A stretch of DNA of 51,438 nucleotides from Oligoflexia bacterium (lineage in GTDB: Bacteria; Bdellovibrionota; Bdellovibrionia; JABDDW01). Both the position numbers and the translations under genes were made by a program. Each line of letters begins with the position of its first letter. Within the stretch, counting starts at the first letter, position 1. The stretch lies in NCBI GenBank assembly GCA_020847095.1, contig JADLCR010000006.1:1-51438 (forward strand), read 5' to 3'. Under the pieces are notes generated by a model. The model worked only from the letters and a program-made list of their open reading frames with translations, was not told the DNA's origin and ran no database searches. Shown here piece by piece: positions 1 through 51,438 of the stretch.

Positions 1-917
1 GCTTCCCGCGGAAGCTGGGCTAAAAAGGGGATAAGGAACTTGCCAAAAATAACTCCATAAGCCACAACCGACCAACCGTTTTCATATCGCTTAAGATAGT
101 AAACCGTTTCTTCGGGCATATTGCCGTACCAAATAAGCATGAACTGACAAAATGCAATGTAGGCGTAAAATACCGTGAACGCGAATTGCAAAAGGCCTAA
201 GGCATGAAAGTGATTTTCGTTAATCGATTCGCCGAAATAGCCTGCGCGCTTCATGTGAACGACAAAAATGATTGTGACTGCGATAGTTGATAGAAACAAA
301 TTAGCAAAACAATTTACCCCGAACATGGTGCTGTACCAGTGTGGGTCCATCGACATAATGAGATCTACGCTAAAAAAAGTGAACAGCAGGGCGAATAGTG
401 GCATGTAGATCGCTGAAAATTTAACGTTTTCATGTGTAATTGTGAGATCGCCGGTTTGATCTTGCTTCAAAGAGTTTTTAACTAGGCGCCCTCCGATGAA
501 ATACCAAACGGCAAACAGCAAAACGAGTCTGACGACGAAAAATGGAATATTGAGATACGCCGATTTCATGTGAAGGAGGTGGTCATTCATGACTTCTTCG
601 TGATGAGTCCATTCGTAAACGGTTTTACCGGCCACTACAATCGGAATTGCCAAAATCAAAGCTGGCAAAAACCATGCATGAAAGGCCTCTGGAATGCGTC
701 TCACCGTTGCGCTCCATCCGGCGCTCGTTAGATGTTGGGTGGCCGCAAAAAATAGACCGCCTAAACCTAGGCACGCAAAGAAGTAGTAATTCATGATGTA
801 GGCATGCCAGGCGCGATTTGGATCTTTTAAAAAGGCGTAAGAAAAGCAGGCGACTCCAATAAAAACTGCCGCCGAAAACGCCGTACTTAAACCGGAACTA
901 ATCTTAAGTGACTTCAT
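1..917 (-). CDS. actF: Alternative complex III subunit ActF (partial, C-terminus beyond window)
   Basis: The reading frame is open from an ATG at 917 to the left edge, giving about 305 codons. It encodes a very hydrophobic protein with many membrane helices; the visible start is MKSLKISSGLSTAFSAAVF and the last residues are FLIPFLAQLPRE. The family is the NrfD-like quinol-interacting membrane subunit of alternative complex III. The identification rests mainly on position: it is last in the order A-B-C-D-E-F and its ATG overlaps the actE stop as TAATG, which suggests translational coupling. The amino-terminal half is complete and the rest lies outside the window. Confidence 0.88.
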   Translation of the reverse strand, partial: MKSLKISSGLSTAFSAAVFIGVACFSYAFLKDPNRAWHAYIMNYYFFACLGLGGLFFAATQHLTSAGWSATVRRIPEAFHAWFLPALILAIPIVVAGKTVYEWTHHEEVMNDHLLHMKSAYLNIPFFVVRLVLLFAVWYFIGGRLVKNSLKQDQTGDLTITHENVKFSAIYMPLFALLFTFFSVDLIMSMDPHWYSTMFGVNCFANLFLSTIAVTIIFVVHMKRAGYFGESINENHFHALGLLQFAFTVFYAYIAFCQFMLIWYGNMPEETVYYLKRYENGWSVVAYGVIFGKFLIPFLAQLPRE

Positions 918-1504
918 TATTTGCTCCCTTCCGATTTTTTAAGCAGGCTTAAGTCCTCTGGAGTTGGATTGTCAGCTCTTTGAAGAGCTCGAATGTAATG
1001 AATGGTCATCCAGCGATCGGGCGCCGATACTTGGGCCTCGTAATTTGGCATCAAATTTTGACCGCGTGTGATCACGTTAAAGATCGCTCCGTATGGACAT
1101 TGATCGACTTTTTCGCTCAGAAGATTAGGCGGGCGCGGGTAAGGGGGAACTATGTATCCATCACCACTGCCTCGAGCACCATGACAGACGATACAATATG
1201 TATTATAGACTTTTTGGCCACGCTCAAGAGCCGATCGGGTACGAGGAATCGGATTTTTTAGCTCCCGTCCTGCCTTCTCAGTGTCTTGGGCCGAATACCG
1301 ATAAATTTGATAATCTCTCGAAACGGTATTTTCTGGGGCCAAACGAGCGGCGGCACCGTTTGGAGACTGACTGTCTGCCTCTTGAGCCTTAAACGACGGA
1401 AAGTCGTACATATCCGGCATGTATTCCCAAGCAGGAGTGGACTTGCTGCAGCCCGCAGCAGACAAGAAAATGATGGCAAGAGCTAAGATTCTCAAGTTGT
1501 TCAT
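917..1504 (-). CDS. actE: Alternative complex III subunit ActE, monohaem cytochrome c lipoprotein
   Basis: The 195-residue protein has an N-terminal lipoprotein signal ending in a lipobox (SAAGC, Cys19), so it should be anchored in a membrane on the periplasmic side. One haem c site, CIVCHG, lies near residue 105 and is followed by a Gly-Asp-Gly and proline-rich stretch typical of class I cytochrome c domains. A methionine further on (NLMPNY) could be the axial ligand. In the family, ActE passes electrons from quinol oxidation towards the terminal oxidase or a soluble carrier. It starts 3 bases after the actD stop and overlaps actF by one base, so it is part of one operon. Confidence 0.92.
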   Translation of the reverse strand: MNNLRILALAIIFLSAAGCSKSTPAWEYMPDMYDFPSFKAQEADSQSPNGAAARLAPENTVSRDYQIYRYSAQDTEKAGRELKNPIPRTRSALERGQKVYNTYCIVCHGARGSGDGYIVPPYPRPPNLLSEKVDQCPYGAIFNVITRGQNLMPNYEAQVSAPDRWMTIHYIRALQRADNPTPEDLSLLKKSEGSK

Positions 1505-1507
1505 GAT

Positions 1508-2029
1508 TTACTCCGTCACCGCAGAAACTTCTTCGGGCTTAAAACCTTTCAAAAACTGAATCACATCACCCTCGTTATAGCCGGCTTCGTTTGATGGAAC
1601 AAATAAGACGAATCGATCTTTAGTAATATCGGGATGCAAAATCCTAGGGTTCAAATTTGGCATTTTACAGACATAAAAAAGTGCAGCTACTGTACCTAGA
1701 CCTCCAAATAGAACCGTTAATTCAAAAACGACAGGAATAAAGGCCGGTAAGGAGGTGTAGGGTTTGCCGCCGACATTTAAAGCCCAGTCAAAAGCACTTG
1801 TCCAAATTTGAAGAATCAAAGCTGTGATAGTGCCAATAATGCCAAATACAAATGTCACCCAAGGCAAAAAGGATCGCCTAATGCCCATCACGTCATCAAG
1901 ACCATGTATAGGATAAGGTGTGAAGGCATCGTAGAATTTAAAGTTTTTCTGTTCGCGTCCCGCTTTTGCAGCCCGAACTAAATCATCTTCCGACTTAAAA
2001 ACAGCGAATACTCCGCAGCTCTTAGCCAT
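1508..2029 (-). CDS. actD: Alternative complex III subunit ActD
   Basis: The 173-residue protein has a short cytoplasmic N-terminal domain and two membrane helices, at roughly residues 53-75 and 98-122. This is the usual layout of ActD (DUF3341 family). The N-terminal segment ([20 protein letters not shown]) is typical of the family. ActD has no cofactor motif and is thought to be structural. The ATG at 2029 is preceded by a good ribosome site (GGAGATCACC) that lies inside the actC 3' end; the two genes overlap by 8 bases, which suggests coupled translation. Confidence 0.93.
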
Positions 2030-3395
2030 GGTGATCTCCTTTATGGCCCGTGTTCATCACACCTTTGACTTCTGACATGGCAATCATAGGAAGTGTGCGG
2101 CAAAACAGCAGAAAAAAAGTAAAAAACATACCGAAACTTCCGAAGGTCCAACCCCAATCCCAAAGTGTGGGGTAGTAGCTTCTCCATGACGAGGGCAAAA
2201 AGTCGTTATTTAATGATGTGACGATAATAACAAAGCGTTCGTACCACATGCCAATATTGACCAAGATGGAAATGATAAACATCAGTTTTATGTTACGACG
2301 CCATGATTTTTTCCAGAAAAGCTGCGGCCAAATAACGTTGCAGCCGATCATGGTCCAATACGACCATGCGTATGGCCCGAGGGCCCTTTGAATAAAAATA
2401 AATCGTTCGTAAGCGTTACCACTATACCAAGCCATAAAAAACTCGGATGCATAGGCATATCCAACCATGCTACCCGTGAGAAGGATGATCTTATTCATGT
2501 TTTCTAGGTGATTAACCGTAATGTAGTCTTGCAGATCAAAGATCTCGCGGCAAAGAACCAACAACGTCACGACCATGGCAAATCCTGAAAAGATAGCTCC
2601 AGCCACAAAGTAAGGTGGGAAGATCGTGGTGTGCCATCCGGGTAACAAACTTGTCGCAAAGTCAAAACTAACGATGGTGTGAACCGATAGGACAAGCGGT
2701 GTAGATAGACCTGCAAGCAGAAGGTAAGTCGTTTCGTAATGTGACCAATTGCGCTGACTTCCGGTCCAGCCAAGGCTTAGGACAGAATATATAGCTTTTC
2801 GAATTTTGTTTTTAGCGCGATCTCGAACTGACGCTAAATCAGGTATCAAGCCGACATACCAGAATACGGCTGAAATCGTTAAGTACGTCGACACCGCAAA
2901 GACGTCCCATAACAACGGAGAGCGGAAATTGACCCAAAGTGGGCCCCGAAAGTTTGGGTAAGGAAGCAACCAGAAAAACGCCAGCCACTGTCGACCAGTA
3001 TGCATCAATGGAAACAGTCCCGCGGTCAAAACTGCGAATATGGTCATCGCCTCAGCAGCTCGATTGATCGACGTGCGCCATTTCTGCCTAAACAAAAATA
3101 AAATTGCTGAAATCAATGTTCCCGCGTGACCGATACCGATCCAGAAAACGAAATTGATAATGTCCGATCCCCAACCAACGGGACTGTTTAGACCTAAGTT
3201 ACCGATTCCGTGGGTGATAAGTCGCCCAAGGCTTAAAATGTGAATGCCAAAGACTGTGGCCGCAATGGTTAATGCTATCCACCATTTTTTTGTAGGCCAG
3301 CTCTCAAGCGGACGACAAACATCATCGTTAACGTCAGCGTAAGTTTTGTGACCGGTCACCAAAGGAGTTCGTTCGAGTCGCGCCTCTGTTGTCAT
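2022..3395 (-). CDS. actC: Alternative complex III subunit ActC (NrfD-family quinol oxidase subunit)
   Basis: The 457-residue integral membrane protein has about ten predicted helices and belongs to the NrfD/PsrC family. In alternative complex III this subunit forms the quinol site and takes part in proton handling beside the ActB iron-sulfur subunit. Visible hallmarks include the segment [20 protein letters not shown] in the second helix and [14 protein letters not shown] near residue 335. The ATG overlaps the actB stop as ATGA. Length and hydrophobicity pattern fit full-length ActC. Confidence 0.94.
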
Positions 3396-6300
3396 ACGTG
3401 CTCCACGTTTCGAATCTTAGTCAAGTACGTCACGCTAGGTTGTGTATTAAGTTCTTCAAGTACATGAAAACTTCGTGGGTTGTGCTTAAGCTCCGCCACT
3501 TGGCTTTCAGTGTCATTGATATTTCCAAATGAAATCGCATCAGCCGGGCAGCTCTGTTGGCAAGCGGTTTGTATTTCACCATCTTTGACCAATCGCCCTT
3601 CATCTTTTGCCGTGTTTTTTACATCTTGGATGCGTTGAACGCAGAAGGTGCATTTTTCCATAACCCCACGACTACGAACGCTCACTTCAGGGTTTTGCGC
3701 AAGTGTTTGGGGATATTTCATTTGGTCGCCATAGTTAAAATCAAACCAATTGAACCGGCGAACTTTGTATGGACAATTGTTGGCGCAGTAACGTGTTCCG
3801 ACACAACGATTGTAGATCTGTGAGTTTAGTCCTTCATCGCTATGAACGGTAGCCAATACAGGGCAAACCGTTTCGCAAGGAGCATTTTCGCAATGTTGGC
3901 AAAGCATGGGTTGATGGACAACCTGGGGCCGATCTGGGCTACCTGAGTAGTAGCGATCAATTCGAATCCAGTGCATGATTCGCCCACGCCAGACGTTTTC
4001 TTTCCCTACCACCGGTATATTATTCTCCGACTGACAACCAATAACACAGCCTTGGCAGCCAGTGCAGGCAGTTAGATCAATGTTCATCGCCCATCGATAA
4101 CCTTTGTATTCGTGTTTAGGCCAAAGAGTAACAATGTGAGCGTGATCTTCGTTTCCTGCTTTTGGATTCTTTTTGTACTCGCCTAAAGTAGCTTCTCTAA
4201 TAATAGGGCGGCCTTCTAATGACTGATTCTCTTGCGCCGAAGCCAATCGGTATTTAGCCCCGGTCTTTGTAACCGTTGCCGGAATTCCCGCAAGCACCAC
4301 TCCCGCTTTTCCGAAATCGGTTAAATGACTTACGGATTTTCCAACTCCTGAACCAACGGAGCCGGCATGGGTGCGCCCATAACCTAAAGCGACGCCAATG
4401 GACTTGTCATGCATTCCCGGCTGAACGTGAATGGGAAGTTCAATCACACCCTTGTCGGTCGAGATACGAACTACATCACCTTCTTTTGTATTTAGGGCTT
4501 TGGCTGTTTTTGGCGACAGGGTTGCGTAATTGTCCCATACGATTCGAGTTAATGGATCCGGTAGCTCTTGCAGCCAAGGATTATTGGCCGACCTTCCAGT
4601 ACCTAAACTGACCTTTTGATAAAATGTAAGGGAAAGCTTCTCTGACGAGTTAGGGACCGAAACCTGCGAAAGCGCCTGGGTTTTGAAAACTCGCGACGGC
4701 GACATTCGTTTTCTTGCACCAGATTTTCCAGCGACATCAATAATACCGTCTCTGAGGGCTGATTCCCAAAACAGGTCAAACGCGACGACTCCGCCGGCTT
4801 GGCGATAAACTGAAGTTTGCCAACGGGAAACCAAATAGTCATGGTAATTGGCGACCGAACCAAGCTTTGAACCCTTTGAGAGACTGATCAAAGAATCTTC
4901 CATCGCTCTTGTGGAATAAATCGGTCGGATGGTGGGTTGACGTAGACTGAAGACACCTTTTTGTGGCTCCGCATCGCCCCAAGATTCCAGAGGATGATTA
5001 TCGGGCATAATCATATCCGCTAAAACCGCTGTTTCATCGGCCCGATCAGAAAAACTCAAAATGAAATCAACTTTCGAAGCGGCTTCTTTAAATCCTAAAG
5101 AATCGGGCAAGTCGTAGGCAGGATTCACGCCATGAATCAGCAACGCTTTAACTTTTCCCGCTTTCATATCACTAATCAGAGTGGCGATATCATCAACACT
5201 GAGTGCGGTTTGTTGACTCGGGCTTTGAGAAGAGTCAACAGTCAAGCCGTCATTGCCCAGAATAGAGTTAAGAAAATTCGCTGCCACTTGAAGGCTTAGA
5301 CCATTTTGTGAAACAGATTGCGTGGAGCCCGCTAAAACCAATGATTTGCCCCGCGATTTTGCAAGGGATTGGGCGGCCTTAGTGATGGCGTCGGCGCTTA
5401 TTCCACAAGATTCAGCAACCGATGCCGGCGAGAATTTTGAAACTATGGATTTTGAATCCCCTGGAGCCGAAAATCCGTGTTTGGTGATTAACTCGTGCGC
5501 AATGCTTAAGGCAATGGCGGCGCCATGCTCCGATCGAATCGCGACGCGCTCGTCGGCATTAGCACCAGTAACGGTCATGACTGATTCAAAACAAATAAGT
5601 TTCGACATTTTAGGCGATGATTCAGACACTTTTCTATTTTTGCTGAATTGCTTGGTAAATTCGACGGGGCTGAGCCAAGTCCCTAAAAAGTCGGCGTCGA
5701 TACTTAAAATGACTTCTGAATCTTCAAAGCGAAGTCTTGGAATAACCGCAGTTCCGTAAGAGACCTGCTGGCCTTGAGCTACAATCGAAACGCCGGAAGA
5801 ATCGTAAACCACGTGCTTAGCCCCAGAAAAGGCACCCAAAAAATCATTAATGAGAGCATTGCGTGTCGGGCTAGAATTGGGTCCAGTTAAAAATCGAACA
5901 CCGGACTTGGTAGCTTTTAGTTTTTCAAGGGCTTTTTTGTCAGCCGAATCCCAGTCAGTGGCTTCGATTTTTCCGGAGCCGCGAACAACAAATACGGGGT
6001 TTCGCAGTCTGTCCGGATCATAAAGGTTTAATATAGAAGACTGCCCAACGGCGCATAGGCCTCCGCGATTTAAGGGATGATCAGGATTGCCTTCAAGTTT
6101 GATGGGGCGACCTTCTCGGGTCTTAACTAAAATCCCGCAGGCCGCAGCACATTCTCCGCATGTTGAGGCATAGTAGTTTGCTTTGCCATTCACGGCGTCG
6201 GCCGGCTGATTAACATAGGGCATGATCTTTTCAAATGGCTGAGGGAAGCACGCGGAGCTCGCGAGAGCCGAACTTGCGGCCATGAGCTTCATAAAATCTC

Positions 6301-6439
6301 GGCGCGATGTGGAGTCGTTACTTTCTTTTTGCAGTGGCGAAGTGACAAATTCCCCTTGAGCCTTTTGTATAAAGGTAGGGTCGCTGCTGAATTCCGAAAG
6401 CTTTGTCCAGTATTTGGTATCTGTTGTGTTCGATTCCAT
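3392..6439 (-). CDS. actB: Alternative complex III subunit ActB, Tat-exported molybdopterin-like/iron-sulfur protein
   Basis: This 1015-residue subunit fuses a molybdopterin-oxidoreductase-like N-terminal half to a four-cluster iron-sulfur C-terminal half. A twin-arginine signal (SRRDFMKL) near residue 45 is followed by a hydrophobic stretch, so the protein is exported folded. Cys motifs of the form CxxCxxxC near residue 93 resemble the first cluster of molybdopterin enzymes. The C-terminal ferredoxin motifs include [43 protein letters not shown] and CQQSCP. In characterised ACIII the ActB domain carries no molybdenum and relays electrons. I chose the ATG at 6439, with AGGAG 9 bases upstream, over a TTG three codons earlier that sits on the ribosome site. 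Confidence 0.95.
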
Positions 6440-6451
6440 TTGTCTCAACTC

Positions 6452-6976
6452 CTAGCGGTGACAGGTGTCGCAGCTGGTTGGCGCGTTGTACTCTGGTTGG
6501 CGGTGACAGTTCACGCACCAACCCATGGTCAATGGGGCCACTTGTTTTATGCGTTCCATATTTTGAACATCACCATGGCAAGTCTGACACTGAACCCCAC
6601 GAGCGATATGACGTTTGTGATTAAAGAACGTAAAATCCGGAAGGTCATGAACTTTAATCCAGGGAATGGGCTTTCCAGCGTCATAGCTTTCAGTCAGTTG
6701 CTTAATGTAAGGACTTTCAGTCTTTACAAGTCTGTGGCAGTTCATGCACACGTTCATGGCTGGCACACTGGCGTGACGGGATTTTTCAACCGTCGTATGG
6801 CAGTACATGCAAGGGATATTAAATTGGCCTGCATGTCGTTGATGACTAAATGGAATCGGCTGAGCCGGCGCATAGCCTTGGTTCTTGCCTGGGGAGAGCG
6901 CGAACGTGGCTCCACCAGCGACAAGAACAAGCGCAACAAAACCAGCGAGTAGTTTCAAGCTTGTGGCAGATTTCAT
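6452..6976 (-). CDS. actA: Alternative complex III subunit ActA, pentahaem cytochrome c
   Basis: The 174-residue protein has one N-terminal membrane anchor or uncleaved signal (about residues 8-28) and five CxxCH haem motifs: CMYCH, CMNCH, CQTCH, CVNCH and CDTCH. Five haems is the family number for ActA. The last motif ends two residues before the stop, so even a small C-terminal truncation would lose a haem. It is the first gene of the act operon and starts 12 bases before actB. Its haems should be attached by the ResB/CcsA proteins encoded just upstream. Confidence 0.95.
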   Translation of the reverse strand: MKSATSLKLLAGFVALVLVAGGATFALSPGKNQGYAPAQPIPFSHQRHAGQFNIPCMYCHTTVEKSRHASVPAMNVCMNCHRLVKTESPYIKQLTESYDAGKPIPWIKVHDLPDFTFFNHKRHIARGVQCQTCHGDVQNMERIKQVAPLTMGWCVNCHRQPEYNAPTSCDTCHR

Positions 6977-7005
6977 GCGAATCTTCAGTCCTTGTTATGA
7001 CGAGG

Positions 7006-7034
7006 TTGTCAATCTCAATACTTGTCTGTATACG
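7006..7034 (+). promoter_or_regulatory. Candidate sigma-70-type promoter for the small plus-strand ORF
   Basis: TTGTCA at 7006-7011 and TATACG at 7029-7034 are separated by 17 bases, close to the consensus. The predicted transcription start lies only a base or two before the ATG at 7043, so the message would be nearly leaderless. It also overlaps the region that must drive actA on the other strand. This is pattern matching only. Confidence 0.35.
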
Positions 7035-7042
7035 AAAGCACA

Positions 7043-7276
7043 ATGGCACAAAGTAACGACGAAATCAAAATCATTTCTGCAAGGGTCGTGAATCGAAATC
7101 GCGATGTCAAAAAGTTGGATCCTTCAGTAGAGAAACCTCTAACCGAAGTTCCAATGACTTCCAACGAGGCACCGGTTGGGCGCCGAAGTTTTTGGAGCGA
7201 AATCTTAAGAGTGTCTTCAAGAGCGTCGACTGAATTTTTACGAGAAATGAATTTCTACAAAAATAAATCAGATTGA
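7043..7276 (+). CDS. Small hypothetical protein, unknown function
   Basis: A 77-residue ORF starts MAQSNDEIKIISARVVNRNR. It is polar, with mixed charge, no signal peptide, no membrane helix and no motif I recognise. It lies in the divergent gap upstream of actA and converges on the 3' end of ccsA, 27 bases away. No Shine-Dalgarno sequence is visible before the ATG, but a promoter-like pair at 7006-7034 would give a near-leaderless transcript. It could be a real small protein or a chance ORF; conservation in relatives would decide. Confidence 0.45.
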   Translation: MAQSNDEIKIISARVVNRNRDVKKLDPSVEKPLTEVPMTSNEAPVGRRSFWSEILRVSSRASTEFLREMNFYKNKSD

Positions 7277-7303
7277 ATCAGTCCAGATTTGTGAACGCCG
7301 CTT

Positions 7304-8938
7304 CTACTTTGATTCTGAGCGATAACGCAATCCAGCAATGATGACGTATAAAACCTGAATTCCGAGAATGGCCGCCACGTATCCAACGCCACCGGCGCCA
7401 AATCCGTAAGAGTGCAGGCCCTGGCCCAAGACAAAGTTAACCCCGTACCAAGCCATAATGACTGACGCGTAACAAAGAACCGAGGCCGCATGAAGGCCAA
7501 ATACTTTTATCCACCCCGTAAACCGCCCATGAAGCACCGCAAGATATGTTAGGTCGGCAATAAGTGCCCAAGTTTCTTTTGGGTCCCATCCCCAAAACCG
7601 ACCCCAAGAATAATCGGCCCAAACACCGCCCAAAATAGTTCCAGCCGTAATGAGCAAAACTCCAATTTGTATGGACTTGTAACTATATAAGGCCAGAGCT
7701 TGAAGCCTCTCTTTATGTTTTTGGGATTGGCCTGTGATGTAACTCCAAAGTGCGATGTTTCCGAGGCCCGATGCTAATGTGAAGGCGGCGTAACTTAACG
7801 TAATCGGCAGCACATGAATGGTGAGCCACAGATTGCTTTTCAAAACCGGTTCTAAGGGCCGAATGCTTCGATCTAAGACCGCCGGCGCCAAATCCGTAAC
7901 AAGCAAGGCCAAAGTGGCCATGACCGCAGAGGCTAATCCCACATAGTGCTTCTTGTACTTGGCCTCTAAAATAATTCCGAAGACCGTAGTGCCTAACGCC
8001 ACCCAAATGACCGACTCATACATGTTCGAAACGGGCGGGCGACCGGCCAATACACTTCGAAGGGCAAAACCAAAAACTTGAATGGCGGCGGACCCAATCC
8101 AGGCCGCCCACGCTATTTGGCTCCAAAACTTACGATGAGGTGCCACAATTCGAAATCCAAATCCGAGCGCTGCAATCAGGCATAGCACTGAAGCCCATGC
8201 AAACGGATGCATGCGGTTAAAAAGAATCTCAAGAGTCAACAGCCCCGCAGTCGGGTAGTGGGCTCCTTGAGTTTTGGCAAAGTTCCGAAAGTTTTGAACC
8301 GCCTCACTAAAATATTTAGAATCCTCTTTGGTAATACTGCTGACGTAGCCTTCAGCGATTTTGTTAAAAGCTTCGCGGGATTCGCCCTTGGCGTCGGCTA
8401 TGGAAAGCCAATCGGGACTGAGTGCCTGAGGGTAGAGCTTAAACGCTCGCCCAGAAATAATCTCTTGATAAAAATACATCTGATTGCTGAGTCGATTGAC
8501 TGCGGTAAAAAATGTATCGAGTTTTTTCTTATCTTTAGTTAGTTCGTTAAGCTGATTAAAAAGCGGGCCTAGCTTTGGGTTCTGAGTCAGCTCTTTAGGA
8601 CTAAAAAACTGTCGTTCAGTCGGAAGTTCTAATGCCTTTTTGAGCTCAAGATGCTTGATCTGAAAAAAACTTTGATCGGCCCATAGATCGGGCAAAAACA
8701 ACCAAGACAAGACAAGTTCTGCCGGGCGTTTGGATTGAAATTTAGCTGATCCTGTAATCAGCATCACCGATTCTCGTGCAAAGGTGTCGATGGGCTTAAT
8801 ACGCCCGCCGTCTTGAATAGGTGTGCGTTCAATTTCACTGACGTCAAACTTGAAATTGGTCGAATTCACCTGATGGGGATTTTGAGCCAGGGTTTGACTG
8901 GTGATCAAAAGACAAAGACTTGCTAAAAAAAGTTTCAT
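7304..8938 (-). CDS. ccsA: Cytochrome c biogenesis protein CcsA/ResC with periplasmic N-terminal domain
   Basis: The 544-residue protein begins with a signal-like helix (MKLFLASLCLLITSQTLAQ). About 200 soluble residues follow, then about eight membrane helices. The tryptophan-rich haem-handling motif (WADYSWGRFWGWDPKETW, about residues 440-457) is the hallmark of the CcsA/CcmC/CcmF family. With ResB it forms the system II synthetase that moves haem across the membrane and attaches it to CxxCH apocytochromes. I chose the ATG at 8938, which overlaps the resB stop as ATGA, over an in-frame start nine codons upstream. The likely local clients are ActA and ActE. Confidence 0.92.
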   Translation of the reverse strand: MKLFLASLCLLITSQTLAQNPHQVNSTNFKFDVSEIERTPIQDGGRIKPIDTFARESVMLITGSAKFQSKRPAELVLSWLFLPDLWADQSFFQIKHLELKKALELPTERQFFSPKELTQNPKLGPLFNQLNELTKDKKKLDTFFTAVNRLSNQMYFYQEIISGRAFKLYPQALSPDWLSIADAKGESREAFNKIAEGYVSSITKEDSKYFSEAVQNFRNFAKTQGAHYPTAGLLTLEILFNRMHPFAWASVLCLIAALGFGFRIVAPHRKFWSQIAWAAWIGSAAIQVFGFALRSVLAGRPPVSNMYESVIWVALGTTVFGIILEAKYKKHYVGLASAVMATLALLVTDLAPAVLDRSIRPLEPVLKSNLWLTIHVLPITLSYAAFTLASGLGNIALWSYITGQSQKHKERLQALALYSYKSIQIGVLLITAGTILGGVWADYSWGRFWGWDPKETWALIADLTYLAVLHGRFTGWIKVFGLHAASVLCYASVIMAWYGVNFVLGQGLHSYGFGAGGVGYVAAILGIQVLYVIIAGLRYRSESK

Positions 8939-10323
8939 GGGTTGGTCCTCGATTTGCGGCTCCAAACCGGCTTTATGTAGAACATCGTGATTATACCTAT
9001 CACGATCGCCAATGAGCCTAGGTATTTTAATGGGCGTCCGGGATCATAATTGACTGAGAAAACTGAGATTGCGGGTTCGCCTCTTTCGTTCATTTCGTAG
9101 CTCGATTGATAAAACGTATAGCCACCATAATGAAGTGGTTCATTCATTGAAATAACTGTTTTTGGACCGCCCACGACGGTAACGCTTGATTCGTAAGAAG
9201 CCGGAAGGTTTGTGCCCCCGTACCGTTGAATCTTAAATTGATCGAGCTTGAGCTGGAAACCCAAACTGTAACGGCGAAGGGTATAGCTAACAAAATAGGT
9301 CGAATACTGGCCTTTAATTTCATGGGGTTGTCCCAACTCGAACCAAGATTCATTGCTCCCTACGCGAACCTTGATGGCCCGGGGGGCTAAGGTGTCGGTT
9401 ATGGGAGCCAAAAGATAACTCACGTCGGTTTGAGACCTGGGAATAAATTGTTCAAGTGATACTTGAAGGTTCATCCAGCCCGTATCGATTGTTTGTCCTG
9501 GTTTTATTTCCCCTGATTTAAGAGGTTTGGTTTGGCGCATCGAAAATACTGTGTAACGTAAGGTGGTCGGGTTTTTTGGATCCCATGAAAAAGCGAGATG
9601 GTTTGATGGAGCCGGTGGTATGGGTACGGGACCGGCGACAAAGCTTACCTGAGCGGGTCCTAAATCATAAAAGGCGGGAAGCTTTCCATCGAGTGTGAGC
9701 CACTCTTCAACCTTAACTTGATTATTGAATAGTTTAAATTTGAGGGCGGGGAGTGCGTTGTCTAGAGTTGAATTTTGAGTCTTCACTTGTCTTTGTGCTC
9801 GGGGGAGAAAGTCAACGACGTGAAGTTCATCTTTATCCACCAAGGGGAGAGAAAATGCCTTTCGGTTTAGGTTCAGACCCGCAAACTCAATGGGTTTTTG
9901 ATGAATCAGTGCAAAGGGCTTTCCATCGACATTTTGATAAACCACAAGTTCTGTGTCTTGAACCAAAACCGCATCGCCGGTTTCGCCAATGGCTAGCGGC
10001 AAGCTCCCATCAATGCCCCTTTGTTGGGTGATAAAAGATCCAATGATGAGAAGAATGATTCCCAGGTGGGTGATAGCAAATCCGGTGTGATGCCTTTTGA
10101 GCGGCATTCGATCAATGACCGCGCAGGCCAGATTCACGATTAAAGTGAACATTAATAGGGTTGTGGGCCAACCTTTGAAAATGAGTCTTTGAGCTTCGGG
10201 AGTCCCGTATCTCGACTCAATGATTGTTCCCCACGCAAAGACAAACGCCATCGCCAGGAGCAGCAGCACTGCCAGCTTAATAGACGAGCAAAAATCGAAA
10301 ATAGCGATGAGAAGGCGTTTCAT
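8935..10323 (-). CDS. resB: Cytochrome c biogenesis protein ResB/Ccs1
   Basis: The 462-residue protein has three N-terminal membrane helices (about residues 12-32, 53-72 and 82-101), a large extracytoplasmic domain and one C-terminal helix (LGSLAIVIGIITMFYI). This is the ResB/Ccs1 architecture. Segments such as FVFAWGTIIESRYGTPEAQ and HHTGFAITHLGIILLIIGSFI fit the family. ResB is the partner of CcsA in system II haem ligation. It is first in a two-gene operon, with its stop overlapping the ccsA start. A 19-base inverted repeat lies 40 bases upstream of the ATG. Confidence 0.92.
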   Translation of the reverse strand: MKRLLIAIFDFCSSIKLAVLLLLAMAFVFAWGTIIESRYGTPEAQRLIFKGWPTTLLMFTLIVNLACAVIDRMPLKRHHTGFAITHLGIILLIIGSFITQQRGIDGSLPLAIGETGDAVLVQDTELVVYQNVDGKPFALIHQKPIEFAGLNLNRKAFSLPLVDKDELHVVDFLPRAQRQVKTQNSTLDNALPALKFKLFNNQVKVEEWLTLDGKLPAFYDLGPAQVSFVAGPVPIPPAPSNHLAFSWDPKNPTTLRYTVFSMRQTKPLKSGEIKPGQTIDTGWMNLQVSLEQFIPRSQTDVSYLLAPITDTLAPRAIKVRVGSNESWFELGQPHEIKGQYSTYFVSYTLRRYSLGFQLKLDQFKIQRYGGTNLPASYESSVTVVGGPKTVISMNEPLHYGGYTFYQSSYEMNERGEPAISVFSVNYDPGRPLKYLGSLAIVIGIITMFYIKPVWSRKSRTNP

Positions 10324-10362
10324 TGTTAGTCAGAGAAACTTACGCCACACCTTAGTCTTGAA

Positions 10363-10381
10363 GCAAAACAAATTGTTTTGC
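10363..10381. promoter_or_regulatory. Perfect inverted repeat, possible operator between resB and the PilZ-like gene
   Basis: Two 9-base half sites, GCAAAACAA and TTGTTTTGC, flank a single central A. The repeat lies between divergent genes, 40 bases from the resB start and about 50 from the PilZ-like start. No U-run follows it on either strand, so it is more likely a protein site than a terminator. The same 9-mer half site recurs at 49002-49010. Confidence 0.4.
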
Positions 10382-10431
10382 ACAAAGACTCGACCTTGGA
10401 CAGTCGCGTCAGTCATCAAACCGGCCGATAA

Positions 10432-10860
10432 ATGAATTGTATGACTAGACGTTTTAAATCAGACCGAAAATCCATGGCCGAGGTCTATGCCCTCAACGTC
10501 AAAAATATTCAAACTGGCGAGGTCTACTTTTCTCGGGCAGCCATTGTGGATGTGAGTCCTACCGGGTGTCTGTTGAAAGTGGAGCGAGGCGATATTCTTT
10601 CTCCTTCGTTAAGATCTACTTTAACTTTGTCTTCTATTCATGATGTAGGAGTGGGGTTCACCATTGAAATCATGGACACTTATCTTGAGGGTGTGGTGAC
10701 CCGGACGAAGCCCGAAGGTAAGGGATCTTTTGTCGCAGCCGTTGACTTTCGCGACGATGCCCCCGAATACTGGCGCAACGCATTATTTGATATTTTACCC
10801 GAGTCGCGCGACTTCGACGACCCGGACGACGACTCTGGTGAAGGCTCTGGTTTGAAGTAA
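10432..10860 (+). CDS. PilZ-like domain protein
   Basis: The 142-residue cytoplasmic protein has an Arg/Lys-rich N-terminus (TRRFKSDRKS) followed about 30 residues later by DVSPTGCLLKV, matching the D/NxSxxG element of PilZ c-di-GMP receptors. The arginine motif is RxxxxR rather than the usual RxxxR, so c-di-GMP binding is not certain. The C-terminus is very acidic (FDDPDDDSGEGS). Two close ATGs (10432 and 10441) compete and neither has a clear ribosome site. It stands alone and divergent from resB; PilZ proteins usually act on motility or envelope targets. Confidence 0.72.
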   Translation: MNCMTRRFKSDRKSMAEVYALNVKNIQTGEVYFSRAAIVDVSPTGCLLKVERGDILSPSLRSTLTLSSIHDVGVGFTIEIMDTYLEGVVTRTKPEGKGSFVAAVDFRDDAPEYWRNALFDILPESRDFDDPDDDSGEGSGLK

Positions 10861-10961
10861 CAAACTTACCCTTTGTTCGTTACTCTTTTTCCTGTTCCCA
10901 TCTTCTCCCTAGGTTTATAAGCGGTTTGCAATATTAACCCCCTAAACCGAAGGAGTAGATT

Positions 10962-11609
10962 ATGCGTTTGATCCCATATGTGCTGACCCTGTTGCTTGCC
11001 TCTCAGGCTCAGGCCTCAGTAATCGAGTTAACTAAAACCGGAAAAGATCTCGATGGAGTGGCCCTTAGCTCAAAAGCCATTGTGAAAATTGATGGTCGAG
11101 AAACCTCGCTGACCACCATCGGGGCAGGGTTGAGATCTAAAAAGATCTCGTTTGCTTTACCCTCTGTAAAAGTCTATGTGGCTCAGCTTTTCTTGTCTCA
11201 GCCCGAAAGTTTTGTTCGCCTCGAGGATCAGGCGCTGAGCTCAGCCAATAAAAGCACTGTCTTTGCGATTCAATTAAGTTTTCTTAGAGCCGTTGAAGCT
11301 GAAAAAGTCATGGTGGCCTTTCGCGACAGCCTCAAAGCCAATGCGGTGGACTTTTCAAAAGGCGAAGTGGCTGAGTTTCTCAGAGCCGTTGAAAAAGGCG
11401 GCGAAGCTCAATCGGGCAAAAATCTAGTCATCGTTGGTGAGAGACTTTCTGACGGAACTGAAGTGATTCACTACGAAACCACCGGTGAAAAGCTTTATTC
11501 AGTCGTTGGAGCTCCGGGATTTATGAATAAGATTTTGTCCATTTGGCTTGGAGTGCCAGCAGATGGCGGCTTGAAAGACTTGCGTAAAGCCCTTGTTGGA
11601 GGTGCGTGA
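10962..11609 (+). CDS. Exported chalcone isomerase-like domain protein
   Basis: The 215-residue protein has a signal peptide ending near ASQAQA. A chalcone-isomerase-like fold (Chalcone_3 type) follows, recognisable from GAGLRSKKISFALPSVKVYVA and the C-terminal IWLGVPADGGLKDLRKALVG. Bacterial members bind hydrophobic ligands or are uncharacterised; true chalcone isomerase activity is not expected. An AAGGAG ribosome site lies 7 bases before the ATG. The stop overlaps the next gene as TGATG, so this protein and the following lipoprotein are probably made together. Confidence 0.82.
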   Translation: MRLIPYVLTLLLASQAQASVIELTKTGKDLDGVALSSKAIVKIDGRETSLTTIGAGLRSKKISFALPSVKVYVAQLFLSQPESFVRLEDQALSSANKSTVFAIQLSFLRAVEAEKVMVAFRDSLKANAVDFSKGEVAEFLRAVEKGGEAQSGKNLVIVGERLSDGTEVIHYETTGEKLYSVVGAPGFMNKILSIWLGVPADGGLKDLRKALVGGA

Positions 11610-12436
11610 TGAAAAAGATTTCTGTACTCGTTTGTTTAGTGGCGTTGGTTGGTTGTGAAGCAAAAGAAGCTTTGAACGCCACCAAAGGCATGCCTGGTGA
11701 AATGCGTGTGATGCAAAATGAAATGGTAAAAACCAACGAAGCCGTGAGACTTCAGAAACTTGCCCTTTCTTTGGATCGCATGTTCTCAGATCAAAATACT
11801 GACATTATGACTCCCCCTCCGTCGGGAATGTTGTCCGGTGCTAAGAAGTTTGCGGAATTCGCCACTTCTCAGGAGCTGATCGAGCAAGTCTACGCTTGGC
11901 TGCTTGAAATCAATGAACAAGTTCCGGATGAGTCTTTGAGAGTGAACGGATCATTTCCCAAAGAAGTGGTTCAAAGAGTTGATTTTCAAAAAATGCAAAG
12001 GCTTGTGGCCATCCAGGCCGTCGCCGGTTTTACTCCGGATTTTAAAGTTCGAGAAATCGTTGACGTCCAGATCCAAAGTGGTGGGGTTTACCAAGAAGCC
12101 GCTTATACTTTTTTGGCGGCCCGCGGATTTTTTATTGCTGATTATTTAGTGAGCCGCAAGATTTTGAGCCGAAAAGTAAATAATCTTGAAAAGCTCAACT
12201 CTGGCTTAAGCGAGCTACGCAATCTTAAGTATATCTTTGATTTAGGATTGGGTGAGCGCGTGGCTTTAAAAGTGACCGGATTCTTGGATCCCAGTAAGAA
12301 CATAGATCTGGTTCTTGATCCGGGCATAGTGGGGTCTTTGAGAGAGTCACTGTTAAGTAGCGCTTCAGTCGATATGGAAGAGAAGTATCGCACTGGAGAA
12401 TTGACTAAGACGGTGCGAGCTCTCGAAAGTCTCTAA
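11609..12436 (+). CDS. Lipoprotein of unknown function
   Basis: The 275-residue protein begins MKKISVLVCLVALVGCEAKE, with lipobox LVGC giving lipid-modified Cys16. The mature part is mostly predicted helix with many charged residues and no known motif. I chose the ATG overlapping the upstream stop (TGATG) over a GTG one codon earlier. Coupling to the chalcone-isomerase-like exported protein suggests a shared envelope role. A strong terminator follows 27 bases downstream. Confidence 0.78.
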   Translation: MKKISVLVCLVALVGCEAKEALNATKGMPGEMRVMQNEMVKTNEAVRLQKLALSLDRMFSDQNTDIMTPPPSGMLSGAKKFAEFATSQELIEQVYAWLLEINEQVPDESLRVNGSFPKEVVQRVDFQKMQRLVAIQAVAGFTPDFKVREIVDVQIQSGGVYQEAAYTFLAARGFFIADYLVSRKILSRKVNNLEKLNSGLSELRNLKYIFDLGLGERVALKVTGFLDPSKNIDLVLDPGIVGSLRESLLSSASVDMEEKYRTGELTKTVRALESL

Positions 12437-12462
12437 TCCCTATTTAAATTGATTGGCGAATG

Positions 12463-12493
12463 AAAGGCACCATTTACTGGTGCCTTTATTTTT
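12463..12493 (+). terminator. Rho-independent terminator
   Basis: A perfect 9-base stem (AAAGGCACC / GGTGCCTTT) with a 7-base loop is followed by ATTTTT. It ends the chalcone-isomerase-like/lipoprotein operon. The right arm touches the stop codon of the convergent gene at 12486; on that strand no T-run follows, so it acts best on the plus strand. Confidence 0.85.
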
Positions 12494-12866
12494 GTTCGAA
12501 GCCCCTTGAGATCAAAAAAGTACTGAGAAAGCCAATGGCCAAGACCGCAAGGGGTGCCATGAGACCAATAATGCCAGCATGGCCAACTTCGGGATGCGAG
12601 AGAGCGACCGGAAGTCTTGTGGCCGGAAAGGCCGCACATCCAATAAGTCCGATTCTTAATGGCCACGGGGACCAAGTCTTGTTTGCCAAGAGTCCGACGA
12701 CTCCGGTTAAGAGAATGGCGCCGGGAATTAAAAAGAAATAAATCCCGTCGGTCCAAGCAACCGGCGAGTTAGCAAAGGACTCTCTGGTAGCCCAAGCGCC
12801 GTATCCTAAAATGATATAAAAAAGGGACAGCAGTCCGAAGACTGTGCCCCATAGCATTCGGATCAT
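12486..12866 (-). CDS. Small integral membrane protein, unknown function
   Basis: The 126-residue protein is mostly membrane: four hydrophobic segments (about residues 5-25, 43-62, 72-88 and 95-120). No catalytic or binding motif is recognised. Its ATG overlaps the stop of the OPT transporter gene as ATGA, so it is probably co-translated with it and could be an accessory subunit. Function is inferred from position only. Confidence 0.72.
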   Translation of the reverse strand: MIRMLWGTVFGLLSLFYIILGYGAWATRESFANSPVAWTDGIYFFLIPGAILLTGVVGLLANKTWSPWPLRIGLIGCAAFPATRLPVALSHPEVGHAGIIGLMAPLAVLAIGFLSTFLISRGFEQK

Positions 12867-15019
12867 CGTTTAGAAGGTTTCAATAGCCACTCTTTGCCAA
12901 CGGCCAGAACAAACGCGCACATGATGGCAAAAATGAAATATGCAAACACAGGACTTGAGCTTAGATCTCCGACTGATTGACTGAGATCTAATTTCTTCAT
13001 CAATCCTTCGTTGAGAGCTCCGAGAGCAACAGCTATCCCCGCAATGGCGCCGCCGGCAATGAGACCCGAAGAAAGCAGGACCCCTGGTGAGGAATCCGAA
13101 TCTTCAGATGATTTCTTGGACGATCGATCAACAATCCATCGAATCAGGCCACCAAAAAATATTGGGGCAGACGACGAAATGGGGAGATAAACTCCAACGG
13201 CAAACGGCAATGATGCAATTCCGCAAAATTCTAAAACCACAGCGATGAATACCCCCAAGAGGACCAAGCCCCAGGGTAATTTTTGAGTTAAGATTCCATC
13301 GATGATGAGTGACATCAAACGAGCCTTCGGCGCATCGTATTTTTGAACCGGAGTGCCGTCGTCTCGCGCTTTGAGGGCTCCATTGATACCTGGATCCACG
13401 AGATAGGCAATTTCCCCTTTTTCATTTAACAGGTATTTGCCCGGTTCAACGCCGTTTGTAGGTTCAGTTAAATGCATTGAATAATAGCTTCCTGAATCTC
13501 GTGTGCTGTCAGGACCATGGAGCTTATGATCGGCTGATCCTAGTTTAGAAACGTCAAATGTAACGCCGGGGAAGCTTCGCTTTGAGTAAATTGTCGAGGC
13601 GTCAATTAAAACCAAGATCGTATAACCAATCACAAGGGCCGAAGTGAGTGAGCCTACCAAAATTCCAATTTGTTGAAGTTTCGGGGTTCCGCCCACAAGA
13701 TATCCTGTTTTAAGATCTTGCGAAGTCGTGCCTCCGTTTGAGGCCGCAATGCAAACGACCGCGGCGATACTTAAGGCGGTGACACGGTATTCAGGTCCGA
13801 TCCAACCCATCAAAACAAAAATCAGACAGGTGATAAGTAAGGTCGCAACGGTCATGCCCGAAATGGGATTTGATGATGATCCGATCTCACCAGTGAGTCG
13901 CGATGACACTGTAACAAACAAAAATCCAAAGAAAACAACAAGGAGTCCGCCAAGTGGGTGCTGCACGTTGAGCTGAGGAGCAACGGTGATGGTGAACACT
14001 AATCCAATGATGCCAAGAACGACAAAGCGCATGGATAGATCTTGTTCGGTGCGCTTTTTACTTTTGGTTCCAACGCCGGCTGCTCTCAAGTTGCCGAGAC
14101 CTGAAACAAATGCTTTTGCGATTACCGGTAAACTTTGAAACAGGCTAATGATGCCGCCGGCTGCCACTGCGCCCGCACCGATATAAAGCACGTAGCTCTT
14201 CCAAATCTCATGAACACTCATTTGAGAGATAAGTTTTGTTGCTGGGAAAATTGGTGCTGCCAACCCTCCGCCAAATAGAACTATGGCTGGTGTCAGCACA
14301 AACGCGGACAAGATACCGCCAGCGATCATGATTCCAGCGATGCGGGGACCAATAATATATCCCACACCAAGTAACTCTGGAGAGACTTCCGTAGAAAAAT
14401 AAGAGCCCTTGTAAGTTGAAAAAATCTTTTCGGGCACGTCAGTCCAAAGCTTCATGCCTACGTTGGCGAGTTTATAGAAAAAGCCAAAGAAAAAGCCGGT
14501 GAATACGGTCAAAGCACTAGTGCCGCCTTTTTCTCCGGAGATCAGGACGGCTGCGCAGGCAGTGCCCTCGGGGTAAGCTAATTCTTTGTGGGCTTTAACA
14601 ATGAGGGCGTAGCGAAGGGGAATCATCATTAAGATGCCAAGAAGTGAACCAAGAATGGCGACGAGGGCCACACGGGTGAGCTCCATGTCGTATCCTAAAA
14701 TCAACAGGGCCGGCATGGTGACCGCAACACCGAATGCAATCGATTCTCCGGCAGAGCCCGTGGTCTGGACGATATTGTTTTCGAGAATACTGGCCTTACG
14801 CGTGCCCAGTACTTTTGCCAGTCCTCGGAATATGGTGATCGAAAGCACCGCAATGGGTATGGAAGCACTAACGGTCATTCCGACTTTAAGCGCCAGATAG
14901 AGTGAAGATGCGCCAAAAATAATACCCAGGAGCACGCCCATAATGAGAGGAAAAGGGGTGAGCTCGGGGAGTTTGGCTGTATCGGCTACAAATGATTTAT
15001 GTTGAACGTCAGATGCCAC
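12863..15019 (-). CDS. OPT family oligopeptide transporter
   Basis: The 718-residue protein has about 14-16 membrane segments and family signatures: GSSSNPISGMTVATLL near residue 400, SNGGTTSQDLKTGYLVGGTP near 440, and ENNIVQTTGSAGESIAFG near 85. OPT proteins import oligopeptides or metal chelates using an ion gradient. A hydrophilic loop of about 80 residues (about 490-570) is normal in bacterial members. I chose a GTG start at 15019 because AAAGGAGG sits 4 bases upstream; a TTG 16 codons and an ATG 10 codons further up have no ribosome site. It follows the M48 protease gene by 67 bases and overlaps the next gene. Confidence 0.88.
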   Translation of the reverse strand: MASDVQHKSFVADTAKLPELTPFPLIMGVLLGIIFGASSLYLALKVGMTVSASIPIAVLSITIFRGLAKVLGTRKASILENNIVQTTGSAGESIAFGVAVTMPALLILGYDMELTRVALVAILGSLLGILMMIPLRYALIVKAHKELAYPEGTACAAVLISGEKGGTSALTVFTGFFFGFFYKLANVGMKLWTDVPEKIFSTYKGSYFSTEVSPELLGVGYIIGPRIAGIMIAGGILSAFVLTPAIVLFGGGLAAPIFPATKLISQMSVHEIWKSYVLYIGAGAVAAGGIISLFQSLPVIAKAFVSGLGNLRAAGVGTKSKKRTEQDLSMRFVVLGIIGLVFTITVAPQLNVQHPLGGLLVVFFGFLFVTVSSRLTGEIGSSSNPISGMTVATLLITCLIFVLMGWIGPEYRVTALSIAAVVCIAASNGGTTSQDLKTGYLVGGTPKLQQIGILVGSLTSALVIGYTILVLIDASTIYSKRSFPGVTFDVSKLGSADHKLHGPDSTRDSGSYYSMHLTEPTNGVEPGKYLLNEKGEIAYLVDPGINGALKARDDGTPVQKYDAPKARLMSLIIDGILTQKLPWGLVLLGVFIAVVLEFCGIASLPFAVGVYLPISSSAPIFFGGLIRWIVDRSSKKSSEDSDSSPGVLLSSGLIAGGAIAGIAVALGALNEGLMKKLDLSQSVGDLSSSPVFAYFIFAIMCAFVLAVGKEWLLKPSKR

Positions 15020-15086
15020 AAGGCCTCCTTTGGTTACAAAGGCGACCATGGTGCCTGATTTACTCAAGCTGCGTCAAGTCTGATAT

Positions 15087-17195
15087 TTAGTTCGAAAGCT
15101 CTTCAACGGCTGAGGTGCAGTCCTTAGAACCCGCGAGGCCGCCTAGGCGCAGAAATCGAAGAGATTTTTCCTTCTTCTTTGGAGCCTCTTCCATGGCAAT
15201 ACCCTTCATTCGGTTGCCTGCGCCGGCGTTCGGAGTTTCTGTTGGCGGATCAAGCGCCAGGGCCAGTGCTTTCTCAGCCTCAGTTTTATAAGGAACGGCA
15301 GCCCTCAAAGCTTCTCGCAGTTCTCTCACCTCTCGAGGGGACATGGCTGGGTTAATCAGCTCTTCAATGGCCTTTTCAATGGCTGAAATCCCACCGGATT
15401 GAGTGAGTGCTGAACCGGCCGCTGCCAACTGGGGGGCCAGTTCTTTTAACCAAGGGTGAGCCCCTTGCGCGGCCGCCGCCTCCAGTGAGGCCAAAATCAC
15501 CGCTTTTTCTTGGGCGCTAGTGGCTTTTTTGAGGCGCTCGCCAAGGACGCTACGAGCGAGCTGTTGGGATGCTAAATGGAAATCTAAAAAGTCCCGTATC
15601 AAGCCGAGGCGATCTTCCGGAGCGAGGCGACCGAGGAGTCTTTCAAATTCGAAAGATAAATAGTTAGCCGCCGTAACCTGGTTTTGAAGGTTCGATTTCA
15701 TTTCAGCCAACCCTGTTTCCATGGAGGCGATAATTTGAGCCGCCGCTTCAGGGGGGAGCCCTTTGGTGGCTTCCGCGGGATTTTTCTTGATGGCTTCTAA
15801 TCGCTGAGTGCCCATGTGAACCTGTTGAGCCATAGAGTCGGTTTGGAGTCTCAGCTGATCATAGAGGGCCATCAGTCTGAGGACCGGATGCTTCATGACC
15901 GCTATTGGGTTTGATTGGGCGTAATACAAAATGTTGAGCGATCGGATATTTGAGAACGGATGGGTTTGGCCCAGCTCTCCGTTCAAGATCTCGGCTCTTA
16001 ACTCAGGGGAGTTTGTTCGATAAAACTCTTCAACCGCCTGGGTTTTGGCTTTAATCATGGCATCAATATCGTTTGTCTTTTCTGGTCCTCCAGCAAACAC
16101 CATAAATGTTGATGCTGCTTTTTTCGGATCCGTTCCGGCCGCCAAGGCAAACCGATCACAAGATGTTTCTTGCTCTTTTCCTACGATGAACCCGGCCAAA
16201 AGAAGATTTTCGAGTAAGAACTGAGCATCATATCGAATCACTCGATTGGGAAGATTAGCTCTTAACGTCGTGAGGGATTGAAGGAGTCGTGCTGGGACCT
16301 CGAGCCGATTGAGATTAGAAATCAGACGGTCCATGTAAGAGGCAATAATGCTAATGGCCTCTTGGGGATTTTCTTTATAAATTTCATTTAAGCTCTCAAC
16401 CATGACGAAGATAGCTTTATTAAAGAGCCTTCGGTTCATTCGCTGAAGAGAATTGACGCTTTGATTGGCGCTCAAAGCCGCATCATGAGGGAATACGATC
16501 TTGTACATTTCTTCTAAGTATTTCTCGCGAATCTTTGCGTAATCGGAGGCTTCAAACTGGTCTTCCATTCCTGAACCCATAAAAACGTTCATCAGAAGAA
16601 GATTCATGGCCGACATTTTGATACCTTGGAGAATGTGCTCATTTACGACGTGTGCCATCTCATGGGACATCACGGCTCTGAGCTGTTCGGCATCAAGCTT
16701 TGCTTTGAGATCGGTAAATACGACGACGACCGTATTATCTTTTGTGGTGGCCATGGTGTAGGCGTTAATCGGGCCTTGAGCCACATACACTCGGAGATTA
16801 GATATCTGCTCTTTGCTATAGCCCAAATCGCTTGCAACATTTTCGGCAAGCAGACGAATATCACCATAAACACTTGAAGTCGCTTCGGTCATTCCAAGAA
16901 GCCCGCGATTAATGGCCTCTTTAACGTTATTTTTAGCTACGATATCAAATAGCGGGGAGACGTGGGCGATCATGGGATTGGTGCTAAGCCCAATGTGCAT
17001 TTGCAAATCCACGGGCGTTCGAAGCAAATTCATCTGGGCGGCTTTAAAGCTTTCTGAAAGCTCCGATGAAGCCATGAGCTCGGTCAAAAGCTGGGTCGCC
17101 TTTTGATGAACTTGAGTCTGATCTTGGTTCTGAGCGTGTGCAAACGTGCCTACCGCCATACTCAGAGCAAAAAGTAAACGAATCCCCATTCCCAT
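15087..17195 (-). CDS. Secreted M48-family zinc metalloprotease
   Basis: The 702-residue protein has a signal peptide ending near TFAHA. The zinc site HEMAH lies at residues 178-182, with the third ligand in ETSCD (Glu343), as in peptidase family M48. The long C-terminal half is helical, Ala/Glu-rich, and not part of the minimal protease domain. GGGGAGG lies 8 bases before the ATG at 17195. Gene order protease, OPT transporter and small membrane protein on one strand suggests breakdown of protein outside the cytoplasm coupled to peptide uptake, but regulation and substrate are unknown. An alternative role is envelope quality control like BepA. Confidence 0.85.
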   Translation of the reverse strand: MGMGIRLLFALSMAVGTFAHAQNQDQTQVHQKATQLLTELMASSELSESFKAAQMNLLRTPVDLQMHIGLSTNPMIAHVSPLFDIVAKNNVKEAINRGLLGMTEATSSVYGDIRLLAENVASDLGYSKEQISNLRVYVAQGPINAYTMATTKDNTVVVVFTDLKAKLDAEQLRAVMSHEMAHVVNEHILQGIKMSAMNLLLMNVFMGSGMEDQFEASDYAKIREKYLEEMYKIVFPHDAALSANQSVNSLQRMNRRLFNKAIFVMVESLNEIYKENPQEAISIIASYMDRLISNLNRLEVPARLLQSLTTLRANLPNRVIRYDAQFLLENLLLAGFIVGKEQETSCDRFALAAGTDPKKAASTFMVFAGGPEKTNDIDAMIKAKTQAVEEFYRTNSPELRAEILNGELGQTHPFSNIRSLNILYYAQSNPIAVMKHPVLRLMALYDQLRLQTDSMAQQVHMGTQRLEAIKKNPAEATKGLPPEAAAQIIASMETGLAEMKSNLQNQVTAANYLSFEFERLLGRLAPEDRLGLIRDFLDFHLASQQLARSVLGERLKKATSAQEKAVILASLEAAAAQGAHPWLKELAPQLAAAGSALTQSGGISAIEKAIEELINPAMSPREVRELREALRAAVPYKTEAEKALALALDPPTETPNAGAGNRMKGIAMEEAPKKKEKSLRFLRLGGLAGSKDCTSAVEELSN

Positions 17196-17387
17196 TTATC
17201 TAACCTCCCCAATTGCGCTTGGTTTTGCGCAACACGCAAACACGTGTAAGGGAGCCGAGAGAGCAAGGGGCGTGCCGCTTTAGACATTCTTGAATTTACT
17301 ATTGTTGAGTTATTTTAGCATTTTAGCGGCATAATTGTTTGATGATAAGACAGGGCTTTGTAAAAAGTTTAGTTGGAAAGGTAATTT

Positions 17388-19277
17388 TTAAGCGACTTTA
17401 GAGGGAGAGGTTTGAATCTCTGCGTGCACAATGCGGTGAAGTAGACAGTAAGTGAAGAAGTTTTCCCGGTCTTCGGCCTTAATGTACACGTACTCGATTC
17501 CGTATTTCAAAAGCTTGAGATAGGTTTTCTCGGTTAACTCAGCGCCCTTTCGAACATAACGGATAAATTTGTTATTTTTTGGTAGGTAAATGTGAAGGTC
17601 AAAGTTCAGAGTGGAGTTAGCAACGACATCTTTGGCCAGGTCCACTCCAAAGATATCGCCGCGTTTGTTTTCTTTTAGCTGAGGGATTTGATCAAGAGCC
17701 AAATAGGTGATGGCATAGACAAATCCTTGGTGCTCCACCCACACGTGAAAATCGGCCTCGCGAAGGGCCCATTCAGAAAACTTAATTGAACTGAATGTTA
17801 ATGTGCGAAGAACCGTAGGTTTAAGCGGTTCCTCTCGATCTTTCATTTGCTTTTCGAGAGTTTCCCAAAATTTTTCGCAAAAACTCAGGTTTGGTTTAGC
17901 GTCGCTGGTACAAATGGCTAAATAACCTTTAAACCGAAATGTTTCGACAGTCCCGGCAACCGCCATGACAAATTCTTTTAAGGGTTTTTGTTTTTTGCCA
18001 CTGGGGTGAGCAGCGTAGGCTAGCGAGTCTTTAACGGCTTGCATGAGTATTGAGGTCTTTCCTCTATGAATTTGAGCGACGGGCTCAGGAAGTGAGTCGG
18101 GCTCTTCAATAGGACGACTCGGCGACACTGCTGGTTCGGGACTATTTTCTTGAAATGGGGAAGCAGACTTGGCGGCTGCGGCCGTAGGCTTGGAAGTCTG
18201 CTCAGTGCCGGAATCAGTGGGAGTGGGAGTGGGAGTGAGTTCATCGGAAATCGCTTCCACCTTGAGCTGCTCGGCAAGATCAGCAATCTCGGCAGTATCG
18301 CTGGACGCTTCAGCACCAGGAGCCGTGTCTTCGAAATCTTCTTCAAAATCCGACATGATATTTGATTCAATGTCGGCAAATTCCTTTTCAAGCAGAGCCT
18401 GTTCCTTTTCGGAATCGAAGGTCTCTTGGATGACGGCATCTCCGCTGAAATCTTCGTGGAGTTGAGGTTGAGTATTAGATGCTATGTTGTGATTTTCAGA
18501 GACGCCGTGGTCAACTTGCTTTTTCCATGAATGTTCGGAGTAGAGTTGGCCCGAATTCTCCATGCCCGCCCAACGTTTGGACTGGGAATCGTAGCTAGGA
18601 GCATTGGGTCCTTTGAAATAGAAAACAGATTTTTTTCCGTCTGGAGAAGTTGAAACACCTTTCCATACGGCCTGATCAGGGGAATCTGAATTCCCTTCAA
18701 CGCGCTCCCAACTTGTCTCAGGCGGAATATCACCGGGTTGCAAATCTTTATTAAGGGCGTCCGCTTGCGACTTCAAAAATTCTTGTCGCCGCTGGGATCG
18801 AGTGAGGCGGTCTTTGCTGGCGCGCTCTTGCTCCTTTTTTCTGAGCAATGCCTGAACGCGCATGTGAATTCCAGGCCCGGTAATGGGAGCAAGTAAGGTA
18901 TTAGGAATGCCGCTTCCCATCAGGGACGCTGAAGTTTTTGTTGATGTGTCTTCTGCAAAGGCAATGACGACGCAGTCAAAGCTGTCATGCAAGAGCTTGT
19001 AAGCCTTTCGGACGTTGGTTTTTTTAAGATTCCAGCTGATTAAAACAACGTGTGGCTTAATCTTCTGAATCTTTTTAAGTGCCTCAATGATTTGATTGGA
19101 TGTTGCGACTTGGTACCCGCGACGCTGTAAGAAAATGAGACTGTTTTCAATGCTGCGGCGATTGTTTGAAATAGCCAGAATTCGCGTCGGACCATTGGAT
19201 TCCGAAGGGTTTTGATTTTCGGACCCTTGAGATGAATCGGGCGGAGGAGTGCCTGAAGAGTTATTCTCCTCGTTCAT
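17388..19277 (-). CDS. Degenerate receiver-domain protein with C-terminal uncharacterised domain
   Basis: The protein is about 629 residues. After a Ser/Asn/Pro-rich tail, residues about 30-150 resemble a response-regulator receiver (TRILAISNNRRSIENSLIFL), but the phospho-acceptor position reads VVLISWNL, with Ser in place of Asp. A long low-complexity acidic and Pro/Thr-rich linker follows, including a short (Pro-Thr) repeat. The C-terminal about 220 residues include FDLHIYLPKNNKFIRYVRKG, similar to the N-terminal module seen before some HD-GYP domains. I chose the ATG at 19277; a TTG at 19313 has a better ribosome site (GAGGAA) and cannot be excluded. It is likely a phosphorylation-independent scaffold or regulator. 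Confidence 0.72.
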   Translation of the reverse strand: MNEENNSSGTPPPDSSQGSENQNPSESNGPTRILAISNNRRSIENSLIFLQRRGYQVATSNQIIEALKKIQKIKPHVVLISWNLKKTNVRKAYKLLHDSFDCVVIAFAEDTSTKTSASLMGSGIPNTLLAPITGPGIHMRVQALLRKKEQERASKDRLTRSQRRQEFLKSQADALNKDLQPGDIPPETSWERVEGNSDSPDQAVWKGVSTSPDGKKSVFYFKGPNAPSYDSQSKRWAGMENSGQLYSEHSWKKQVDHGVSENHNIASNTQPQLHEDFSGDAVIQETFDSEKEQALLEKEFADIESNIMSDFEEDFEDTAPGAEASSDTAEIADLAEQLKVEAISDELTPTPTPTDSGTEQTSKPTAAAAKSASPFQENSPEPAVSPSRPIEEPDSLPEPVAQIHRGKTSILMQAVKDSLAYAAHPSGKKQKPLKEFVMAVAGTVETFRFKGYLAICTSDAKPNLSFCEKFWETLEKQMKDREEPLKPTVLRTLTFSSIKFSEWALREADFHVWVEHQGFVYAITYLALDQIPQLKENKRGDIFGVDLAKDVVANSTLNFDLHIYLPKNNKFIRYVRKGAELTEKTYLKLLKYGIEYVYIKAEDRENFFTYCLLHRIVHAEIQTSPSKVA

Positions 19278-19407
19278 GTGGTAACGAAGTTTTCTTTGCG
19301 ATGGTGCCGCCAACGAAGGTTCCTCGCTAAAAAGCAGTTTTGTAAGTACTTAATCGGAGTCTCAGAAAGATTGCTTAACTAGTGAAAAGCACTGGAAGAA
19401 CGGTCGT

Positions 19408-20340
19408 TCAAAACACTGTTTGATGGATCAAGGTGGCGGCTAATTTTGAAGTGCGAAAATCCACGTCATAAGTCGGGTTTAACTCATAAACTCCAAGCAA
19501 TTTGATGCTCCATGAAGCCTTAATAAAATAAATGGCCTTCAGAACTGTGGTCGGGTCTAGACCAATTGGAAAAACCTGACTTGCCGCCGGAGCAAATGCC
19601 GAAGAAAACCCATCGACATCGAGACTTAGGAAAAAGCTGGACGTTGGCCGAGCGGTCTTTAAAATGAATTGGCTGATTGTTGAGAACGCATCTGAATGGA
19701 GCAAGTCCTCAAGCGCCAAAATCTGAGCGCCGCGCTCTTTGATCCAGTTGAGATGGACGGATGAATTGCACCAAGGTTGAATTCCAATCTGAAGCAAATC
19801 AAATCGACCCGCGTACTCGTTGAGCAAGCGAAAAAATGGAGTTCCACTATTTGGTCCCGAATCGTTAGGCCTGACATCAAGATGAGCATCAAAGTTGATG
19901 ATGATCGGATGCAATCCGGAGCGTTCGCAGTGTTCAATGAAGGCTGCTCCGTCGGAGAATGCGTAGTCGTGACTTCCGCCTAAAGTGATCAGTGGAGCGG
20001 CGGATTTTAATATTTCGGAGCAACTCAATTTTGCCCGATCATGGCGCTCGAGTAGAGACCCTTCGAGTGATAAATTTCCTACGTCGTGGATGATCAGATC
20101 TCGCTGAGGGATTGTGAGTCGATAAAGCTGTTTTCGAATTTCTGTTGGTGCGAGAGCGGATCCGACGCGACCACCATTGAGCTTAGTGCCTTCATCATCG
20201 GGATAGCCCATGATGACGGGGCCGTTGTTTAGTGAGGCCAAATCTGATTTTGCGACGGCAATGTCTCCGATTCGCGGATCCTGGGGATCATTTTTACTAA
20301 AAAAAAGTGATTGATCAGTTGATTCAAATTTTAATTTCAT
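19408..20340 (-). CDS. Ureohydrolase (arginase/agmatinase/formimidoylglutamase family)
   Basis: The 310-residue enzyme has all metal-binding motifs of the family: GGSHD (His124), DAHLD (Asp151, His153, Asp155) and SLDVDGF (Asp241, Asp243). The two-manganese centre should therefore be intact. The sequence around the last motif, with AP a few residues on, and ELNPTYDVD near the C-terminus look closer to formimidoylglutamases and agmatinases than to true arginase, but the substrate cannot be fixed. Its ATG overlaps the stop of the M42 peptidase gene (ATGA), making it third in a coupled operon. Confidence 0.88.
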   Translation of the reverse strand: MKLKFESTDQSLFFSKNDPQDPRIGDIAVAKSDLASLNNGPVIMGYPDDEGTKLNGGRVGSALAPTEIRKQLYRLTIPQRDLIIHDVGNLSLEGSLLERHDRAKLSCSEILKSAAPLITLGGSHDYAFSDGAAFIEHCERSGLHPIIINFDAHLDVRPNDSGPNSGTPFFRLLNEYAGRFDLLQIGIQPWCNSSVHLNWIKERGAQILALEDLLHSDAFSTISQFILKTARPTSSFFLSLDVDGFSSAFAPAASQVFPIGLDPTTVLKAIYFIKASWSIKLLGVYELNPTYDVDFRTSKLAATLIHQTVF

Positions 20341-21431
20341 TGGCGGTATCCGAATTTTTGTTTGAGCAACGGTTGGTGTTTGCGAAATCCTTTGAGCAAA
20401 TCAGTTTGAAGTCTAGTTAGGGTTTCAGTGTCATAAAAGCGAGTCAGTTGCTTGAGAAGGATCACCGCGCTGTTGACGTCTCTAAGGTCAATGCCTTCGG
20501 GGCCCGGGTGTCCATTTGCCCTTTGGTTGTGATAATTTTTCAATGGCACAGCAAGACCGGCCGCTTTAAGCCCAAACGCGCGAGCCGCCGTCGCCTCGCA
20601 AGTACCCCCATCCATTAGTCTTCGCTGAAACTTAAAATTCTTTTTGCTTATGGATTTGGCGCATTGATCGAGCTGACGAATAATTTCGGAATCATAGAGG
20701 GAGCGCTTGTCTCCGAGCCTAATAACACAGCCTTTTCCGGGACGAGCACCCGGAAGTTGGCGGCTAGCCTCAAGAGAGAGAACCCACGAATCTCGGTGAA
20801 ATTTTATTTTGTTAAACAAATGAATTGCTCCCCGAAATCCAACTTCTTCGGCGCGAGTAAAAACACCAACGATTTGATGTGAGCCGCGATTCTTTAATGC
20901 TTTTAAAACTTCAAGAATAATGACGACTCCAGATAAATCATCGGCGGCCCTTGTGGTGACAAGATTTGAATTAATTTTGGCTCCAGGATAGTCAAAAGCC
21001 CCAAAGCAGCGGTTATTTAGTTTGGAACTCTTTTCTAAGAGTTTCAAGGTTAACACGTGTTTTTTATTAATTTTTGCAATTTGCGCGCGGGTGCTCCAGT
21101 GAGGTCGATCGGGGTCAAAAATACGGACAAATGCCTTTTCAGATTTTGGAGGTCTCCCGCCGTGCCATTGGGCGGTCCAAAAGCCTAAATTTTGGCGCTT
21201 AATCAAATGAAATCCAGGGTGATCGGTATGTGCCATTAAAACAATCTTCCCTCGATTGCGCAATTGGCGTGCGTGAGTCACTCCAGCAATAATTTGACCG
21301 AGGGAATCTTTGAAATACGGGATGTGATTTTGTCTGAGAATTTTCTCAATCGTGTTGAGAACAAAAAATTCTCGAAACGGTGCTGTGGGCTCATTGAAAA
21401 TCGCCGTCAGGGTTTTAACGGTAGAATTCAT
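20337..21431 (-). CDS. M42-family metallopeptidase (glutamyl/tetrahedral aminopeptidase-like)
   Basis: The 364-residue protein has the two-metal peptidase pattern: HTD (His68, Asp70), AADD (Asp164/165), EE (Glu195/196), SLE (Glu221) and a late NYHNQR (His301). The order and spacing fit family M42, cytoplasmic aminopeptidases that finish peptide breakdown. The frame is open for 83 codons further upstream, but that part is Arg/Ser-rich and overlaps the phytoene synthase gene. I chose the ATG at 21431, which overlaps the upstream stop as ATGA. Confidence 0.87.
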   Translation of the reverse strand: MNSTVKTLTAIFNEPTAPFREFFVLNTIEKILRQNHIPYFKDSLGQIIAGVTHARQLRNRGKIVLMAHTDHPGFHLIKRQNLGFWTAQWHGGRPPKSEKAFVRIFDPDRPHWSTRAQIAKINKKHVLTLKLLEKSSKLNNRCFGAFDYPGAKINSNLVTTRAADDLSGVVIILEVLKALKNRGSHQIVGVFTRAEEVGFRGAIHLFNKIKFHRDSWVLSLEASRQLPGARPGKGCVIRLGDKRSLYDSEIIRQLDQCAKSISKKNFKFQRRLMDGGTCEATAARAFGLKAAGLAVPLKNYHNQRANGHPGPEGIDLRDVNSAVILLKQLTRFYDTETLTRLQTDLLKGFRKHQPLLKQKFGYRQ

Positions 21432-22303
21432 CGTAGGTCTCCGAGAGCTTCGGGGACGCGAAGAATTTTTTCTATAAAGTTCAGTGATTGACGCTGTTGG
21501 AGTCCGCGAACTTTGGACTTTCTGAGTTTTTCTAAAATGGCCTGGTAAGTTTCTTTCATAAGAGCCACGCAAAAGCGGCTTCCATCGTTTGTTAACAGGG
21601 GGATTCCAGGCTCCGCCAATCGGTACTGACTTTCTGCCATGCCGATGAGCTTCCCTTGAGCTAGAAGACATCTTTCCCAAGGAAAACCGACTGGAATATC
21701 TTTTTGGCCCAGCTGCAAAATGATTTCTTCAGAAAGACCTAGATCGACTAACCAAGATTCGGGCAAATACACACGCCCTCGAGCAGCATCTTCTCGGATG
21801 TCCCGGGCGATGTTCGTGAGTTGCATGGCATTTCCGAGGGCTTGAGCGGGCTGCTGCCAGTCGCCGCGAGCTCCAAAAACATAAGTCATGATCAGCCCAA
21901 CGCAACCGGCGACATAGTAACAATATTCGAGAAGGTCAGCCTCATCTTCGGGTTGGTTAAATTGAGAGTCGTAAATCATTCCCTTTAGAAGATCTTCGAA
22001 AAGTGTTCGCGGGATGTCATAGCGTGCGATTGTTTGTTCAAAGGCCGCCTCAAACGGCAAAACAAAGCGTCCCAACTGATGAGCATAAATACGATTCAGA
22101 AGGGTGTAGCAGGTTTCCAAATGTGCCTTTTGACTCGCAAAATCTTTTGCCAAATCGATTCCATCATCTGCAAAGCGACAAAAGGCATAAATAGAGTAGG
22201 CGGCTCGGCGTTTTTCTTCGGGGAGCACATGAGAAGCAAAATAAAATGATTTCGCTACTCGCTGAGTGATTTCTTTGCAATAAAGATGACTCTCAAGATA
22301 CAT
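21428..22303 (-). CDS. Phytoene/squalene synthase family protein
   Basis: The 291-residue protein has both Asp-rich motifs of head-to-head prenyl synthases: FCRFADDGID (Asp46, Asp47, Asp50) and NIARDIREDAARGRVYLP (Asp168, Asp172). The family condenses two prenyl diphosphates to presqualene/prephytoene diphosphate, then squalene or phytoene. No desaturase or cyclase gene is nearby, so the product is unclear. It is first in a coupled operon with a peptidase and a ureohydrolase. Only 17 bases separate its ATG from the ATG of the divergent transporter gene. Confidence 0.9.
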   Translation of the reverse strand: MYLESHLYCKEITQRVAKSFYFASHVLPEEKRRAAYSIYAFCRFADDGIDLAKDFASQKAHLETCYTLLNRIYAHQLGRFVLPFEAAFEQTIARYDIPRTLFEDLLKGMIYDSQFNQPEDEADLLEYCYYVAGCVGLIMTYVFGARGDWQQPAQALGNAMQLTNIARDIREDAARGRVYLPESWLVDLGLSEEIILQLGQKDIPVGFPWERCLLAQGKLIGMAESQYRLAEPGIPLLTNDGSRFCVALMKETYQAILEKLRKSKVRGLQQRQSLNFIEKILRVPEALGDLR

Positions 22304-22320
22304 CGTTGTTGAGATTACCG

Positions 22321-23235
22321 ATGAATACTCAAATTAGAAACAAAAAATTCCTTTCAACGGTGGGGCTCTTTGCGGCCATGGTGGCCTGGGGCTCAAGCTT
22401 CTTTATTGTCAAAATGTTAACGGCCAAATTTGGCGTCGAAGCCTTTCTTTTTTGGCGGTTTACTTTGGGTTGTGGGACTCTTCTTCTTTTGTTTGGACGA
22501 AGAATAATCCGAAGCCCTAAAGCATTGATTTTAGACGGCACACTTTTAGGTGGGTTTCTCTTCTTTCTTATCTTACTTCAGACTCTGGGGTTGCAGTGGA
22601 CGACGGCAAGCAAATCTGGGTTTATTACGGCACTTTACGTTCCGCTCATGCCTTTTGGGGCGCTTCTTTTACTGAAACAACGTTTAGAACTGCGGTCCGT
22701 GATGGTGGCCCTTGTCGCTTTTATTGGCCTTTATTTGCTTACGGGATCCTCAACACCGACCTGGGCGGGAGGCATTAATCGGGGAGACATATTAACGCTT
22801 TTTGGCTCTATTCTGTGCGTCGCCCATATTTTATTTACCGAAAAATTGTCGAGGCGCCATTCGGACTCGTTGAGCTTAGGATTTTGGCAATTCTTTGGCG
22901 CTTGGGTGGGAAGTTTTTTTGTTTACGTACTTATTGATCTTCCCAGACCCGCCGAGTTTGTGGCCAGTAGCCTGGATGTGACCAGTCTTTTATGGATGAT
23001 TTATGTGACTTTAGGGCCCACGGTCTTTAGCTTCATTATGCAAATAGTTTGTCAAAAGGAGATTGGAAATCTCAAAGCGGCACTGATTTTTGCCTTAGAA
23101 GCGCCGTTTGCCGCTTTTTTTGCGATGATTTTTTTGCATGAATCACTGAACTCACTTGAAGCTCTCGGCGGATTAATTATATTTTTAACTTCGGTAATTC
23201 CAGAAAGCTGGTTGTTGAACCAGAAAAAGGCGTAA
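22321..23235 (+). CDS. DMT-superfamily (EamA) transporter
   Basis: The 304-residue protein has ten predicted membrane helices in two EamA repeats. The first begins with MVAWGSSFFIVKML and the second with GDILTLFGSILCVAHILFTEKL. The pattern is that of drug/metabolite exporters of the EamA type; substrate is unknown. I chose the ATG at 22321 over a TTG at 22306. Its promoter must lie inside the divergent phytoene synthase gene because the gap is only 17 bases. The SRPBCC gene follows after 3 bases. Confidence 0.87.
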   Translation: MNTQIRNKKFLSTVGLFAAMVAWGSSFFIVKMLTAKFGVEAFLFWRFTLGCGTLLLLFGRRIIRSPKALILDGTLLGGFLFFLILLQTLGLQWTTASKSGFITALYVPLMPFGALLLLKQRLELRSVMVALVAFIGLYLLTGSSTPTWAGGINRGDILTLFGSILCVAHILFTEKLSRRHSDSLSLGFWQFFGAWVGSFFVYVLIDLPRPAEFVASSLDVTSLLWMIYVTLGPTVFSFIMQIVCQKEIGNLKAALIFALEAPFAAFFAMIFLHESLNSLEALGGLIIFLTSVIPESWLLNQKKA

Positions 23236-23238
23236 ACC

Positions 23239-23679
23239 ATGGCCCATTTTGAATTTTCATCTCTGATAAAAGCTCCGAAACATAAGGTGTTTGAGGTGCT
23301 CTCTAACCCTGAGCATTTTCCAAAGCTAGTTGGATCTTTTCTCATTAAGTGGGAGGAAAGACCGCACGCGATGAAGCCCGGGACTAAGTATCGATTCAGA
23401 GTCTCAAAATTCGGAGTCTCAATGCTTTGGGAGCATCAAGTTGACGAATTTCGAGAGGATAGCTTTTTTAAGAGTCATCAGATAATTGGTCCCTTTTCTT
23501 ATTGGATTCACACTCGAAAGCTAGAAGATCATGGCGATGAGACATTGCTGACCGAATTCATCGAGTACGATTTGCCTTTGGGAATCTTAGGAAAACTGGC
23601 AGAAGATCTCATCATGCAAGGGGAACTTGAGAAGAGTTTTCAAAGCCGCCACGAAATGATTAAGAATCTTTCGAATTAG
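23239..23679 (+). CDS. SRPBCC-fold (START/polyketide cyclase-like) protein
   Basis: The 146-residue protein shows the SRPBCC pattern: N-terminal strand and helix (APKHKVFEVLSNPEHFPKLV), a central set of strands, and a long C-terminal helix (LAEDLIMQGELEKSFQSRHEMIKNL). Such proteins bind hydrophobic ligands in a deep pocket. It starts 3 bases after the EamA transporter gene, so they are probably co-transcribed. Its 3' end overlaps the convergent MFS gene by 20 bases. Confidence 0.82.
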   Translation: MAHFEFSSLIKAPKHKVFEVLSNPEHFPKLVGSFLIKWEERPHAMKPGTKYRFRVSKFGVSMLWEHQVDEFREDSFFKSHQIIGPFSYWIHTRKLEDHGDETLLTEFIEYDLPLGILGKLAEDLIMQGELEKSFQSRHEMIKNLSN

Positions 23680-25003
23680 GTTTTTTCGGAAAAACCACTA
23701 GCCTTGATGTAAATCCAATCACCGATTTGAAGCCCGTGGCCTTTAAGAAAACCTCTTTTGCCTTTACAGGTTTGGTCACGATGGAATCAGGAATGCGAGG
23801 GCTTAAGACAAGAACCGCAAGAGCTCGCCACAGGCCGCCAAGCCCGAAAACAAAAATATAAGGACTAATCCAAGCGGGAGCAAAGCGAAATGCTGAGGCA
23901 CCGATTAAGCTCCCAAGAAAACCTGAAACCGAAGTAAAGATGTTTAAGTAACTGGATACTTGGACTCTTGATTCAGGCTCCGAAAGATCGAGTAAGAGCA
24001 TAAAAGTCGACAACTCATATCCGGCCCAAACAAAGCCAGTAAAGGCACTGGTGAAAACTAAGTGCAGGGGGTCTTGGCTCAAAATCCAAGGAAGCATAAT
24101 AAAGGGCATTAATCCCCCGCTAATGCGCAACATTTTCTTGGGTCCGTAGGCGTCACAAAGATCGCCCCAAAATGAAAAACTCAAAAATTTCGTCAAAGCC
24201 GTTGCCGAAATGACGGCCGTGTAGGTTGTGTAAGAGAATTGGTATTGCTTTAAAACCAGTGGAGTAAAATAGGCTGCCGTCAAATAAACTCCAAAATTCA
24301 TTGCCGACATAAAAACCATAAGGTGGGCCGGTCGATGGGACCAAAACGTTTTAATAAACTTACCAAATCCGCTGGGGACCGAAGCGGTTGTGATCAACGG
24401 GAGCGGGTCGGCTTTTTTCATCAAAAAAAGAAAACTAATGAGACGGCAAATAAGCGCGGCTAAAAAGATGACTCCGAATCCTCGCAATTCCCAATTGATA
24501 TCTTTATTGTATCGAAGCCAAAAACCGCCCAAGGTGATGCAGGCAAAAGTCCCCATGGTGATCACGCGGTTGCGGCGCCCAAAATAGCCGCCCATTTGAG
24601 ATCCCTTAACGAGATCTCCCATCCATGAGTTCCAAACAGGGCCAACAATTTGTCCTGAAACGAAATAGAGCGTTACGAATAAAATATAAAATTCAATTCG
24701 AAGGTTTTGAATAAAAAATGAGGCAAAAACTGGAATAAAAATAAGGGCCTGAATAAACACCGATCCGGCGACTAAGAGGCGGCGCGAGGGCACTCGTTGA
24801 TTGAGTTTTTGAGTCAGAAGCTGAGAGAGTCCGGCAAATAAAGGAGGAATACCGGTCAAGAGGCCGATTTGAAACTCATTAGCCCCTAGAAACAACGCAT
24901 AGGCGGAAAAGTAAGATTCTCCAAATCCCACCATACAGCTGTAGAAAAAACCATCGTATATGGAATAGATTAAACTTTGGAGGCGACGTCTTTGGCTTAT
25001 CAT
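23660..25003 (-). CDS. Major facilitator superfamily transporter
   Basis: The 447-residue protein has about twelve membrane helices with a central cytoplasmic loop near residue 200. The loop after helices 2-3 (QKLNQRVPSRRLLVAG) and a second-half counterpart (WGDLCDAYGPKKMLRISGG) are MFS-like. Substrate is unknown. I chose the ATG at 25003 over an in-frame codon six positions upstream. It is divergent from the ATP-grasp-like gene with 33 bases between start codons. Confidence 0.86.
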   Translation of the reverse strand: MISQRRRLQSLIYSIYDGFFYSCMVGFGESYFSAYALFLGANEFQIGLLTGIPPLFAGLSQLLTQKLNQRVPSRRLLVAGSVFIQALIFIPVFASFFIQNLRIEFYILFVTLYFVSGQIVGPVWNSWMGDLVKGSQMGGYFGRRNRVITMGTFACITLGGFWLRYNKDINWELRGFGVIFLAALICRLISFLFLMKKADPLPLITTASVPSGFGKFIKTFWSHRPAHLMVFMSAMNFGVYLTAAYFTPLVLKQYQFSYTTYTAVISATALTKFLSFSFWGDLCDAYGPKKMLRISGGLMPFIMLPWILSQDPLHLVFTSAFTGFVWAGYELSTFMLLLDLSEPESRVQVSSYLNIFTSVSGFLGSLIGASAFRFAPAWISPYIFVFGLGGLWRALAVLVLSPRIPDSIVTKPVKAKEVFLKATGFKSVIGFTSRLVVFPKKPNSKDS

Positions 25004-25036
25004 GGCGATGTTAAAAACCAATTAAGTGAAGTTCCA

Positions 25037-26080
25037 ATGTTCGGCGGTAAACCACTTGCCGTTGATCTTAATCCTATCACATTACCGAAAGTATCGGTTC
25101 TGAAAGTTGCAGAATTTCTTGAGAAGCTTTTGCGGGACGTGGAGCAACTCACTCAAGATCTCGATACGAATCGCGGTGAACTGATCCGTTTAGGCCTCCC
25201 AGTGAACTTGGATTTGACTCCAACTCCATTGGGACTACATATCCCCTTTGCTCGATTCGATTGCCTGTTTGACGGCACAAATGTGCAAGTCTTAGAGCTG
25301 AATACCGATGGAACGAGCGGATTTAATGTTAACGAGTGGCTGGCGACTGCCGCTCAATTAAGTGCCCAAGAAAATCCGAATCACGATTTATCTGAGCGTC
25401 TTTTTCGCGGGTTGAAAGAACATCGACCAAATGCCACGGCGGTGACCATTGCCGATTGGTCAGAGGTTAAGACTTCTTGGGAGCAACAGGACTTGGTCAG
25501 GCGCTGGAGTACGAAAATTCCTACGCGAAGGATGGATCCTTCCTATTCGGATTGGTCAAAGGAGGATCTTGTTTATCGCCGAGTTTTAAGTTGGCAATTA
25601 AGGGCGGAGTCAGACCGCTGCCGGGCATTTTTAGACGCCTGGAAGGAATCAAAAATTACGGTCATCGGCGGGTGGTCTTCGGATGTCGGAATGAGTAAGG
25701 CTTGGCCGGCGCTCACAAAGTCCCAAGGAGTTGTCAAAACCTGGTTTATTGATGAAAAAGCTTCGGTCGCAAAGGATTCCCGAGAAGAATGGGTATTAAA
25801 AGCGGTACTGAGTTATTCAGGCCAAGGAGTATTTAGAGGGCGGGATCTGCGCCAAGATCATTGGGAAAGTCTGCTTTCAAAAGCTCAACATGAACACAAT
25901 CAAGGAAGGCCTTGGGTCTTGCAAAAGCATGCGGCAATTCCCCTTTTGGATGGAAAACCTTGGGAGCTTGGCATGTACATGATTAATGGCAAGTGGGCCG
26001 GTACAATGGCGCGCTGGGGACATTCAGGTTCATTGTCTGAAACATCTCAAGAAGTACTAAGACCGATCAAGCTCGTTTAA
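25037..26080 (+). CDS. ATP-grasp-like protein of unknown substrate
   Basis: The 347-residue protein has an ATP-grasp-like pattern. LELNTDGTSGFN near residue 95 resembles the nucleotide/Mg-binding loop of glutathionylspermidine-synthase-type ligases. VLKAVLSYSGQGVFRGRDL near residue 255 resembles the Lys- and Gly-rich nucleotide loop, and PWVLQKHA near residue 295 resembles the adenine-contact strand. No biosynthetic partner is adjacent. I chose the ATG at 25037; a TTG 20 codons earlier would overlap the divergent MFS start. Its 3' end overlaps the convergent glutaredoxin gene by 14 bases. Assignment to the fold is moderate; the reaction is unknown. Confidence 0.65.
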   Translation: MFGGKPLAVDLNPITLPKVSVLKVAEFLEKLLRDVEQLTQDLDTNRGELIRLGLPVNLDLTPTPLGLHIPFARFDCLFDGTNVQVLELNTDGTSGFNVNEWLATAAQLSAQENPNHDLSERLFRGLKEHRPNATAVTIADWSEVKTSWEQQDLVRRWSTKIPTRRMDPSYSDWSKEDLVYRRVLSWQLRAESDRCRAFLDAWKESKITVIGGWSSDVGMSKAWPALTKSQGVVKTWFIDEKASVAKDSREEWVLKAVLSYSGQGVFRGRDLRQDHWESLLSKAQHEHNQGRPWVLQKHAAIPLLDGKPWELGMYMINGKWAGTMARWGHSGSLSETSQEVLRPIKLV

Positions 26081-26312
26081 AATTCTTGTTGATCCAAGCG
26101 ATGATGTCTTCACTTTCGAGCATTGGGACCCCATTAATGACAAGGCAGGGCACCTGGTCGTCGTTGTTTAACTTCATGAGGCGTTCGTAGGCCTTTGAAT
26201 CGGTAAGAATATCGAAGTATTCAAAATGAGAATTCAAACCCAAGCGTTCGATATGGTTTCGAACTTTGATACAGTATGGGCACGACTGGAAATGGTAAAG
26301 CTCAAGCTTCAT
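26067..26312 (-). CDS. Glutaredoxin
   Basis: The 81-residue protein is a complete glutaredoxin/thioredoxin fold. It has the dithiol active site CPYC (Cys11, Cys14) after the first strand, a cis-proline segment QVPCLVING, and a C-terminal SEDIIAWI helix. It reduces disulfides or glutathione mixed disulfides in the cytoplasm. It starts 10 bases after the stop of the upstream metallo-hydrolase gene, which may be a glutathione thioesterase, so both may belong to thiol metabolism. Confidence 0.92.
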   Translation of the reverse strand: MKLELYHFQSCPYCIKVRNHIERLGLNSHFEYFDILTDSKAYERLMKLNNDDQVPCLVINGVPMLESEDIIAWINKNFKRA

Positions 26313-26322
26313 AAATAATAGT

Positions 26323-26973
26323 TTAAGGGATTTTATTAAAATCCACCAGGGTTTGAGCCATCAGTGTAGGGTTCGTTTCAATTTGATGAGCCAATGTGTC
26401 CGTAGGAGCAAATCCATAGTCGTGCCCTGGGTAAATGATGCAGGTTCCTGGCAGTGACTTTATGCGCTGGAGACTATCAAACATCGCTTCATCGGAGCCT
26501 CCCGGGAGATCAGTTCGTCCACATTGCCCGATAAACAAGGTGTCGCCGCTTATTAAAGCCTTGGGCTGTTGCCATTCATCAAATACCAATACGCCGAGTC
26601 CACCCTCGGTGTGTCCGGGCAAGTGCATCACTTGAATCTTTTCTGCACCGATTTTGATGTACTGACCGTCGTGAAGCATGGTGGGGTTTTCAATCTTAAA
26701 GCGCTTTAATCGAGGCCCGTCGAGCTGGTGAGCGGCCACCTGCGGGATTGGCAATTGGATTAAGAGATCATGAAATCCTTCGCAGTGATCCCAATGGCCG
26801 TGGGTTGCGAGGAGCATGTTAACCTTGACGCGATGTTCTTGGCACCAGCGAGCAACCTTCTCTGGCTCGAAGGCCGCGTCAATGAGCACCGCTTCGCGTG
26901 ACTGCGGCTCAATAATTAAATAGCAGAAATTTTTCTCAGGACCGATACGAAGCGATTCAATAACAAGGGCCAT
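26323..26973 (-). CDS. Metallo-beta-lactamase-fold hydrolase (glyoxalase II-like)
   Basis: The 216-residue protein has the metal motif HGHWDH (His58, His60, Asp62, His63), followed by HLPGHTEGG and GDTLF. These are typical of the glyoxalase II/persulfide dioxygenase branch. The C-terminus contains YPGHDYG. Likely activities are hydrolysis of S-acyl glutathione or a related thioester. The next gene is a glutaredoxin, which supports a thiol role. There is no strong ribosome site before the ATG. Confidence 0.88.
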   Translation of the reverse strand: MALVIESLRIGPEKNFCYLIIEPQSREAVLIDAAFEPEKVARWCQEHRVKVNMLLATHGHWDHCEGFHDLLIQLPIPQVAAHQLDGPRLKRFKIENPTMLHDGQYIKIGAEKIQVMHLPGHTEGGLGVLVFDEWQQPKALISGDTLFIGQCGRTDLPGGSDEAMFDSLQRIKSLPGTCIIYPGHDYGFAPTDTLAHQIETNPTLMAQTLVDFNKIP

Positions 26974-27002
26974 AAAAATCCCGTGTTACATAAGGTGATT
27001 GG

Positions 27003-27031
27003 TTGAATCTTTGAGCCTTCATGACTATAAC
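27003..27031 (+). promoter_or_regulatory. Candidate sigma-70-type promoter for the CinA-like/photolyase operon
   Basis: TTGAAT (27003-27008) and TATAAC (27026-27031) are separated by 17 bases, matching the consensus at nine of twelve positions. The start of transcription would be near 27038, about 40 bases before the ATG at 27078. Confidence 0.55.
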
Positions 27032-27077
27032 TTCATATAAGACGGATCTAAAAAACAAAACACTTAAGTAGGGTGTT

Positions 27078-27797
27078 ATGAAAACGGCTCAAATACTGAT
27101 TATCGGTGATGAAATCCTTTCTGGTCGAACTCAAGACACAAATTCTCTCTTTCTCGCTCGGGCCTTGTACGCCCGTGGTATTCGTGTTTTGGCAACCCAG
27201 GTATTGCCCGATCAAATCAATGTGGTTTCTCAATGGATTCGAAGGCATTACGCGTTGGCCGACTATCTTTTTATTTGTGGCGGAATTGGCGGAACCCCTG
27301 ACGACATCACTCGGGCCGCAGTGGCTCGCGCTTTAGACGTTCCTTTGACCCGAAATGTGGCCGCAGAAAAGCTTTTGAGGAGTTATTACAAAGATAAAAT
27401 TAATGACGACCGTCTTCAAATGGCTGATCTCCCTGAAGGATGCGATCTCATTCAAAACAACATCACGTTAGCGCCTGGACTGCGAATCAAAAATATTTTT
27501 GTCTTTGCAGGAATTCCGCGCATTATGCATTCAATGTTTGAGTCTATTGAAGGGCTCCTCTTAGGATCCACTCCCATGCATGAACGTGAGTTGCGATTAC
27601 AGGTTGGCGAAGGAGAAATTGCAGCTCATATGAGAACCCTTCTCAAAGAATTTCCCGATCTTGAGCTAGGTTCCTATCCAAGGGTTGATCCAAGCCAAGA
27701 CTATCGCACTCAACTTATTTTTAAATCTCTCAATGCCGAAACAGTCGAACGCGCGCAAATGAGATTTGAAGTTCTGATCGGTGCGCGCAAGGCATGA
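27078..27797 (+). CDS. CinA N-terminal/molybdopterin-binding-fold protein
   Basis: The 239-residue protein corresponds to the N-terminal MoCF domain of CinA (competence/damage-inducible protein A). It shows IGDEILSGRTQDTNS at the start and GGIGGTPDDIT near residue 73, close to the family GGxGPTxDD loop. It lacks the C-terminal nicotinamide-mononucleotide deamidase domain of full CinA. Such short forms may have nucleotide pyrophosphatase activity or be uncharacterised. Its stop overlaps the photolyase start (ATGA), tying it to a DNA-repair gene. Confidence 0.88.
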   Translation: MKTAQILIIGDEILSGRTQDTNSLFLARALYARGIRVLATQVLPDQINVVSQWIRRHYALADYLFICGGIGGTPDDITRAAVARALDVPLTRNVAAEKLLRSYYKDKINDDRLQMADLPEGCDLIQNNITLAPGLRIKNIFVFAGIPRIMHSMFESIEGLLLGSTPMHERELRLQVGEGEIAAHMRTLLKEFPDLELGSYPRVDPSQDYRTQLIFKSLNAETVERAQMRFEVLIGARKA

Positions 27798-29197
27798 AGT
27801 CAAGAGTCTCACCTTTGCGGGTTCATTGTTTAAATGCAATGGAGCCTGATACTAAAGGTGAGTATGTTTTTTATTTCATGCAAACCACTCGACGACTCAA
27901 GCATAATTGGGCGCTCCAATATGCCATCGAGTGGGCTCATGAGCTCAAAAAACCGCTATTCGTTTATGAAGAGCTGCGCAGCGATTCACTCTGGGCCAGT
28001 GATCGCTTTCACCAATTTGTGTTAGAGGGGGTTTACGAAACTCATCTTGAATTCAAGAAATCAGGAATTACTTCGCTGTTTAAATTAATGGAGAATTCTA
28101 AATCAGGTGATTTGGAGCTCTTTAAGTTAGCAAACAGGGCTTGTGTGATTGTCACTGATCTCTTCCCGCGGCAAGATATTTCAAAACGAAATTCCTTACT
28201 CAAAAGCCGCTGCCAACGGCCAGTCTTTGAGGTGGACTCAAACGGGATCATTCCAATAATGACATTTAGCAAGCAAGAGTTCGCCGCTCGTACCATTCGA
28301 CCAAAGATTGAAAAACTCTTACCTCACTTTCACGACGACTGGAAAGTCTCGGAGTATCGCGGAGGTGCCGTTCAAAGTTTTAAAAACCACACTTGGCTGG
28401 AAAAATTTAATCATCAAGAAATTTCTAAGCTGGCCAGTCGATGCCAGATTGACCATAGTGTTAAACCGCATAAACGGTTTTGCGGCGGCAGGGCCGAGGG
28501 ACTACGAAAACTAGACGAGTTTTGCGCCACGGGTAGGGGCTATGCTGATTTGAGAAATCAACCCCATTTGAAAAAGACGAGCAACCTTTCTCCCTACCTG
28601 CATTTTGGATTTATCAGCAGCCTAGAGGTCATGTTAAAAGTTAGGGCCGCTAAGAAACTCACTATCAGTGATCGCAAATCGTTTCTTGAAGAACTCATCG
28701 TGAGAAGAGAGCTCAGTTATAACTACACATTTTTTAACCCTCACTACGACAAAGTGGCGGGGTTACCCAACTGGGTGCATAACAATTTTAAGCAGCACCG
28801 AAAAGACAAGCGGGTGGTCACCTATACGCTCAAGCAACTTGAGAAGGCCCTGACTCATGACGAATTATGGAATGCGGCTCAAAAAGAAATGGTGATTTCA
28901 GGAAAAATGCACGGTTACTTGCGGATGCTCTGGGGGAAAAAGATCCTCGAGTGGAGCCCAACCGTTGAAGAGGCCCTGCGGAGGATGATTCATCTCAACA
29001 ACAAGTACTGTTACGATGGTCAAAATCCCAATTCGTATGTGGGCATTCAATGGTGCCTTGGTTTGCATGATCGCCCGTGGGCACCTAAGAGACCGATTTT
29101 TGGACTTGTGCGCTATATGTCGAGCGATTCGGCCAAGAAAAAATTCGATTGGAGGGCCTACTTAAGTTTTGTCGAAGAACTGGATAGCAGTATTTGA
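27794..29197 (+). CDS. Class II deoxyribodipyrimidine photolyase
   Basis: The 467-residue protein matches class II CPD photolyases. The N-terminal antenna domain contains YVFYFMQTTRRLKHNWAL. The FAD-binding half contains SNLSPYLHFGFIS, then HDELWNAAQKEMVISGKMHGYLRMLWGKKILEW, and a C-terminal NSYVGIQWCLG and RYMSSDSAKKKFDW. It uses blue light and FAD to split cyclobutane pyrimidine dimers. Class II enzymes occur in eukaryotes, some archaea and a minority of bacteria including myxobacteria. It is coupled to the CinA-like gene and overlaps the convergent queG gene by 40 bases. Confidence 0.92.
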   Translation: MKSRVSPLRVHCLNAMEPDTKGEYVFYFMQTTRRLKHNWALQYAIEWAHELKKPLFVYEELRSDSLWASDRFHQFVLEGVYETHLEFKKSGITSLFKLMENSKSGDLELFKLANRACVIVTDLFPRQDISKRNSLLKSRCQRPVFEVDSNGIIPIMTFSKQEFAARTIRPKIEKLLPHFHDDWKVSEYRGGAVQSFKNHTWLEKFNHQEISKLASRCQIDHSVKPHKRFCGGRAEGLRKLDEFCATGRGYADLRNQPHLKKTSNLSPYLHFGFISSLEVMLKVRAAKKLTISDRKSFLEELIVRRELSYNYTFFNPHYDKVAGLPNWVHNNFKQHRKDKRVVTYTLKQLEKALTHDELWNAAQKEMVISGKMHGYLRMLWGKKILEWSPTVEEALRRMIHLNNKYCYDGQNPNSYVGIQWCLGLHDRPWAPKRPIFGLVRYMSSDSAKKKFDWRAYLSFVEELDSSI

Positions 29198-30102
29198 GCG
29201 GTTCGCTTGAGTTGTTCTGGCTTTGCTCGAGATAAGGAGCTTTGAGCGAATCTATTTTTTAATTTATCAGGCTCATCATCAATAATATCTTGAAGAGAGA
29301 CAATTCCAGATTCTTGAGAAACACCCGGGGGCTGCCTTTTTCGGGCCTTTTGATTCCATGGACAGACATCTTGGCAAATATCACAGCCAAAAAGGTTGTT
29401 GCCTAAATTGCGAGCCACGACTTCTGGCATTTCTTTATTGAGCTCAATGGTCCAAGTGGAAATACAAAGCCGAGCATCAAGACTGTGCGGGGCGATCAAA
29501 GCCCCCGTCGGGCAGGCGTCCAGGCATTTGGTACAAGTTCCGCAATGATCAACGGCGGGTTTGTCCGAAGTAAGCTTTGCATCTGTCAGGATTTCAGCAA
29601 GAAAGCCAAAGCTGCCAAGGTCTTGATTGATGAGACAGGTGTTTTTGCCAATCCACCCAAGGCCTGATTGTTGAGCCACGTCGCGCTCCATCACCGGCTC
29701 AATGTCTACTGAAGTTCTAAATTTGGCGTCTGGTAATAAGAGCTGTAGTTCTGAAACAATCGCATCAAGTTTTTTTCTTAAAAGTTCGTGGTAATCGGTC
29801 CCTCGGGCGTAGCGGGCAATCCAACCTGTGCCATGATGAACAATGTCGCGGCTAAGAGGCTCATTAGTGTCGTAGCGAAAAAAAAGGGAAATCCAACTTT
29901 GCGCATCTTGGAGGAGCTGTTGCGGGTCGCCTTTTTTTTCTCGATGCCTCTCTAAGTACTTGAGCCCCCCGTGTCGGCCCAGAGAGAGCCACTCTTCGTA
30001 CTTTTCAAAGGTCTTGGGCCTTTGGGCAGGGGAGATCCCGACCAAGTCAAAATGTTTAAGACAGGCCTCTTTGACCTCAGTCTCTATAGACATTGGATTC
30101 AT
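29158..30102 (-). CDS. queG: Epoxyqueuosine reductase QueG
   Basis: The protein is about 314 residues. It has the QueG layout: a cobalamin-binding N-terminal half (SVDIEPVMERDVAQQSGLGWIGKN) and two [4Fe-4S] motifs, CGTCTKCLDACP and CDICQDVCPWN. It reduces epoxyqueuosine to queuosine in the tRNA wobble position and needs cobalamin. The HEAT-like C-terminal extension of some QueG proteins is absent. I chose the ATG at 30102, or 30093 three codons later; upstream codons would run into the divergent nucleotidyltransferase gene. No other queuosine gene is in the window. Confidence 0.92.
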   Translation of the reverse strand: MNPMSIETEVKEACLKHFDLVGISPAQRPKTFEKYEEWLSLGRHGGLKYLERHREKKGDPQQLLQDAQSWISLFFRYDTNEPLSRDIVHHGTGWIARYARGTDYHELLRKKLDAIVSELQLLLPDAKFRTSVDIEPVMERDVAQQSGLGWIGKNTCLINQDLGSFGFLAEILTDAKLTSDKPAVDHCGTCTKCLDACPTGALIAPHSLDARLCISTWTIELNKEMPEVVARNLGNNLFGCDICQDVCPWNQKARKRQPPGVSQESGIVSLQDIIDDEPDKLKNRFAQSSLSRAKPEQLKRTAQILLSSSSTKLK

Positions 30103-30126
30103 AGAAACCGTAAAATAACATGAGAT

Positions 30127-31320
30127 ATGGATATTCTCAAAACGCACCCTCAATGGCATGACGTTGTGAAGATTTGTACACGACTAAGGGAGGCTGGCTT
30201 CACAGCATGGCTCGCCGGCGGTTGTGTGCGCGACGGCCTTCTTGGAATCCTACCCCATGATTTTGATATCGCAACCAATGCTAGGCCAAAAAAAATTGAA
30301 AGTTTTTTTAACAAAACCGTCGACGTTGGGAAAGCTTTTGGGGTTATTCGAGTTGTAGAAAAGAGCGGGGATATTGAAGTTGCAATGTTTAGGCGCGAAT
30401 CGGGATACGCCGATGGCCGTCGACCCGATACGGTTGAGCTTGCCACTCCCCAAGAAGACGCTCGGCGCAGGGATTTTACAATAAATGCCATGTTCTATGA
30501 TCTCTTCGAAGGTGAGATTCACGATTATGTGAACGGCATGCAGGATCTTAACGCCAAAGTGATCAGAACGGTGGGCGTTGCAGAAGATCGATTTATGGAA
30601 GACAAGCTCAGGGTTTTGAGAGCCGTTCGCTTTGTGGCACAGCTCGGGTTTAACCTCGATCCCCTTACATGGTCCGCCGTCGGAAAGTTTTCTTCGCTCC
30701 TTAGCCAAATCAGTTGGGAAAGAATTCATGAAGAGTTAAACAAACTTTTTCATGGCAGATGGTCCGATCGGGGGCTTGAACTTATGTTGCAGTCCGGACT
30801 TATGTCCGCTCTCATCCCGGAAGTTGAAGATGCTGAAGTCCTTCCCGCTGCTTTTGGCAAACTCACAGACTCCTCAGCCCGTGAGCTGTGTAGCTGGCTT
30901 CTCCTCTTTGATCGCATTACCAATGCTGAGTCTCACGATAAAGTCTTTAAGCGATTAAAGTTCTCTGGGCAAAAATGTCAAAGCATTCGCAGCGGCATTG
31001 AGATCATGACCACCATGAGAATTTGGGATCGCATTAGTCTTGCTGACCGTAAAAAAGTGGCCGCAGAAGGTGAGGCCGTTGCTGCATTTTTAGCCCTGGG
31101 TGCATTAGGAGAGTTAGATAACGACAAAATCCAAGAGTTCTTGGTTCAAAACAAGAATTTGCCTAAAAGACTTCTAGAAGCTCATGACATCCTGGCTATT
31201 GGAATTCCTCAAGGAAAACAAGTTGGTGAGCTCTTAGACCGAGCCTTTGATGCTCAACTAGAAGGTAAAATAAAAACCCGAGGCGACGCCCTTGAGTGGG
31301 TGAAAAAGCAAAAAGAGTAG
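30127..31320 (+). CDS. cca: CCA tRNA nucleotidyltransferase or poly(A) polymerase
   Basis: The 397-residue protein is a class II nucleotidyltransferase. WLAGGCVRDGLLG and HDFDIATNA near residues 23-46 hold the GG and catalytic Asp pair. RRDFTINAMFYD near residue 115 and EDKLRVLRAVRFVAQLGF near residue 157 are the next family blocks. The family includes CCA-adding enzymes and bacterial poly(A) polymerases, which cannot be separated reliably by eye. About 24 bases separate its ATG from that of the divergent queG; both act on tRNA. Confidence 0.88.
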   Translation: MDILKTHPQWHDVVKICTRLREAGFTAWLAGGCVRDGLLGILPHDFDIATNARPKKIESFFNKTVDVGKAFGVIRVVEKSGDIEVAMFRRESGYADGRRPDTVELATPQEDARRRDFTINAMFYDLFEGEIHDYVNGMQDLNAKVIRTVGVAEDRFMEDKLRVLRAVRFVAQLGFNLDPLTWSAVGKFSSLLSQISWERIHEELNKLFHGRWSDRGLELMLQSGLMSALIPEVEDAEVLPAAFGKLTDSSARELCSWLLLFDRITNAESHDKVFKRLKFSGQKCQSIRSGIEIMTTMRIWDRISLADRKKVAAEGEAVAAFLALGALGELDNDKIQEFLVQNKNLPKRLLEAHDILAIGIPQGKQVGELLDRAFDAQLEGKIKTRGDALEWVKKQKE

Positions 31321-31382
31321 ACACCCCTGAGTAAAGTTTGCTCTTGCGAAGTGATCCTCTGAAATGAGACATACTCGCCTGC

Positions 31383-31832
31383 ATGAAATCACTTTCACTC
31401 TTTCTTTTGGGACTTGTTCTGACTGCGGGATGCTTTAACTCGCCCGTTCCAAGCGGCCTCAATTCTTCCCCACAGTTTCCACCGTCTGAGAATAATCAAG
31501 TGGCCCTGACACAAACAGCAGCGGCAGATATCGCTTGCGGCATTCATATCGAATGGCCCAAACATGAGCTTGTTGGTGTCGATATTAAGGCGGAGATTGC
31601 AGATAAGAAGGTCACGGTCTTACTTGATGTTTCCAATAAGCTAGGACAAGAGGTGATCGTACGAATCGCAAAGCCTGCAGCCCTCAGTTATTTATCTTTT
31701 GAATCTTCAGCTCCTGATCGGCTTGCCTTTGAGTCATTAGATGCTTCACAAGAAGTTGGTCTTCATGTGAGCGCATTGAGCGAAGGTCGAGCCGCCTTGA
31801 ATCTAGAAACAAAAGACCTCTGTCCAGAATAA
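31383..31832 (+). CDS. Lipoprotein of unknown function
   Basis: The 149-residue protein begins with a lipoprotein signal ending LTAGC (Cys17). The remaining part is predicted mostly beta strand and ends with CPE; two further cysteines could form a disulfide. No family is recognised. It is the first of five genes for exported proteins on the plus strand (31383-35975) leading up to the convergent Glt/Agl locus. Confidence 0.72.
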   Translation: MKSLSLFLLGLVLTAGCFNSPVPSGLNSSPQFPPSENNQVALTQTAAADIACGIHIEWPKHELVGVDIKAEIADKKVTVLLDVSNKLGQEVIVRIAKPAALSYLSFESSAPDRLAFESLDASQEVGLHVSALSEGRAALNLETKDLCPE

Positions 31833-32019
31833 GCCTAAACTGATCATCCTTTTTGAATGACTAAGTTCTGCACAAAAATGAGTGAATCTTGACCTTTATC
31901 CAAAGGCCATAACTTACTGAAAATCCATAGGATCTATGATCTCGCCTCAAAAGCATAACGGCATTGGCTTTGCTTTTTAAATAACTGGGATAAGAGTCTA
32001 GTCACTCTTGGGGTCAGTT

Positions 32020-33639
32020 ATGAAACTAATTTTGAGTCTCGCCATTCTCTTTAGCTTTCTTGGTTGCAGCGACGTAAAGCTTCAAAAGCGCCAAGAAGAA
32101 CTAGCGAATGTTCAAAGTGAGGGCACGTTTTGCACTCAATCGCCTTCCGTAACCACCGGAAAAACGAAATTCATGTTCGTTATTGATAAGTCGGGAAGTA
32201 ACGGAAGTACGGATCCAAATAATCTCAAGCGAGCTAAAAATCTTGAGAAGTTTTTTAACGGTCCTGATACTGCTCCTCGAAAACTCAATTCGGGAATTGA
32301 GTGGGGCTTTATCGAATTCTCAGGAGACACGGCAACAGCGTATATCAATGAAGGCGGAGATGGTCGAAAACCTATCTTTGTCGGCGTTCCTGATAATGAG
32401 GCCGCTATGAGCCAGGCATTGCAGAAGCTTCGAGGTCCTGACGGTGGCTCAACTCCTTACAAGGCTGCTCTCGCGCTAACAAAAAAAGCAATCCAAGATG
32501 ACGTGACAAAGCACCCAGGTGAAGCTTCAAGTTATGTTATCTTTTTTATGTCAGATGGAATGCCCACCGACTATGGCTTTGAAGGTCCCGCGGGCCCTGA
32601 AGCTTTTAGAGATGTTGATGAGCTTGTTAATATGCTCCCAGGGCAGATTACTTTTAGTACGGCCTACTACGGTCCCTTTGATCCCGAAGCGGCCGAAGGA
32701 CTTCGGATCATGGCAGAGCATGGTCACGGAAAATTTGTCGATACCAATCAAACCGATGACTTCACGATTGATGACTTATTGGTAGGAGGACCTAGGGCAG
32801 ATACGTATATCGTTGGAAAGCTCCTGGTGTTTAATATCAACTCAGCCATTTGTTTAGATAACTCGATCGGAACTGACAGCGATGGCGATGGACTTTGCGA
32901 TCTTGATGAAGAGCGCGTCACTGGAACAGATCCTAGAAAAAGATTTTCATTTAGCACAGGGTATAGCGATTACTTTCACTACATGGCGTTGCTCGCAAAA
33001 ACCGTGTTGCCTGTTTGTACCGATCGCAGCGACGAGGACTTTGATTTACTGACGGCTTGCGAAGAGTCTCTCATGTACAACAGTCGACCCTCAGGAACGA
33101 CGAAAAACAAGGCTGATCCAAAGAACCCAGATACGGATTTCGACGGCTTTATTGATGGCATCGAGTATTTCTTTTTGCACAACAAATCAGCGGCCCTTGA
33201 TAATTTGAATATCTTTAAGAGTTTTGACGGAGAATCCATCAATGCCGGTGAGCAAATTCATCAGCATCGAAATCCCCTGTATAACGATTCGCGACTCCCA
33301 ATCAGTGACCTCTACGATACCCGTGCTGACTTTGTCGGTTACAATGCTGTCGGCCAGAGCTGCTATCGGTTTAGGCAAGATTTCCTTAAAACATATCCAA
33401 CCAAAGCTGTGTCGCCAGAAAATAGTTTGGGATTTCATACGGCTCATAAAGATTATGAGAACGTCGTGCTTTTTTATTTCATTCAGGTGTTGGAGCGCGA
33501 TCCTGCAGGCCCGGGAATTTACGTGTTTAGTCATCAAAAGGTTACAGGGAATCCGTCAACAGCCAGGTCTTTAGGCCGGCAAAGCGGGCTGCAGATCAAT
33601 CAGGGGATCTTTACGAGTTATATAGTTCCCCAGCAGTAG
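32020..33639 (+). CDS. VWA-domain lipoprotein with calcium-type repeats
   Basis: The 539-residue protein has a lipobox (SFLGC) near residue 15. A von Willebrand A domain follows, with MIDAS-like start FVIDKSGS near residue 50 and the typical VIFFMSDGMPTD strand. Two Asp-rich stretches, DSDGDGLCDLDEERVTGTDP near residue 285 and DPKNPDTDFDGFIDGIEYF near residue 365, look like thrombospondin type 3 calcium repeats. The MIDAS pattern is DxSGS, so metal binding is likely. I chose the ATG at 32020, with GGGG 6 bases upstream. Adhesion or protein binding at the cell surface is inferred. Confidence 0.82.
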   Translation: MKLILSLAILFSFLGCSDVKLQKRQEELANVQSEGTFCTQSPSVTTGKTKFMFVIDKSGSNGSTDPNNLKRAKNLEKFFNGPDTAPRKLNSGIEWGFIEFSGDTATAYINEGGDGRKPIFVGVPDNEAAMSQALQKLRGPDGGSTPYKAALALTKKAIQDDVTKHPGEASSYVIFFMSDGMPTDYGFEGPAGPEAFRDVDELVNMLPGQITFSTAYYGPFDPEAAEGLRIMAEHGHGKFVDTNQTDDFTIDDLLVGGPRADTYIVGKLLVFNINSAICLDNSIGTDSDGDGLCDLDEERVTGTDPRKRFSFSTGYSDYFHYMALLAKTVLPVCTDRSDEDFDLLTACEESLMYNSRPSGTTKNKADPKNPDTDFDGFIDGIEYFFLHNKSAALDNLNIFKSFDGESINAGEQIHQHRNPLYNDSRLPISDLYDTRADFVGYNAVGQSCYRFRQDFLKTYPTKAVSPENSLGFHTAHKDYENVVLFYFIQVLERDPAGPGIYVFSHQKVTGNPSTARSLGRQSGLQINQGIFTSYIVPQQ

Positions 33640-33657
33640 GACCGATAAAGAGAATAT

Positions 33658-33909
33658 ATGAAACGCGAAATCATTTTGGGAATTTCAATACTTCTAATGT
33701 TATTGGCTAGCCCCACAACATGGGCCCAAAAATCAAAAATCGATCTAGATGACATGATGATCAAAGGGGAGCTTCATAACGACGACCGGTTGATGATCTT
33801 ATCTCGCCAAAAAAACGAACTTAAAAACTATGTTAAGTTTAGGACAAACTTCCGAACCGAAATGCTCGAAGAACTCCCTTACCCTAAGCCTAAAACCAAG
33901 TTGGATTAG
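33658..33909 (+). CDS. Small exported protein, unknown function
   Basis: The 83-residue protein has a signal peptide ending TTWAQ. The mature part, about 60 residues, has IDLDDMMIKGEL followed by a charged segment SRQKNELKNYVKFRTNFR. It starts 18 bases after the VWA lipoprotein gene. I have a weak impression that similar short exported proteins accompany TolQ/ExbD-driven envelope systems in related bacteria, but cannot confirm it. Confidence 0.65.
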   Translation: MKREIILGISILLMLLASPTTWAQKSKIDLDDMMIKGELHNDDRLMILSRQKNELKNYVKFRTNFRTEMLEELPYPKPKTKLD

Positions 33910-34006
33910 TTTAATTCACTTCCTGCAAAACTTACTCGATCGCTAACTAGCGCTAGCGTTTTCACGGCTCCTTGGTGGTACAGCGATTGCTCTAAGGCTT
34001 CGTCAT

Positions 34007-34621
34007 ATGAAGAAATTTTCTTTGATTTTGGTGTTTTCGATCCTTTCAATAACGGCTCAAGCTCAGGTTCAACCTGCAGTTTCTGAAGATCCAAGCAGCG
34101 TCATAGCAATGGAAGTAAACCCATCATTTCTATCGGAATTTGCCAATGGAGCAATCGGAGCAGGTATTGAAGCTGTCAAAGAGGGTGTTAATTTCTTTGC
34201 GCTTGATCTTCCGGTGCTTGGGGCTTTTTCTGTTGAACTTGGTGTCATAAAAGTGGCTCAAAAATCAGGGAAACTTTCTTCAGAAGAGGCTTCGGGAATG
34301 ATGACTGAGATTCAGAAGCACCAATCGGAGTTTGAAGCAGAGTCGGCATTAGTTCAAAGTATGATTGATCAGGGAATTCTTAAAACGGTTGCACAAATTC
34401 CCGGGCACTTGTTTCAAGCGACCGTGATGAATATGGGCCGATGCTTTGAGAAAAACGGCCGGGCCTGTGGGGCAGGGGTTGCTAATTCTCTGCTCATCTT
34501 TTTGCCAGCTAAAGTCGTAAGAGGTAAGGTTAAAGCCTTCAATTCCGCACGAAAAGCCGCCAAAGCAGCTGAAGCAGCTCGCCGCACCGGGCGTCCGTTA
34601 AATTTAATCGAAGTTCCGTGA
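34007..34621 (+). CDS. Exported protein of unknown function
   Basis: The 204-residue protein has a cleavable signal peptide (ending ITAQAQ). Two Gly/Ala-rich hydrophobic segments (about residues 45-60 and 70-85) and a Lys/Ala-rich C-terminal helix (KAFNSARKAAKAAEAARRTG) follow. Two cysteines may form a disulfide. No family is recognised. It lies between the small exported protein and the second VWA lipoprotein. Confidence 0.65.
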   Translation: MKKFSLILVFSILSITAQAQVQPAVSEDPSSVIAMEVNPSFLSEFANGAIGAGIEAVKEGVNFFALDLPVLGAFSVELGVIKVAQKSGKLSSEEASGMMTEIQKHQSEFEAESALVQSMIDQGILKTVAQIPGHLFQATVMNMGRCFEKNGRACGAGVANSLLIFLPAKVVRGKVKAFNSARKAAKAAEAARRTGRPLNLIEVP

Positions 34622-34791
34622 TTTCAATTAGCGGCCTCAGGCTGTTCGTAAACTGACAGAGTTAACCCATTGAATTTCAAATAGTTTTTGTTAGATCGTT
34701 TTTAACGTTCAACTCCCGTTATCACTAAGCAGGTCTTTTAGACACTTCTCCTCGCATATATTGATCGCCGCGGATTCAAAACAGGCACGGG

Positions 34792-34818
34792 CTTCGCTTT
34801 TGCGAAGGGCTTGAGGAG
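34792..34818 (+). promoter_or_regulatory. Leader hairpin next to a ribosome binding site
   Basis: A 6-base stem CTTCGC/GCGAAG with a TTTT loop (34792-34807) ends 5 bases before the GAGGAG ribosome site (34813-34818), which is 8 bases from the ATG at 34827. It has no T-run after it, so it is not an obvious terminator. It may modulate translation of the VWA lipoprotein or be chance. Confidence 0.3.
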
Positions 34819-34826
34819 AACTGTTC

Positions 34827-35975
34827 ATGAAGGCACGATATTGGTTTTTTGTACTTACCGCAGGAGTTTTGATTCCGCTCTTACAGAACTGCGGACCCGT
34901 TCAGTTTGCCAACAAACAAAACGCCGGGATCAAATGCCCTGTGAATCAGCCTTGTATTGGACCGAGCGGTGAAAATACCGTTGAGCAACAGTTTAGTTTT
35001 AATGGTTCCAATAAGATCGATGTCTTGTTTATCGATGACAATTCCTCTTCCATGCGCCAGGAGCAAGAAAACTTAGGAACTCGATTTCAGAATTTTATTA
35101 GTCGACTCGCCGGAACCGATTGGCGCATTGGCGTTGTCAGCACTGACGTTTGTCCAGATTCTTCTGGGTTTAAGTGCACACCTTGGCTTGGTGGACTTGG
35201 TCAGTTCATGGGTCCCCTTGGCTCTAATCCTCGTTATGGGGGTGACCAGTACATCATCGGCCCTCAAACCCCTAACCCTGATACAAAGTTCTATCAAACG
35301 ATTCAAAGAGAGCTTGAGCAGGGAGCTCGAGATGAGCGGGGAATTAAAGCGATCAGCATGGCCATTGATCGTCGCGGTTCGGTCAGTCAGTTCTTTCGAT
35401 CCGATGCCCAACTTGCCGTCGTGATCTTATCTGATGAAGACGAACGTTCCCTTGGCGGTTATGAGAGAAACAGTAATGGTACTCGCGCCCAACCCTGTGC
35501 AACACCCAATGGGACTACGCAATGTGCACCGTTAGAAACCGAGGATCAACCAACCCATATTATTGGTAAAGCGACCGACCCTGGAACTTGGGGTTCGGCT
35601 AAGTCGTTCGTCGTTCATTCACTGATTATTCGCCCAGGAGACAACACTTGTCTTAATCAACAGATTTCCCAAGGCGGTGGAGCGTATGGCTACATCTATA
35701 AAGATGTGAGCGATCAAACTGGAGGCATTACCGGCTCGATTTGCGATTACGGTGATGGAGTATTCACCCAGACGTTACAAAACATCGGAGATGCCGTTAG
35801 AAATCAACCGAGCAATATTCTCACATTAGCCCATGTTCCCAAGGCGGCACCGACAGTTCGGTTTGAACCCGCTGGTCATGCCGTAAATTACACATGGACT
35901 CCGGGATCTAACCAAGTCGTTCTGGCCAGTGTCCCACCGACGCCAACGGTAGTTTCAGTCACTTATACTTATTGA
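34827..35975 (+). CDS. VWA-like lipoprotein
   Basis: The 382-residue protein has a lipobox LLQNC near residue 22. A von Willebrand A-like domain begins KIDVLFIDDNSSSM near residue 70, a MIDAS motif of the DxSxS class. Later strands such as LAVVILSDEDERS support the fold. The C-terminal about 60 residues look beta-rich. A GAGGAG ribosome site lies 8 bases before the ATG. The stop directly abuts the stop of the convergent ExbD gene, with no base between them. Confidence 0.82.
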   Translation: MKARYWFFVLTAGVLIPLLQNCGPVQFANKQNAGIKCPVNQPCIGPSGENTVEQQFSFNGSNKIDVLFIDDNSSSMRQEQENLGTRFQNFISRLAGTDWRIGVVSTDVCPDSSGFKCTPWLGGLGQFMGPLGSNPRYGGDQYIIGPQTPNPDTKFYQTIQRELEQGARDERGIKAISMAIDRRGSVSQFFRSDAQLAVVILSDEDERSLGGYERNSNGTRAQPCATPNGTTQCAPLETEDQPTHIIGKATDPGTWGSAKSFVVHSLIIRPGDNTCLNQQISQGGGAYGYIYKDVSDQTGGITGSICDYGDGVFTQTLQNIGDAVRNQPSNILTLAHVPKAAPTVRFEPAGHAVNYTWTPGSNQVVLASVPPTPTVVSVTYTY

Positions 35976-36569
35976 TTACTCTTCAGTTGGAGCGGGAGGC
36001 TGCGGTTCGCCTCCACCGGTACCGTTTACGGCGAAGTTGATATTCGTCCAACCTTCACTTATGCAAGTTTGCATGACGCGCTTGATGTAAACGAGCGGTG
36101 TTTTTTCGTCGGCTTGAATGTTGATCTTTCCTTTAAATGGCTGATTGGGATGAATAGTTTCTTCGATAATTCGAACCTGCTTTAGGGCGGCGGCAAGTCG
36201 AGGCAGATTTTGATCGTTCTCTGTAATCGTCATTGGATTTTCCCCAACTTTTTCAGCTTCGAAAATAACTGAAGTGCCCACGATACTGATCAAAGGGGCG
36301 CTCTCAAGTGCTTTGCCATGAGAAGCGTCAGGGAGTTTGAGGTCTTTTTGAATAAAAAATACTTCGCCCGTTGCGGAGAAGTTCATGAGCAAGAATATAA
36401 TCAAGATCGTGAACATGTCGATCATACTGACTAAAGGTAAATCGGCAATGACACTTTTCTTATGCTCACCTTTGACATGACCACGGGTCTTCTTGAGATC
36501 GTACTTTGGACGAATATGATACCCGGGCTTAACAACTCCAAAATGTTTAGTGCCGGTTGCGCCGCCCAT
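35976..36569 (-). CDS. ExbD/TolR-family motor protein (AglQ/AglS-like)
   Basis: The 197-residue protein has one membrane helix (about residues 46-66) with a conserved Asp (Asp51 in SMIDMFTILIIFLL), as in proton-driven ExbD/TolR/MotB motors. A periplasmic domain follows. The charged cytoplasmic N-terminus of about 40 residues is longer than usual. It lies 12 bases after the first ExbD-like gene. In Myxococcus, AglQ and AglS are two such proteins that pair with AglR in the gliding motor; which of the two this is cannot be said. Confidence 0.9.
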   Translation of the reverse strand: MGGATGTKHFGVVKPGYHIRPKYDLKKTRGHVKGEHKKSVIADLPLVSMIDMFTILIIFLLMNFSATGEVFFIQKDLKLPDASHGKALESAPLISIVGTSVIFEAEKVGENPMTITENDQNLPRLAAALKQVRIIEETIHPNQPFKGKINIQADEKTPLVYIKRVMQTCISEGWTNINFAVNGTGGGEPQPPAPTEE

Positions 36570-36581
36570 TGATTGCTCCGA

Positions 36582-37037
36582 TTAGTTGGTGTTCACGCCA
36601 ACATCTTCAAACTTGTTTTCAACTAAGGTATCCATAAGTTTTATGAGTTGTTTGTAAGGTGCTTGTGAATCCGTGTGGAGAACGATGTCTTGCCGGTCGG
36701 GGTATTTGGACTTCCACTCGGTGAGCACATTGATAAGGGCCGCATAATCAGGTTCCCCAGCCACATGGGCAATCTTTGTAGATTTCTTTCCTTCTTGGGC
36801 GAGCATATGATCAAGCAGCAGCGAAAGGCTTAGGTCAACTCGGTTGGGATCCGGAGGAGCTGGGCTTTCTGAACTTGTCGTAGAAGCTGAGTTGGTGCTT
36901 AACGAAGACAACTGCTGCCAAACCGCGGTCATTAACAAAAAGCAAATTAAAGTTGAGAGCAAGTCAATGAACGGAACGAGATTTAATTCTACGTTTACGT
37001 TTCGCTTACCACCACCACCTAACCCAGATGCGCCCAT
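36582..37037 (-). CDS. ExbD/TolR-family motor protein (AglQ/AglS-like)
   Basis: The 151-residue protein starts with a Gly-rich cytoplasmic tail and has a single helix containing the proton-carrying Asp (Asp25 in PFIDLLSTLICFLL). The periplasmic part includes a Ser/Thr-rich linker and a TolR-like domain (DRQDIVLHTDSQAPYKQLIKLMDTL). It starts 5 bases after the TolQ-like gene. Two ExbD paralogues with one TolQ is the arrangement of the Agl gliding motor. Confidence 0.9.
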   Translation of the reverse strand: MGASGLGGGGKRNVNVELNLVPFIDLLSTLICFLLMTAVWQQLSSLSTNSASTTSSESPAPPDPNRVDLSLSLLLDHMLAQEGKKSTKIAHVAGEPDYAALINVLTEWKSKYPDRQDIVLHTDSQAPYKQLIKLMDTLVENKFEDVGVNTN

Positions 37038-37042
37038 TTATT

Positions 37043-37690
37043 TTACCTTCTTGCGAACTTTTCGCGATTAGCCAAAATGAAGTTTAAAGTCGCAACGGCC
37101 GCTTCGTGAATATCATCAATCGTTTCTTGACTGCGGCTTTGAATGAATCCGAATATTCCAAGCAGCGGAATGGCCACGCAAAGTCCAAACGCCGTACAGT
37201 TCATCGCCTCTGAAATGCTATTGGCAAGCAATGAAGCTTTTTCGGCAGGACTGACGCCGGCCACAGCTCCGAATGCCCCGATAAGACCGACAATGGTTCC
37301 GAGTAGCCCCAAGAGTGTAGCCATATTCGAAAGCATCGCTAACAATCCCGTACGTCTTTCGATCTTGGGAATCTCTCGCAGCGCCACGGCGTCCATGGCG
37401 GTTTGAACTTCTTCAGCGTCTTTTTGATTAGCCACCGCCATCAAACCCGCTTTGACAATTCTTGTTAACGGACTCGATGCCTGAGAGCAAACGGCAATGG
37501 CCCGTTCTAGATTTCCCTGGAGAATGTGCTGGTTGATCCGATTGAGAAAATCATCTTTCGCTACTGCTGCGGCGGATTGGATGTACATAAATCGTTCGGC
37601 AGCGATTGCAATGCCGAAAAGCGAACAGACGGCGATGGGGTACATGAAAAATCCGCCTTCGTGGAATTTTTCAGCAATGGTGTGAAGCAT
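37043..37690 (-). CDS. TolQ/ExbB/MotA-family motor protein (AglR-like)
   Basis: The protein is about 215 residues with three helices: one at the N-terminus (FFMYPIAVCSLFGIAIAAERF) and two in the C-terminal half, including TLLGLLGTIVGLIGAFGAVAG, which matches the TolQ/ExbB/MotA core. With the two ExbD proteins it should form a proton channel. I chose the ATG at 37690 because GGAGG lies 8 bases upstream; an in-frame ATG at 37726 has none. A 107-base gap with direct repeats separates it from the FHA gene, so the motor genes may have their own promoter. Confidence 0.91.
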   Translation of the reverse strand: MLHTIAEKFHEGGFFMYPIAVCSLFGIAIAAERFMYIQSAAAVAKDDFLNRINQHILQGNLERAIAVCSQASSPLTRIVKAGLMAVANQKDAEEVQTAMDAVALREIPKIERRTGLLAMLSNMATLLGLLGTIVGLIGAFGAVAGVSPAEKASLLANSISEAMNCTAFGLCVAIPLLGIFGFIQSRSQETIDDIHEAAVATLNFILANREKFARR

Positions 37691-37746
37691 GGTCGGATCC
37701 TCCGGAGGTGGTTGATTTTCAATCATTTTAAATGGTTGAAGGGATG

Positions 37747-37780
37747 AGGGACAAAATCTCTATGAGGGTAAGGGACAAAA
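37747..37780 (-). repeat. Two direct repeats of TTTTGTCCCT upstream of the motor genes
   Basis: On the coding strand TTTTGTCCCT occurs twice (37780-37771 and 37756-37747), 24 bases apart start to start, in the gap between the FHA gene and the TolQ-like gene. Two-turn spacing would put both on one face of the helix. They may be regulator sites; no promoter is clear beside them. Confidence 0.4.
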
Positions 37781-37797
37781 CTAGTCGTTAGGCTAGA

Positions 37798-39939
37798 TCA
37801 CATCCGTCCGAATGGAAATCCAATGCTTGGAACAGTGCTTTGGCCGTTGGCAGCGGCTGGAAATTTCATTGCGGCAAACACCTTCTTCACACACTCACCA
37901 AGTCCGTCTCCTTGATTAACCGTGCTGCGCTTGACTCCAACGGTTGCAACGCGACCGGCGGGGGTGATTTCCCATTCAAACTCCATGCGGCCTGCCAAGT
38001 TAGGGTTGAGCAAGAGGTTTTTCTCGTAACAGTGCTGAATGTCTTGGATATGTTGTTGAACCACGGCCATGACCTGAGCACGGGTGAGTCCCTCGGTCTT
38101 CGATGACGAAGAGGCGAGCTTTGGTTCGCCCACCACCGCACCAGCAACTCCGCGGGCTCCGGCCGTTCCCTTAAGGCCTTGAACTCCGTAGCCGGTTCCG
38201 GTGCCGTAACCCATGCCCTTTGTTTTGACCGAGCCAATGTTGCCGGCCGCCGCCAGTTTTCCTGACGACGATGGCAAGGCGCCGACGATTCCACCCGTAT
38301 TGATTTTTGTAGGAGCGCCGCCAGCGTTAGGGTTGATATTAATATTTGTAACGACGTTTGTTGGCGCACTGGCCGATACGGCACCAAGGGCCGCTAACGC
38401 ACCCAGAGCCTCGACCTTAACTGGCGGCGGCGCTTGCTTCACTGGATTCTTAACTTCCATTGGAAATTTATTTACCTTGGCGATGGCTTTTGGGGTGGTG
38501 ATCACTTTAGGAACCTCTTTGACGATTTGTTTAGGAGGTTCTTTCTTGGGCTGTTCCTTTTTTACGATCTTTTTAGGAGGTTCTTTCTTTTTAACAATTT
38601 CCTTCTTGGGCTCAGGTGTGGGAGCTGGGGTTGGAGCGGGTGTTGGTTTTGGCTTTTCAACCAGAAGGCGAGCAAATCTTTGGGGCACGTTTTTGAGTTT
38701 GGGCCCTTCTGGATCCTTCGGTGTGTTCATGAGCAGAATGCCGATGAGGCAAATGTGAAATAACGCCGACGTAACAAAGGTCTGACGAACGGCATCTTCC
38801 ATTTCGGCAAATTTAGAAATGGGAAGCGGCTTGCTCGTGGGAACATGACGCAAGTGAACCTTAAAGCCATGACCTAGCTCCACATGGACGACATCGTTCA
38901 CACTTGCCCGGAGAGAGTATCCTGTGGAATCAGGTTGAAGGGCTTTTGATGCGATCAAATCACCCATCGGAAAATCTTGAGTCTCGCGCGTGAGGCTTAC
39001 TTGAAAACCTTGCGGAACTGAGCACTGAATTTCTTCAAATCCAACTTTTCCCAAAGTCCAAGTTTCTCTGAAAGCTGGAATTCCTAAAGAAGCTTTTCCT
39101 TTTGGGCCAATGGAAATGGTTTGTGAATTTCGAAACTCCCGAACCTCGTACACTTGGTCATGCCAAGTGACAACGGCTTCAACTCGACGAGAGCGCGCGT
39201 GCCCGATGCCATGGTAATAGCCAACCATTTCATCGGAGAAATCTCGATGAATGATCGGAGTCGGGTGATGCTTACTGTGACCGTGACTATGCTGGACCGG
39301 TGATTCTTTCGCCGCTGCAGGTTCAACACTGAGAGGTTTGATCTGGCCAGAAGGTGCCGGTTTTGCCATGGCAGGCATGGGCTTAGAAGGCACCTTTGCC
39401 GGCGGTACTTGCTTTGCTGAGGGTTCGGTTTGGTCGTCTTTTGTTGAATCTTTAATACTTGGTGGTGGACTGTTGTCTACGGGTACCGTCTTCGCTACGT
39501 GAGAGGGCCTAACTGCAACAATGTGGGGCTCCGAATTAGTTGGGGCCTTTTTGGTGCCTGGCACGAGGGTTGGCGCCGTTTGTTCGGATTGAAGATTTAA
39601 TCCTTTCGGAGCTGGGCTCACTTCTGCAAATACTTTGATACTGCCCACATAAAACTCACACTCTTCAGTAAAATCATGCTCGGGTGTGCGTTTACCGCCA
39701 ACGCGAATTCCGTTGCTACTCTTGAGATCTTGAATGCGCCACTGACCAGGCTGAGTTTCGAAAAGTTGGCAGTGTTGTCTTGAAATGAAGTCAAACTCGA
39801 GTGGAACCTCACACTTCGGAGAGCGCCCAAAATGAATGGGATAGTGAGAAAAAACTTTCTCAAATATCAGCTGTCCGTTGTGGTAAACGGTAATGCGCAC
39901 AGGCTGACTGAGTTTTTTGCGCTCTGACAAGACCAACAC
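37798..39939 (-). CDS. gltG: FHA-domain, transmembrane, TonB-like protein (GltG-like)
   Basis: This protein of about 713 residues has an N-terminal FHA domain (GRSPKCEVPL, SRQHC and SSNGIRVGGKR, about residues 30-85) that should bind phosphothreonine. A Pro/Lys-rich linker and a second domain follow, then a membrane helix near residue 390 (SALFHICLIGILLM). A long Pro/Lys repeat (PTPAPTPAPTPEPKK) suits spanning the periplasm. The C-terminal AgmX/TonB-like domain starts HIQDIQHCYEKNLLLNP. This layout is that of Myxococcus GltG. The start is non-ATG: GTG at 39939 or a nearby TTG; AAGGGG lies close upstream. Confidence 0.85.
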   Translation of the reverse strand: MLVLSERKKLSQPVRITVYHNGQLIFEKVFSHYPIHFGRSPKCEVPLEFDFISRQHCQLFETQPGQWRIQDLKSSNGIRVGGKRTPEHDFTEECEFYVGSIKVFAEVSPAPKGLNLQSEQTAPTLVPGTKKAPTNSEPHIVAVRPSHVAKTVPVDNSPPPSIKDSTKDDQTEPSAKQVPPAKVPSKPMPAMAKPAPSGQIKPLSVEPAAAKESPVQHSHGHSKHHPTPIIHRDFSDEMVGYYHGIGHARSRRVEAVVTWHDQVYEVREFRNSQTISIGPKGKASLGIPAFRETWTLGKVGFEEIQCSVPQGFQVSLTRETQDFPMGDLIASKALQPDSTGYSLRASVNDVVHVELGHGFKVHLRHVPTSKPLPISKFAEMEDAVRQTFVTSALFHICLIGILLMNTPKDPEGPKLKNVPQRFARLLVEKPKPTPAPTPAPTPEPKKEIVKKKEPPKKIVKKEQPKKEPPKQIVKEVPKVITTPKAIAKVNKFPMEVKNPVKQAPPPVKVEALGALAALGAVSASAPTNVVTNININPNAGGAPTKINTGGIVGALPSSSGKLAAAGNIGSVKTKGMGYGTGTGYGVQGLKGTAGARGVAGAVVGEPKLASSSSKTEGLTRAQVMAVVQQHIQDIQHCYEKNLLLNPNLAGRMEFEWEITPAGRVATVGVKRSTVNQGDGLGECVKKVFAAMKFPAAANGQSTVPSIGFPFGRM

Positions 39940-39998
39940 CCCTTGTTTTACTAGTCACTCTTCGGCAAGTCCGTGATTTGAATTGAGAAATTTGAGAC

Positions 39999-42900
39999 TT
40001 AAAGCGATGAAATCCAAGTATGCAGGACCCCAGACGGGCGTCCTGATGCTTTAGCTTTTGCTTTCATTGGGCCTAGCTTACGACCAAACCCAAATTCTTT
40101 ATAAAGAGCGGCAATTCCCCATAAGGCCAAGGGCTCTCGACTGTTGTGCGAAAGGGCCACTTTAAAAGACTGATGGGCAGATTCAAGATCATTCATGAAC
40201 ATGAAGACTTGGCCAACAAGAGCCTCGGCTTTAGCCCAGTCTGGTTTAATTTCGAGAATGCGATTTAACACCACGCGAGCTAGCGGATAGTCTTGGTTCT
40301 GAAGATACGCCTGAACCAGCTGCATCAGCAAATCGACATTTCGAGGACTGTCGTAAAGTTTTGCTCTCAAAGATTTAATGCTCGGTGAATCTCCGCCGCC
40401 CTCTCGCGAATAAGTTCTTTCTTCAGTCGCTTCGTCAATTTCTTCCGCTCCTTGGGATTGGCATCCTCGAACAAAGCGCGTAAACACTTCAAATTTTTCC
40501 GCATTGTCGAGACAGGCTTTATAATAAGCAGAGGCCTTAGTGTTAAACCCCTGAGCTTGCTGTCCAATGAGCTGACGGTACTGTTGCTGTTGCGCTTGAT
40601 TGAGTCCGGCTGGCATCGCAGCTCCCGTAATAAACTGTCCAAACTCTGTATGAGCGCGACCAATTTGATAAAGGGCCGCGATAGTCCATCGGCCGTTACC
40701 AAAACTGATAACGCTGTTAAATTGTTGGGTGAGCTCATTGAGTTTAGCGCTTTTCAATTTCACAAGCTCCGCTTCATTTTGGCCCGACCCCAATCGAATG
40801 TTTTTGTATTCGTTCAGAGCTTGAGAGTTGATGAGATAGAGGGCGTGGGCGGCCATTTTCTTGTCTTCATAAGAGGATGCACCGGCTCGAGAAGCCTGAA
40901 ACAAATAACTCTTCGCTTGCTGAGTCTGCCCCTGGCGATAAAGGGCCACACCCAAAAGATAACTTGCCTCTAAACCCCCAGTTCCCTTTCCGGTCAACAC
41001 CTGGGCAACCTTACCCCACTCTTGGGCCTGTGCGTACTGTCGCGCCACGCGAACGGGGTCGCCCAAATCTCGGTAATTATCGGCGGCGGCCTGAGTATCA
41101 CCTAGAAGCTCACGCATGGTGGCCGCATTTTTCAGCAAGGCGGGGCTATTTGGATCTTTCGGGTACTTTCTAGCAAACATCTCGAAGTACTGAGCAGCGC
41201 GACGGTAATCGGCGGTATTGATAGCCATTTGCCCCATGGCGCCGACAACTTCTTGGGCATATTTGGAGTCAGAAAAGCGGGTGATCAATTGTTCGCCCAC
41301 TGAATAAGCTTCAGGATCCTTTTTAGCCTTCATCGAGACGAACGCTTCGTAAAGGGCCTGATCGCCCAGGGCTGAGCCTTTGTATTTGTCAGCAAACTTC
41401 AATAAATTTTTAGCATAATCGCGACTTTTTGGGTCACCAGCCACGTCTTGAACTTTTCTATACTCCGCTTGCCGAATGATCTCTTGAACATCTTGTTTAA
41501 ATTGGGCGTTTCGAACTCTGGGGTTGGCAATAATTTGCTTACCCGCCTTGATGAGGCCGTCGTAATCTTCTCTTTGATTGAAAGAATCTAAAATCAAGTT
41601 TCCGGCGGTGGTGATTTCAGAATGATTCGGATACGCATTGATAAAATCAAAAAAGCCTTTCACTGCACGATCAAAAACCCTCTCGTCGTAATAAGTGCGC
41701 GCGATATTAAACGAAATCATCGCATTGGCCTTGTCACCTGGGTAACTTTTAATAAATTGCCGCCCCGAAGCTCTGAATCCCATTCTGGATTCTGCCAACT
41801 CAATTTTAGGGAGCTTATCTGGCTCTTTAAGGGCAAGTGCAAATGACTGAATGGCCGAATCCAAGACCTCTTTTTTCTTATTTCGCGCAAAAAGCTTCTC
41901 ATAATAGTATCCGGCGCGCGCGTGCTTCTTGATGGCAAAGTAACTTTCAGAAAGATTGAGCATGATGTCATTTGTAAATTTTGTGTTGGGGTAAAGGGAC
42001 AAATAATATTCATATGCTCTAATGGCAGCCAGATAAGCCGTTTCCTGTTTTGAGCTCTGGGCGAGTTTTTGAAGTCTTGTCGAAATATCTCTTAAATAAA
42101 CCTCATAGTTTTTTTGATGCTTTGTGACTTCCGCCGACGCAATATCAACCGAATGGCGCACTCTCAAAAGTGTGACAGCGAGTTCTTCGGGAAGATTTTC
42201 GAGTGGCCATTGTCGTTTTGATTTTCTCAGCACCTCGTAAAAGCGATCAATGTACTCAAGTCGGTATTCAAGAGAGTTGGTCAAGCTAATCATGCGGATA
42301 TATAGTGGAACGGTATCTTCAACTCTTTCTTTAAGCATGAGCCGCTTTGTCAGTTTGTCTAATACCTTCACTAGCGATTGCCGATTAGGGGACAGACTTT
42401 CGAAGTATTTGAGAGCATTGGCCCTAAATGGGTCGAGCTTTTTTTGCTCCGAGTACGGCCAGACCATGGCAATTAAAGCATCGCGACGGATGTCATTTTT
42501 TTTGTAAAAGTCCGGAAGATTATCGTTGGGAATCTTTGAATCGACAGTGATGACGTTCTCAAAGGCATCGAGAGCCTCTTTAAACTTTTCCATGTTAATA
42601 AGACACCAACCGAGTTTATATCGAGCTAGGCCCATAAATGGATTTTGGGGGCGATTTAAAATCTTTTGATAAACCTCGCGGGCAATTTCAGGATCCTTTT
42701 TTTGTTCCAGAAAGTAGTCTCCCAACACAAGCTGTGACTCTTCCCAGAATTGGGACTTATTGAACTCGGTTGTGAGCCGAATATAAGTTTTTACCATTTC
42801 TTCAAGAGCACCCATTTCACGGTACTCGTGAGCCATATAAAAGAGCGCTCGGTCTCTAAAATCTGCTTTAGGAAAAACTTCAAGAATGCGTTGGTAAACT

Positions 42901-43205
42901 TCTATGGCCTGTTTCTTGGATTTTCTCGCATCTGAAAAATCAAGTTCGTTAATTGGCGTGTTGGGTTCTTTCTTCCTTGTGATGGCGGCCTGATAGCGAC
43001 TTTTTTCGACGTAGAGCTCCGCCAAGACAAAATAAAGGTCAGGTAAAAACGTGACATCCCGCACATCCCGCATTTTTTGACGGGTGACTTCAACGGATTG
43101 ATTGATTTTGGATAGATCCGCTTGAAGTTGCTCAAGGGATTTTTCCTCCTGCCCCCAAGCACTCCAAGACAAACTCAAAATGAGGCAAACGATCAGGTTC
43201 TTCAT
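39999..43205 (-). CDS. Large exported TPR protein (GltD/GltE-like)
   Basis: The 1068-residue protein has a signal peptide ending SWSAWGQ and many tetratricopeptide repeats along most of its length, with spacing of about 34-37 residues. Recognisable ones include ARYKLGWCLINMEKFKEALD, ARTYYDERVFDRAVKGFFDF and AAQYFEMFARKYPKDPNSPA; the last are near the C-terminus (NQDYPLARVVLNRILEIKPD). It is probably a periplasmic scaffold. Its ATG overlaps the stop of the upstream TPR gene (ATGA). Position in the locus fits GltD/AgmU. Confidence 0.85.
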   Translation of the reverse strand: MKNLIVCLILSLSWSAWGQEEKSLEQLQADLSKINQSVEVTRQKMRDVRDVTFLPDLYFVLAELYVEKSRYQAAITRKKEPNTPINELDFSDARKSKKQAIEVYQRILEVFPKADFRDRALFYMAHEYREMGALEEMVKTYIRLTTEFNKSQFWEESQLVLGDYFLEQKKDPEIAREVYQKILNRPQNPFMGLARYKLGWCLINMEKFKEALDAFENVITVDSKIPNDNLPDFYKKNDIRRDALIAMVWPYSEQKKLDPFRANALKYFESLSPNRQSLVKVLDKLTKRLMLKERVEDTVPLYIRMISLTNSLEYRLEYIDRFYEVLRKSKRQWPLENLPEELAVTLLRVRHSVDIASAEVTKHQKNYEVYLRDISTRLQKLAQSSKQETAYLAAIRAYEYYLSLYPNTKFTNDIMLNLSESYFAIKKHARAGYYYEKLFARNKKKEVLDSAIQSFALALKEPDKLPKIELAESRMGFRASGRQFIKSYPGDKANAMISFNIARTYYDERVFDRAVKGFFDFINAYPNHSEITTAGNLILDSFNQREDYDGLIKAGKQIIANPRVRNAQFKQDVQEIIRQAEYRKVQDVAGDPKSRDYAKNLLKFADKYKGSALGDQALYEAFVSMKAKKDPEAYSVGEQLITRFSDSKYAQEVVGAMGQMAINTADYRRAAQYFEMFARKYPKDPNSPALLKNAATMRELLGDTQAAADNYRDLGDPVRVARQYAQAQEWGKVAQVLTGKGTGGLEASYLLGVALYRQGQTQQAKSYLFQASRAGASSYEDKKMAAHALYLINSQALNEYKNIRLGSGQNEAELVKLKSAKLNELTQQFNSVISFGNGRWTIAALYQIGRAHTEFGQFITGAAMPAGLNQAQQQQYRQLIGQQAQGFNTKASAYYKACLDNAEKFEVFTRFVRGCQSQGAEEIDEATEERTYSREGGGDSPSIKSLRAKLYDSPRNVDLLMQLVQAYLQNQDYPLARVVLNRILEIKPDWAKAEALVGQVFMFMNDLESAHQSFKVALSHNSREPLALWGIAALYKEFGFGRKLGPMKAKAKASGRPSGVLHTWISSL

Positions 43206-44662
43206 TCAACCGGTCCGTCAAGTAAAGCGCACCGCGACTCAACAAAAACTTTGTAAGTTTCCATTTCATCCATCCAGTGCTCACCCGTGTTAGTCCAATA
43301 GATTTTCTCAAAGGTAAGATGAGGAATCTCTTCAACCCGATAGTTGAGCTGGGTGCCCGGTCTCGTGACTCTTAGGCTATCTAATCGCGTTTGGTAATCA
43401 AGAAAGTTGACTTGCTCCTGCCAGTCGATGAGTTGATTACCAACGTCCCTAGATTTTTTGATCATGAGATAATCAAGCCGCGCCAGGACCTCGCGAATTT
43501 TCGATTCGTATCGCTTTTTTATCTTGGGATAAAAAGCGTAGTCTTCCCAGCTATGATCTCCCAAGCGGTCCAATTCTTCGCGGAGACTATTAAGAAGCTC
43601 AGCCCATTTTTCAATTCGACGATCTAGGAGTGCCAGTCGCACGATAACCGGGTCTTTTCTAATGTCTTTTCGTTCGTACACCGATTTTATGGACTGACCA
43701 AATCGGATATTAACCTCTCGCGCGACATCCAAGGCGGCTTGGTAGTAGCAAAGTTCTTTGTAGATGACCATGCGTAGAATGTACGGCTCCGGTGTGCGGG
43801 AAGGCTCAAAAACAGGAGCTTCCATGGCGGCCAACAGTCCAAGGGCCTTGGCGTAATCTTTTTGATAATACTTGGCCCAAGCACGCTCAAGAAGAATCAT
43901 CCCCCGCTCGCGATCATTGAGCTTGACGGTTCTAAAGATTTTGTACGAACGGGTGTAATCGCCTTTTTCAAAAATGAGTCGAGCCATATTATGGGTCGAC
44001 GAATCTTTGATATCTTCTGGGGCCTTAGTGTCTTCAGCTAAACTTTGAAACTTTTCAATAGCAGAATCGACCCGGTTACGAGCGACTTCACCAAGAGCGG
44101 TGAGATAACGTAGCCGATAGTCCCAGTAAGACTGGGCCGTGATTTTCTTAAAATCATCGTCAGACCATTTTTTGAATCCGTGTATGAGATTAAACATTCC
44201 CTCTTGAAAGCTAACAAGATCCTGCAGCTCCGGCGGTAGGGGGCCAAACTCAAGATCGTTGATGAGTTCGCCAATGAAATAATCATCATCGATAGGGGCA
44301 AAACGGAGATTGGATTCTAACCCCTTAAGAGCTTCGATGGCCAGTTCTGTTCCGACACGTGTTTTCATGAGGTCGCCAAAGATGGTGCTGGAAGCAAAGA
44401 AAAACCCTTGCTTCTGCAAGATCTGAGCAAATCCTAGCCACGCCTCTCCATTTTCAAGTGAATCCTTCTTTGTCAGCTCATGTTGTTCTTGGGCTAGTGA
44501 AAGTCCTTTGTCGTAGTTCTTGTCTCGAATAGCGTCTTCGATAGTTCTCCAAAACGTTATGTTGACGGGCTTGTAGGAAACCAGAAGCTGTCCGCTGGAC
44601 TTATCCCACGTAAACAGCAGACTCAGGCAAAATAAAATTAATCCCACGCGCTTAATCGTCAA
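43202..44662 (-). CDS. Exported TPR-like protein (GltC-like)
   Basis: The protein is about 486 residues. It starts with a signal-type helix (RVGLILFCLSLLFTWDKSSG) and has tetratricopeptide-type helical repeats, such as STIFGDLMKTRVGTELAIEALKG and MARLIFEKGDYTRSYKIFRTV. No ATG is near the signal sequence; TTG at 44662, with AAGAGG 6 bases upstream, or GTG at 44647 are the likely starts. The TTG start would overlap the upstream gene by 11 bases. The position between the beta-barrel pair and the large TPR protein matches GltC. Confidence 0.82.
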   Translation of the reverse strand: MTIKRVGLILFCLSLLFTWDKSSGQLLVSYKPVNITFWRTIEDAIRDKNYDKGLSLAQEQHELTKKDSLENGEAWLGFAQILQKQGFFFASSTIFGDLMKTRVGTELAIEALKGLESNLRFAPIDDDYFIGELINDLEFGPLPPELQDLVSFQEGMFNLIHGFKKWSDDDFKKITAQSYWDYRLRYLTALGEVARNRVDSAIEKFQSLAEDTKAPEDIKDSSTHNMARLIFEKGDYTRSYKIFRTVKLNDRERGMILLERAWAKYYQKDYAKALGLLAAMEAPVFEPSRTPEPYILRMVIYKELCYYQAALDVAREVNIRFGQSIKSVYERKDIRKDPVIVRLALLDRRIEKWAELLNSLREELDRLGDHSWEDYAFYPKIKKRYESKIREVLARLDYLMIKKSRDVGNQLIDWQEQVNFLDYQTRLDSLRVTRPGTQLNYRVEEIPHLTFEKIYWTNTGEHWMDEMETYKVFVESRCALLDGPVE

Positions 44663-45308
44663 ACTTAACCTCTTGAGCTTCTTCTTCAAAACCTGAAATT
44701 TTGAAGCTAAGTCCAACCACTAACGCCAAATTATTTCTAATTTCAGTTGCTAAGACTGTGTAATGGCGAATGTCTAGTTTCAAAGACATCACTTCTCCCA
44801 AGTAGTATTTAAAAATCAGACCTAAATCGATTCCGGGTTTTACTCCCGACTTGTAGGCCATCGCTCCGCCACCGGCTATGAAAGCAAGTTGTGAGTGCAC
44901 GATCTTTGAATTAAACAACAGATTCTTCGTATAAAAAGGCGTGAACTGAAGGTTGGTCGTAGCGTAATACTGAAGTTGTTCAAACTGAGCATCTTGGGCA
45001 GCAAAATTTTCTGTTAAGTCGCGTCGTAATCCTGAAACAAGATTAATAGAGTAGTTAGCGTTGACGATTTCCCAGGCGGTGAAGTCGCTAAACGCGTGAG
45101 TATAAACAAGACCCACGCCGATGAATTTAGTATATGGATCTAAAGGCAAGTAACCGCCCTGAATGGTGATTTCATCGCCACTGCTGTAATTACGATTTTG
45201 AAGCGTTGACATTTTGGGAATGGCATAAAGATCTGCGTTTGTCTGTGCGAACACATGGTAACTCATCAACAACAAAATCGCACCAGCCGCCCAATTACTC
45301 TTCTTCAC
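44652..45308 (-). CDS. Outer-membrane beta-barrel protein (GltB-like)
   Basis: The protein is about 218 residues, with a signal peptide ending SYHVFAQ. The mature part is a run of amphipathic strands typical of small outer-membrane beta-barrels. It shares blocks with the upstream gene product: TIQGGYLPLDPYTKFIGVG, YTHAFSDFTAWEIVNANY and QLQYYATTNLQFTPFYTKNLLF. I chose a GTG at 45308, with GGGAG 6 bases upstream; the only earlier start is a TTG deep inside the upstream gene. It overlaps that gene by 14 bases. The pair resembles GltA/GltB. Confidence 0.85.
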   Translation of the reverse strand: MKKSNWAAGAILLLMSYHVFAQTNADLYAIPKMSTLQNRNYSSGDEITIQGGYLPLDPYTKFIGVGLVYTHAFSDFTAWEIVNANYSINLVSGLRRDLTENFAAQDAQFEQLQYYATTNLQFTPFYTKNLLFNSKIVHSQLAFIAGGGAMAYKSGVKPGIDLGLIFKYYLGEVMSLKLDIRHYTVLATEIRNNLALVVGLSFKISGFEEEAQEVKFDD

Positions 45309-45963
45309 TCTCAACTCCCGTGGTTTGAGCTGGAGGGTCACCAAAGTTGTAAGCAAACCCGAGAGCTACAACCAGGTTGTTACGCGAATTTCCGCCAAAA
45401 TAAATATAGTCTCTGATGTCAAATTTTATAGAAGTGTGCGCGCTCGTCACGAATCGGAAAAAGGCCCCAATATCGGCGCAGTTTACATTTCCAGTATCAA
45501 ATTTTGACAAGCCCATTCCGGCTACTAAGGATAGCTCTCCATAGACAATCGTGTCTCCGAACAGCAAATGCTTGGAATAAAAGGGCGTGAATACCACATT
45601 ACTTGTTCCGAAATAGTTGATGGTATCGAACTTATCCTCGGAGGCCGCACCAAACCGATTTCCCAATTCTTGTTCAAGTCCGGTCGGGAGGCTTGCCAGA
45701 TAATAGCCATTGATGACTTCCCACCCGATGAAGTCACTGAAGTAATAGGTGTACGATCCTCCGACAGCGGCGTAGCGAACAAACGAGTCCAATGGAAGGT
45801 AACCGCCATAGATAGAGATTTCTTGCGACAAAAGATAGGGGCGCTTAGTGACTGCTATAATCTTGGGGATAAGGGGACCATCTTCTTCGGCTTTTGAATC
45901 ATTCGAGCCAAGAAGAAACACCACCACCATCCCTAGTAAACAAAGCCCGATCCGTGTGGCCAT
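45295..45963 (-). CDS. Outer-membrane beta-barrel protein (GltA-like)
   Basis: The 222-residue protein begins with a signal peptide ending LGSNDSKAEE. It has the same beta-barrel pattern as the following gene product: SIYGGYLPLDSFVRYAAVGG, YTYYFSDFIGWEVINGYYL and TSNVVFTPFYSKHLLFGD. They look like tandem paralogues of the myxobacterial-type outer-membrane beta-barrel family. It is the first gene of the Glt/Agl locus. No strong ribosome site precedes the ATG. Confidence 0.86.
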   Translation of the reverse strand: MATRIGLCLLGMVVVFLLGSNDSKAEEDGPLIPKIIAVTKRPYLLSQEISIYGGYLPLDSFVRYAAVGGSYTYYFSDFIGWEVINGYYLASLPTGLEQELGNRFGAASEDKFDTINYFGTSNVVFTPFYSKHLLFGDTIVYGELSLVAGMGLSKFDTGNVNCADIGAFFRFVTSAHTSIKFDIRDYIYFGGNSRNNLVVALGFAYNFGDPPAQTTGVESEEE

Positions 45964-46018
45964 AGATATCTCATTGTAAGTGGAGAAATCAGTTCATTTA
46001 AAGAATGAAATTGATTAC

Positions 46019-46429
46019 TTAGCGATTTCTTAAGAGCCTAGCGTGTTCTTTGAGGATGCAAAGGTCAGAAAACACCATAAGACCAGCCTTTCGGGCCCTT
46101 TCTTCGGCCTCAGGATGAGAAACTCCTTCTTGGAGCCACAGGACTTTAGCCTTGCACTTGATCGCTTCATCAACGATGGGCGAAACCGCATCGGACTTTC
46201 GAAACACATCAACAATTTCTACGGGCTGCGAGACCTCGCTGAGAGATTCAACAGCCTTTTCACCAAGAATAACCTCACCACCGGGGCGGACGGGAGTGAT
46301 TTTATACCCTTGCGATTGCATGTATTGCGAGACTCCAAAGCTAGGACGATCCGGATCGGGGCTTAATCCGACAACGGCAATGCGTTTGTATTTAGTAAGG
46401 GCTTCAATAATCTGTTGATCTAAATTCAT
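46019..46429 (-). CDS. CoA-binding (YccU-type) protein
   Basis: The 136-residue protein is a single Rossmann-type CoA-binding domain: RIAVVGLSPDPDRPSFGVSQYM near the start, then EIVDVFRKSD and VLWLQEGVSHPEAEERARKAG. This is the CoA_binding_2 family, whose role is unknown. It starts one base after the stop of the asparaginase gene, so it is probably in the same operon. Confidence 0.88.
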   Translation of the reverse strand: MNLDQQIIEALTKYKRIAVVGLSPDPDRPSFGVSQYMQSQGYKITPVRPGGEVILGEKAVESLSEVSQPVEIVDVFRKSDAVSPIVDEAIKCKAKVLWLQEGVSHPEAEERARKAGLMVFSDLCILKEHARLLRNR

Positions 46430-46430
46430 T

Positions 46431-47444
46431 TCAATTACTCCTCTCGCCGCAGCGATTAGAGGTAAAGTACTTGGCTAAGGCTGATCCACGCAAGCCCAGA
46501 CCCAATCCATGCATGAGTTTTACCACCGAAGCTTCTCGCGTCATATCTCCGGCCGACAAAGCGCCGTATTTCCGCACAGGTAGACTTGTTTCATAAACAT
46601 CTAAATCAATTCTACCGTGTGGGCACTGTGAAACAACCACCACGGGCTTTGAAAGCCGCTTGGCCAAAATAAGAGCCTCGGTCATGGTGCTATCTCGAGT
46701 AGGCACCGTACCTGAGCCATAGGCCTCAATGACAAGCCCATGGCATTGGGGCGATTCAATCACGGGGATGAGCATTTCCTTAGAAAGTCCCGGAAACACC
46801 TTCATGCTAAACACACGAGAATCGAAATCACAAAGCCAGCGAGGTCGACCCGGGCGAACTCGTTGTGACTTACCGAGAGATTGCCAAAACGGTTCGACTT
46901 CTACACCCATTTTGGCAAGCGGTGGAAAATTGAAGCTTTCGAATGCGACAAAATCACTTGCTGAAAATTTGGTCGACCGATTGGCTCTCAAAAGTTGATT
47001 TCCAAAGCATAAACTGACTTCAGGCGGTCCGTCGCACGCCAGGCTCACGGCATTAATGAGGTTTTCCGGACCATCAGTACGCAAATGGCCGAGAGGACGC
47101 TGACTCCCAGTGAAGATCACAGGTTTATTTGTTCTTCCCAATGCAAAACTGAATGCTGAAGCCGAATAAGCCATCGTATCCGTCCCGTGGGTGATCACAA
47201 ATCCGTCATAATCATCATACGATTCTTTCAATGATTTTAACCATCGAACCCAATGATGGGGAAGGACATTGGACGAATCTAACTGGGCAATGACTTGAGT
47301 TTTGACTCGAGCTAATTGGTTCAGCTCAGGAACAATTTCTATGAAGTGCCGCCCCGTTAAACCAGGTTTTAAGAATCGATTTCCGTTTGCGCTGATCATC
47401 CCGATGGTGCCGCCCGTATGAAGAATCAATATGCGCTTTTTCAT
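46431..47444 (-). CDS. ansA: Type I (cytoplasmic) L-asparaginase
   Basis: The 337-residue enzyme has both active-site threonine blocks: LHTGGTIGM near residue 10 and THGTDTMAYSASAFSFAL near residue 87. IEAYGSGTVP near residue 240 is typical of type I enzymes. No signal peptide is present, in line with the cytoplasmic form. It hydrolyses asparagine to aspartate and ammonia. The ATG overlaps the stop of the tyrosine recombinase gene as ATGA, an unusual pairing. Confidence 0.92.
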   Translation of the reverse strand: MKKRILILHTGGTIGMISANGNRFLKPGLTGRHFIEIVPELNQLARVKTQVIAQLDSSNVLPHHWVRWLKSLKESYDDYDGFVITHGTDTMAYSASAFSFALGRTNKPVIFTGSQRPLGHLRTDGPENLINAVSLACDGPPEVSLCFGNQLLRANRSTKFSASDFVAFESFNFPPLAKMGVEVEPFWQSLGKSQRVRPGRPRWLCDFDSRVFSMKVFPGLSKEMLIPVIESPQCHGLVIEAYGSGTVPTRDSTMTEALILAKRLSKPVVVVSQCPHGRIDLDVYETSLPVRKYGALSAGDMTREASVVKLMHGLGLGLRGSALAKYFTSNRCGERSN

Positions 47445-47977
47445 ATAATGAGTTTTCTCAGTTCGTTTTGAGAGTAAACATAGTCCGCGTAAATCATAGT
47501 ATTGGTGATGTTTCGATGACCAAGAGCAATTTGCACGAGCCGCAAATCCTTTGTTTTTTTATATAGGCGAATGGCGAACGTATGCCTGAGCGCGTGGAGT
47601 TTTTTAGGCACCGGGCGATAGGCAGTCCAAATATCTCGAAATCGATTGTAAGTGATGTCAAAGAGAAGTTCCGTGGGACTTTGAGTTCCCCATCGCAAAA
47701 GCCTCTCAAATAGCGAACGAGGCAGGGGAATTTCGCGATCAGAGCTGCCTTTTATCCCACGCACAAGAATCGTCTCGTCAAAGGCATTGATGTCTTGGCG
47801 TTTGAGGTTGAGGAGTTCCGTTGCTCGGGCGCCAGTCCTAAGGGCTAGCTCCAGTAGCAAGACATTACGTAGATCTTTGTTTTCGAATCGCTTGAGGGTT
47901 TGTTCGAGCAATTCTACTTCGGGGTCTAAAAGATATTTTGTTTTGTTTAATGCGTATCTCTGTGATGCAGTAGCCAC
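47441..47977 (-). CDS. Minimal tyrosine recombinase (catalytic domain only)
   Basis: The 178-residue protein consists of the catalytic domain of a phage-integrase-type recombinase. All catalytic residues are visible: Arg51 (GARATELL), Lys76 (GIKGSSD), His128 and Arg131 (HALRHTFA), His154 (LGHRN) and Tyr163 (MIYADY). It lacks the N-terminal core-binding domain of XerC/D or phage integrases and is about the size of FimB/FimE. The start is a GTG at 47977 without a ribosome site; no ATG is near. It is coupled to the asparaginase gene. No attachment sites or invertible repeats were recognised nearby. Confidence 0.85.
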   Translation of the reverse strand: MATASQRYALNKTKYLLDPEVELLEQTLKRFENKDLRNVLLLELALRTGARATELLNLKRQDINAFDETILVRGIKGSSDREIPLPRSLFERLLRWGTQSPTELLFDITYNRFRDIWTAYRPVPKKLHALRHTFAIRLYKKTKDLRLVQIALGHRNITNTMIYADYVYSQNELRKLII

Positions 47978-48053
47978 GATCTAAAGATTAGTGTTTCTCC
48001 AATAGTGGCGCAAGGTTATTGCGGTGATTAAAGATGTATGCTTAAGTTTGTAT

Positions 48054-48641
48054 ATGGCACCAAGTGATCATAGTCATTCGCCCCACCCGCATCCGCAGCC
48101 TAAGGCGAAGAAGGCCGACATCATTCGAACTCAAGTGATCCGTCACGGCGGCCTCGTCTTGCTGGTTATTGCATTACTCGTTGCAGGTCGCTTCGTGCTA
48201 CCGCGACTACCGTTCTTGTCCGGATGGGAAGGCAAATTTACGGCTTCAGCGGTAAGCCTTGGAAAAGAAGTAGTTCCCAATCACGCGGTGGCCTTTGCCG
48301 AAAAGCTCGAGATTATGAGCAAGTTTGGCGTTCAAGAGTCCATTACCGAAGCCTTGGATCTTAAGGGACCTCTGCCCGTGGGGGCTTGGAATTGCACCAT
48401 TGGAAAAGATCAGGGAGTTTGTCTTCGTTATCATTGGGAGGCAGAACCTCTCACTCTCATCATCTCAGTTTCTCCAAAGAAGGCCTCTAAACTTAAAGGA
48501 CCGTTCACCAAGGCCGGGTATTCGGGCTATTTTGTAATCCAACCACCCTATGCGGTGGCCTTAGTGGGGCCGTTTACCGTAGACGAGCTTTTATCCGTTT
48601 GGCCTTGGGCCCAAAACATACGGGCTACCCAGCTCAAATAA
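48054..48641 (+). CDS. Single-pass membrane protein, unknown function
   Basis: The 195-residue protein has a His/Pro-rich N-terminus (SDHSHSPHPHPQPKAKK), then one membrane helix (GGLVLLVIALLVAGRFVLP). An extracytoplasmic part of about 140 residues follows, with two cysteines that may pair (WNCTIGKDQGVCLRYHW). No family is recognised. The ATG at 48054 has no ribosome site; a GTG at 48024 with AAGG upstream is possible. Confidence 0.65.
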   Translation: MAPSDHSHSPHPHPQPKAKKADIIRTQVIRHGGLVLLVIALLVAGRFVLPRLPFLSGWEGKFTASAVSLGKEVVPNHAVAFAEKLEIMSKFGVQESITEALDLKGPLPVGAWNCTIGKDQGVCLRYHWEAEPLTLIISVSPKKASKLKGPFTKAGYSGYFVIQPPYAVALVGPFTVDELLSVWPWAQNIRATQLK

Positions 48642-48798
48642 TTCTAAAATTTAAGACCGTTTCATGACGCATTGACTCAAGCGCGCGTGTGAAATTCCGA
48701 AAAGTGAATTGATGGCTCGACCATGACTACTCAACGGGCCTGCGAACTTAGATTTTCAATCCAGATCTGAATTTCAAAGTAATTTCAAAGAATTGATA

Positions 48799-48824
48799 GT
48801 GTGTCTTATAACTATAAGTCACAC
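48799..48824. promoter_or_regulatory. Large near-perfect palindrome
   Basis: The arms GTGTG-T-CTTATA and TATAAG-T-CACAC are symmetric apart from a single T/T pair, around a 2-base AC centre. With so short a centre it is unlikely to form a good RNA hairpin and looks more like the site of a dimeric DNA-binding protein. No T-run follows. The HTH protein encoded at 49036 is a possible ligand. Confidence 0.45.
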
Positions 48825-48828
48825 CTGA

Positions 48829-48877
48829 TCCTGAAAAGTTGAGGGTAGGGCCAGGGGGCCGAAAAAGGCCTTCAGGA
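48829..48877 (+). ncRNA. Candidate structured RNA element
   Basis: An outer 7-base stem TCCTGAA (48829-48835) pairs with TTCAGGA (48871-48877). Within it, GGCC (48857-48860) pairs with GGCC (48867-48870) across a GAAAAA loop, directly stacked on the outer 3' arm. The region between is purine-rich (GAGGGTAGGGCCAGG). I do not recognise a known riboswitch class. It could be part of the leader of the 49036 gene or chance. Confidence 0.3.
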
Positions 48878-49035
48878 CTCGACTCTAATTACCGATATAA
48901 AATCAACATCTTAACGTTTTGCGTCTTAATTTGCTCAGATTCGATTTAACCAACTAGTTGTATTTCACAACAAAATATTTCTGTTTTGAAATAAATAATT
49001 TGCAAAACAAAACACTCGAGGGCTAGGATGAGGTC

Positions 49036-49515
49036 ATGGAAACGACGCAGCAGGGAAAAACATTAAGAAGTCGCAGTTCACGAAGACTTAGATACGAAGC
49101 AAAGGCGAGCACCTTTGTTAGGGAGAAGGGGGATCTGGAGCGCATTCGGACTCAGCTGGGGTTGAGGCCCAGCCAGATGTGCGAGCTTCTCAAAGTCCAT
49201 CCATCGGCCTGGATTCGCTGGACCCGCTCGAAGTCAGCACCCCCTCACGTCTATCAATCATTAGAATGGTATCTTGAGCTTTTGAGTTGGAGAGGTCAGC
49301 GGCATCCCCTTATGGATCGGGACCAAGTTCAGGTGGCTCAAACAGTCACTCAGCAAGATCCTTCCAGTCATGTACCTCCAGAAGTCGGTGAATTTGAATC
49401 AAAAACCCCCCTTTTTGGATGGTTTTACACCCCTAAAATCGCATGGTTTTTAGTGGGTCTCGTCACTTTTCAGTTGCTCCTAACGCTCTTTGTTGTTTTC
49501 AATGGGCGGAAATAA
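49036..49515 (+). CDS. HTH protein with C-terminal membrane anchor
   Basis: The 159-residue protein has a basic N-terminus and an XRE-like helix-turn-helix region at about residues 35-75 ([19 protein letters not shown], then [16 protein letters not shown]). A polar linker and one C-terminal membrane helix ([20 protein letters not shown]) ending four residues before the stop follow. It would be a tail-anchored DNA-binding protein. The palindrome-rich region upstream may be its own operator. The amino-acid dehydrogenase gene follows after 23 bases. Confidence 0.75.
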
Positions 49516-49538
49516 ATCGACCCGGAGGTCAGACAACA

Positions 49539-50651
49539 ATGTTCAGCTTTGAGATTATTGAAAAGCACGGCGGTCATGAGGAAGTCATCCTTTGCACTAA
49601 CAAAGATGTTGGTTTGAAGGCGATTATCGCCATTCATAATACGACCCTTGGGCCGGCCCTTGGCGGCACTCGAATGTGGACTTACAAAACTGACGAAGAG
49701 GCCTTAGTTGATGTGCTTCGCCTTTCTAAGGGAATGACTTATAAAGCGGCCGTGTCTGGCCTTAATCTGGGCGGCGGCAAGGCTGTCATTATCGGGGATC
49801 CTAAGCGAGATAAAACCGAAGGCCTGTTCCGGGCATTTGGTCGCTATATCGAAAGCCTCAATGGACGGTACTTTACCGCAGAAGATGTCGGCACCAACGT
49901 GGCTGACATGGAATTTATTAATATGGAAACCCGCTTCGTCACTGGGATTGATACTCGTCATGGCGGATCGGGAGATCCCTCTCCCTTTACGGCTCACGGC
50001 GTGCTGATGGGTATTAAAGCGTGCGTGAAAGAAAAGCTCAATTCTGACTCACTACGAGGAGTTCGGATCGCCGTTCAAGGCGTAGGAAATGTCGGGTACC
50101 ATCTTGTCGAGTTTTTGCACGAAGAAGGCGCCGTCATAACCATCACAGACACGGACCGAGAGCGCGTTGAGAAAACCGCTCAAAAATTTAACTGTAAAAC
50201 CGTGGCTCCTGATCAGATCTATTCGGTTGATGCGGATATATTTGCTCCCTGTGCACTCGGGGCCGTTGTTAACGACGACACTCTTCCCCAATTCAAGTTT
50301 AAGATCATCGCCGGTGGTGCCAACAACCAATTGAAAGAGCCCAGACATGGAGATGCATTAAAAGAGCGCGGAATTTTATACGCTCCTGACTATGTTATTA
50401 ACGCCGGTGGCCTTATGAACGTTTATGTAGAGCTCGAAGGATATAGCCGTGAGCGTGCGCACAATATGACAAAGCAAATTTACCACAACCTCATGAAAGT
50501 GTTTGCCACGGCAAAAGAAGAAAACATCACAACCTATAAGGCCGCCGATCGGGTTGCTGAAGCCCGCATTGAAATGGTGGGGAGAATCAAGCGTAGTCAT
50601 TTAGGAAAGTCGCTTCGACCATTTAACTCGTTAAAAGTGGATCAACGTTAA
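49539..50651 (+). CDS. Leucine/phenylalanine/valine-type amino-acid dehydrogenase
   Basis: The 370-residue enzyme belongs to the Glu/Leu/Phe/Val dehydrogenase family. The N-terminal domain has [10 protein letters not shown] and [22 protein letters not shown] with the catalytic lysines. The NAD domain has [15 protein letters not shown]. The length fits leucine-type rather than glutamate dehydrogenase. It deaminates a branched or aromatic amino acid to a 2-oxo acid with NAD. I chose the ATG at 49539, with GGAGGT 9 bases upstream, over an in-frame ATG 32 codons earlier that lies inside the HTH gene. Confidence 0.93.
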
Positions 50652-50673
50652 TTTTTACCGGAGACCAGAGTTT

Positions 50674-51438
50674 ATGAAAATCTTAAGTCTTATTGTCACC
50701 ACCTTAGTGGGCAGCACATCAATCGCATTGGCCCAAAATCAAATTGTTTATTCAGGTGTATATGGCACAGCTCATGGCGAATCGCCTTACCTTAAAACCA
50801 CGCAAGGCAAAGCACAGCTCGCGGTTCGTGCAAACAGCTCACTTAAAGGCAATGGCGACTCAATCTATTTTGTCATGGAAACCATCGACTATAAAAGTGT
50901 AGTGGTTGTGTCAGCAGAAATGACTGACGGTAAACTCGTGGGCCCCGCCACACGATTTGATCGTGCCTCAGATGCAGACCAATCTTGCGCCGCCGACGCG
51001 ATGAAATCAATGTCTTTAGCCGCTCGGGTGATGAGCTGCTATTTTAAAAAACAAAACTATGCACTGGCTATTGAATTCCCCAGAATAAACTACGACGACA
51101 TTTTTCATTTCTTAGACATCGCCAATGACGTATTTAAAATGTTTTCGCCGCTTCAAAGTGAATACGACATGATCGACAATAACCCTCAGCTGAAAACAAC
51201 ATTTCTGGAGTTTACAAACGTATATCGTACAACAAGGCTTCATCGCTTTTTGGCAGGATTAGTTCTATCTGTTCATGGTTATGTGCAAGACATAACAAAT
51301 CCAGACGGGTGGGCGAAACGGCCTCAGCAGCTAAATGCACTCGATTTAAAGTTTTTAAACGGAATCAGAACCCTCATTGCAGATGATAAAATGTATCTGT
51401 CAGTAAATGTTCATTGCCATGCAACGGCAGATCTGAAA
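50674..51438 (+). CDS. Exported protein of unknown function (partial, 3' end beyond window)
   Basis: The frame is open from the ATG at 50674 to the right edge (255 codons). A signal peptide ends near SIALAQ. The mature part has at least four cysteines, and a predicted beta-rich first half followed by a helical second half. No family is recognised. A GGAG lies 12 bases before the ATG, and the gene begins 22 bases after the dehydrogenase stop, so they may be co-transcribed. Confidence 0.8.
   Translation, partial: MKILSLIVTTLVGSTSIALAQNQIVYSGVYGTAHGESPYLKTTQGKAQLAVRANSSLKGNGDSIYFVMETIDYKSVVVVSAEMTDGKLVGPATRFDRASDADQSCAADAMKSMSLAARVMSCYFKKQNYALAIEFPRINYDDIFHFLDIANDVFKMFSPLQSEYDMIDNNPQLKTTFLEFTNVYRTTRLHRFLAGLVLSVHGYVQDITNPDGWAKRPQQLNALDLKFLNGIRTLIADDKMYLSVNVHCHATADLK

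Follow-up and report, generated by a model that had tools for sequence, protein, structure and literature searches.

The window, that is the whole stretch of 51,438 nucleotides analyzed here, is one entire contig (C6) of an Oligoflexia bacterium genome of 2.7 Mb in 112 contigs. Eight genes lie on its minus strand at 35976-45963, encoding two barrels, GltC-, GltD-, GltG- and AglR-like proteins and two ExbD-like proteins. Family searches of all eight proteins bore out the gene order and the kinds of protein that the original prediction had read in this segment; its coordinates were right for the eight genes but left outside the conserved companion genes at 32020-33909, which are included in the following list.

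45295-45963, minus strand: outer-membrane beta-barrel 1 (GltA/GltB type), with signal peptide (TIGR04565 OMP_myx_plus, 6.9e-20, 71.7 bits, cut-off 60)
44652-45356, minus strand: outer-membrane beta-barrel 2 (GltA/GltB type) (TIGR04565, 4.3e-22, 78.8 bits, cut-off 60)
43202-44716, minus strand: GltC-like periplasmic TPR protein (NF033756, 3.2e-12)
39999-43205, minus strand: GltD-like giant TPR protein of 1068 aa, with signal peptide (HHalign)
37798-39939, minus strand: GltG-like transducer (NF033760, NF033768, PF00498)
37043-37726, minus strand: AglR-like motor subunit of the TolQ/ExbB family (PF01618 MotA_ExbB/TolQ, 2.3e-27)
36582-37037, minus strand: AglQ-like ExbD/TolR subunit (PF02472, 5.4e-18)
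35976-36569, minus strand: AglS-like ExbD/TolR subunit (PF02472, 6.7e-14)
34827-35975, plus strand: MIDAS-family lipoprotein, Bd0875/Bd1483-like (NF052240, 1.8e-29; CglD, 2e-8)
33658-33909, plus strand: GltF/CglF-like small exported protein of 83 aa (profile, 7.1e-14; NF033764)
32020-33639, plus strand: vWA/MIDAS-TSP3 lipoprotein of 539 aa, candidate adhesin (PF13519, TSP3 repeat)

Where starts could be placed, the spacing between the eight genes is operon-like (-13, -3, 59, 71, 5 and 12 bases). The second barrel probably starts at a GTG near position 45308, which would give it the signal peptide VKKSNW...FAQ. Both barrels pass the TIGR04565 cut-off, a family match that does not separate GltA from GltB. 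Motor, transducer, scaffold and barrels, together with the vWA lipoprotein, are all contained within 14 kb. The same gene set, its order mostly kept, is carried by eight further genomes and repeated at most of 38 loci of the window type (hereafter W-type), a recurrence which indicates that the set did not come together by chance. The window also holds a respiratory cluster resembling Qrc/alternative complex III at 917-8965, with its QrcB- and QrcC-like parts fused into a single protein of 1018 aa, and at 34007-34621 an exported protein of 204 aa that belongs to no family and lacks homologues at those other W-type loci that were compared.

The AglR-like protein displays channel-type threonines in GLLGT (144) and NCTAFG (178), and membrane aspartates are present in the AglQ-like (PFID, D25) and AglS-like (SMID, D51) proteins; these are the residues that a functional proton channel should have, on the model of TolQR/ExbBD, and they are intact in this motor. 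In a tree of concatenated AglR, AglQ and AglS sequences (59 rows, 539 columns) the W-type motors formed one clade (14 rows, support 100/100), the C4-type, Bd0828-like motors a separate one (10 rows, 100/100), and a third comprised the stand-alone motors of Myxococcota, those of Anaeromyxobacter among them (17 rows, 80/85). Support for joining these clades was 96/86, alternatives for their relative order not being separated (AU p 0.42-0.47), and the tree of AglR only neither recovered nor rejected this three-clade grouping. The window motor thus does not group with the C4 (Bd0828-0838) clade in the concatenated tree, nor does it group with the TolQ/ExbB of its own genome in the AglR-only tree, where a branch supported at 100/99 sets all Glt-type motors apart from the latter, as expected from the earlier assignment of these proteins to the Glt/Agl type and not to ordinary Tol/Exb. 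Identity between the window AglR and the four other AglR proteins of its genome does not exceed 50%. At the sequence level, a W-type motor lineage of its own, distinct from both the Bd0828-0838 type and myxobacterial AglRQS, is fully supported; no description of this variant was found in the open-licence papers searched, and the lineage is apparently undescribed. When presence was called at E<=1e-60 across 144 genomes of the Bdellovibrionia class, the W-type motor was detected in 38 of them, belonging to 31 of 69 genera.

It could be argued that such a locus fulfils a Tol/Ton-like envelope role, in outer-membrane stability or in uptake via its barrels, with components of the Glt type, as its motor belongs to the TolQR/ExbBD family and its GltG carries a TonB-like tail. 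We regard this reading as very improbable, considering the 100/99 separation from the TolQ/ExbB of the genome, the presence of parts that are foreign to Tol/Ton systems (FHA domain, giant TPR protein, OMP_myx_plus barrels) and the patchy distribution among the 144 genomes, which speaks against a housekeeping role.

The GltG-like protein is matched over its full length (residues 11-710) by NF033760 with 6.1e-38 and 130.8 bits, under the equivalog cut-off of 650 bits, and its AgmX/PglI-type TonB-like C-terminal tail by NF033768 (75 bits, cut-off 40). It also has an FHA domain (PF00498, 8e-13) and, by hydropathy, one TM helix at about 386-407 followed by a Pro-rich linker. A TonB-type S-x3-H motif in this helix (SALFH in the window) is not conserved across W-type GltG and was therefore not used as evidence. 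In agreement with the predicted kinship to Glt/Agl families, HHalign comparison of W-type with Bd0828-type profiles gave E values of 4e-66 for GltD (residues 62-926 aligned to 131-1036 of the C4-type protein), 6e-25 for GltC (99.6%) and 6e-44 for GltG, and the protein adjoining GltG in Anaeromyxobacter was matched by both GltD profiles (7e-98 and, for the W-type one, 4e-61).

The C-terminal ~130 aa of W-type GltD (about 938-1068) matched GltE at 96% (1.8e-9), versus only 32% for C4-type GltD. When a profile of this tail was searched against ORFs from twelve control loci and from four stretches of Anaeromyxobacter, its top matches were the four C4-type GltE proteins, followed by a giant TPR protein and the Anaeromyxobacter GltE. 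The tail is present in each of the 29 W-type GltD proteins whose C-terminus was available (eight of which built the profile), and no separate gltE was found at any of the 38 W-type loci; at C4-type and Anaeromyxobacter loci gltE comes directly after gltD. The tail, a probable GltE TPR core, is devoid of the GltE lipid anchor. We infer that GltE, which the original prediction left unmentioned, was probably retained as a fusion to the C-terminus of W-type GltD, the similarity being partly of a generic TPR kind; such a fusion predicts a contact between GltD and GltE where they are separate proteins, Myxococcus included.

GltF had been considered absent from the window. However, a profile made with Bdellovibrionota GltF proteins, including three W-type members from other genomes and excluding that of the window, found the ORF at 33658-33909 with E=7.1e-14 in a search of its own genome. 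The encoded protein matched NF033764 (CglF) with 6.8e-7 and 29 bits, below the cut-off of 90; CglF and GltF are the same protein (PMC4488436). It is 28-65% identical to ORFs adjoining other W-type loci, and a GltF-like ORF adjoins the motor at 24 of the 38 (some contigs end too early). Profile match and conserved neighbourhood together place GltF in the window. No match to GltH, GltI or GltK was seen in those window proteins that were scanned with NCBIfam, and the search for GltJ over the whole genome gave nothing beyond the shared tail domain and pieces resembling GYF. In Myxococcus, GltH, GltI and GltK are essential and GltJ is part of the gliding set. The core of the Agl/Glt system, as reportedly defined by Luciano in 2011, is a group B composed of AglR/Q/S and GltC, D, E and G, with a group A that includes GltA/B, F and H-K.

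The vWA-TSP3 gene sits directly upstream of gltF, and its product combines a lipobox (LFSFLGC), a perfect MIDAS (DKSGS), a vWA domain and TSP3 repeats. The matches to PF13519 (1.5e-4) and to the TSP3 repeat are both below gathering scores, and those to CglD/MtsD are weak. Its AlphaFold model, of low overall confidence with a mean pLDDT of 63 and roughly 50-87 by block in the vWA part, matches the vWA folds of integrin-I, ANTXR, TRAP and SpaC in the PDB with E values down to 2e-8. Homologues adjoin gltF in G002, G006, G016 and other genomes, and in several other W-type genomes the gene does not adjoin the motor. Using a threshold of E<=1e-50 in the 144 genomes, we found a homologue in 25 of the 38 W-type genomes versus 1 of the 106 others (Fisher 2e-17, ignoring shared descent), a co-occurrence that spans 9 families; the 13 W-type genomes with no homologue at this threshold belong mainly to family f2. 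The vWA-TSP3 lipoprotein is thus co-inherited with the W-type motor. Both it and GltF might be mere neighbours of the motor, the outside partner being, for example, the barrels or another MIDAS lipoprotein, which would fit with the several W-type genomes lacking the vWA-TSP3 protein and with the numerous MIDAS proteins of these genomes. We find this unlikely, given that GltF is a known Glt part recurring at most of the loci and that the vWA protein co-occurs with the motor far more often than expected by chance, repeatedly across families. With GltF present, GltE probably fused and a surface lipoprotein added, the locus does not correspond to the minimal version of a gliding motor that had been proposed.

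The MIDAS lipoprotein gene at 34827-35975 was also considered as a conserved partner, being convergent with the motor operon, with its stop abutting the last stop of the operon, and scoring 103 bits with NF052240 (cut-off 700). Its linkage is not kept at other W-type loci and its best relatives elsewhere do not adjoin Glt loci; the vWA-TSP3 gene was therefore preferred, and an association of this MIDAS lipoprotein with the machine is only possible. The gliding machine of Myxococcus includes the vWA outer-membrane lipoproteins CglB and CglD (PMC4488436). A single cluster of B. bacteriovorus 109J contains aglR (Bd1481) and Bd1483, and insertions in either gene led to an identical defect in biofilm predation (PMC2277423). 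Bd1483 encodes a MIDAS lipoprotein, and prey invasion was unaffected when it was deleted (PMC11003981); on surfaces, the vWA gene bd3099 rises along with aglQ (bd1480) (PMC9140294). MIDAS lipoproteins also end other Glt-type loci of this genome or of Bdellovibrio (L027 10206-11198, L029 13465-14652, L044 7097-8158).

Five Glt/Agl loci are found in the genome of this predator-related bacterium, on contigs C4 (L026), C6 (the window), C27 (L027), C73 (L028) and C94 (L029). Anaeromyxobacter and G009, a complete genome of the genus Bdellovibrio (g10), provided the reference loci for comparison. G009 has four loci, one Bd0828-like, two C94-like and one C73-like, none of them W-type, at positions that may be HD100-like; its Bd0828-like locus (L041) shows the order A-B-C-D-E-F-G-R-Q-S and its C73-like locus has an adjoining MIDAS gene. 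The genus Bdellovibrio carries the W-type in only 2 of at least 24 genomes. A flanking trio of recombinase, asparaginase and CoA-binding genes is common to the window and G002, and in G001, of the same family, the trio is present with no Glt genes adjoining, which fits a loss of the W-type locus there. We tentatively suggest, as a possibility that falls somewhat short of an even chance, that the W-type represents a self-contained machine for gliding or attachment, equipped with a vWA-TSP3 adhesin that is dedicated to it and co-inherited, and that this machine was ancestral in Bdellovibrionia and has disappeared from most Bdellovibrio.

The tyrosine recombinase at 47441-47977 was examined as a switch of the operon and discarded, as its gene is near-universal in the class, occurs in single copy and is mostly unlinked. 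It has 178 aa and no N-terminal domain; 36 of 40 genomes encode it with an identity of >=53%, and in four genomes the gene is linked to a W-type locus. No convincing inverted repeats were seen around the motor operon. Several further arrangements were observed at the loci compared. In family f11 (L135-L138, L140) the W-type barrel-C-D block is inverted and a second TolQ/TolR-like pair is close, while at the W-type loci L038 and L051 about 3-6 kb of unrelated genes separate gltG from aglR. AglRQS genes also occur in a MAG labelled Euryarchaeota (L064), probably misbinned or mislabelled. GYF-domain-like proteins adjoin C4- and C73-type loci (L026 1599-2387, L044 6465-7085, L028 3-491); the one at the C4 locus matches part of GltJ (3e-6) and is possibly a split GltJ. 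Exported Ig/cadherin-looking lipoproteins, related by position and with no family match, are encoded in L027 (6788-7879) and L029 (10024-11463).

Taken together, we consider it probable that the locus encodes a complete, proton-driven, envelope-spanning Agl/Glt force machine that pulls a CglB/CglD-like adhesin for gliding or for attachment to surfaces or prey; the Agl/Glt type of the machine is well supported, while the coupling to the lipoprotein, the direction in which force acts and the biological task are inferred. Proton flow would drive AglR, with AglQ and AglS, as a stator-like motor in the inner membrane. GltG, with its FHA domain in the cytoplasm, one TM helix and a TonB-like tail in the periplasm, would relay the force outwards, first to a TPR scaffold made up of GltC, the putative GltD-GltE fusion and GltF in the periplasm, and through it to the two outer-membrane barrels. 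The load outside would most likely be the vWA-TSP3 lipoprotein, in the role of CglB/CglD of Myxococcus, so that the motor might move a metal-dependent adhesin along the surface, resulting in gliding or in a moving attachment to surfaces or prey. A different use of the same machinery is surface transport instead of motility, lipoproteins or polysaccharide being moved over the cell with the vWA protein as cargo and not as foot. Agl-Nfs indeed moves polymer on Myxococcus spores with the same motor (PMC3858216), the GltJ of the gliding set is missing here, and four more such machines in the genome suggest that tasks are probably divided among them; nevertheless, no polysaccharide-export genes were recognized adjoining the locus in the window and the partner inherited along with the motor is a MIDAS protein with an adhesion-type fold, so we hold transport to be an improbable task. 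If the gliding or attachment machine with its dedicated adhesin is real, the W-type would supply a motor-plus-adhesin pair for the phylum, in which, according to a 2026 review, neither the motor and adhesin of gliding nor its force path has been identified (PMC13104615); its locus is a compact, testable candidate for such a pair.

With respect to known systems, HD100 has four agl/glt operons, Bd0412-0420, Bd0828-0838, Bd1473-1483 and Bd2368-2377 (PMC2797640, PMC3169522), so a contiguous set of motor and envelope genes was already known. The compaction that the original prediction had stressed against Myxococcus is therefore real but not special, the more so as outside Deltaproteobacteria the core also sits in one region, and the locus is ordinary in kind. 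Bd0828-Bd0838 (C4-type) shares with the W-type the single-locus order GltA/B-C-D-...-G-AglR-Q-S and has no GltH/I/J/K (PMC3169522); it differs in that gltE and gltF are genes of their own, placed between D and G, where the W-type appears to fuse E to D and has gltF and the vWA lipoprotein gene on the opposite strand, AglR identity being about 45-50%. The machine of Myxococcus and Anaeromyxobacter shares with the W-type homologues of GltA/B, C, D, E (probably fused here), F, G and AglR, Q and S, and has its myxobacterial parts in separate loci (the motor stands alone in L055, L057 and L060), whereas the W-type set is contiguous; unlike in Myxococcus, GltJ was not found in the genome and GltH/I/K were not seen among the window proteins scanned. 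CglB and CglD are surface parts of the Myxococcus machine, the W-type vWA protein being weakly similar to CglD. The Agl-Nfs spore-coat transporter of Myxococcus uses the same motor class with Glt paralogues, but no polymer-export genes were recognized adjoining the W-type locus in the neighbourhood comparison. The MIDAS adhesins Bd0875 and Bd1483, the latter within an agl operon, are vWA/MIDAS lipoproteins as well, although the W-type vWA-TSP3 protein is longer and of a different family. What distinguishes the W-type from known sets, as read from its sequences, is a separate motor lineage, a predicted GltD-GltE fusion and a co-inherited vWA-TSP3 lipoprotein.
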